The notes beneath the pieces were generated by a model. It ran no database searches and was not told the DNA's origin. It was given only the letters and a program-made list of their open reading frames with translations. Shown one piece after another: positions 1-33,675 of a stretch of DNA of 33,675 nt. Each line of letters begins with the position of its first letter. Position 1 is the first letter of the stretch. This DNA is from a virus. The DNA is taken from IMG/VR virus record IMGVR_UViG_3300042379_001002, positions 1 to 33,675 of that record; one strand, 5' to 3'. A program made the translations under genes and the position numbers.

Positions 1-148
1 TTGGATCAGTGAGGTCATACCCAAGTAGAGAAAATAGTGGTCCGACTAAACTCTGCTTTGTGGCCTGCTCGTTACCTCGAACATGCTCTGAAAGATCCTT
101 TACGCGACGGACAAAATTTAGAATGGTCTCTTTTAAATCAGCAGACAT
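1..148 (-). CDS. Partial HsdR-N-like protein, N-terminal 49 codons (duplicate copy)
   Basis: This is the 5' end of a second copy of the gene at 12108-13199. It starts at the ATG complementary to 146-148 and runs off the left edge of the window. The nucleotides match 13052-13199 almost perfectly. The first 49 residues form the helical N-terminal part of the domain; the nuclease-fold residues lie beyond the edge. Whether this copy is complete cannot be told from here. Confidence 0.7.
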   Translation of the reverse strand, partial: MSADLKETILNFVRRVKDLSEHVRGNEQATKQSLVGPLFSLLGYDLTDP

Positions 149-265
149 ATGAAGTGCTACCTAGACAATTTTGATAGGAGGGCTGGGAGATAGTAGAGAA
201 GGATTATCCCCCAAAGAGCCATGAGTGGCAATGCACCAGTCCAATTATCTGGGTAAGGTATTGGC

Positions 266-449
266 TCAGGACTCGTTTCCGAAACGATCTCCCACGTAAC
301 TAACGGCGATTGCCGCGTCAATTGGATCACCTGTTGTCCGCTTGTGGATATTGCTTATTGCGGCCATCCGGTTTGCAGGATTGACTCGCGGTGCAGAAAT
401 GATCATTTCGCGATCTGATTCGGAGTCGGACGCTTGTCCCCCCTGCCCC
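266..449 (-). pseudogene. Truncated RHH-family gene, C-terminal tail only
   Basis: The reverse strand encodes the last ~60 residues of the RHH protein found intact at 13318-13797 (tail ending DRFGNES). The reading frame loses homology at the G-rich linker codons at about 440-449. Beyond that point the DNA becomes the upstream region of the plus-strand RHH gene at 712. No N-terminal DNA-binding domain is attached, so this is a remnant left by recombination at the linker. Confidence 0.7.
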
Positions 450-711
450 TTGAATCAGCAGCCTGGGCGCGTGGTTCGGGGACGTTCAAGTCGATCAGCG
501 GCACACGGCAATCATGTCGGCACGGTTTGCCTGATCGCCACATATCCCGCCAGCCGCATATCATGCCAGCCGCATATCACGATTGAACGATCATCATGAA
601 GATGGGACAGCCGTATAGCCGATTATGAGGATAGCCCCTTATCCAGCCTTCACGCCTTCATGGCGTGTGGATGTGTGGCAATGCCGACAGATGGATCGAA
701 CGGCTGTAAAC
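450..711. promoter_or_regulatory. Repeat-rich leader upstream of RHH gene; 16-bp tandem repeat at 549-580
   Basis: There is no convincing gene here. Two tandem 16-bp units, GCCAGCCGCATATCAT (549-564) and the same with a final C (565-580), sit in a stretch where CATATC, GATAGCC and GATCG words recur at roughly 8- or 16-bp spacing up to the ATG at 712. The layout resembles the much clearer octamer array upstream of the related RHH gene at 27525. Inference: operator or centromere-like binding region for the RHH protein. Confidence 0.45.
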
Positions 712-1071
712 ATGGCACGCAAGCCCGCTGGCAAGCCCGGCAAGATACCAAACGAGAAGGTTCAGCTGTCCCTGCCACCAGCGACACTGAAGCGGCTCCG
801 TATCGCGGCTGCGGAGTTAGGGCAGGATCTGTCGGAAGTTGTTTCTGAGTTAATTGATACGCGATTTAGCGGCGTGCATGTGCGAGGAATGACGAGCGGG
901 GTTCAGGCAGGGCAGGGGAGTGGTTCGGACACTAACGACCAGCCCACCCAAGTTGCTGTGCCGATCCCCAGGGCGCCGTCTCACAACCGAATCGGGATGA
1001 TCGCCCGGTCGTCTGGAATGCCGGTTGACATGGCTATCGAATCTCACGACGACGATTCACTGCCTTCCTGA
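712..1071 (+). CDS. RHH-type DNA-binding protein with conserved C-terminal tail
   Basis: A 119-aa protein. Residues 1-15 are basic (ARKPAGKPGK), residues 16-55 look like a ribbon-helix-helix fold (beta strand VQLSL, then helices ATLKRLRIAAAEL and LSEVVSELIDTRF), residues 66-72 form a Gly-rich linker (AGQGSG), and residues 87-119 form a tail ending MPVDMAIESHDDDSLPS. That tail is almost identical in the protein at 27525-27905 and recognisable in 13318-13797. An upstream in-frame ATG exists at 625, but ATG 712 aligns with the start of the 27525 paralogue, so I use it. RHH proteins behind repeat arrays often act as plasmid partition (centromere-binding) or copy/toxin regulators; that role is inferred. 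No ParA-type ATPase is visible in the window. A toxin-antitoxin pair follows. Confidence 0.7.
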   Translation: MARKPAGKPGKIPNEKVQLSLPPATLKRLRIAAAELGQDLSEVVSELIDTRFSGVHVRGMTSGVQAGQGSGSDTNDQPTQVAVPIPRAPSHNRIGMIARSSGMPVDMAIESHDDDSLPS

Positions 1072-1140
1072 GATCCCCACACTGGGCCAGAATTGGCGTC
1101 TAAGTGATTCGTGGAATCAATCCCGAAGATTCTTCGCAGG

Positions 1141-1169
1141 TTGACGTCTTGATCCAAACAGACGATATT
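1141..1169 (+). promoter_or_regulatory. Promoter of the toxin-antitoxin operon
   Basis: A -35 TTGACG at 1141-1146 and a -10 GATATT at 1164-1169 are separated by 17 bp. The same arrangement is conserved at 14753-14781 in front of the TPR lipoprotein gene, which supports a functional role. Confidence 0.6.
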
Positions 1170-1205
1170 TGATTAGAGCAACCGACCACGAACGAGGTTA
1201 AGCCG

Positions 1206-1442
1206 ATGGCGACAGTCGAAAGACCTTATGACTTGGAAGACTTCCGGAAGGCCACGAAAAGTGCTTCTGGAGGCGAACGGATTATCATCGAGATCGACGG
1301 GGTGAAAGCCGCCATCGTCCCCGTGGAAGACCTCGAAGCTCTGGAAGATGCCGAAGACATCAGGGACGCCATGAAAGCGATGGAAGATCTGAGCGACACG
1401 ATTCCCATTGAGGACGTGATGAAAGAATACGGCCTGATCTGA
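1206..1442 (+). CDS. Antitoxin, Phd/YefM-like
   Basis: A 78-aa acidic protein. The N-terminal part (LEDFRKATKSASGGERIIIEIDGVKAAIVPVEDLEAL) has the pattern of Phd/YefM antitoxins: a helix, a strand-turn-strand and 'aaivp-edle'. The C-terminal ~35 residues are acidic and helical, as expected of a toxin-neutralising segment. The stop codon shares one base with the start of the toxin gene (TGATG), indicating translational coupling. Phd-type antitoxins normally bind and repress their own promoter. A GAGG ribosome-binding site lies about 10 bp upstream of the ATG. The first ~25 codons and the promoter reappear fused to another gene at 14820. Confidence 0.82.
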   Translation: MATVERPYDLEDFRKATKSASGGERIIIEIDGVKAAIVPVEDLEALEDAEDIRDAMKAMEDLSDTIPIEDVMKEYGLI

Positions 1443-1705
1443 TGGACTCCTACAAAGTCGAGTTCGAGAAATCAGCCAAGAAATCCTTGGATAAACTGCC
1501 GATCCCGATTCGGAATCAGTTGGCGGTGAAGATCTATTCGTTGAAAGACGATCCAAGGCCGGATGGTTGTAAGAAGCTCAAGGGCGAAATTGACTTATAC
1601 CGTATTCGGGTTGGTGATTATCGCGTTGTTTACTCGATCCAGGACGGGAAGCTGATCGTGATGGTGGTGAAGGTAGGTCATCGTCGGGATGTTTACCGGG
1701 ATTAA
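1442..1705 (+). CDS. RelE/ParE-superfamily toxin
   Basis: An 87-aa basic protein with the RelE-type layout: YKVEFEKSAKKSLDKLP at the N-terminus, a central LKGEIDLYRIRVGDYRVVYSI and a C-terminal VMVVKVGHRRDVYRD. The 'YRIRVGDYRVVY' strand and the C-terminal 'HRRDVY' are hallmarks of RelE-family mRNA interferases, which cleave mRNA at the ribosome. It overlaps the antitoxin gene by one base. Length and gene order are typical of a plasmid or island stabilisation module. Confidence 0.88.
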   Translation: MDSYKVEFEKSAKKSLDKLPIPIRNQLAVKIYSLKDDPRPDGCKKLKGEIDLYRIRVGDYRVVYSIQDGKLIVMVVKVGHRRDVYRD

Positions 1706-1744
1706 GTCCAAATTCCCCCCGATGGCCGAACCTTTTTACCCGGT

Positions 1745-1762
1745 CTAGGTTATATAACCTAG
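1745..1762. repeat. Perfect 18-bp palindrome
   Basis: CTAGGTTATATAACCTAG lies 40 bp after the toxin stop codon. The CTAGGTT half also occurs in the long inverted repeat at 5178-5296. The function is unknown; it could be an operator or a recombination site. Confidence 0.8.
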
Positions 1763-1815
1763 CGTGAGTGACACAGCAAGCGTTATGTACAGGCTGTATG
1801 TCTGGTGTCGCAGAG

Positions 1816-1891
1816 TGTTACCAACTCGAGTTGGTAACAAAATGGTAATATTGGCACCTGAAAACCGGCTAATTCGAGTCCCGTGGGACTC
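1816..1891. repeat. 24-bp perfect palindrome followed by a 16-bp inverted repeat
   Basis: Positions 1816-1839 form a 24-bp perfect palindrome (TGTTACCAACTC followed by its reverse complement). Positions 1876-1891 hold GAGTCCC-GT-GGGACTC. No convincing gene is visible between 1706 and 2222; this stretch contains these palindromes and one copy of the dispersed repeat. Confidence 0.8.
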
Positions 1892-2091
1892 AGACCCAAA
1901 TAACTCCACCAGCGACAAAAGCGTCTTGCCTTCATCAACTGGTGGAACTAAACAAGCGTATTGTTAAAAACTCAATAGAGCCGTCTGTGGGGCAGACAAC
2001 CTTTTTAAGAATTCCTATTACTTCTCGTTCACCCTACTAGAACACATCCCACGAAAAAGACTTCATGTATTCTTGGGAATCCGAAGAAACG
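1887..2091 (-). repeat. Dispersed ~200-bp repeat, copy 1 (inverted)
   Basis: The reverse complement of this stretch matches 25894-26108 and 32736-32953. Internal structure is conserved in all copies: TCCACCAG ... CTGGTGGA arms and a GTCTG-loop-CAGAC hairpin. No open reading frame is conserved, so it is a structured non-coding repeat rather than a gene. Confidence 0.85.
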
Positions 2092-2222
2092 AACAGTTCT
2101 GGGGCCTGGCTAGATCCTGTAACTAGCGTGAAACACAGCGTCGGCTCCGTCAGAGTTGTGAGCGAACGGGGTTGAATTTACCACCAGTTCAACGTCATTC
2201 TAGCCTGCCACCCGACCAGGAA

Positions 2223-2567
2223 TCAGGCATGGGCCGTGAACAGATCGGCGCACATCCTGCTGCAGCACGGGGGGAACCTGTTGCCAGCACTGCGATTGCA
2301 CTCGGAGAAACGCCCGCACTGGGGGCAGGCGATATCGTCGGTTCGCCCGGCGATGCGATCAATGGCCCACGCCAGACCACGGCAAAGCTCGTCGGCTGTT
2401 GCGTCCAGAGCATCGGCGACCTCAAAGATGGACGCCGCGATCAGTCTTTCCCTGATGGCATCCGGATCAAACTCCCGCCTTTCGCCCCGGGTCTGCTCGG
2501 GCAGGACAGGACGGCTGGCCAAACCTGGGCGCATGGTTCCGGCTGTCGTCTGCATCGGTTCTCGCAT
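2223..2567 (-). CDS. Small Cys-rich protein of unknown function
   Basis: A 114-aa protein. The middle is helical (DPDAIRERLIAASIFEVADALDATADELCRGL) and the C-terminal third has Cys pairs (CPQCGRFSECN ... CCSRMC) that look like a zinc-binding ribbon. The start codon overlaps the stop of the upstream gene (TGATG on the minus strand), so it is probably translationally coupled. I do not recognise the family. A nucleic-acid-binding role is plausible from the zinc ribbon but unproven. Confidence 0.6.
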   Translation of the reverse strand: MREPMQTTAGTMRPGLASRPVLPEQTRGERREFDPDAIRERLIAASIFEVADALDATADELCRGLAWAIDRIAGRTDDIACPQCGRFSECNRSAGNRFPPCCSRMCADLFTAHA

Positions 2568-2968
2568 CAGAACGCCTCATCGGAAGAGACAGGATCACCC
2601 AGACGGACAAGGACGCTGTCCAGCTTGCTGTTGATCTGGGCAATCGCGGTGAACAGACGCTGCATATCCACGTTAGGCTTAGGCTGGTTTATCCACTGGG
2701 CAGACCCGGGCGGGGCGTCATGGTGAACTCTCACGGGCTCGTGGCGCGACTCTACGGGGTCGTGAGCATGGCGAGCCTCTACGGGCTCGTGGGCATTGCC
2801 ACCAGTTCGCCGGGCGATCTCGGCGATCACCTCGCCACGAAACCAGCTCGACTGGCATCTGGGCGTGCCGTCCTCGTTCTCACGACTGAGCCACTCAAGG
2901 TACGGCGTCGGCACCTCCGAGATCGGTTTGCCGTTGTGTTTCCCAAAACGAATGATCGGTTCTGCCAT
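2567..2968 (-). CDS. ExoX-C-like / DUF3820-type small protein
   Basis: A 133-aa protein. The N-terminus (IIRFGKHNGKPISEVPTPYLEWLSRE) matches the short domain found at the C-terminus of exonuclease X and in DUF3820 proteins ('FGKykGkpi-evP--YL-WL'). A His/Glu/Pro-rich repetitive segment follows (HEPVEARHAHDPVESRHEPV), then a helical C-terminus. I chose ATG 2968 because GGAGCC lies just upstream; a further in-frame start at 2992 has no such site and overlaps the -10 (TATAAT, complement of 2990-2995). It is the first gene of a two-gene operon. The domain often accompanies phage or plasmid DNA-metabolism genes; the molecular role is not established here. Confidence 0.65.
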   Translation of the reverse strand: MAEPIIRFGKHNGKPISEVPTPYLEWLSRENEDGTPRCQSSWFRGEVIAEIARRTGGNAHEPVEARHAHDPVESRHEPVRVHHDAPPGSAQWINQPKPNVDMQRLFTAIAQINSKLDSVLVRLGDPVSSDEAF

Positions 2969-3111
2969 GATGTGGCTCCTTTGTGCATACATTATATCCG
3001 GAACAGGGCCACAGATGAATACGTAACAGGCGTTATCAGAAACGGTTTACGACAATATTTGAGTGGAGATAACAGGGACAGAACAGGAGGCGAAGCAGAG
3101 AAGAAACAAGT

Positions 3112-3151
3112 TTATAACAGGTCTTGAATGACCGTTGAAGAGGTGTTATAA
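3112..3151 (+). promoter_or_regulatory. Serine-recombinase dyad overlapping its own promoter (res-like site 1)
   Basis: Arms TTATAACAGGTCTT and AAGAGGTGTTATAA (12 of 14 positions complementary) flank a 12-bp spacer. A promoter lies inside the dyad: -35 TTGAAT at 3124-3129 and -10 TATAAT at 3147-3152, separated by 17 bp. The recombinase ATG is 45 bp downstream. A near-copy precedes the twin recombinase (32699-32736). Inference: crossover and operator site giving autoregulation. Confidence 0.65.
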
Positions 3152-3195
3152 TTGGTTCGGTTAAGATTCTTCACTGTTATCAGGAGCAAACAGTC

Positions 3196-3864
3196 ATGAC
3201 GACTGCAATCACCAAGCTGGTCGCATATTATCGAGTTTCAACAACAGAGCAGGGCGACAGCGGCCTGGGCATGGAAGCGCAGAAGGCCGCCGTGCTCGAC
3301 TACGCCACACGTAACGGGTTGGCAATCATCGCCGAATTTGTTGAAATTGAATCAGGAACCGACAACGATCGCCCTGAATTAATGAAAGCAATTATGAAAA
3401 CAAAGCGAACGCGAGGTTCGAGCCTGATTGTCAAGTCTCAGTGCCGGCTGGCACGCAAGGCAACCAAGGCACTCTCGATATTCGAGTCTGTGCCTGTGGT
3501 GGTATCTGATCGACCTAACATGACCACACTGGAAGTCCAGTTCCGCGCCATCATCGACGAAGAGGAGGCCCGCAGGATCAGTGATCGAACCAAGGCCGCA
3601 CTTCGTGCATTAAAGGCTAGGGGGGTGAAGCTGGGCAAGCCCGAGAACCTCACCGTCCAGGCACAACAGAAAGGCGCTGTGGCTAACAGCAGAAAGGCTG
3701 GCGAACGGAACAGGGGGGTTGTACCGACAATCCTGCAATTGCGATCCGCAGGTCTTGGGATGGCCTCGATAGCCAAACGTCTGAATGCCGACGGGATCCC
3801 CACGGCAATGGGTGGCGACTGGCACGCAGCACAGGTGCAACGCATCCTGAAGAGGCAAGCATGA
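3196..3864 (+). CDS. Small serine recombinase (resolvase/invertase family), copy 1
   Basis: A 222-aa protein. The N-terminal catalytic domain has the YYRVSTTEQGDSG motif with catalytic Ser15, the DRPELMKAIMKTKR region, SQCRLARK (family R-L-x-R) and EEEARRISDRTKAAL (long E helix). The C-terminal ~45 residues (GLGMASIAKRLNADGIPTAMGGDWHAAQVQRIL) form the recombinase helix-turn-helix domain. The family cuts and rejoins DNA through a phosphoserine intermediate. A twin with about 22 substitutions lies in opposite orientation at 31985-32653. The stop overlaps the start of the next gene (ATGA), so the two are coupled. The dyad at 3112-3151 is the likely target and operator. Confidence 0.93.
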   Translation: MTTAITKLVAYYRVSTTEQGDSGLGMEAQKAAVLDYATRNGLAIIAEFVEIESGTDNDRPELMKAIMKTKRTRGSSLIVKSQCRLARKATKALSIFESVPVVVSDRPNMTTLEVQFRAIIDEEEARRISDRTKAALRALKARGVKLGKPENLTVQAQQKGAVANSRKAGERNRGVVPTILQLRSAGLGMASIAKRLNADGIPTAMGGDWHAAQVQRILKRQA

Positions 3865-4265
3865 ACGAACACTTCAAAGGCAATGGTTGGAACATCACGG
3901 TCCACGAACGGGGCGGCAGCAAGGAGTTCGCTCCGTTCGGCGAGTTCAAGAACTATCCCAGCAGCAACCCGTTCAGCTATTGGTGGACAGACTGGACGGT
4001 CAACGGCTACAGGGTCAAGGAATGGTGGCCCAAGTACAACATCACGAAGAACATGCTGGTCCCATTGCCGGAAGAACTCAGGCACAAGGGCGTGAAGGGC
4101 TACCTGAACCTCTCAGACGTACCCGGCGAGATCGAACCATGTCAGACGCCCCCGGGCTTGTCGGACGACGAGGCGATTACCAAAGCATTCTATGGTCCGG
4201 TCTACGAGTTCCTGCTCCAGCGACGACCGGTCAAGGTGCCGGAAGATTACAGAGAGGGCGACTGA
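3861..4265 (+). CDS. Unknown protein coupled to serine recombinase
   Basis: A 134-aa protein rich in aromatic residues in its first half (NPFSYWWTDWTVNGYRVKEWWPKYN), with a Pro-rich acidic second half. There is no signal peptide or membrane segment. The start overlaps the recombinase stop by 4 bp (ATGA), which strongly suggests co-translation, yet no equivalent follows the twin recombinase at 31985-32653. I do not recognise the family. Confidence 0.7.
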   Translation: MNEHFKGNGWNITVHERGGSKEFAPFGEFKNYPSSNPFSYWWTDWTVNGYRVKEWWPKYNITKNMLVPLPEELRHKGVKGYLNLSDVPGEIEPCQTPPGLSDDEAITKAFYGPVYEFLLQRRPVKVPEDYREGD

Positions 4266-4344
4266 CACGCGATTCCCGGGCCTTAAATAGCCATGGATAG
4301 CGATCATCTGATATAAGCCTGCTTACGGCCTCCTGTAGCTTGTT

Positions 4345-5145
4345 ATGCAGGCAATACGCCGACCCGGGTCAGAGGTCAAGACGGTCCGGCAGGTCGTCAA
4401 AGGGTTAGAGTCCGAGGGGATCCACATCAGCGACACGCTGGTCAAGGCGGTCCGTGAGGAAAGAGAGCTGTCCCCGCCAGTTGAGCCGACACCACTCTTC
4501 AAGCCTGAAGTGGTCGAGGTCGAGGCGGTCGAGTTCCGCGAACTGGCAGTGAAGGAAGCGGTAAATGACATGCACGAAATTTCGTGTATGTTAAAAAACA
4601 GCACCGAGGTTCAGCAGTTCACGTTCCCGCTCACAAGCCAGACGGTGAGGATCGTTATTGGCGAGAGGGGAGAACCGTGGTGGGTGGCGACCGATGTCTG
4701 CCGGGAACTGGGACATGTGAATGCACCCCAAGCCATCAGCCGTCACTGTAAAAAAGATGGTATATCGAAACAATATACCATAGATAAAATGGGACGACAG
4801 CAAGAGGTCGTGCTCATCAACGAGGCCAACCTCTATCGTTTGATTAATCGGTCAAACACCCTACACGCCGAGACATTTCAGGACTGGGTCTGTGAGGAGG
4901 TCCTCCCGTCGATCCGCAAGACAGGTGGCTATGGTCAACCGAAGCAGGAGATCCCCGACTTCAGCGACCCGGCGGTCCTGAACAGATTCCTCATCCAGCA
5001 GACAGCTCTTGGCATGGAGCTGAAAGCCAACGTGAAGCAACTGGAGACGAAGAACGTAGCGCTGGTCGCCGAGGTCACCGAACTAAGCGACCACATTGAC
5101 GCTCTCGGCCTGGGCACGGTATGCGATAGCCTGTTTTCGCCGTAA
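4345..5145 (+). CDS. BRO-family phage antirepressor-like protein
   Basis: A 266-aa protein. Residues ~85-190 match the Bro-N domain (VRIVIGERGEPWWVATDVCRELGHVNAPQAISRHC, LINEANLYRLINRSN, FQDWVCEEVLPSIRKTGGYG), a DNA-binding domain of phage and baculovirus antirepressors. The C-terminus is a coiled-coil-like helix (LGMELKANVKQLETKNVALVAEVTEL). The first ~75 residues form an unusual extension with a possible helix-turn-helix. If initiation is instead at ATG 4570 or 4588, the protein would be of conventional Bro length; neither site has a clear Shine-Dalgarno. Two AT-rich inverted repeats lie inside the gene: CACGAAATTTCGTG at 4573-4586, and ATGGTATAT with ATATACCAT at 4757-4781. Confidence 0.85.
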   Translation: MQAIRRPGSEVKTVRQVVKGLESEGIHISDTLVKAVREERELSPPVEPTPLFKPEVVEVEAVEFRELAVKEAVNDMHEISCMLKNSTEVQQFTFPLTSQTVRIVIGERGEPWWVATDVCRELGHVNAPQAISRHCKKDGISKQYTIDKMGRQQEVVLINEANLYRLINRSNTLHAETFQDWVCEEVLPSIRKTGGYGQPKQEIPDFSDPAVLNRFLIQQTALGMELKANVKQLETKNVALVAEVTELSDHIDALGLGTVCDSLFSP

Positions 5146-5177
5146 CCCTTTCAATGCCATGAGCTTGGAACGAAAAA

Positions 5178-5296
5178 GGGGGTAGGTCGGCTAGGTTTAC
5201 TAGGTTTCCTAGTCCTCTCTAAGAAACGGTATACCCTACAAAAAAATTTCGTACGGGGTGTAAGGAAACCTAAAAAACCTACACCGACCTACCCCC
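5178..5296. repeat. 119-bp inverted repeat with internal direct repeats
   Basis: The outer 13-bp arms GGGGGTAGGTCGG (5178-5190) and CCGACCTACCCCC (5284-5296) are perfect. Inner arms TAGGTTT (5192-5198) with AAACCTA (5275-5281) and TAGGTTTCC (5201-5209) with GGAAACCTA (5264-5272) extend the stem. The loop is AT-rich and contains GGTATACC. It lies between the BRO gene and the end of the rep gene. A replication origin, strand-conversion origin or strong bidirectional terminator are all possible. Confidence 0.8.
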
Positions 5297-5335
5297 AAAT
5301 TTTCCACAAGATCATTGGATGTAACGAGATGCAAC

Positions 5336-5363
5336 AAAAATGCCCAGCGGTTAGGCCGGGCTT
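5336..5363 (-). terminator. Rho-independent terminator of the rep gene
   Basis: On the minus strand a GCCC ... GGGC stem (GCCCGGCCTAACCGCTGGGC) is followed by ATTTTTG, about 40 bp after the rep stop codon. Confidence 0.65.
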
Positions 5364-5399
5364 GATCGTAACACTCATGATAGTAATGGCTTGCGTGAA

Positions 5400-7484
5400 T
5401 TATCTCCGCTCGATGCTCCAAAACGGTTTCTTGCCAACCAGTTTCACCACCAGTTTGGACGTTCCCCACACTCGTCCACGGTAGGTGCCAAGCACCTTGC
5501 CCGCCGATGATCCGAACGCTTTAACGGAGGCTGACGGCTCCAACACTTCCCGCAGCTCAGGCCACGAGGTTTCGTTGCCGAACGTGTTCATGTCGGCGTG
5601 CAGTTCCGACACGGTGAACGCACCTGGTTTCCCTGTGGCGGTGCGCCATTCGGTATAGTCCGTCAGTCCCGTGATGAGCGAGGCCAGCTCGTTTCCGGTC
5701 GTATCCATGACGACAGCTTCAGAACCGTTTTTCGAGATGTCATGGCTGGTCAGGTGTGCGAGTGGATAGCGGACGGTGGCGGCCCATTGCTCGAATCCGC
5801 CAGAGTTGGGCATATCCGCGCTGGGTTTGACGCGGCCATGCAAGTAACCCCAACGCAGAATCGTCAGGCATGATTCCAGCAGGATGCCCCGCATGCCCCG
5901 CATGTGCCCCAGCAGGTCGGCTATCTTGAACCCGTCCCGCTCTCCCGCGTTTTCACTGGTTGGCTCAAGGCACGTCCAGATTGACCGAGGGGCGAAGTCA
6001 GCAGATGTGCCAAGATTGTTGCCATTCATCGAAATGACGGCTACCCATGGTGCTGACCTCATATCGTGCTTGCCGAGCGTTCTATCAACGATCCGCCCAT
6101 CAGTGATTACACCGTCTAACACGGCGTTCCCGACATTGGAGCCGCTTGGGACATTGGATACCACCAGCGACGGGTTCCCGCTTAGGGCGAACGCGAACAG
6201 CGACTTCTTCCATTCGGTCGTCGCGTTTTCACCGGTCGGGGGCTGGTATCCGCTTGGGATATCGCCGTATGCAATCAGGTTGGCGATGTTCGTTAAAAGC
6301 GATTTGCCTGTCCGCTTGTCGTTGGATGTGAAAATAAACGCGGGCACGTTGCCGCGGATACCGGGCCGGGCGACCAACGTGAGCAGGTAGGCTAACCAGC
6401 CAGTCTTCTGGCAATCGGCGGCCCACTCAAATTCATCCAGGGGGTCAAGCAGGATTCCAACAGCGTGTTCCGCATCAGATTTCGTCGGGTTTGCCTTAAC
6501 GTGGATCGGTTCGCCGTCGTAGTCCAGAAACCAGCCAGATAGGGCGTCGTACCCGCTTTCAACGCAGGCAGTGCCGTCAGTCCGCAGGAACGGTCCAGTC
6601 GTCACGCCCTTTAAGTAAGGGACACCGGCCCAGTCGCCAAGACGCAGAACCATCTTCATGAGGTCTTCTGGGGCCGGGCAGGGCTTGAGTACGGTTCCAA
6701 CCTTGGTTTCCCGTTCTCGACGAAACGCAAGGCTTTTCGTAATGTCCGTTGACAGGCTTGGCAGCGTGTGGTCGTCAATAGTCAGTCCGTTGACGGTCAG
6801 GCCATTCTGCTTGTCAGATGTTCCGCTCGCAGGCACGACACGGCACAAGCCTCGTTCACGAACGTAGCATCCGGCTGCGTGCAGGTGCGGAACAATTTGC
6901 GTGGTGATGATTTCGTGAGTGTTGTTGAAGTTCGCTGGGAGGTCGCAAAGGGCTTTGTCTGTGCTGGCAAGTTGACCGTGGCTTTTGATTATGGCGCGGT
7001 ACTGGCTGACCGTCCGGCGAAATTCTTTGCAGGCCTTGTCGCGAGCGTTTGGCCTAGCGGCCTTGTCCAACTGCTTGGCAGCGTCTTCTGGGTCGGCGGC
7101 GTAAGACACCGTTTTCAGCGCAGCAAGCGCGACCGCGTTGTTAATGGCAAGCGTTCGTTCGTCGATGTTGGCTTGGCCAATACCGGGGCCTTGATCGACG
7201 CCGAACCCCTCAAGGTGACACGCAACAAAGGCGGCGGCGGCGTTCGCCGCTTCGGCGTCTGCCGGGAATAATCGCCCGAACAGATCGGGTGGTATTGCGG
7301 CAAGGCCGCTGGAACCGGCGTCGGCACTTTTATTGAAAGCGAGAACGCCCTCTTGTTCCTCCTGATAATCTGCTTGATGCCTGATCTCTGCCTGATAACC
7401 CCCGTCGATATTCCTGTTATTGATGTTAACCGGATCGTCTGCTATATTAGATTCTGAGTGTGCATTCTCTACGGATGTAACCAC
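5400..7484 (-). CDS. Replication protein with AAA+/SF3-like helicase domain
   Basis: A 694-aa protein. The N-terminal ~230 residues are Ala-rich with no recognised fold. The C-terminal half (~370-600) carries an ATPase core: a degenerate Walker A in FIFTSNDKRTGKSLLTNIANLI (about residues 385-400), then a beta-strand block PSLVVSNVPSG and VITDGRIVDRTLGK, WVAVISMNGNNLG, and an arginine-bearing APRSIWTCLEPTSENAGERDGFK segment. This order resembles phage and plasmid primase-helicase ATPases. The start is GTG (complement of 7482-7484) with AGGAGG 7-12 bp upstream. A CopG-like gene lies upstream on the same strand and a predicted antisense RNA covers the start site, which argues for a copy-controlled plasmid initiator or helicase. 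No primase motif is visible. Confidence 0.75.
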   Translation of the reverse strand: MVTSVENAHSESNIADDPVNINNRNIDGGYQAEIRHQADYQEEQEGVLAFNKSADAGSSGLAAIPPDLFGRLFPADAEAANAAAAFVACHLEGFGVDQGPGIGQANIDERTLAINNAVALAALKTVSYAADPEDAAKQLDKAARPNARDKACKEFRRTVSQYRAIIKSHGQLASTDKALCDLPANFNNTHEIITTQIVPHLHAAGCYVRERGLCRVVPASGTSDKQNGLTVNGLTIDDHTLPSLSTDITKSLAFRRERETKVGTVLKPCPAPEDLMKMVLRLGDWAGVPYLKGVTTGPFLRTDGTACVESGYDALSGWFLDYDGEPIHVKANPTKSDAEHAVGILLDPLDEFEWAADCQKTGWLAYLLTLVARPGIRGNVPAFIFTSNDKRTGKSLLTNIANLIAYGDIPSGYQPPTGENATTEWKKSLFAFALSGNPSLVVSNVPSGSNVGNAVLDGVITDGRIVDRTLGKHDMRSAPWVAVISMNGNNLGTSADFAPRSIWTCLEPTSENAGERDGFKIADLLGHMRGMRGILLESCLTILRWGYLHGRVKPSADMPNSGGFEQWAATVRYPLAHLTSHDISKNGSEAVVMDTTGNELASLITGLTDYTEWRTATGKPGAFTVSELHADMNTFGNETSWPELREVLEPSASVKAFGSSAGKVLGTYRGRVWGTSKLVVKLVGKKPFWSIERR
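7420..7448 (+). promoter_or_regulatory. Promoter of predicted antisense RNA
   Basis: A -35 TTGATG (7420-7425) and a -10 TATATT (7443-7448) preceded by TG (extended -10) are separated by 17 bp. It points away from the rep coding region and opposite to rep transcription. The first ~10 codons of rep and its ribosome-binding site lie downstream of it. Confidence 0.5.
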
Positions 7485-7616
7485 AACGAGCCTCCTCTGA
7501 TGCGAACAGCATCATATGAGCACCACCGCCGGTTGTCGTGAATCCCCCGCCAAGAGAAGACGCGACTGCCGACACGAATCAAGAAGCCCATCGTGAACCA
7601 TTCACGGTGGGTTTTT
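7455..7616 (+). ncRNA. Predicted countertranscript RNA over the rep start
   Basis: A ~160-nt transcript is predicted between the promoter at 7420-7448 and the terminator at 7587-7616. No plus-strand gene occupies the interval. The RNA would be complementary to the rep leader, its AGGAGG and the first codons. A TGATGC-GAACA-GCATCA hairpin sits in the middle. Gene order copG - antisense RNA - rep matches the control region of pMV158-type plasmids, where RNA II blocks rep translation. This is inferred from signals only. Confidence 0.5.
7587..7616 (+). terminator. Rho-independent terminator of the antisense RNA
   Basis: The stem CCCATCGTGAA / TTCACGGTGGG (11 bp, one G-T pair) with a 3-nt loop is followed by TTTTT. 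On the minus strand no T-run follows, so it works for plus-strand transcripts although no plus-strand gene precedes it. Confidence 0.75.
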
Positions 7617-7793
7617 GCATTTGATCACGTTCGCTTCCATACGAGTCACAATTCCTTAGCGTCGAGATCATCAGCAGTTGTCGCCTGTCCATCATGCCAA
7701 GCGACGATACCATCTTATCAAATGTCCACCGCCCTGCTCCACACGGTCTTGGCAGTATTGAATCCGCAAAAACCTGTAAGCAATAGACTTGTG

Positions 7794-7985
7794 TTAGCGG
7801 TTGTGCCGCATGATCCACTCACTCAGAGCGGCGCGGACGACATTGGCCTTTGACAGCCCGGTCTCGTCGCAGGCCGCACACAGAAGCTCGTACTGAGTCT
7901 TACTGATCCGCAGGCCCAAGTGCATCGAGTCCTTCAGCGCGGCCGTAGGCTTGCGTCCAGGCGTCTTCTTTTTCTTCACCGGCAT
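7794..7985 (-). CDS. CopG-like RHH repressor
   Basis: A 63-aa protein starting MPVKKKKTPGRK. The C-terminal 45 residues fit a ribbon-helix-helix fold: strand SMHLGLRIS, helix KTQYELLCAACDETG, helix SKANVVRAALSEWI. A basic N-terminal arm precedes it. I chose ATG 7985 because GAGGAC lies 6 bp upstream; a longer in-frame start at 8078 would cross the promoter. It lies upstream of rep on the same strand, with about 310 bp between, consistent with a transcriptional copy-number repressor. A 15-bp dyad over its -10 is the likely operator. Confidence 0.75.
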   Translation of the reverse strand: MPVKKKKTPGRKPTAALKDSMHLGLRISKTQYELLCAACDETGLSKANVVRAALSEWIMRHNR

Positions 7986-8025
7986 GATGTCCTCGATTCC
8001 AGTCAGAGAACGATTAGCGTCAACG

Positions 8026-8058
8026 TCTGTATTGTACAGAGATCGCGTGATTGAACAA
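8026..8058 (-). promoter_or_regulatory. copG promoter with overlapping operator
   Basis: On the minus strand a -35 TTGTTC (complement of 8053-8058) and a -10 TACAAT (complement of 8031-8036) are 16 bp apart. The dyad TCTGTA-TTG-TACAGA at 8026-8040 covers the -10. A symmetric element overlapping the promoter is how CopG of pMV158 represses its own operon. Confidence 0.6.
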
Positions 8059-8219
8059 GCGGAAACTCTGACAGGCAAAATGTTTTGGTGAAAACAAAAG
8101 CGATTTCACCTTAGACATCAAGACCTTGCACACAAGGAGCAGGGACGGTGGATTGTGCATCAAAGCCTAATAATCAAAGGTATTGCGGCCAAACGGTGCG
8201 CCTAGAAACAGGCTCTAGA

Positions 8220-8306
8220 TGTCAATATATCTATTATGTAAGATCAACTATGCAAATATCTTATGTAAATAAATGTTATTGCCATTAGATACAACAAAAG
8301 TATAAT
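8220..8306 (+). promoter_or_regulatory. AT-rich leader and promoter of the 8381 gene
   Basis: A -35 TTGCCA at 8279-8284 and a -10 TATAAT at 8301-8306 are spaced 16 bp apart. Upstream, TTATGTAA occurs twice in an AT-rich stretch (8230-8275). Apart from these and the copG promoter I see nothing between 8060 and 8380. Confidence 0.55.
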
Positions 8307-8380
8307 GGTTTTGTCGGGCGAAAGCCTGTCCTCCCTGCCCGTCCGCGGGTGACACCTTGGCAACTCTTGGAGCTACAACC

Positions 8381-8779
8381 ATGTCAGACAATGCCATCGA
8401 AACAAAGATGACGCCTCATGAAGTCGAGGCCGCAGTACGTGAGATGTTTGAACAATTGCCGGCACGCGTCAGGACCGAAATGCAGATCGATCGACTCGAG
8501 AGTGCGATCTTCCAAGCTCACGATCCGTCAGACTACGACCCTTCAAATGCGGTGATCGGTGGATGGGAGGACGTGATTGACCTGGCGCGAGACTCTGCGA
8601 TTGATCTGGCTGGCGAGTTCATCAAGCTCGCCGCTGCGCTCAGTCAGCGGGGGGGCAATCCAGAGAGGGCTGCTCTGGACTGGCTCGACAACCAGGACGC
8701 CTCAGACACGCCTGTCCGTCGCAAGTTCTTCTTTTTACGAAGGGAGCTCATGATGCTTTCGGAATGTGCATGCGACTGA
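8381..8779 (+). CDS. Unknown acidic helical protein
   Basis: A 132-aa protein, predicted mostly helical (TPHEVEAAVREMFEQLP, VIDLARDSAIDLAGEFIKLAAALSQ), with no Cys ribbon, signal peptide or membrane segment. The ATG at 8381 has GGAG 8 bp upstream; an upstream in-frame TTG at 8357 is less likely. A strong promoter precedes it. A GC-rich inverted word pair with CCCTGCC lies on each side (8331-8346 and 8792-8812). I do not recognise the family. Confidence 0.65.
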   Translation: MSDNAIETKMTPHEVEAAVREMFEQLPARVRTEMQIDRLESAIFQAHDPSDYDPSNAVIGGWEDVIDLARDSAIDLAGEFIKLAAALSQRGGNPERAALDWLDNQDASDTPVRRKFFFLRRELMMLSECACD

Positions 8780-8845
8780 ATCCCATCACCCGCCCTGCCC
8801 TCACCGGCGGGGCTAATCCCTTGAACCAGATCGGAGAATTGACTG

Positions 8846-9139
8846 ATGGCAAAGCAAACCGACATTCACCGTGGGATCAGTTCTGGCTGCTAGCGAGTAC
8901 CTTGGCCACGCTGACAAGCGGTTTTTTGGGAACTGCCATGGGTGTCCGTCGAATCTCTGCCCTGCTGGGCTTGTCTTCATCAGTCCTGAGTGCGATGATG
9001 TGATTTGTTCTACACGGACTTGGCCGGTTGCCTCAAAGGCTATGAACTGCCCGACTCCTCCCTGGGCGATTGCCCCGTATCGGGCGTCTGTGGCTATGAC
9101 CGCCCTCATATAGGGTTAACACGCGATAAGGACAAATGA
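8846..9139 (+). pseudogene. Possible frameshifted Cys-rich gene
   Basis: An ATG at 8846 with CGGAG upstream opens MAKQTDIHRGISSG then a stop. A second frame gives a Cys-rich stretch (GNCHGCPSNLCPAGLVFISPEC). The original frame then resumes (DLAGCLKGYELPDSSLGDCP ... DRPHIG) and ends in a TGA overlapping the ATG of the 9136 gene. The shared start and end frame and the ATGA coupling suggest an intact ancestor disrupted by two compensating frameshifts. This is weak; it may simply be non-coding. Confidence 0.3.
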
Positions 9140-9510
9140 TGCAGCGATTGATTATAACCTTGGCGGCAGCAACGTTAGTTTGCTCATCCGCAATAGCTGG
9201 TGACGTTATTTTGGAAACCGAATTTGTTCGTGTGCAAGGGTGGAATGGTTGGGGCGGAGAGGCAACCTTTGAACAAAGAGAGGTTCGCAGACCAGTAATT
9301 GAAGAAATTGATATTCCTGTGACCGCATCGTCTTCGTCAACCTACTACTCTTCATCTGGATTCCGTGACGCGGTAAGCACTCGCGGCGGATCGTCAAGCC
9401 GGAATTCAATTGGGTCAAGCGGACGACCTAAAACCGTAAATGTTCATTCTCACTACAATAACGGGCATTACGTGAAATCGTACTCAAGGTCTAAGCCGAG
9501 CAAGCGGTAA
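9136..9510 (+). CDS. Small secreted protein, Ser/Gly-rich
   Basis: A 124-aa protein with a clear Sec signal peptide (MMQRLIITLAAATLVCSSAIAG, cleavage likely after AIA). The mature part is short and low-complexity: ASSSSTYYSSSGF, RGGSSSRNSIGSSG, then VHSHYNNGHYVKSYSRSKPSKR, a His/Tyr/Arg tail seen in small exported proteins of uncertain function. AAGGAC precedes the start. No partner gene is evident; the next gene is also secreted. Confidence 0.7.
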   Translation: MMQRLIITLAAATLVCSSAIAGDVILETEFVRVQGWNGWGGEATFEQREVRRPVIEEIDIPVTASSSSTYYSSSGFRDAVSTRGGSSSRNSIGSSGRPKTVNVHSHYNNGHYVKSYSRSKPSKR

Positions 9511-9570
9511 GCCAGCCCCTATTCATGAGGTTGTACAGATATACCTCTCAAAAGAAGGCAGTTTGCACTA

Positions 9571-10443
9571 ATGAATTCCCTCCTCAGGTCATTCGTCGCT
9601 GTATTAGTGATGGTTTCGACCTTCTCGTCCATCACGCGGGCAGCAGAGTTGATTTATGTTTCAATGAACAACCCTAATCACGGATCAATCGCAACATTCG
9701 ATGTGTCCAGCGGTGTCGCCACGACAATCGAGTCGAGTATGCAAACCTTAGCGATCGGGGGGATCTTTGAGACAGGTTTGAACAGCCCTACCGGCCTAGC
9801 TTTCGATAGTTCAGGGATCCTCTATGCAGCGAATAATGGCAACGGCACAATTAGCAAAATCACTTCCGGCGGAACTGTTTCGCATTTCGCGTGGGTGACT
9901 ACCGGGGGAATAAACGGTTTGGCGTTCGACGCTTCTGGCGAACTCTACGTTGCCGGTCAAGGTGCTCATAAGATTAGCAAGATCACTTCATCTGGCACAG
10001 TCACAACATTCTTGAGTGACTTGGACTCCCCGTTTGGCCTGGCTATTAATAAGACAGGCAAAATTTCATATTCGTCTAATGGTGGCTTGGCGTATGACAC
10101 ATCAGACAATCTCTACACCTCAAACTACATTAACAACACGATCAGCAAGACAAATCCAGAAGGAACGATTTCTCTATTCGCGACAGGTTTGAACAGCCCT
10201 ACCGGCCTAACTTTCGATAGTTCAGGCTATCTCTATGCTGCGGATACTAATAACAAAAGGATCAACAAGTACGATTCTTCTGGCACGATTGTATCGAGCT
10301 GGAGTACGGGCAGTGCTCGTCCAGTGTTTATTGCTTTCGCACCGGATGTCGTTCCCGAACCATCCACTTATGCACTAAGCCTGATCGCCACAAGCGTATT
10401 GGTCTTTGTAGCCCGCCGCAACAAGGCACGCAACCAAGCCTGA
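9571..10443 (+). CDS. Secreted beta-propeller (NHL/SMP-30-like) with PEP-CTERM anchor
   Basis: A 290-aa protein. Residues 1-24 form a signal peptide (LRSFVAVLVMVSTFSSITRAAE). Residues ~60-255 hold repeated blade motifs of the form 'GLaFDsSG-LYaAd--n--I-Kits-GTvs-fa' (LNSPTGLAFDSSGILYAANN, INGLAFDASGELYVAGQ, SNGGLAYDTSDNLYTSNY, LNSPTGLTFDSSGYLYAADT). The C-terminus is a PEP-CTERM signal: VPEPSTYALSLIATSVLVF then basic RRNKAR, recognised by exosortase. The predicted place is the cell surface or exterior; the ligand is unknown. With only ~4 to 5 blades the propeller is small. Two blades share a near-identical 45-bp DNA segment. Confidence 0.88.
   Translation: MNSLLRSFVAVLVMVSTFSSITRAAELIYVSMNNPNHGSIATFDVSSGVATTIESSMQTLAIGGIFETGLNSPTGLAFDSSGILYAANNGNGTISKITSGGTVSHFAWVTTGGINGLAFDASGELYVAGQGAHKISKITSSGTVTTFLSDLDSPFGLAINKTGKISYSSNGGLAYDTSDNLYTSNYINNTISKTNPEGTISLFATGLNSPTGLTFDSSGYLYAADTNNKRINKYDSSGTIVSSWSTGSARPVFIAFAPDVVPEPSTYALSLIATSVLVFVARRNKARNQA
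9771..10226. repeat. Pair of 45-bp direct repeats inside the propeller gene
   Basis: Positions 9771-9815 and 10182-10226 are identical except for one base (both begin GACAGGTTTGAACAGCCC). They encode the same blade segment TGLNSPTGL(A/T)FDSSG. Near-identity at DNA level, while other blades have diverged, points to recent intragenic duplication or conversion. Confidence 0.85.
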
Positions 10444-10513
10444 TCATCACATGGGGCGGGAACTCCCGGGAACGCAGACTGGCGAAGTTAATCTTGAGAG
10501 TTAGGACAAAGCG

Positions 10514-11296
10514 ATGAACGCAGATAAATCAATCATTATCGAATGTGTTAGAGCAGCCTGCGGTCAAAAACTTAGAGTTCCAACCAATAAAGGCGACTTA
10601 AAGCTTACTTGTCCACGCTGTAATGCAACTTGGGACTATGAGAACAGTAATCCAGGATTGCTCTGGCTGGCAGCCGGTTTTGTAGTAATTATTGTCGTGT
10701 TATGCACCATAGGTCCTAAATATACAAATGCGATTTCTGACAATCCAAACCTTCTGGTAAAAGCCGGTTCTGATAAACAGAAAGAGCAGAAATCTGTCGC
10801 ACCATCTGGCTACCAAGCACTCAACATGTATTGGGGAATACGGATAGGAACAAATATTAGAGATTATAAGAATCTATATCTAATCAGTAACCAAAACGGT
10901 TTGGCTCGATACAGCACACCTTACGCTTACTACAAGAACTCTCTCCCAAATGAGTTGAAATATGCAAAAGTCATATTATACGTACGGAATCATGATGGAG
11001 TTATATGCGGAGCCTCTGTTAAGATCGAATCAGATTTCCCCACTGAGTCGCAATTCCAAGAATGGATCCAGTGTTATCAACTCATTCGGTCTAAGTTTTT
11101 AAAAGCCTATCCAGGAAGGATAACAGAGAAGTCAGAGGCGGTCTTTGGTGGCGCGATTGATAACTCTGGTCAAAAACTTGTGATTATCGGTCATCTGTTT
11201 GGAGAGAAATATCGACCAACTATGATTAATATACAGTTGCTAGACACCACTCTAGCCAAAGATTTTAATAAGGATCTTGATACTACGGGATACTGA
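10514..11296 (+). CDS. Zinc-ribbon single-pass membrane protein
   Basis: A 260-aa protein. The N-terminus has a zinc ribbon (CVRAACGQKLRVPTNKGDLKLTCPRC, C-x4-C ... C-x2-C, MJ0042-like). Residues ~49-68 form a transmembrane helix (LLWLAAGFVVIIVVLCTIG). The ~190-residue domain after it (WGIRIGTNIRDYKNLYLIS ... YAKVILYVRNHDGVICGASVKIES ... YPGRITEKSEAVFGG) is unrecognised and predicted to face the outside. AGGAC precedes the ATG. It is one of several zinc-ribbon membrane proteins here. Confidence 0.7.
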   Translation: MNADKSIIIECVRAACGQKLRVPTNKGDLKLTCPRCNATWDYENSNPGLLWLAAGFVVIIVVLCTIGPKYTNAISDNPNLLVKAGSDKQKEQKSVAPSGYQALNMYWGIRIGTNIRDYKNLYLISNQNGLARYSTPYAYYKNSLPNELKYAKVILYVRNHDGVICGASVKIESDFPTESQFQEWIQCYQLIRSKFLKAYPGRITEKSEAVFGGAIDNSGQKLVIIGHLFGEKYRPTMINIQLLDTTLAKDFNKDLDTTGY

Positions 11297-11489
11297 TCGG
11301 CCTTGTCCTAACGAGACATGACGCCTTAGATCAGTAATCAGCTACAGATCTTGATATTCGCAAGTAACAGAGACGTAAGCGTGTAATTCTCCGACAACAC
11401 CATGATCGGATCAGACACCAGCTAAGGACGGCATCTTAACTTCGCCAAACATATAGTAGGCCAATCGGTTCTATGTGTTACTTGTCGGA

Positions 11490-12062
11490 TCAATCGCTCT
11501 GAGTTGGGTTTAGAACTGACTTGCAGAAGTGGCAGATCTTAGCTTGAGGCAAAATCTTCTCAGCACACATTGGACAGGATACCCGCTCTTCTCCAGAATT
11601 GGACTGTGGTGTAGCGGATATGAACGCGGTTTTAGTTGCTGGCTCATCGGGGGCTACGCTGGCATTGAATCCCGAATACACGATCTGAAAGGTATGGTAG
11701 ACGAAGGTGATCAGTAAACCTATCAGAAATATAAGGAACAAGCCCCAGCCTGGCCCATCAGCCATGAATCCTGACATAAATAAGAAAATGAACACGACCA
11801 AGGTTAGTATCGGAGCTCCAAAAAACCAGAAGACAAAATAAGCTAAACCATTGCCCACCAGTCTGGATGTTGTACGATTCGGATCGTTTATTACCATCTG
11901 AGACTGGACCTGGTTGCGACTCGTCGAACTACTGTCGGCAGACGTCTTTGTTTTACTCACGAAGTCTGTATCGGAAATAAAGTCGGTTTTGAACGATAAT
12001 TTGCCTACGAAAATAACTAACACTATCATTATGATAATTGCGAATGTGAATACTAACTCCAT
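11490..12062 (-). CDS. Multi-pass membrane protein with C-terminal zinc ribbon
   Basis: A 190-aa protein. It has an N-terminal transmembrane helix (VFTFAIIIMIVLVIFVG), a Ser/Thr-rich linker, two further hydrophobic helices (YFVFWFFGAPILTLVVFIFLFMSG and GLFLIFLIGLLITFVYHTF), and a C-terminal rubredoxin-like ribbon CPMCAEKILPQAKICHFC. The C-terminal ribbon is the 'zinc-ribbon after membrane domain' design common in uncharacterised bacterial proteins. It lies 45 bp beyond the stop of the HsdR-N-like gene on the same strand, if that direction is followed. The function is unknown. Confidence 0.7.
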   Translation of the reverse strand: MELVFTFAIIIMIVLVIFVGKLSFKTDFISDTDFVSKTKTSADSSSTSRNQVQSQMVINDPNRTTSRLVGNGLAYFVFWFFGAPILTLVVFIFLFMSGFMADGPGWGLFLIFLIGLLITFVYHTFQIVYSGFNASVAPDEPATKTAFISATPQSNSGEERVSCPMCAEKILPQAKICHFCKSVLNPTQSD

Positions 12063-12107
12063 AGCTATACTCTCTTACTTGAAAAGCTCAGTGGCGTTTG
12101 TAATTGA

Positions 12108-13199
12108 TTAGATTTTTACAGGATGCAACAACCTTTGTTTGTCCCACGCCGCCTTCAATAGATCGCCGTAAAGGCTTAGATCTTCCAATGATCGTAGAGG
12201 TACTTCTATCCACCCATCTGCATCCTGGATAGTAACGCCTTCAATCACAACATCCTTTACGTCTGCGTAATCCAAACCGATCCACATCATCGGTGCACGG
12301 CGTTCGAGATACACGCGAGCAAATGCCCATGTCTGACGTTCAGGTAAGTGAATCTTGAAATAGCTGTACGTATCTTGATAACCAGCAGGTCGATCACTTC
12401 CCAGAATTGCTTTGATCGCTTCAAATGCCTTAAGTTCTTCTTGAGTAGTCACAACACGATCGGTCGTAGTTGTTTCCGTCTGCTTTGGCGGGTTCAGGAT
12501 TAGATGAAGCGTTCGTTGTTTGGCCCATTCTTCAATCGCACTTGCCAACACTGGCTTCCATCCATCAACAACCGCATCTGTCATACGTCTAGTTTCGATG
12601 TTTGCCACGGCAAGACGCACTAGTTCGCTTGAGGGCTCCAGTAGCTTGGCAAGTTCATTAACGAGTAGATTTCTGTTTCGATTGCGTTCGGCAAATGTAC
12701 GAATTAGCTGAGGGTTATACTGAGATTTGTTCAATACGATGAGAAGGTCGATGGGTGGTTCTTCGTCAGACAAAACGTCCCATGTAACAAACGGTTCTTT
12801 GTCCATCACATTGGAATGATCCACATCTGTGTAGAACTTCCACTGGACCCCGTTCGTGAGAATTCCCAGTTTTACGTCTGTGGATTTCGCAAAGTAATCC
12901 CCAAGCTGCTCAGAGTAACCAGAGAGTTTCTTTCCCGCCTCTTTGGCTTCAACAAAGAAAACTGGCTTACCATTAGCCATAAATGCCCAATCAACAGGCT
13001 TAACAGATCGGCCAATACCAAAGTCCGTTTTGTACTCAGGTAGGCATTCTCTTGGATCAGTGAGGTCATACCCAAGTAGAGAAAATAGTGGTCCGACTAA
13101 ACTCTGCTTTGTGGCCTGCTCGTTACCTCGAACATGCTCTGAAAGATCCTTTACGCGACGGACAAAATTTAGAATGGTTTCTTTTAAATCAGCAGACAT
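12108..13199 (-). CDS. Stand-alone type I restriction HsdR N-terminal-like protein
   Basis: A 363-aa protein. Residues ~25-160 match the HsdR N-terminal domain, a PD-(D/E)XK nuclease fold: KTDFGIGRSVKPVDWAFMANGKPVFFVEAKEAGKKL with Asp70 and Glu84-Ala-Lys86 as catalytic-type residues, then QLGDYFAKSTDVKLGILTNGVQWKFYTD. There is no helicase domain, and no hsdM or hsdS nearby, so it is not a working type I system. The C-terminal ~100 residues (KAFEAIKAILG ... RQTWAFARVYLERRAPMMWIGLDY) resemble the extra domain seen in such orphan proteins. It may be a defence or DNA-repair nuclease, or inactive. Its 5' part is duplicated at 1-148. Confidence 0.8.
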   Translation of the reverse strand: MSADLKETILNFVRRVKDLSEHVRGNEQATKQSLVGPLFSLLGYDLTDPRECLPEYKTDFGIGRSVKPVDWAFMANGKPVFFVEAKEAGKKLSGYSEQLGDYFAKSTDVKLGILTNGVQWKFYTDVDHSNVMDKEPFVTWDVLSDEEPPIDLLIVLNKSQYNPQLIRTFAERNRNRNLLVNELAKLLEPSSELVRLAVANIETRRMTDAVVDGWKPVLASAIEEWAKQRTLHLILNPPKQTETTTTDRVVTTQEELKAFEAIKAILGSDRPAGYQDTYSYFKIHLPERQTWAFARVYLERRAPMMWIGLDYADVKDVVIEGVTIQDADGWIEVPLRSLEDLSLYGDLLKAAWDKQRLLHPVKI

Positions 13200-13500
13200 A
13201 TGAAGTGCTACCTAGACAATTTTGATAGGAGGACTGGGAGATAGTAGAGAAGGATTATCCCCCAAAGAGCCATGAGTGGCAATGCACCAGTCCCAATTAT
13301 CTGGGTAAGGTATTGGCTCAGGACTCGTTTCCGAAACGATCTCCCACGTAACTAACGGCGATTGCCGCGTCAATTGGATCACCTGTTGTCCGCTTGTGGA
13401 TGTTGCTTATTGCGGCCATCCGGTTTGCAGGATTGACTCGCGGTGCAGAAATGATCATTTCGCGATCTGATTCAGAGTCGGACGCTTGTCCCCCCTGCCC
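13052..13500. repeat. Second copy of the 1-449 duplication
   Basis: This copy is in the intact context: start of the HsdR-N-like gene, intergenic DNA and the RHH gene C-terminus. Homology to copy 1 ends at the CCCCTGCCC run (13490-13505), which here is repeated (CCCTGCCCTGCCCC) and encodes the Gly-rich linker. Confidence 0.9.
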
Positions 13501-13797
13501 TGCCCCGTCCAAACCTGAGGCATTCGGATTGTCGCTTGTCGATTTGATCCCAGCATCTAGGCGTAAGGTTTTCCCAGTCTCCATCTTAACCATGCCACGA
13601 ATCAAATCGGATTCTGTGCGAGGTAGCTGAGCCAGGTCTTTCTGAATCATTGTCTGGATGAGATCGGACTGTGTTAGTTTCCGTGATTGAGCCATGTAAC
13701 TAAGGCATGAAAGCCATTCGACGTCCATACGCACAGTCAATCGGTCACGGTTGGCATCTGGACTAACTGACGTCTTGACGTCTTTTTGCTTTGCCAT
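13318..13797 (-). CDS. RHH-type DNA-binding protein with GAGQGG linker and tail
   Basis: A 159-aa protein. Residues 18-56 fit an RHH fold (strand DRLTVRMD, helix WLSCLSYMAQSRK, helix TQSDLIQTMIQKDL). Residues 60-95 form an added linker, residues 98-103 are GAGQGG, and the tail (SAPRVNPANRMAAISN ... GDPIDAAIAVSY) is a divergent version of the tail in the RHH proteins at 712 and 27525. ATG 13797 has GGAGACG upstream. It is followed on the same strand by the HsdR-N-like gene 118 bp on. Inference: regulator or partition-type DNA binder. Confidence 0.65.
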   Translation of the reverse strand: MAKQKDVKTSVSPDANRDRLTVRMDVEWLSCLSYMAQSRKLTQSDLIQTMIQKDLAQLPRTESDLIRGMVKMETGKTLRLDAGIKSTSDNPNASGLDGAGQGGQASDSESDREMIISAPRVNPANRMAAISNIHKRTTGDPIDAAIAVSYVGDRFGNES

Positions 13798-14008
13798 GAC
13801 TTGGCGTCTCCATACCTAAGGTGTATCCGTACATCCAGACACATCATCGACAGGTTGACCATGCGCCTTGATACACAAGACGGTATTTCTAACCAGCAAG
13901 AAACGCCACCTTGACGCTCTTGCGATCTGGGTAAGCTGTTCGGGCGACCCATCGAGAAAGCGGATCAGAACGCAAATATGGGCCACTGTGGGCTAGGGCA
14001 GGGGTAGC
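13798..14008. other. Leader of the 13318-13797 RHH gene
   Basis: There is no gene here. On the minus strand, words GATGTGTC, GGATGTAC and GGATACAC recur close to the RHH start (about 13823-13850), a possible operator. A G-rich AGGGCAGGGG word lies at 13994-14003. No clear promoter was identified. Confidence 0.3.
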
Positions 14009-14296
14009 TTATAATCGGCCCGAAATCCAGAGGTAGAGGAATGCCCCTATAATTAACATAAAACAAAACCGTACTTCCTTCTCGAATTGTTTTTTCTTAA
14101 GTATCGGGCGTGCTTCGTTTTCTTCCCCCGGCAAGCATACGCCGTATGATCTATCACGAGTGACGGAAGAAGTGGAGGACTTGACCCACACAACATTTTG
14201 ACCGCACATGCCGCAAGTTGTGTAACTAATGTCTTTGAACGCATTACCACATTTAGGACATAACCAGTTTTCTAATGCATGTTTATTGATAGCCAT
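14009..14296 (-). CDS. Small zinc-ribbon membrane protein
   Basis: A 95-aa protein. The N-terminal zinc ribbon is LCPKCGNAFKDISYTTCGMCG (C-x2-C ... C-x2-C) and the C-terminal hydrophobic helix is FCFMLIIGAFLYLWIS. A basic segment (KKKQFEKEVR) precedes the helix, predicting the ribbon in the cytoplasm. The function is unknown; it belongs to the recurring zinc-ribbon-plus-membrane theme of this window. Confidence 0.6.
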   Translation of the reverse strand: MAINKHALENWLCPKCGNAFKDISYTTCGMCGQNVVWVKSSTSSVTRDRSYGVCLPGEENEARPILKKKQFEKEVRFCFMLIIGAFLYLWISGRL

Positions 14297-14591
14297 CTTA
14301 TCGCCTTGTTTTACATCTTATAGAGCGTGGTCTCTTGATGGCAGGATTGTACAAACTTCCAGCAGTCGGTGCAAGTTGTGAAATGGCCCGCCAGAACCGA
14401 GTCTTCTATTGCCAATCATACCTAACTTATGAGAAACTCACTATCTACCGATTTTGAGACAAGTGACCCACAAGTGTAGCCCGTTGTTGAGGGCACGTAT
14501 AAGATCAGAAATAATAGAAATTCGGTCTTATGCAGCCTGATGTGATTGTAGCTAGGCTATAGGAATACTAGAGTGATAACAGGAAGAAACG
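14297..14591. other. Intergenic, AT-rich
   Basis: This stretch separates divergent genes. Close to the downstream start, TTGTAG and TATAGG words (about 14546-14572) could be a weak promoter for the 14592 gene. Nothing else is supported. Confidence 0.3.
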
Positions 14592-14756
14592 ATGAGCAGC
14601 TATTATAGAGATGGTGTGACGGTAGGCAATGCTATTTTTGGCCTTCTTGGTGTGCTAGTATTGGTAGCAATGGCGTCAAATGGCCAACCTATAGCGATAG
14701 TGGGCATTATTATACTTGCATTGCAATTTATAGTTGCGTTGAAAGCTAAAGGTTGA
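14592..14756 (+). CDS. 54-aa two-helix membrane peptide
   Basis: The ORF reads MSSYYRDGVTVGNAIFG then two hydrophobic segments (LLGVLVLVAMAS and IAIVGIIILALQFIVAL) separated by NGQP, ending KAKG. AGGAAG lies 6 bp before the ATG. The stop overlaps the -35 of the next promoter. The size and two-helix hairpin shape fit small membrane proteins, including holin-like or toxin-like peptides, but no family is recognised. Confidence 0.5.
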   Translation: MSSYYRDGVTVGNAIFGLLGVLVLVAMASNGQPIAIVGIIILALQFIVALKAKG

Positions 14757-14781
14757 CTGTTCGATCCAAACATACGATATT
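14753..14781 (+). promoter_or_regulatory. Antitoxin-type promoter captured by the TPR lipoprotein gene
   Basis: TTGACT at 14753-14758 and GATATT at 14776-14781 are 17 bp apart, with the same spacer words (GATCCAAACA) as the toxin-antitoxin promoter at 1141-1169. The homology continues through the ribosome-binding site into about 25 codons. Confidence 0.6.
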
Positions 14782-14819
14782 CTGAATCAGAGCAATCGCA
14801 CACAAACGAGGTTAAGGCA

Positions 14820-15800
14820 ATGACGATAGTCGAAACACATTCCAACCTAGAAGACTTCCGGAAAACCACGAAAAGTGGCTCCGGGCGAATCGGATACATT
14901 CTTTCCGGTATCATTGTGCTGGTTTGTGGTTGCGGTCCTAGTGCTGACGACTTGTGTGCTGAAGCCAAGAAGAAGTTGTTGGATGGTAAGGTGATGGAAG
15001 CGTTTCATGATTACAGTAAAGCGATAGACAAAGACCCGAACAGTTCTGAAGCGTACAATGGCCAAGGTAATTGTTATTACGCTAAGTCTCTAGATGAAAT
15101 AGGTTTTATTGATATCAATAATGCTGTGAGTTCATATACAAAGGCCATAGAACTTGATCGAAAAAACAAAAAGCCTTACATGAATAGGGCCCAGTGTTAC
15201 GCGAAACTAGGTAAGAATCTTGAGGCATATGATGATGCCAGTAAAGCCATTGAATTAGATCCAAGAAACAGTGTTTGCCACGCACACCGTGCTAACATAC
15301 TCTTCAGAATTGGACGATTAGACGATGAAGATCCCCGGAACACCGCTATTAGAGATGCCATGAAAGATATAAACACCGCTATCGGCATGAAAGAAGGATA
15401 CATAGACTACTATAGAACAAGGTATTATCTGTATTTAGCAAAGGATAAACTAGAAAAATCCGATATGGACAAAGCTGATGAGGATTTGGAAATGGCCTTA
15501 AAGTGTACAAAAATAAGTAGTAGATTTAGCGATCGAGACCTAAAAAGAATGATATCCCATTTATGTTCTGTCAAAGGTGGCGATCTTGATAATGAGGGCG
15601 ATACCAAAGGCGCGTTAGAATGGTTCAGTAAATCCATAAGTGAGAATGAAAAGTACTTCTATCCTTATAAACTCAGAAGTCTATTATACAAACGTGAAGG
15701 AAAGGTAAAAGAATCCAATTTTGACTTGGCTAAAGCAAATGAACTCAAAGAAAAGTTCCCAAGAGAGTCAGCTACGGCCGATTCTCTCTGGATAGATTAA
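14820..15800 (+). CDS. TPR lipoprotein fused to an antitoxin leader
   Basis: A 326-aa protein. Residues 1-24 (MTIVETHSNLEDFRKTTKSG) match the Phd-like antitoxin at 1206. A lipoprotein-type signal follows (RIGYILSGIIVLVCGCGPSADD, likely lipobox cysteine in VCGC), then at least four tetratricopeptide repeats with the pattern 'A--dYskAIe-dP-n--aY--rg-cy' (residues ~45-180) and two more near the C-terminus (ALEWFSKSISENEKYFYPY). TPR lipoproteins act as protein-interaction scaffolds at the membrane. The fusion leaves 24 foreign residues ahead of the signal sequence, so export may be altered unless an internal start is used. No good internal ATG precedes the signal. Confidence 0.8.
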   Translation: MTIVETHSNLEDFRKTTKSGSGRIGYILSGIIVLVCGCGPSADDLCAEAKKKLLDGKVMEAFHDYSKAIDKDPNSSEAYNGQGNCYYAKSLDEIGFIDINNAVSSYTKAIELDRKNKKPYMNRAQCYAKLGKNLEAYDDASKAIELDPRNSVCHAHRANILFRIGRLDDEDPRNTAIRDAMKDINTAIGMKEGYIDYYRTRYYLYLAKDKLEKSDMDKADEDLEMALKCTKISSRFSDRDLKRMISHLCSVKGGDLDNEGDTKGALEWFSKSISENEKYFYPYKLRSLLYKREGKVKESNFDLAKANELKEKFPRESATADSLWID

Positions 15801-16032
15801 ACATTAGAGACCGGTTCACTGACGAATCATTCAGTCGTTTAGCATATTTGACATCAATTAAGTAATCGTCACTAACACCATGATGCCAATAAACGTCCTT
15901 AAAATCGCCGTGGTTGCGTTTACACGACACCGTAGTATGATGTGACGTCCGTATCCAAAGCGGCCTCCTGCGCAAATTTTGAGCGAATTGTTCTAAACTA
16001 ACGGGTTTTACGGGTTGTGTGGATACTCCCAA
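15772..16032 (-). CDS. Possible small protein divergent from the HTH gene
   Basis: An 86-codon ORF from TTG 16032 (VSLEQFAQNLRRRPLWIRTS ... GDFKDVYWHHGVSDDYLIDVKYAKRL). Composition looks protein-like and it is divergent from the HTH gene across the operator at 16050-16064. It lacks an ATG and a clear ribosome-binding site, and it overlaps the 3' end of the TPR gene by 29 bp. It also spans the proposed left module boundary, so if real it weakens that proposal. Unrecognised. Confidence 0.35.
   Translation of the reverse strand: MGVSTQPVKPVSLEQFAQNLRRRPLWIRTSHHTTVSCKRNHGDFKDVYWHHGVSDDYLIDVKYAKRLNDSSVNRSLMFNLSRENRP
15879..15889. repeat. 11-bp direct repeat, candidate left attachment site
   Basis: CATGATGCCAA here matches 25885-25895 exactly. 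The two copies bracket the polymerase-recombinase-terminase module. An 11-mer shared by two 200-bp windows is expected about once in 100 by chance, so this is suggestive only. Confidence 0.35.
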
Positions 16033-16064
16033 GCATGTATACTCGGTGAAGTCTTCGCAAGACT
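16015..16064 (+). promoter_or_regulatory. Promoter and operator of the HTH gene
   Basis: A -35 TTGTGT (16015-16020) and a -10 TATACT (16038-16043) are 17 bp apart. The perfect dyad AGTCTT-CGC-AAGACT (16050-16064) covers the expected start of transcription. A near-copy lies at 16348-16362, before the next gene. Confidence 0.6.
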
Positions 16065-16081
16065 ATACAAGGGGTGTGAAC

Positions 16082-16285
16082 ATGATGGTTGAGAACGACT
16101 TGAATCGGTGGGTATCGAGACGAAGAGCCTCGCAGATCGTGGGCCTGGGATATGAACGCACAATTAGATTCCTGACAGGGTCTGACGTTCGTAAACGCGA
16201 AGTCCCGTTGGGAGAAAACAGACGTACTGTCCAGTACTGGCTTCCAGATGTCTTGAGCCTTAACAACGAACCAAAGGCCAGCTAA
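16082..16285 (+). CDS. Small HTH DNA-binding protein (excisionase/MerR-like)
   Basis: A 67-aa protein. NRWVSRRRASQIVGLGYERTIRFLTG resembles the winged helix-turn-helix start of excisionase-type proteins ('vsrreAa-llGv-y-t---l--'), followed by a short wing (REVPLGENRRTVQYWLPDVL). ATG 16082 (or 16085) follows AAGGGGTG. It is the first gene of the polymerase operon. The paired dyads at 16050 and 16348 are candidate binding sites, suggesting it represses itself and the downstream replication genes. Confidence 0.65.
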   Translation: MMVENDLNRWVSRRRASQIVGLGYERTIRFLTGSDVRKREVPLGENRRTVQYWLPDVLSLNNEPKAS

Positions 16286-16298
16286 AGCAAAATCGAAA

Positions 16299-16331
16299 AC
16301 ACCCTCGGGAGTGAACCGAAGGTGCTTCCTT
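16299..16331 (+). terminator. Hairpin after the HTH gene (weak terminator or attenuator)
   Basis: A stem formed by CACCCTCGG and CCGAAGGTG with a GAGTGAA loop is followed by a short pyrimidine-rich run rather than a solid T-tract. It probably reduces rather than stops transcription into the polymerase operon. Confidence 0.4.
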
Positions 16332-16340
16332 AATTCATTT

Positions 16341-16367
16341 TCAAGAAAGTCTTCGCAGGACTCTTGA
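16341..16367 (+). promoter_or_regulatory. Second operator-like dyad
   Basis: AGTCTT-CGC-AGGACT (16348-16362) differs by one base from the dyad at 16050-16064. Outer arms TCAAGA / TCTTGA extend the symmetry. It immediately precedes the next ORF. Confidence 0.55.
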
Positions 16368-16636
16368 AGGTGGATGTCCCAACCAGTGCATTAGGTCAAA
16401 GGACAATCCAAGTGTATCCGAAAGATTCAGAGTTATCAAGGCGCGTTGGTATCGCCGGGCCATATTACCCTGGCTTAATCGCCAACCTTCCAAACAGGAA
16501 TCGACCAAGCGAATTTAGGCATGCCGGCCTAAGTCGTTCTGAGGTCAGAGAACACTATCCGCAACTTACCGAGATCGATGGTGGGTTTGCGGAAATCATC
16601 CTGGGCAGTCTGAACGATTGCGGGGTGATGACATGA
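16364..16636 (+). CDS. Unknown protein coupled to the polymerase
   Basis: A 90-aa protein from a TTG start at 16364 (a start further in is possible). The sequence ALGQRTIQVYPKDSELSRRVGIAGPYYPGLIANLPNRN ... GLSRSEVREHYPQL has no recognised motif. The stop codon overlaps the polymerase ATG (ATGA), indicating translational coupling and a shared operon. A role in replication is inferred from position only. Confidence 0.55.
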   Translation: MKVDVPTSALGQRTIQVYPKDSELSRRVGIAGPYYPGLIANLPNRNRPSEFRHAGLSRSEVREHYPQLTEIDGGFAEIILGSLNDCGVMT

Positions 16637-19600
16637 CAACACAAACGGTTTCCCTTCTCGACAAAGTCGTCTTTTTCGACGCGGAAGTCTATCGATCAGT
16701 CACTGGTGAACCACTCTGGTGTTTCGGGTTCCGTTGGTGGAAGGACGGTTCCGTCCGAACCGAGATCGTCGATTCACGCCAAGCTGACGCAATCAATCGC
16801 CTCAAAGGACTGTTGGCCAGGATTGAAGAGACTGAGCGGTTTCTAGTTGGATACAACTCGGATCAGTATGACTTGCCCCTCATGGCAAGGTTGATCGACA
16901 CCAACGGCAAGGCCGACGCCAAAGCGTTTTCTGATGAACTTATCAGTCACGGTTATTGGGATCGTCGCGATGTTCAAGGTTACCGAATCCGACCGGAACG
17001 AATCTGGCGTCATGTTATCAAACCGCAATTCACCCTCGACATCATCAAGCGGATTAAGGCGGAAAAGGAAGATGAGGGTCAAGGGGAGGGCAGTACGTCC
17101 CGCCTTAAAATGGTTGCGGCCATTCTGGGTCATCAAAACATATGGGATTTACCATTTCCACCAGACCAACCGATTTCCGATCAGGACTGGGAAGTCGTCA
17201 AAGAATACAATTTAAACGATCTTGAGACGACAGAATTCCTTTTCAGACAATACGAGATGGTCTATCTCGCCCTGGCGGAGTTGAGCCGGGAAGTTGGGGT
17301 TAGTCTGATGCGTTTCACTAACGCGCAGGTCACTGAGCAATATTTTCAGGCCGCCTTTAGATCCGCCACGGGGAATCCACCAGATCGACATGTTCCGCAG
17401 TCCTGGCCGTCATCAATCGATATTCCGATCTCCCCTCGCATCCCTTCCATTTCAACGAACGATGCCAAGGATTGGGAAGATCACGTCCGTAGTACGGTAT
17501 ATAAATCAACACCGCTTGATCTCAGATTAGATAAGGATGCACCCGAGTATCTGGCGACGTACCGGGAATTGGATTTCAACGGGTTTCGCGTCTCTGTTGG
17601 TTTCGGTGGAGTTCACTCCGTTCACGACGCGGCGAGGTTCGTTAAAACTGACGATGAGTTTCAAGTCATCTATGCGGACGTTGCAAGCTATTACCCGTTT
17701 CTGATCCTGGCCAACCGTATTCCGATGGGCCTGATGGGTGAAGTCGGGTTGGACATCTTCCAAGGTGTTGTTGATCGTCGTTTGGCGATGAAGGCCAAAT
17801 CCAAGGATAAATCTCTTCCAGAGGAAGAGCGGAAAGCCGCCAAGATTGCTGATGAAGCCCTGAAAATCATCATCAACGCAACATATGGCAAGCTGGGCGA
17901 TAAGTATTCCGTTTTGAACGCACCTGGTTCAAACAATGGCGTAACGATTTCTGGCCAGCTCGGCTTCTGCGCTCTGATCGAACGACTTCAACAAATCGGC
18001 GTGGAAATGCTATCGGCCAACACCGACGGATTGTTTATCCGTTGCCCCAAATCCGCCTTGGATATGTGCCGCCAGGTGATGAAGTATTGGCAAGAGTCGA
18101 TGAGGGTAAACCTTGAAGTTGAATTAAAAGACGCGGCCGTCATCAAGGATTCAAATAACTGGTTGGTGGTCAATCCCGATGGGTCGTTGGAAGGCAAGGG
18201 GGCTTACCGTCTTAAATCCCGAGCGACTCATGATAAGCATGATCCAGCCGTTATCAGTATCGCAATTCTAGAAACCTTGAGGCATGGAACCCCGCCAGAA
18301 GAGACGATCCGGAACCACCAAGACTTTTCCGACTTCCTTTTCTGTGCCAAGGGGAACGGCGGAACTATCGAGAGAAATGGCCAGAGGGAAAAGATAAAGA
18401 CGATTCGGGCCTATGCAGCAAGAAAGTCGTCTGGTTGGGCATTCTTAACCAGGAACGGCAACGAATCCAACCAGCTCCCCGACTCTATTGGTCTGTGTCT
18501 GAAACTTCCGGAAACCAACGCCAGACCGTCTGACATCAATTTTGACTGGTACGTTGGCCAAGTTCGTGAAGCCCTCCGCGTCTTCAATCTCCCATTCCGT
18601 CCGTCTGAGTTGAAGGGTGCTGCTCAGGATCTGTTTCTCAGATGGGGACTGATTCCAAGTCCGGCTCGCGGGAAAATCACAAGTCGAGGGATTCGGATCA
18701 AGGGTGAAGCGATTTCGTTTGTAGACTGGGACAGAACACTCACTCTGAAGGTCTATACTGGTCCAAAACCAGGAGATATAGACGGCGCAACACCTGTTAT
18801 CGTTCTGGATATCGACAAGCCGGACGCATGGTTTGCTTTCCTTGGTGAAGATCTTGCCAAAATATCTGAGTTGAACCCCTTAACAGTCACCAAAACAACA
18901 ACAGCGGATGTCCACCTTGCCCAAGCACGTGGAAAGCTCATTTTTAGGATCGATAATCCAGATCACCGGCTATTCACAAGGTTTCGGAAAGAAACCGAAT
19001 CGAAATTGCTGGAGAAGGCCGGAATAGAGATTTTTAACGGGCAAGGGACTGTTGCGGCTTATGGTGAAGCCGATGGCGGAAAGCAGTATAAGATTGATGG
19101 AACCCTTGTAACCCTTCCCGAGTGGCTGGAAAGCCGGTTGATTGAAATTGTGGGCAAGGGTTCGTCAAAACAATCCAGCGGTAGAAAGTCGAGTCGGAAA
19201 GAATCTGTTTTTGAAGAACCCGACTGGGAAGCCATCTTCAAACGATTGGCCGATGATTTTGACGAGCGTTTCGCTGGTGTCACCTTCTTTTCGGAACCCA
19301 GAAAGGTCAAGCAAGACGACGGATCCACAGACAACCGGTTCGCGGCTAGAATGCGTTGCCCTGGTGGACGTGAGTCACATGATTCACGCAAGAGTGAACA
19401 CCGAGAAGCGGAATTATTCTTGGATGCTCGCGATGGTGGGCCGGTTTTCAAATGTCATCACAAGACTTGCCGATTCCAAGCGAAATTTGACCAATGGCGA
19501 TGGAAACCTAACCCGGAACCGACACCACCAACCTTGAGACCTCTGGGAGGTTATACGGGCCTTAAAATCGCCTCTGATACCATCTCAGACATTGGATCGC

Positions 19601-21780
19601 TGATCGGTGCCACGAAAGGCTTAAAACTCATCAGGGCAGCTGTGGGGGCTGGTAAAACCCATGGTTCGGCGGTTGCCGCAATCCAGGCCGCCAGAGGAGA
19701 CCGTAAGACTTATTTTGTGACATCGACGAAACAACTCGCCAATGAGTTCATCACCAAGGTTCGGGACTTTGCGCCAGACTTGCATGAACGTATCGCATTT
19801 GGTCGGGATGAAATTAATACCAAGTTGGAAACCGAAGATGTAGCCTCAATCGATGAGGTTCAATTTAAAGAGGGCGATAGTGATTCGCCTTTATCTTTGG
19901 AGACTATAGCAGATGACAAAATCCTGATCCGGGTTATATGTCACGAAGCCTTAAACCGTCGCGAATTCTCAAAATATATGAGGACTAACTGGGATCTTAT
20001 CCTGAAAGACGCGGTTAGCGGCGGGAACCCTCTGGTTATAGTCGATGAATTCGACAGCTTCGTCTCTAATCTAGAGCAGCGATTTCAATTCGCCTATAGA
20101 TATCGGGACATCAACAACCCCAGGTATGGGCAGTTCTTTTCCGTACCTCTGGCGGAGTGTCCGGCCAATACACATGTTAACGCCAGGGGTTATGAATCTT
20201 GTGAAGGTTGTAATCGGTTCGATACGTCCGGTTCCCTCATCACCAATATTTCATATCGAACGGTCGAACACAAATCGCCTTTTTTTGTAATGCGGGCCAC
20301 AGCGAACGAAGAGGTTCAACAACGGCCGGACGGGGTGATTGTGAAACTTGATATAGATGATTTCACCCTGGGCGAAGAAGTTATCGTTGAAGGACGCGTC
20401 AGACTCCGTCCGGTTCTGGAATTCAAGGGTAAACCTATCGACGCGGCAACGCGGAAAGCTCTCCCAAGGTTGGCTTATCGCGGAGACTTCATTGAAGCAC
20501 AAAAGGAAGGTGTAAGCAGCATCACTGATATCTGGTCGCATCTTTTCGGGTCTCTGGTTTGTCCAACAATCAAATCGCACCACCCTTTATCCAAGGAAAC
20601 AGGCCAGATCCTTAGCCGCGATGAAGTTCTGGCAATGAATCCTATCGGTCGTTCCAATATCGTTGACTATCCGATCCGGACTTGTGAAACGCCTTATATT
20701 TCAGGGATCGACGGAACCCCGCTTGAAATGATCCGGGACCTAGCCGATAAGGGCGCCGATATCGTGTTGATGTCCGCAACTCTGAGCGAAACAACGTTGG
20801 ATGTCACACGCCAGACGATTGGAGACTTGCCGGTTGTCGAGGTCGAAACCAAAAACAAGCCGATAGCCGCGTTAACTGTTGTCTGTGTTCACAATAACGA
20901 TGATATACCGATTCGCCTTGTGGATGTCCGACCCCGCTGGTTGCGGAAACTTCAAGCGAATGAAGAGCATGACGCTTTGGGCAAGTTTCTTTTCTTCTTC
21001 CCAAGCCTCAAAACGAGGGACTCGGCTGTCAATAATCACTGGACACGCGACGCGACGGGATTAAATTTCGCCGTTGCTAAAGGTTCTGGTCAAGATTTTG
21101 GCGGATGGCGAGGAACAACCGCTCATGAAGAAGTCGTCGGAACCGTTGGAACACAACGCCAACCCATAGGCCGGGGCTATGACGGTACGGAAATCACGAT
21201 GATTGTCATGGATACCAGATCGAACCGCTTGGCGGCCGACATCATCACCCGCTTGCCCAAGGAAGGTGAAGAGATCCAGGAGATTATCACCCGAGCGTGT
21301 GCCGAAGAACGTCGCGTCACTTGCGGGCAGAACGTTGGGCGGAATCTTCGCGGGCCTGAGGATAAGCGGGCCGTCACGGTCTTGTTAAATACATCAGAGG
21401 CGGAAGCTCGCGAAATCATGGCCATGGTTCAAGCGGAAAAGCGGGCCAAGGAAATTAATTATGTGACGTATTACGGAGTCTGTGAATCTATATTCTCTGA
21501 CGCGGAAGACTGGTTGGCCGGGGCATATGAGTGGGCTAAAACTGAGAAGTATGATTCGCTAAACATCCCCAAGGTCAAGGCACGGCGAATCGATCGAACT
21601 AACACTAAATCAAATCGGGATGAATCTGTGCTTGTCTCGCTTCTCTCTCTGGCGGAAGAAGCCAAGGCCAAGGGAGTGAAATGGCACGAATTTAGCCACA
21701 AGCATAACTTGACGCGTAAGGATAAACAAATACAAGGGTTGCGTCAGATAATGCTAAACATCTTCGAGGATTGTGAATGA
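16633..21780 (+). CDS. Fusion of family-B DNA polymerase, zinc finger and SF2 helicase
   Basis: A 1715-aa protein. Proofreading exonuclease: FFDAEVY (Asp16/Glu18), GYNSDQYD (75-80), YNLNDLE (192-198). Polymerase palm: motif A IYADVASYYP (~346-355), motif B KIIINATYGKLG (~411-422), motif C ANTDG (~463-467; Asp465 kept, first Asp replaced by Asn). A zinc-finger region follows (~906-943: CPGGRESH ... FKCHHKTC), like those of primase-type replication proteins. The C-terminal helicase has Walker A AAVGAGKTHG (~1003-1012), Walker B LVIVDEFDSF (~1134), LMSATLSETT (~1377) and QNVGRNLRG (~1566, motif VI-like). I chose ATG 16633 (GGGGTG upstream, ATGA overlap with the previous gene) over TTG 16618. Inference: one polypeptide unwinds and copies the element. 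Most family-B polymerases are half this length or less. Confidence 0.9.
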   Translation: MTTQTVSLLDKVVFFDAEVYRSVTGEPLWCFGFRWWKDGSVRTEIVDSRQADAINRLKGLLARIEETERFLVGYNSDQYDLPLMARLIDTNGKADAKAFSDELISHGYWDRRDVQGYRIRPERIWRHVIKPQFTLDIIKRIKAEKEDEGQGEGSTSRLKMVAAILGHQNIWDLPFPPDQPISDQDWEVVKEYNLNDLETTEFLFRQYEMVYLALAELSREVGVSLMRFTNAQVTEQYFQAAFRSATGNPPDRHVPQSWPSSIDIPISPRIPSISTNDAKDWEDHVRSTVYKSTPLDLRLDKDAPEYLATYRELDFNGFRVSVGFGGVHSVHDAARFVKTDDEFQVIYADVASYYPFLILANRIPMGLMGEVGLDIFQGVVDRRLAMKAKSKDKSLPEEERKAAKIADEALKIIINATYGKLGDKYSVLNAPGSNNGVTISGQLGFCALIERLQQIGVEMLSANTDGLFIRCPKSALDMCRQVMKYWQESMRVNLEVELKDAAVIKDSNNWLVVNPDGSLEGKGAYRLKSRATHDKHDPAVISIAILETLRHGTPPEETIRNHQDFSDFLFCAKGNGGTIERNGQREKIKTIRAYAARKSSGWAFLTRNGNESNQLPDSIGLCLKLPETNARPSDINFDWYVGQVREALRVFNLPFRPSELKGAAQDLFLRWGLIPSPARGKITSRGIRIKGEAISFVDWDRTLTLKVYTGPKPGDIDGATPVIVLDIDKPDAWFAFLGEDLAKISELNPLTVTKTTTADVHLAQARGKLIFRIDNPDHRLFTRFRKETESKLLEKAGIEIFNGQGTVAAYGEADGGKQYKIDGTLVTLPEWLESRLIEIVGKGSSKQSSGRKSSRKESVFEEPDWEAIFKRLADDFDERFAGVTFFSEPRKVKQDDGSTDNRFAARMRCPGGRESHDSRKSEHREAELFLDARDGGPVFKCHHKTCRFQAKFDQWRWKPNPEPTPPTLRPLGGYTGLKIASDTISDIGSLIGATKGLKLIRAAVGAGKTHGSAVAAIQAARGDRKTYFVTSTKQLANEFITKVRDFAPDLHERIAFGRDEINTKLETEDVASIDEVQFKEGDSDSPLSLETIADDKILIRVICHEALNRREFSKYMRTNWDLILKDAVSGGNPLVIVDEFDSFVSNLEQRFQFAYRYRDINNPRYGQFFSVPLAECPANTHVNARGYESCEGCNRFDTSGSLITNISYRTVEHKSPFFVMRATANEEVQQRPDGVIVKLDIDDFTLGEEVIVEGRVRLRPVLEFKGKPIDAATRKALPRLAYRGDFIEAQKEGVSSITDIWSHLFGSLVCPTIKSHHPLSKETGQILSRDEVLAMNPIGRSNIVDYPIRTCETPYISGIDGTPLEMIRDLADKGADIVLMSATLSETTLDVTRQTIGDLPVVEVETKNKPIAALTVVCVHNNDDIPIRLVDVRPRWLRKLQANEEHDALGKFLFFFPSLKTRDSAVNNHWTRDATGLNFAVAKGSGQDFGGWRGTTAHEEVVGTVGTQRQPIGRGYDGTEITMIVMDTRSNRLAADIITRLPKEGEEIQEIITRACAEERRVTCGQNVGRNLRGPEDKRAVTVLLNTSEAEAREIMAMVQAEKRAKEINYVTYYGVCESIFSDAEDWLAGAYEWAKTEKYDSLNIPKVKARRIDRTNTKSNRDESVLVSLLSLAEEAKAKGVKWHEFSHKHNLTRKDKQIQGLRQIMLNIFEDCE

Positions 21781-22091
21781 ATCAAACCCGTTCCCCGCGA
21801 CTTCTCCAACCAAATGTTGAAGGGTTATTGAGAAAGCGAGCCGATGGGGTCTGGGGTGTTGAACGAAAGTTACGATGGATTGTCACCAGATACCCAGATG
21901 CGTCCTGGGAGTGGGCCGACGTGTTGAGTCGTTGGGTTGATCGTCACCAGAATCCGCCCAAGGTCTGGGATGTGGTCGAAGTCGTATTACTTGATTGGCT
22001 TCTTGACCCCGCTCTGAGCGATGACACCCGAAAGACGATGAGGGAGATCTTCGACGCTATACCCGACTGGCGGGATGACAAAACATCTTAA
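21777..22091 (+). CDS. Unknown protein coupled to the polymerase-helicase
   Basis: A 104-aa protein, Trp-rich and helical (WGVERKLRWIVTRYPDASWEWADVLSRWVDRH, VWDVVEVVLLDWLLDPALSDDTRKTMREIF). Its ATG overlaps the polymerase stop (ATGA), so it is the last gene of the replication operon. There is no Cys, signal or membrane motif. A replication accessory role is plausible from coupling only. Confidence 0.6.
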   Translation: MNQTRSPRLLQPNVEGLLRKRADGVWGVERKLRWIVTRYPDASWEWADVLSRWVDRHQNPPKVWDVVEVVLLDWLLDPALSDDTRKTMREIFDAIPDWRDDKTS

Positions 22092-22232
22092 GTATCTATA
22101 TTTTAATTGTTTATGTCTTATTTAGCCCGAATTGTCAGATGTGGCTAGTGGATAAACGCAAATCCTTCTTTTTGTAACCACTTCAGTAGTAGGTGAATAC
22201 AACAAAGAAGAATTACATAAGTAAAAGCGCGA

Positions 22233-22400
22233 GTTAGTACGTAAGGTTTGCACCGAATAAGGACTTAAGTATATATCTTACAAATGTATGATTCACTTTT
22301 TTGCGTTTGCCCTATATAGAGGGGAAAGTGAAAAAAGTGACAATAACCATTTGTAAAACCATACGTAAGTCTTTATTTGATGCAAACGTTACGTACTAAC
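22233..22400. repeat. 168-bp imperfect palindrome, candidate origin
   Basis: The left arm begins GTTAGTACGTAA and the right arm ends TTACGTACTAAC. Along ~70 bp per arm most positions pair by eye, including GTTTGCA/TGCAAAC, GACTTA/TAAGTC, TTACAAATG/CATTTGTAA and TCACTTTTTT/AAAAAAGTGA. About 27 bp (CCCTATATAGAGGGG in the centre) separate the arms. It lies in a 600-bp AT-rich gap directly after the polymerase operon. Candidate replication origin, telomere-resolution-like site or packaging start. Confidence 0.8.
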
Positions 22401-22557
22401 TTTTTGGTCGCTTTGGGAGTGAGAAGTACCAGGACATACTATTGGATTTGGTTATACTAAAAAAACATCACTTTTTTTTGGTTGGCATCCACTGTTTATA
22501 CCTATACCCTTATGGAGCAACACATTACCAAAATTGGATAAACAAGTCCTATTTGTT

Positions 22558-22646
22558 AATTTTCATCCCGTGTATAACACGATTGTTCGATTCAAAAACT
22601 TATGGTATAATAACTTAAACTTGGTTGGTGATACGGGATGAAAATT
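22558..22646 (+). promoter_or_regulatory. Promoter of the terminase/recombinase genes inside a 14-bp inverted repeat
   Basis: Perfect arms AATTTTCATCCCGT (22558-22571) and ACGGGATGAAAATT (22633-22646) enclose a promoter: -35 TTGTTC (22583-22588) and -10 TATAAT (22606-22611), 17 bp apart. A short ORF from ATG 22638 overlaps the next gene in another frame and is not called. Confidence 0.6.
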
Positions 22647-22711
22647 CCTGTAAAAGGTAAACCCTTGATTTGGCCAACCTTACGACTAACTTTTGATGGA
22701 GGGTCGAAGTC

Positions 22712-23155
22712 ATGGGCGCAAGAAGACACCCTGTCAGGGTTGAGCCAAGTCCGATCGCTGGAATGCTCAGGAGGCTCCAAACCTCTGGCGGTTGGACGGT
22801 CGGGTTGGACGACGGACTCAAGGGACGTGTTATAGGTCGCCTGGCCAAAATCATCGAAGCGGATGACGTATCACCCGCCGTCCAGGTTGCGGCCGCATCT
22901 TGCCTCATGAAGGCAAGCCAGGTTGAGAATGAAACCATCAACACCATGATGAAGATGATAGAGACAACAGAATTAACAGACCGCTTGGCCAATATCGAAA
23001 AGCAACTCGCCGAAGCGGGAACGGCCAAGGTTGATTATATAGACATCGATGTCTTGGGGTTTAGCGATGATTCCTTGGGCCTTATGGAAGACGACGAACC
23101 GGCCGTTAACCCTCTGGCGGAAACCTTCCGGATTCGGGCCGATGAAGACTTTTGA
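22712..23155 (+). CDS. Small-terminase-like protein
   Basis: A 147-aa protein preceded by GGAGGG. The centre is helical (VIGRLAKIIEADDVSPAVQVAAASCLMKASQVENETINTMMKMIE) followed by a short coiled coil (TDRLANIEKQLAEAG) and an acidic C-terminus (DIDVLGFSDDSLGLMEDDEP). There is no unique motif. I call it small-terminase-like from size, helical/coiled-coil/acidic layout and its place upstream of a terminase ATPase. Small terminases recognise pac/cos DNA; the long palindrome 300 bp upstream could be the site. Moderate-to-low certainty on function. Confidence 0.5.
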   Translation: MGARRHPVRVEPSPIAGMLRRLQTSGGWTVGLDDGLKGRVIGRLAKIIEADDVSPAVQVAAASCLMKASQVENETINTMMKMIETTELTDRLANIEKQLAEAGTAKVDYIDIDVLGFSDDSLGLMEDDEPAVNPLAETFRIRADEDF

Positions 23156-23173
23156 AATCTTCCCGATAAGCTC

Positions 23174-23233
23174 TTGCCTATCATGCGAGGGGTGTTACAA
23201 TAAAGACGTTCGGAAACATCAACAATGTAACAC
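23174..23233 (+). promoter_or_regulatory. Promoter and res-like dyad of recombinase 3
   Basis: A -35 TTGCCT (23174-23179) and a -10 TACAAT (23196-23201) are 16 bp apart. The perfect arms GTGTTACA (23192-23199) and TGTAACAC (23226-23233) overlap the promoter. The arm words resemble those of the sites before the two twin recombinases (GGTGTTA). Confidence 0.55.
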
Positions 23234-23258
23234 TCTTAACAGGGAAGTCGTTAGAAAC

Positions 23259-23987
23259 ATGCAAGATCTTACAATAAAAGGTGTTAAGGTCAATTGTGCC
23301 GTTGGCTATGTTCGCTTGTCGAGCAAGGCGGCCAAAGAAGACTCGGTTTCCATAGAGCGACAAAAGGCGGAAGTGATCTCCTGGTGTAATCGTAACGGGT
23401 TCAACTTGACCAATATCTATACGGATACCAAGGTTTCCGGTCGGAAGGTCAACCGGATCGGTTTGGACGCGGCCATTGGAGAAGCTGCTATGCGTGGTTG
23501 CGCTCTTGTCGCCTATTCATTGGACCGGCTTATCAGAGACCATGACGTATTGAGACGGTTGAAAGACGAGCGCATCACGTTTCGCCTTTTAGATATGCCA
23601 GAAACCAATGAACTGGTTATCGATACTCTTGTCGGGGTTGCCAAGGCTTATAGCCAACAAATTAGCGACAAGATGAGGAAGTATCATCAACACCGGAAAG
23701 AGCAAGTTTTAGCCGGACTGGCGACACCACATCCAACACCCCTGCCCAACCCAAAACCGGAACAATATCAACCCGCCTTGAAAGCAGCACGGGCCAAGCG
23801 GACTAAGAAGGCGGATACTTTCAACGCGCACGCCTGGCGGTTCATTGAACCGATGGCTCAACAGGGGAAATCTACTCGCGGTATTTGTGAAGAACTCAAC
23901 ATCAAAGGATTCCAAACCTCAACCGGCAAGCCCTGGACTAACGTCGCCGTCTTCCGGATCATCCAGAAGTTCAACCCCGCCTCTTAA
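23259..23987 (+). CDS. Serine recombinase 3 (module recombinase)
   Basis: A 242-aa protein. The catalytic domain has VGYVRLSSKAAKEDSVSIERQ (catalytic Ser21 or Ser22), KVSGRKVNRIGLDAAI, VAYSLDRLIRD (S-x-D-R-L-x-R) and AYSQQISDKMRKYHQHRK. The C-terminal part has a helix-turn-helix with 'GKSTRGICEELNIKGFQTSTGKPWTNVAVFRII', the Recombinase-domain pattern. It is clearly different from the twins at 3196 and 31985. I chose ATG 23259 because homology begins just after it, although the Shine-Dalgarno is weak. It lies between the terminase-like genes and is likely responsible for integrating or resolving this module. Confidence 0.9.
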   Translation: MQDLTIKGVKVNCAVGYVRLSSKAAKEDSVSIERQKAEVISWCNRNGFNLTNIYTDTKVSGRKVNRIGLDAAIGEAAMRGCALVAYSLDRLIRDHDVLRRLKDERITFRLLDMPETNELVIDTLVGVAKAYSQQISDKMRKYHQHRKEQVLAGLATPHPTPLPNPKPEQYQPALKAARAKRTKKADTFNAHAWRFIEPMAQQGKSTRGICEELNIKGFQTSTGKPWTNVAVFRIIQKFNPAS

Positions 23988-24107
23988 GGGCGGGAAACCG
24001 GCCGAGGAATTCGCGGATTTTATAGGGATTTCGGTCAACGTGTGGTCGGCACCCACCAAAAATATCAGGGATTTTAACGGGAAGATTTTGACACCTGAGG
24101 CGAATCA

Positions 24108-24935
24108 ATGGCGAAGTTGAAAACAAGGTTGGACGCAATATCTGATGTCCTAAGCAACCGCCATCGTGACGAGAAGATGCGACATGCTCTGGAGGTTCTT
24201 CGCGACAACCCGCGACAGATGTTTCCGCTTCTTGGCATGGATTGCGACGCCTGGCAACTCAACCTCATGAAAAAGCTCGCTGGTGAAGAATGTGAGCCGA
24301 TTAAGCGGGCCGTTATTGCCTGTGGTCGTCAGGTTGGAAAGACTGCTTTGCTATCCGTTTATGGGGCCTATGCGACGATGTGTGAAGGAAAGACTGTAGC
24401 CGTTAGCGCACCATCCTTCCGCCAGTCCTTGGAGCTATCCCAGAAAATTAGACGGATTATCCAGCGATTCAACCTTGTTTCCATCATGAAAGACGCGGTT
24501 ATCGATTTGCGACTCTCAAACGGCGGCCGCCTTGTTGCGCTTCCACCATCGGGGACTGGCCGGGGTTTCACCCTGGACGCGTTACTAGTCGATGAAGCCG
24601 CCTTCCTGGGGGAGCGATCCGACCTGATTGAAGCTCTCACCCCTGCTCTCGCCTTGTCTGACGGTCAACTTATCCTTGCTTCATCGCCTGGGCCACCTAT
24701 AGGCCTTCTTTTCCAAGCCTGGGGAAGCGAAAACTGGCATAAAACCAAAGTCAGATGTGATGAGTGTAAGCGAATCTCACCCGAGTTTTTGTCGCAGCAA
24801 CGCGAACTTCTGGGAGAAGACGCCTACAAGCGGGAGTTTGAAGCGGAATTTGTGGATATGGGCGGTTCACTTATCACGGCTGAATCTATCGACGGTTGTG
24901 CCTCATCTTATGCGACTGAATGGCTATCTATCTGA
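24108..24935 (+). CDS. Terminase large subunit, ATPase half
   Basis: A 275-aa protein with phage terminase ATPase signatures: CDAWQLNLM adenine-binding region, Walker A GRQVGKT (73-79), APSFRQSLEL, Walker B LLVDEAAF (159-166), and coupling motif ASSPGPPIGLLFQAW. The protein ends shortly after the linker to the nuclease (FEAEFVDMGGSLITAESID), where usual terminases continue. The nuclease is the next ORF in another frame. ATP-driven DNA packaging is the family role. No portal, capsid or tail genes are present in the window. GAGG precedes the ATG. Confidence 0.88.
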   Translation: MAKLKTRLDAISDVLSNRHRDEKMRHALEVLRDNPRQMFPLLGMDCDAWQLNLMKKLAGEECEPIKRAVIACGRQVGKTALLSVYGAYATMCEGKTVAVSAPSFRQSLELSQKIRRIIQRFNLVSIMKDAVIDLRLSNGGRLVALPPSGTGRGFTLDALLVDEAAFLGERSDLIEALTPALALSDGQLILASSPGPPIGLLFQAWGSENWHKTKVRCDECKRISPEFLSQQRELLGEDAYKREFEAEFVDMGGSLITAESIDGCASSYATEWLSI

Positions 24936-24945
24936 GGGTGACACA

Positions 24946-25773
24946 ATGGCTATTGATACGAACCTGATTGCGGCTATCCGGAATGACAAATACGATGCCT
25001 GGGCTAACTCCCCTACCCCGAGACGATCAGGTATAACAACAGACCATGACAACCACCTTCCGAAATACAAAGACGATCGCCTTGACTACGTTCGCATTTC
25101 TGGCGATGGAGACGGTTGGCGTCGAATTGTTTCCTGGGACCTGGGGAAACTGAGGGATCCAAGCGCGATTGTCATTCTGAAATGGAGAATGATTGAGACG
25201 GGACGCGATCGAGTAAACAGGACTGATTTCGATTCTGGTCGCCAATCGTCGTATTGTCGCGAAAATTACATGACACCGGTATATCAAGTGATTGGGGCTA
25301 ACGAATACAAGGAAGACTATACCGATACGATTGGCAGACTTCGACGTATGCAAGAGAATAGCCGGTTGGGAAACTGTACACTCATCTTCGACGCTACCGG
25401 GGTTGGTGTTGCCGTGGAAGAGCAACTTCGCCATCTATCAGGGTTCGACCAGGTCATGGGAATGACGATCACTGGCGGGGATACTATGAAAGCAAAAGGT
25501 ATGTTTACGTCGGCTGGAAAATCACGGCTCCTGAGCGATACGGAACAAGTCATCAACCAAAAACGTATTCGCACTCCTGAGAATAACCCAGAATTCCAGA
25601 AACTCCGTAACCAGATCACAGGCCTTCAAGTTGAAGAAACGATTCAAGGCTATTATAAGACAGTCGATGATCGTTCATCAGGTCACCACTCTGACTTGCT
25701 CATGGCGTTGGCCATGGGCGTGGCCTGGGGAGAATACCAAGCAGCTAAGTATCGGCGACTGATCGCGGTATGA
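24946..25773 (+). CDS. Terminase nuclease half (RNase H-like)
   Basis: A 275-aa protein starting MAIDTNLIAAIRND, with GAGGGTG 5 bp upstream. It carries the terminase nuclease pattern: IVSWDLGKLRDPSAIVIL (first Asp), TLIFDATGVGVAVEEQL (second acidic residue) and SGHHSDLLMALAMGVAW (last Asp). The typical second half of a large terminase is thus a separate gene 10 bp downstream of the ATPase gene. Having its own ribosome-binding site argues for a genuine two-subunit enzyme rather than a fresh frameshift, but a sequencing error must be excluded. Confidence 0.8.
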   Translation: MAIDTNLIAAIRNDKYDAWANSPTPRRSGITTDHDNHLPKYKDDRLDYVRISGDGDGWRRIVSWDLGKLRDPSAIVILKWRMIETGRDRVNRTDFDSGRQSSYCRENYMTPVYQVIGANEYKEDYTDTIGRLRRMQENSRLGNCTLIFDATGVGVAVEEQLRHLSGFDQVMGMTITGGDTMKAKGMFTSAGKSRLLSDTEQVINQKRIRTPENNPEFQKLRNQITGLQVEETIQGYYKTVDDRSSGHHSDLLMALAMGVAWGEYQAAKYRRLIAV

Positions 25774-25884
25774 TTGCCCCACCAACTATAGGATAAGGTG
25801 ATTTAAGGTAGATATTTACGGATTTATTTACAGTGACTCACAGGGTCGGGGAGAACGAACCAGAGTGATCAGGCTTGCATCTGG

Positions 25885-25895
25885 CATGATGCCAA
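25885..25895. repeat. 11-bp direct repeat, candidate right attachment site
   Basis: CATGATGCCAA matches 15879-15889. It abuts the start of the duplicated block (25894 on); the other copy of that block (32736) begins at the same base but lacks the ATGATGCC, as expected if something joined here. It lies within the palindromic word GGCATGATGCC. Confidence 0.35.
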
Positions 25896-26829
25896 AATAT
25901 TTCTCGGGTATTTCTTCGAATTCCAAAGAATACATGAAGTCTTTTTCGTGGGATGTGTTCTAGTAGGGTGAACGAGAAGTAACAGGAATTCTTAAAAAGG
26001 TTGTCTCTCACAGACGGCTCTATTGAGTTTTTAACAATACGCTTGTTTAGTTCCACCAGTTGATGAAGGCAAGACGCTTTTGTCGCTGGTGGAGTTATTG
26101 TTGGGTCTGATCCGACAGTTATCCAACATGACTGAATTGACGTAAAGTATGGGTGCGACCGGAATTGCGCTGCGTTAAACGCACAGTCTTCAATGTAAGT
26201 CCGGTCATGTTAGCACTTTGTGACGATTGTGCGTCACCATTTATTCCAGGCACCATGCCCTTGATGCTCGGTGTTCTTACGGTGTTCTTACCGGACCAGA
26301 TAAGCCCATATCGACAGGATTGGGGTTGATCCTTTGTTACCCACTGTCAGAACTGGATTAGCTCGTGTAGACTCTTTTAGATCTTTTAACTAGGAGCAAA
26401 CATCTCAGATGAAAATGCTTAGGCACATATGAAGCGGGTTGATCCGAATACAGTCGCTCATCGAAAAACACTCCGTGGAAGAGATGAGGTAACTTACGAT
26501 TGTCCGAATTGCCAAGCAAGTCTTAAAAACGATTTGTCTGATGCCGGTATCCGAGATAGCTGTCCTCATTGCGGATGCGAATTCTTTGTGCCTGGTGATG
26601 AAAGACTAGATGGACTAAAGCAAGCGGAGTCGCAAGGGAAGTTGCGAAAGAAGGAAGAAGCCGAAGAGTCGAAACGTAATCAAGAACAAGCTGATAAACG
26701 CATCCGTGAGCTAGAATTGGTGGCTAAGAATCGAGAGCAAGAGCAAGAGAGACAAAAGGTTTTACTTAAATCAACGCACTATATGTCATTAGGTTTCATG
26801 CATCTCGTCTCTGTTTTGACCAAAGGGAT
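25894..26829. repeat. ~940-bp duplicated block, copy A (includes dispersed repeat copy 2)
   Basis: It is nearly identical to 32736-33675, with scattered substitutions and small indels. The first ~215 bp are the dispersed repeat also seen inverted at 1887-2091. The next ~330 bp form a structured leader: GACCGGA ... TCCGGTC (26157-26206), TGCGTT-A-AACGCA, GTGACG-ATTGTG-CGTCAC (about 26219-26236), and two GGTGTTCTTAC words. The zinc-ribbon gene at 26429 follows. There is no transposase. Confidence 0.88.
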
Positions 26830-27076
26830 CTGGTTGGCTATCTTGGTTTTTATGCAGACCGTAACAAGTGTTATATGGTTATTTTCTTCTGTAATCGGTG
26901 CTGCCGTTGGTGGGGAAGCTGGCGACGCTGGGAGAGCGATTCGAGACGTATCAAGTCTTATAGTTATCCTCCTTACGATTGGTATCGCCATACTTTCTGC
27001 TGCCCAGATAATGGACGTGTTCCGCGCTCGGGACGCGTTTAGAAGCGGCTCAGATCCTGAGAAGACATCAGATTGA
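26429..27076 (+). CDS. Zinc-ribbon, coiled-coil membrane protein
   Basis: A 215-aa protein. The N-terminal zinc ribbon is YDCPNCQASLKNDLSDAGIRDSCPHCG. A charged coiled coil follows (residues ~60-110, rich in E/K/Q: LRKKEEAEESKRNQEQADKR), then two transmembrane helices (GIWLAILVFMQTVTSVIWLF and SLIVILLTIGIAILSAAQI) around a Gly/Ala-rich loop (GAAVGGEAGDAG). The function is unknown. A second, incomplete copy begins at 33275. The long conserved non-coding leader suggests the gene is regulated through DNA or RNA structure. Confidence 0.75.
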   Translation: MKRVDPNTVAHRKTLRGRDEVTYDCPNCQASLKNDLSDAGIRDSCPHCGCEFFVPGDERLDGLKQAESQGKLRKKEEAEESKRNQEQADKRIRELELVAKNREQEQERQKVLLKSTHYMSLGFMHLVSVLTKGIWLAILVFMQTVTSVIWLFSSVIGAAVGGEAGDAGRAIRDVSSLIVILLTIGIAILSAAQIMDVFRARDAFRSGSDPEKTSD

Positions 27077-27351
27077 TTGAATCCGACTAATCAAGAACAG
27101 GTTGGTGCTGAATTCAGATAAGAGATACAACGGCCTGATTCGCGGATTTTGTGGCAAGTAGTCGAGGATGTGTACGCGGCTTGCACTTTGACGGAAAAAC
27201 AAAAAAGAGGGTGTATAAATCATGTAACAAACGACCGGATTGAGCATCGGGAGAATTCGCGGCCACAGCCCCCCTGCTCTTGGTTCGCTCGGTGTCGCCT
27301 CGGTGTTCTTATTGGACGTTGGCCCGGCTGTGGTTCGTTCAGATCAGGCTT
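27077..27351. other. Intergenic before the octamer array
   Basis: I see no supported gene. Open frames crossing this stretch run into the octamer array and have skewed composition. CCCCCCTGCTC at about 27269 resembles the G-rich linker word on the other strand. Confidence 0.3.
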
Positions 27352-27511
27352 GCGGCTTGGAGCAATTGCGGTTTGGCGGGTCCACGGCCTGACGGTTTTG
27401 CGGCCCAACGGCCTCGCGGTCTCACGGTCGGTCTCAACTGCGGCCCAGCGATGTGCCGATAGACCGATAGACCGAACTCGCGGCCCAACGGTTTCGCGGT
27501 CCCACGGTCTG
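27352..27511 (+). repeat. Octamer array, candidate centromere/operator of the RHH protein
   Basis: Twenty consecutive 8-bp cells run in one register up to 13 bp before the ATG at 27525, most fitting (A/G/C)CG(G/A)YYYN. Examples are ACGGCCTG, ACGGTTTT, GCGGCCCA, ACGGCCTC, GCGGTCTC, CCGATAGA (twice), GCGGCCCA, ACGGTTTC, GCGGTCCC and ACGGTCTG; GCGGCCCA occurs three times. A few cells (GAGCAATT, TCTCAACT, GCGATGTG) deviate. Direct 7-8-bp repeats upstream of an RHH gene are the hallmark of plasmid partition sites bound cooperatively by RHH dimers. Confidence 0.75.
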
Positions 27512-27524
27512 GAGACCTACAGGC

Positions 27525-27905
27525 ATGGCGGCCCCCCGTAAAACCTCAAAACCGATCCCCCGTCAAGCTGCTGCGGAGCGGCAGCGGCTCCAACTCTCCC
27601 CATTGGTCGAGAGTGCCAAGCGGTTCAAACTGGCGGCTGTATCGCTTAATTTATCGGAAACTGAGTTATTTGAACGGCTTGTAGAATTAAACTTCCCCGG
27701 CTTGCATGTGCAGAATTTAAGTAAGAGTCCATTCTTTGGCGGGGCAGGGCAGGGGGGCGAAGATTCGCCAGCTCCACCCGCCCAGGTTGGTGTGATGATC
27801 CCACGATCACCAACGCACAATCGAATTGGGATGATTGCTCGATCGGCTCATATGCCGGTTGATATGGCCATTGAATCCCACGACGACGATTCGCTTCCAT
27901 CCTGA
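27525..27905 (+). CDS. RHH protein, candidate centromere-binding partition factor
   Basis: A 126-aa protein. Residues 1-20 are basic and flexible (MAAPRKTSKPIPRQAAAERQ). Residues 21-60 align with the RHH core of the 712 protein (RLQLSPLVESAKRFKLAAVSLNLSETELFERLVELNFPGLHVQN versus VQLSL ... FSGVHVRG). Residues 72-78 are GGAGQGG. Residues 95-126 form the shared tail, THNRIGMIARSAHMPVDMAIESHDDDSLPS apart from a few residues. The octamer array directly upstream is the likely target for partition and autoregulation. No ParA ATPase is found within the window, so either a host ParA, a distant gene or a ParA-free mechanism would be needed. An alternative role is a transcriptional repressor. Confidence 0.7.
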   Translation: MAAPRKTSKPIPRQAAAERQRLQLSPLVESAKRFKLAAVSLNLSETELFERLVELNFPGLHVQNLSKSPFFGGAGQGGEDSPAPPAQVGVMIPRSPTHNRIGMIARSAHMPVDMAIESHDDDSLPS

Positions 27906-27970
27906 GTCATCACACCGGCCCATAAACCTCGCCTAAGCGATCGGTGACCATCGGCGGCGACAAGTTTGGA

Positions 27971-28018
27971 CGCCATCCACCCAGCGGCTCACTACGGGTG
28001 ATTCTGGCGGCCTTTTTT
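27971..28018 (+). terminator. Terminator after the RHH gene
   Basis: The interrupted stem CGCCA-TC-CACCC / GGGTG-ATTC-TGGCG is followed by GCC and TTTTTT (28013-28018). Two more T-runs follow at 28048-28054 and 28085-28091. Confidence 0.6.
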
Positions 28019-28157
28019 AGACGTGCCGGTAGACGCCGATGCAGACCTTTTTTTAGATGCGCACCAGCTGCGGACAGATTCGTTTTTTTGGACCTGCGGA
28101 TGGTGATAGGGGACCAGATTTTGACCAGGCACCAGACTACCGCCTTTTCCGATTTCT

Positions 28158-28610
28158 GTAAGTCCTTACAAAGCAAGGAACTCTCACAGAAGCATGGCAA
28201 GTTTTGACAGAAGCATAAAAACCCTGCGTTTCCCTCACAGCCATGCTTCTGTGATTGTGTCGCCGTAAACCATTACTGTATAGAAGTAACCACAGAAGCA
28301 TGATCGCCATACTTCTGTCGATGTGTCGTTTTCTGACAGAAGCATAGGATTGACAGAAGCATGGCTCTTATACTTCTGTTAAATAATATTATTATATAAG
28401 GGTTTACATGCTACTAAATGACAGAAGCATGGATTTTGGAAATACCCGGGGACTTTATGCTTCTGTCGATCCGGTTTTACTGATGTAGTTCTCGTAAACC
28501 CTTTTACAGAAAGGAACTCTCACAGAAGCATGACGATGGAATGTGTCGTGTGAAATACACAAACCCTTACCATATAACAAACTCTGTGTGCCTATAACAA
28601 ACCCCCGGCG
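28158..28610. repeat. Iteron cluster, candidate replication origin
   Basis: ACAGAAGCAT occurs seven times forward (28186, 28207, 28292, 28336, 28353, 28421, 28522) and exactly in reverse at 28243 and 28457, with one-base variants at 28309 and 28370. An AT-rich patch (TTAAATAATATTATTATA, 28378-28396) lies inside. A longer ~40-bp repeat ending AAGGAACTCTCACAGAAGCAT is seen at 28158-28195 and 28494-28531. ATAACAAAC repeats follow near 28576-28604. The cluster lies directly after the 3' end of the primase-helicase gene. Iterons with an AT-rich unwinding region are typical of plasmid origins. No gene is supported from 27906 to 28660. Confidence 0.8.
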
Positions 28611-28660
28611 GGTTAAGCCAGGGTGGTCACGACATTCGGGTTGGCGGCGGCTCCTGCCGG

Positions 28661-30898
28661 TCAATCGCTTGGCGGAATAAACCACTTGATTGCGCCGTGT
28701 CGCGGATTGGTGGACGCAATCTGTCCATTACCCTTCAGGTCTGCTCTGACGGCTCTGAATCGGTTGTTTGGTATCTCAGCCTTCTGCGCCCGTTCGTCCA
28801 GCTGGATGCTTGGTATCTCGCCATTATCCGATTCGCGGATAGTGCGGATGATCCACGTGATGATCTGGTCATTCGGCCACGTCTTGATTGACGACGATCT
28901 ACCGCCAGTCTCAGCTTCAATGATGCGTGCCTCGATTGCGCTGTATTCGTCGTCTGTCGTTGTGATGGTCACGGATGGAATGATCCCTTGTCCCTGTCGT
29001 CGCAATCGCATGTAGCCGATGGCAACGCCTTCTCTACCAACATTCGACTTTGCTATGCCGATCATGACATCATCGGGACCAGCGGCTGGATCCTTGGCAA
29101 TCACGATTGTCTGGCGGGGTTTGTTCGTCCAGGCTGCGCTTCCCATGATCCGATCTCGTAGCCTGCACTTGGCTTTAGAAAAGTGCTTGATGAACACAAC
29201 TGCCGCGCCTGTGTCCTCGGCCAGCTCCCTCAGATGGTTCAAATCTGATTTGACTGATCCATCGTTGTTTCCCTGTGACTTCTCAGATAGGTAGTCATCG
29301 CCAGTATCGACCACGATCAGGCTCAGTGGTTCGTTGGGCAGGAGTGCCATATACCGTGTGATCTGGTCACGAATTTCGGCCATCGTGCTGATGTCTGTTT
29401 TGCCGGGACTCCACACCCGGTCCATACGATCACAGCCGATTTTCTTGATGTCGGCTCGCGGTCCGTCCCCGCCTTCGTCCTGCGACAAATAGCACACAAG
29501 TCCCCCGGCGTACTTCGGGTTGATTGCGTAGTGAAAGAAGTCCTGATTATTGGCGATGGCGGCGGCTAGGTGCTTAAGGAATAGCGACTTCCCTGTCCCT
29601 CCATCACCCGCAACACTTGAAAGCCTTTTCATAGGGAACAGGCTTTCGCCATGTGGCGTTTCAAGTAGGAATTCCAAGTCATCCACAATCACGTCATTCT
29701 CTGCGGTTCCACCGTTCAGCCTTGCGGCCATCGTGCTGGAACGGATGTGATGAGCATGAATATCAAGGAACTCTAATACTGCGGCAGCATGGCCGCTATT
29801 ACAACCTTCTAACAGGTCATCAACAGGCATGGCGTCGCGTACCACGGACACGTTATTCCACTTGCCAGATGACAGCACAATCTTCGCGACACCTTTGGCG
29901 AACTCCGCGCCGGTAGCGTCATTGTCAGGCCAGATGATGATCTTGCGATCACCTCGCAGCTGCGTCCAGTCTGTCCCCGCAAAAGCCGATCCACCGTTAG
30001 CAGAAGCCACGGCCACAAGCGGGAACGTTTCCGATGTCATATCGTTGATAAGGTCGGCTTTCTTTTCGCCTTCAACAATGACCTGCGACACCAGTGGACC
30101 GATGGCGGCCAGACGCTTCCCACCGTACAGGGGTAACAATCGCTTCGGGTCGGTATCGTCCTGATTAGGGTACCAACGGCCATTACGGTGAACCTCGAAA
30201 GGTATCGGTCCGATCTTCTTTCCGGTGTCGCGATGAAAGAATCTGACTTTTTTGTAAGTCTCTGTGTAGTCGTCGTATACTACTCGCCGCATAGGGTCGG
30301 CATCCCGATTACCTGCGGCGTACTGATGGTAGTTTTCCAGGCACGCCTCAAACGTTTCGAATCCCGGGTTCGCCTTGTAATCAACCTTTGGCTTAGGCTT
30401 TGGTTGTTTGGCTTTGGCTGCCTTGCTGCTTAGTCCGTTGTATCCAACGATCTCGTTAGCGGCTGTTTCCATGTCGCACTGTCGGACAGCCATAACGAGA
30501 TCAATAGCCGATCCATCGGCACCACAGGAGAAGCATTTCCAGTGAATGCCATCGGGGTTAATACTCGCGCTCGGGTTGTGGTCATCGTGTGACGGACAAA
30601 GGAACTTACCCTTAGTAACCACAATTCCAAGCCGGCTTGCGGCTTGCTCTATCGGGATCCTCGCGTCCGCATAACGCGGTGATGTTTGATCGGGTTCGAC
30701 TTTGCGCAGTGCCGGCGGCGTGCTATTATGCATGTGGACAGGTGCTTTCTGTTCAAAAATCTCGCCCACGCTGCTCGATACAGCGTGGGCACCTTTGTTT
30801 TTATCACAATCAGCCACGAACAGTAAGCCCGGTTCCACCTTGGGTGTGAAGTCGCGGCCATATCGCTCGGGAATGGGTTCGCCAGTTCGCGTCATCAT
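28661..30898 (-). CDS. Primase-helicase (CHC2 zinc finger, TOPRIM, RepA-like ATPase)
   Basis: A 745-aa protein. A CHC2-type zinc finger lies at ~99-130 (FLCPSHDDHNPSASI ... WKCFSCGADG). The TOPRIM region has QVIVEGEKKADLI (~265-280) and KIIIWPDNDATG. A RepA/AAA_25-type helicase domain has Walker A VAGDGGTGKSLF (~428-440), Walker B-like LSLIVVDTGDD and AAVVFIKHFSKA. Together these give priming and unwinding for plasmid or phage replication. I chose ATG 30898 (GTGGAGG directly upstream) rather than a longer frame from 30931. It overlaps the small ORF before it and follows an HTH gene. The iteron cluster lies past its 3' end. Confidence 0.88.
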   Translation of the reverse strand: MMTRTGEPIPERYGRDFTPKVEPGLLFVADCDKNKGAHAVSSSVGEIFEQKAPVHMHNSTPPALRKVEPDQTSPRYADARIPIEQAASRLGIVVTKGKFLCPSHDDHNPSASINPDGIHWKCFSCGADGSAIDLVMAVRQCDMETAANEIVGYNGLSSKAAKAKQPKPKPKVDYKANPGFETFEACLENYHQYAAGNRDADPMRRVVYDDYTETYKKVRFFHRDTGKKIGPIPFEVHRNGRWYPNQDDTDPKRLLPLYGGKRLAAIGPLVSQVIVEGEKKADLINDMTSETFPLVAVASANGGSAFAGTDWTQLRGDRKIIIWPDNDATGAEFAKGVAKIVLSSGKWNNVSVVRDAMPVDDLLEGCNSGHAAAVLEFLDIHAHHIRSSTMAARLNGGTAENDVIVDDLEFLLETPHGESLFPMKRLSSVAGDGGTGKSLFLKHLAAAIANNQDFFHYAINPKYAGGLVCYLSQDEGGDGPRADIKKIGCDRMDRVWSPGKTDISTMAEIRDQITRYMALLPNEPLSLIVVDTGDDYLSEKSQGNNDGSVKSDLNHLRELAEDTGAAVVFIKHFSKAKCRLRDRIMGSAAWTNKPRQTIVIAKDPAAGPDDVMIGIAKSNVGREGVAIGYMRLRRQGQGIIPSVTITTTDDEYSAIEARIIEAETGGRSSSIKTWPNDQIITWIIRTIRESDNGEIPSIQLDERAQKAEIPNNRFRAVRADLKGNGQIASTNPRHGAIKWFIPPSD

Positions 30899-31032
30899 TT
30901 CGCCTCCACATGTCCTGCGGGCATGTTGCAATAAAACATGTGGGAGGTCTTAGCTGTAACCGCGAGTAATCCAGATTTACGCGAGGGTTCTGCGGCCTCT
31001 GTGAGGCTCTGTGGCGTGCTGTTGGTTTTCAT
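30895..31032 (-). CDS. Possible 45-aa peptide between HTH and primase
   Basis: The ORF reads MKTNSTPQSLTEAAEPSRKSG ... KTSHMFYCNMPAGHVEAK. Its stop overlaps the primase start (ATGATGA), which hints at coupling. Its own ribosome-binding site is poor. No homologue is recognised. Confidence 0.35.
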   Translation of the reverse strand: MKTNSTPQSLTEAAEPSRKSGLLAVTAKTSHMFYCNMPAGHVEAK

Positions 31033-31049
31033 GTGGGTGAATGGCCATG

Positions 31050-31271
31050 TCAGGCCACATCCCCCGCACCAGCGGCTTGCTGTACCAGACGGAGAACAGC
31101 AGCGTTGTCGATCCATTTTCGGCTGTGACCAGGCACCTGCCAAGTCGGCAGATGTTGCGTCCTGACAAGACGATCCACTGTGAACGGCGTAACTTTTAGC
31201 AGGCGTGCGGCGTTGGCTCGACTGATGTATTTTGGCAAAACTTGTTTGCCTTCGGTCTGATTTTCGACCAT
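31050..31271 (-). CDS. Excisionase-type HTH protein
   Basis: A 73-aa protein. YISRANAARLLKVTPFTVDRLVRTQHLPTWQVPGHSRKWIDNAAVLRLV fits the helix-turn-helix_17 / excisionase pattern ('is---aA-lL-vs--tv-rlv---lp---v-g--r---i----v'). GGAAGGAC lies before the ATG. It is the first gene of the primase-helicase operon and is probably a DNA-bending regulator or excision factor. Unlike the HTH at 16082, it has the full conventional pattern. Confidence 0.8.
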   Translation of the reverse strand: MVENQTEGKQVLPKYISRANAARLLKVTPFTVDRLVRTQHLPTWQVPGHSRKWIDNAAVLRLVQQAAGAGDVA

Positions 31272-31716
31272 ACTGATTTTCGTCCTTCCATCACTTAATG
31301 GGTGTGGGATGCGACCAACATTTCGAGCCTGTTTGCCATTGGCGTGGCGGCAGGCTCACTTCATTCCCTGTGATTCAGGGGTGAACAAACAGCAAAAACA
31401 AGATTCGAAGTAACAGCGGGGATGTGGTTTGCACCACTGTAAATCCGTTCGCTCCACCACGGGCGTTTCCAAGCGTCCCGCCTGTCATTCAGCAATCCTG
31501 TTGCTGTCCGATACCTCATCATCCACGATTCAACTCTCCTTTCAAGACATTTCTTATCAATCCACGCTATGTAATCTCTTAAGGCTTTGTGTGGTATGCG
31601 ATTGTAACTGCAAAAAACTTCTTAATGTTCACCCTAGTAAAACACGTCAATCAAGCTCATATGCGGGTATTTAAGCCTTTAGGTGTATCAGAGTAGACTA
31701 TTATTGATATGTTGAT
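31272..31716. other. Leader of the primase operon, no gene seen
   Basis: It contains an inverted repeat with core CCCTG-TGATT-CAGGG flanked by TTCA/TGAA (about 31361-31384) and otherwise AT-rich sequence. No supported ORF or clear promoter. Confidence 0.35.
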
Positions 31717-32003
31717 CTATGGCTGCATCATGGCTGTTTAGCAGCCATAGCGGTGGAGCTGGGCTTTCAGCATTTCTGCTGCTCAATCAGCTGCTCTCAG
31801 TAGATTCGATAAGCCTGTTCTTTAGCCTGTTCTCAGGCCAAAACAGCATTGCTGTTCCGTTGCTGTTCCACAGTATAGCGGAGCAGGTGTTTGGCACCTG
31901 TTCCAGGTTGGTAATCTTCACTGATCGCCCACTGCTTCCAGTGGCGCTGTCCACCTGTTATTCACCTGCAATCAGGTGGCGGCATCATGCCTGTCTTTTC
32001 AGG
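31717..32003. repeat. Chain of short, non-identical hairpins
   Basis: In ~290 bp I count at least eight: CTATGGCTGC/GCAGCCATAG (31717-31750), CAGCA-TTTC-TGCTG (31768-31781), GCCTG-TTCT-CAGGC (31825-31838), AACAGC-ATT-GCTGTT (31842-31856), GGAGCAGGTG/CACCTGTTCC (31880-31904), CCACTG-CTTC-CAGTGG (31929-31944), CACCTG-CAAT-CAGGTG (31963-31978) and CCTG/CAGG (31990-32003). The last overlaps the end of the recombinase gene. Loops are 3-5 nt in most. No protein is encoded. Confidence 0.8.
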
Positions 32004-32653
32004 ATCCTTTGAACCTGTGCTGCGTGCCAGTCGCCACCCATTGCGGTAGGAATCCCGTCAGCATTCAACCGGCTTGCTATCGCGGCCATTCCAAGCCCCT
32101 CAGACCGCAATTGTAGGATTGTTGGCACAACAGCCTTGTTCCTGTCGCCAGCCTTCTTGCTGTTGGCTTCCGCGCCTTTCTTCTGTGCCTCGGTCGTCAG
32201 GTTTTCAGGCTTGCCCAGCTTCACCCCCCTAGCCTTTAATGCACAAAGTGCGGCCTTGGTTCGGTCACTGATTCTGCGTGCCTCTTCTTCGTCGATGATG
32301 GCGCGGAACTGGACTTCCAGTGTGGTCATATTCGGTCGATCAGATACCACTACCGGCACGGCTTCGAATATTGAGAGTGCCTTGGTTGCCTTGCGTGCCA
32401 AGCGGCATTGTGATTTAACGATCAGGCTTGAACCGCGTGTTCGTTTTGTTTTCATAATCGCTTTCAGAAGTTCTGGACGATCGTTATCAGTCCCTGATTC
32501 AACTTCAACGAACTCGGCAACGATTGCCAAGCTGTTTCGCTCGGCGTAGTCCATTACGGCGGCCTTCTGTGCTTCCAGCCCCAAACCGCTATCACCCTGC
32601 TCTTGGGTCGATACTCTATAATAAGCGATCAGCTTGGTGATTGCGGTCGTCAT
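31985..32653 (-). CDS. Small serine recombinase, copy 2 (inverted twin)
   Basis: A 222-aa protein differing from the 3196-3864 recombinase by about 22 residues, mostly conservative. All catalytic elements are present: YYRVSTQEQGDSG with Ser15, SQCRLARK, EEEARRISDRT, and a C-terminal HTH (GLGMAAIASRLNADGIPT ... WHAAQVQRIL). An extra Cys (KAALCALKARG) replaces Arg. It faces the opposite way from its twin about 28 kb away, so site-specific or homologous recombination could invert the region between. The gene that is coupled to the twin is missing here; the hairpin chain follows instead. Confidence 0.93.
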   Translation of the reverse strand: MTTAITKLIAYYRVSTQEQGDSGLGLEAQKAAVMDYAERNSLAIVAEFVEVESGTDNDRPELLKAIMKTKRTRGSSLIVKSQCRLARKATKALSIFEAVPVVVSDRPNMTTLEVQFRAIIDEEEARRISDRTKAALCALKARGVKLGKPENLTTEAQKKGAEANSKKAGDRNKAVVPTILQLRSEGLGMAAIASRLNADGIPTAMGGDWHAAQVQRILKRQA

Positions 32654-32696
32654 GATTCCGGCTCCTGAGAAAGGGTGATTGGCTTCAACTGATCTA

Positions 32697-32736
32697 ACTA
32701 TAACACCTCTTCAACGGTCATTCAAGTGGTGTTACA
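32697..32736 (-). promoter_or_regulatory. Res-like site 2 overlapping the recombinase promoter
   Basis: Arms TATAACACCTCTT (32699-32711) and AAGTGGTGTTACA (32724-32736) pair at 11 of 13 positions. On the minus strand a -35 TTGAAT (complement of 32720-32725) and a -10 TATAGT (complement of 32697-32702) are 17 bp apart, exactly as at site 1. Its outer edge coincides with the start of the duplicated block at 32736. Confidence 0.65.
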
Positions 32737-33675
32737 AAATATTTCTCAGGTGTATTTTCGGATTCCCAAGAATACATGAAGTCTTTTTCGTGGGATGTGT
32801 TCTAGTGGGGTGGACGAGAGGTAATAGGATTTCTTGAAAAGGTTGTCTGCCCCACAGACGGCTCTATTGAGTTTTTAACAATACGCTTGTTTAGTTCCAC
32901 CAGTTGATGAAGGCAAGACGCTTTTGTCGCTGGTGGAGTTATTGTTGGGTCTTAGTCCTACAGGTATCCAGCATGACCGAATTGACGTAAAGTATTGGTG
33001 CGACCGGAATTGCGCTGCGTTAAACGCACAGTCTTCAATGTAAGTCCGGTCATGTTAGCACTTTGTGACGATTGTGCGTCACTATTTATTCCAGGCACCC
33101 TACCCTTGATCCTCGGTGTTCTTCCGGTGTTCTTACCGGACCAAATAAGCCCATATCGACAGGATTGGGGGTTGATCCTTTATTACCCACTGTCAGAACT
33201 AGATTAGCTCGTGTAGACTCTTTTGGATCTTTTAACTAGGGGCAAACATCTCAGATGAAAATGCTTAGGAACATATGAAGCGGGTTGATCCGAATACAGT
33301 CGCTCATCGAAAAACACTCCGTGGAAGAGACGAGGTAACTTACGATTGTCCGAATTGCCAAGCAAGTCTTAAAAACGATTTGTCTGATGCCGGTATCCGA
33401 GATAGCTGTCCTCATTGCGGATGCGAATTCTTTGTGCCTGGTGATGAAAGACTAAATGTACTAAAGCAACCGGAGTCGCAAGGGAAGTTGCGAAAGAAGC
33501 AAGAAGCCGATGAGTCGAAACGTAATCAAGAACAAGCTGATAGACGCGTCCGTGAGCTAGAATTGGTGGCTAAGAATCGAGAGCAAGAGCAAGAGAGACA
33601 AAAGGTTTTACTTAAATCAACGCACTATATGTCATTAGGTTTCATGCATCTCGTCTCTGTTTTGACCAAAGGGAT
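32736..33675. repeat. Duplicated block, copy B (includes dispersed repeat copy 3)
   Basis: It matches 25894-26829 to the end of the window. It contains the third dispersed repeat (32736-32953), the structured leader (32954-33274) and the start of a second zinc-ribbon membrane gene. There is no gene from 32654 to 33274. Confidence 0.88.
33275..33675 (+). CDS. Zinc-ribbon coiled-coil membrane protein, partial second copy
   Basis: It starts MKRVDPNTVAHRKTLRGRDEVTYDCPNCQ and remains open to the right edge (133 codons). It keeps both Cys pairs and the coiled coil, with a few changes against the 26429 copy (for example NVLKQPE for DGLKQAE). The reading frame is intact over the visible part, so both copies seem to have been maintained. 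The membrane half lies outside the window. Confidence 0.75.
   Translation, partial: MKRVDPNTVAHRKTLRGRDEVTYDCPNCQASLKNDLSDAGIRDSCPHCGCEFFVPGDERLNVLKQPESQGKLRKKQEADESKRNQEQADRRVRELELVAKNREQEQERQKVLLKSTHYMSLGFMHLVSVLTKG

Follow-up and report, generated by a model that had tools for sequence, protein, structure and literature searches.

A degenerate array of 8-bp cells precedes the gene of a probable ribbon-helix-helix protein near an iteron-type array in a virus record

The window, i.e. the whole 33,675-nucleotide stretch of the virus record IMGVR_UViG_3300042379_001002, contains the gene of a probable ribbon-helix-helix (RHH) protein, which is directly preceded by a tandem array of short cells (array 1) and followed by an iteron-type array and a primase-helicase gene. 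A second stretch of the same period (array 2) lies upstream of a paralogous gene, and a third, diverged relative is encoded elsewhere in the window. Coordinates are given in Table 1; in the following, the two paralogs are designated by their start positions, 27525 and 712.

Table 1. Positions of the features discussed in the text
Feature	Position	Strand	Remarks
Array 1	27352..27511	+	20 degenerate 8-bp cells, consensus (G/A/C)CG(G/A) + 4 free bases
GGAG, plausible ribosome-binding site	27511..27514	+	adjoins array 1, 10 nt before ATG 27525; inferred from direct reading
Probable RHH protein, 126 aa	27525..27905	+	AF2 model, Foldseek, profile match
Iteron-type array	28186..28531	.	11 x ACAGAAGCAT, 7 forward + 4 reverse
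A+T-rich stretch inside iteron array	28383..28400	.	read directly
Primase-helicase gene (CHC2 zinc finger + AAA_25)	28661..30931	-	Pfam; adjoins iterons
Array 2	about 514..705	+	second period-8 stretch, more degenerate, other wording, before paralog 712
Paralogous probable RHH protein, 119 aa	712..1071	+	from ATG 712; frame open from ATG 625
Third, diverged relative	13318..13797	-	same linker/tail pattern; also on contigs L003 and L004

The initial annotation had parsed the 160 bp before ATG 27525 into consecutive 8-bp cells in one register, and this parsing was confirmed: there are 20 cells, and 13 bp separate the end of the array from the start codon. Cells 1 to 10, from 27352, read GCGGCTTG GAGCAATT GCGGTTTG GCGGGTCC ACGGCCTG ACGGTTTT GCGGCCCA ACGGCCTC GCGGTCTC ACGGTCGG; cells 11 to 20, from 27432, read TCTCAACT GCGGCCCA GCGATGTG CCGATAGA CCGATAGA CCGAACTC GCGGCCCA ACGGTTTC GCGGTCCC ACGGTCTG. 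CG occupies cell positions 2 and 3 in 19 of the 20 cells, 18 cells have G or A at position 4, and position 8 is random. What is conserved is thus the core CG(G/A) and not the octamer as a whole, and two cells, at 27360 (GAGCAATT) and at 27432 (TCTCAACT), lack the full core. The repeat counts given earlier were right: GCGGCCCA occurs three times (27400, 27440, 27480) at a spacing of exactly 40 bp, and CCGATAGA twice in tandem (27456, 27464). A 30-bp near-repeat, whose copies are 80 bp apart (27400/27480), indicates that duplication shaped the array.

The autocorrelation check that had been proposed bears out the period. At lags of 8, 16, 24 and 32 bp, the identity within array 1 is 0.48-0.50, compared with about 0.27 expected in shuffles (z 5.8-6.7), and none of 3000 dinucleotide shuffles reached these values; among the lags from 2 to 31, only multiples of 8 were raised. 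Summation of three harmonics gave z = 10.2, and the two halves of the array, tested separately, are both significant (z 9.8 and 7.4). With 0.505, array 1 scores highest for period 8 among all 160-bp stretches of the 33.7-kb window, the maximum of 20 shuffles of the window being 0.338. When the window was searched for four occurrences of (A/C/G)CG(G/A) at period 8, array 1 was the only match. Two different readings of this segment were rejected. RNA structure is not indicated, as the array folds no better than shuffles (z -0.17) and no Rfam family was found in the window. An open reading frame (27149-27541) runs through the array; it was dismissed as a gene, because a period of 8 does not fit codons.

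Protein 27525 consists of a basic N-terminal tail, an RHH core (about residues 19-56), a GAGQGG linker, and a conserved C-terminal tail. It matches no Pfam or PHROG family. The AF2 model contains helices at residues 28-40 and 45-56, with pLDDT values of 79-87 for this block and little confidence elsewhere. Foldseek searches with the models of proteins 27525 and 712 listed many RHH proteins (AmrZ, VapB; AvtR, Arc, CopG, CdbA, MatP), with no E-value below 0.6 and not to the exclusion of other folds. For a profile of the three relatives, the best PDB match was ParG at a non-significant E-value of 0.24. Model and matches argue with moderate force that protein 27525 probably adopts the RHH fold.

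Paralog 712 is 50% identical to protein 27525, the C-terminal tails being nearly identical, and matches Pfam RHH_10 at E 7e-4, below the cut-off. In period-8 score, the 200 bp upstream of its gene rank second in the window (0.403; z = 6.5); for 582-711 alone, z is 5.1. Since the two best period-8 stretches precede the two closest paralogs and are worded differently, array plus RHH gene appears to be a repeated module of diverging specificity. In DNA, the similarity of the two genes comprises only the tail and 36 bp past the stop codon (27777-27941 versus 943-1108); consequently, the DNA-binding domain and the array differ and the tail is common. The third relative has no period-8 array upstream, so that the pairing of array and gene is not universal in the family. 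On two IMG/VR contigs (L003 and L004) it is the only family member, with 99-100% identity. Searches of viral contigs, genomes, plasmids, and phages for homologs of the RHH proteins retrieved none but close copies of this third relative; none was found beyond three contigs, and relatives with arrays were not found elsewhere. The GAGQGG-type linker is encoded in all three relatives by GGGGCAGGGCAGGGG (13492-13506, 27741-27755, 904-918), which is exact in two of them and has two mismatches in the third. This sequence coincides with the repeat boundary 448/13500, and the linker is a possible site of domain exchange.

The iteron-type array begins 280 bp after gene 27525 and contains all matches of ACAGAAGCAT in the window; two of the 11 copies read ACAGAAGTAT, with one mismatch. 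It is probably a replication origin. Because array 1 and the RHH gene are located at this short distance from the iterons, beside the primase-helicase gene, a role in plasmid maintenance appears likely. No end repeats were found in the record, which may be incomplete and not the whole replicon. L003 (about 16.2 kb) carries end repeats of 127 bp and L004 (about 15.9 kb) end repeats of 99 bp; both are for this reason probably complete circles. Positions 10495-26488 of the window largely correspond to these contigs, which are 97-98% identical to much of its middle; the window is possibly a mosaic or a cointegrate. It contains direct repeats at 25893-26829 / 32735-33675 (95.5% identical) and 1-448 / 13052-13500 (98.9%), and part of the former recurs in inverted orientation at 1880-2089. 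A terminase-like gene (24108-25773) is split into the overlapping frames 24108-24935 and 24757-25773, with the same split in L004, and in the protein encoded by 16618-21780 (1720 aa) a family-B DNA polymerase (PolB) is fused to a DEAD-type helicase domain. The record further contains genes of serine recombinases and of a toxin of the ParE type. The A+T-rich intergenic region 22149-22401, which is common to L003 and L004, has a 170-bp inverted repeat and a weak period 8 (z 4.1) and is a possible second origin. The protein encoded by 9571-10443 has a PEP-CTERM-like sorting signal at its end (VPEPSTYAL...), and L003 encodes one that resembles it (552-1637).

That no ParA is visible, as had been noted initially, was corroborated by family searches: PF13614 and PF01656 are absent from the record, and PF13614 is absent from the two related circles as well. 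Nor does the record contain actin-type (PF06723) or tubulin-type (PF00091) motor genes, as would characterize ParMRC or TubZRC systems. With respect to type Ib ParABS systems, array 1 offers the anatomy of tandem short repeats beside the gene, and no cognate Walker ParA ATPase is encoded alongside in this record. Membership in ParABS thus fails on the missing ParA; the unit might conceivably still work like the ParG-parH half of such a system. A ParA may be encoded in a portion of the replicon that is missing from the assembly, or be supplied by the host.

As a positive control, the regions upstream of parFG in three ParG plasmids (L127-L129) were subjected to the same period-8 test; annotated ParG matched the ParG query sequence at 100%. 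Period 8 was detected with z-values of 5.5 and 9.5, and weakly (2.4) in a distant homolog, each region having a wording of its own (ACTC-, GAGC-, and ACAC-type). Given that these regions show period 8 in the same test, the architecture of array 1 is that of parH. A period of 8 bp is thus already known for RHH proteins, for example from the parH region of ParG plasmids, and the initial view that repeats of "7-bp or similar" are the norm of RHH centromeres had to be abandoned.

We lean towards the reading that array 1 is an operator or centromere-like site of protein 27525, which serves both autoregulation and plasmid maintenance. The prediction that the array is an RHH binding site is well supported indirectly, namely by the uneven conservation within the cells, by the second array before the paralog, and by the same period in parH. 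Binding of array 1 by protein 27525 and autoregulation are quite probable, whereas for a role of the unit in partition or copy control we see an even chance. In detail, RHH dimers would bind one per 8-bp cell via the core CGR, making one contact every 8 bp, and would coat the roughly 160 bp cooperatively, in the manner of ParG at parH. Since the array extends to the ribosome-binding site, such coating would repress gene 27525. The resulting filament would most likely also serve plasmid maintenance, because the unit adjoins the probable iteron origin and the primase gene; it could act as a copy-control site or as a partition site with a ParA from elsewhere. Paralog 712 and array 2 would then form another such module, with an address that differs.

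A test of mismatches by cell column addressed the question of whether array 1 is a binding site or MINISATELLITE. The mismatch counts of the eight columns are 10, 1, 1, 6, 10, 10, 9, and 14, and the hypothesis that a slipped repeat decays evenly at all positions is rejected (p ~5e-5). The null set came from viral contigs scanned for five RCGG at period 8; in most of the matches listed, the octamers are repeated in tandem without any change, and an RHH gene is not evident downstream. When the test was applied to 47 diverged arrays among these matches, with the five seed cells of each left out, p was below 0.01 in two cases only (L071 and L114), a comparison that is imperfect in that the extended arrays include flanks. 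The columns of the parH control, in a rigid register, were not uneven in the same test; unevenness therefore speaks for selection, but a centromere need not show it. A neutral octanucleotide minisatellite, made by slippage and having no cognate protein, would be in line with the frequency of RCGG-type octamer arrays in viral contigs, most of them without an evident RHH gene behind, with a similar degenerate array that precedes an unrelated gene in L032, and with the near-repeat 27400/27480, in which duplication is seen at work. However, the conservation of array 1 is uneven inside the cell, unlike that of most viral-contig octamer arrays, and two arrays of different wording precede two paralogs, which makes a neutral origin very unlikely.

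The anatomy is also explained by simple autoregulation or by copy control. It is common for RHH repressors to act on short sites in tandem (MetJ, CopG, omega). Array 1 could accordingly be an autoregulatory operator only, at which protein 27525 represses its own gene and perhaps the neighbouring replication genes and plays no part in segregation, the long array setting a steep, cooperative response. The position of the array, which stops 13 bp before the ATG, the absence of a motor gene from the record, and the example of omega (PMC9499535) are in agreement with this explanation. On the other hand, 20 cells are long for a mere operator, the parS sites of pSM19035 comprising 7-10 repeats (PMC9499535), and a site beside iterons suggests replicon maintenance; we therefore rate a pure operator as a lesser, though real, possibility. 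The opposite extreme is a segregation independent of ParA, in which the RHH-array complex alone secures inheritance, for example by nucleoid tethering. Its precedent is StbA of R388, which acts through 9-bp repeats and does not need StbB (PMC3098194), and no ParA was found in the record or in two related, probably complete circles. Yet the record may be incomplete and a ParA of the host may serve, so that StbA-like segregation is improbable, and we are just as doubtful that the unit works without any ParA. A similarly low probability applies to a ParA-less partition or incompatibility module of RHH protein and 8-bp array, in which the arrays of the paralogs would be private addresses and the shared C-terminal tail would contact a common partner.

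The pair 27525/712, in which the tails are nearly identical, the DNA-binding domains have diverged, and the two 8-bp arrays are worded differently, is a natural experiment on the co-evolution of RHH proteins and their centromere or operator arrays, which bears on how incompatibility specificities form. If stability turned out not to depend on ParA, the unit would be the analogue of StbA among RHH systems.

Among known systems, MetJ with its met boxes, an RHH repressor on 8-bp tandem sites, is comparable to array 1 and its probable RHH protein; MetJ differs in being a chromosomal metabolic regulator with few, palindromic boxes. Plasmid R388 is stabilised by StbA through 9-bp repeats, the ATPase StbB being dispensable (PMC3098194). 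StbA/stbDRs also can be likened to our unit in its layout: a small DNA-binding protein is encoded behind a direct-repeat array, but the repeats are 9 bp long with a spacing of 2 bp, and the operon contains the StbB ATPase. Omega (ParB) of pSM19035 is an RHH protein that binds a run of short repeats, which overlap with its own promoter, and combines partition and regulation (PMC9499535). The unit described here has a probable RHH protein and consecutive short repeats at its own gene in common with omega/parS; the latter differs by repeats of 7 bp, 7-10 of them per site, by six sites, and by a dedicated ParA (delta). For parH, tetramer boxes with AT-rich spacers have been described (PMC7308502). 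Unlike in ParG/parH, there is no ParF/ParA gene in this record, array 1 directly precedes the RHH gene, its core is the G+C-rich CGR where parH has ACTC and A+T-rich spacers, and protein 27525 has an extra C-terminal tail of about 60 aa and no significant sequence homology to ParG. In common with array 1, however, ParG/parH (TP228-type, type Ib) possesses degenerate short cores plus spacers, an 8-bp periodicity, an RHH protein (a probable one in our unit), and an array of comparable length (in L127, about 190 bp before parF), and its wording varies between relatives as does that of arrays 1 and 2.
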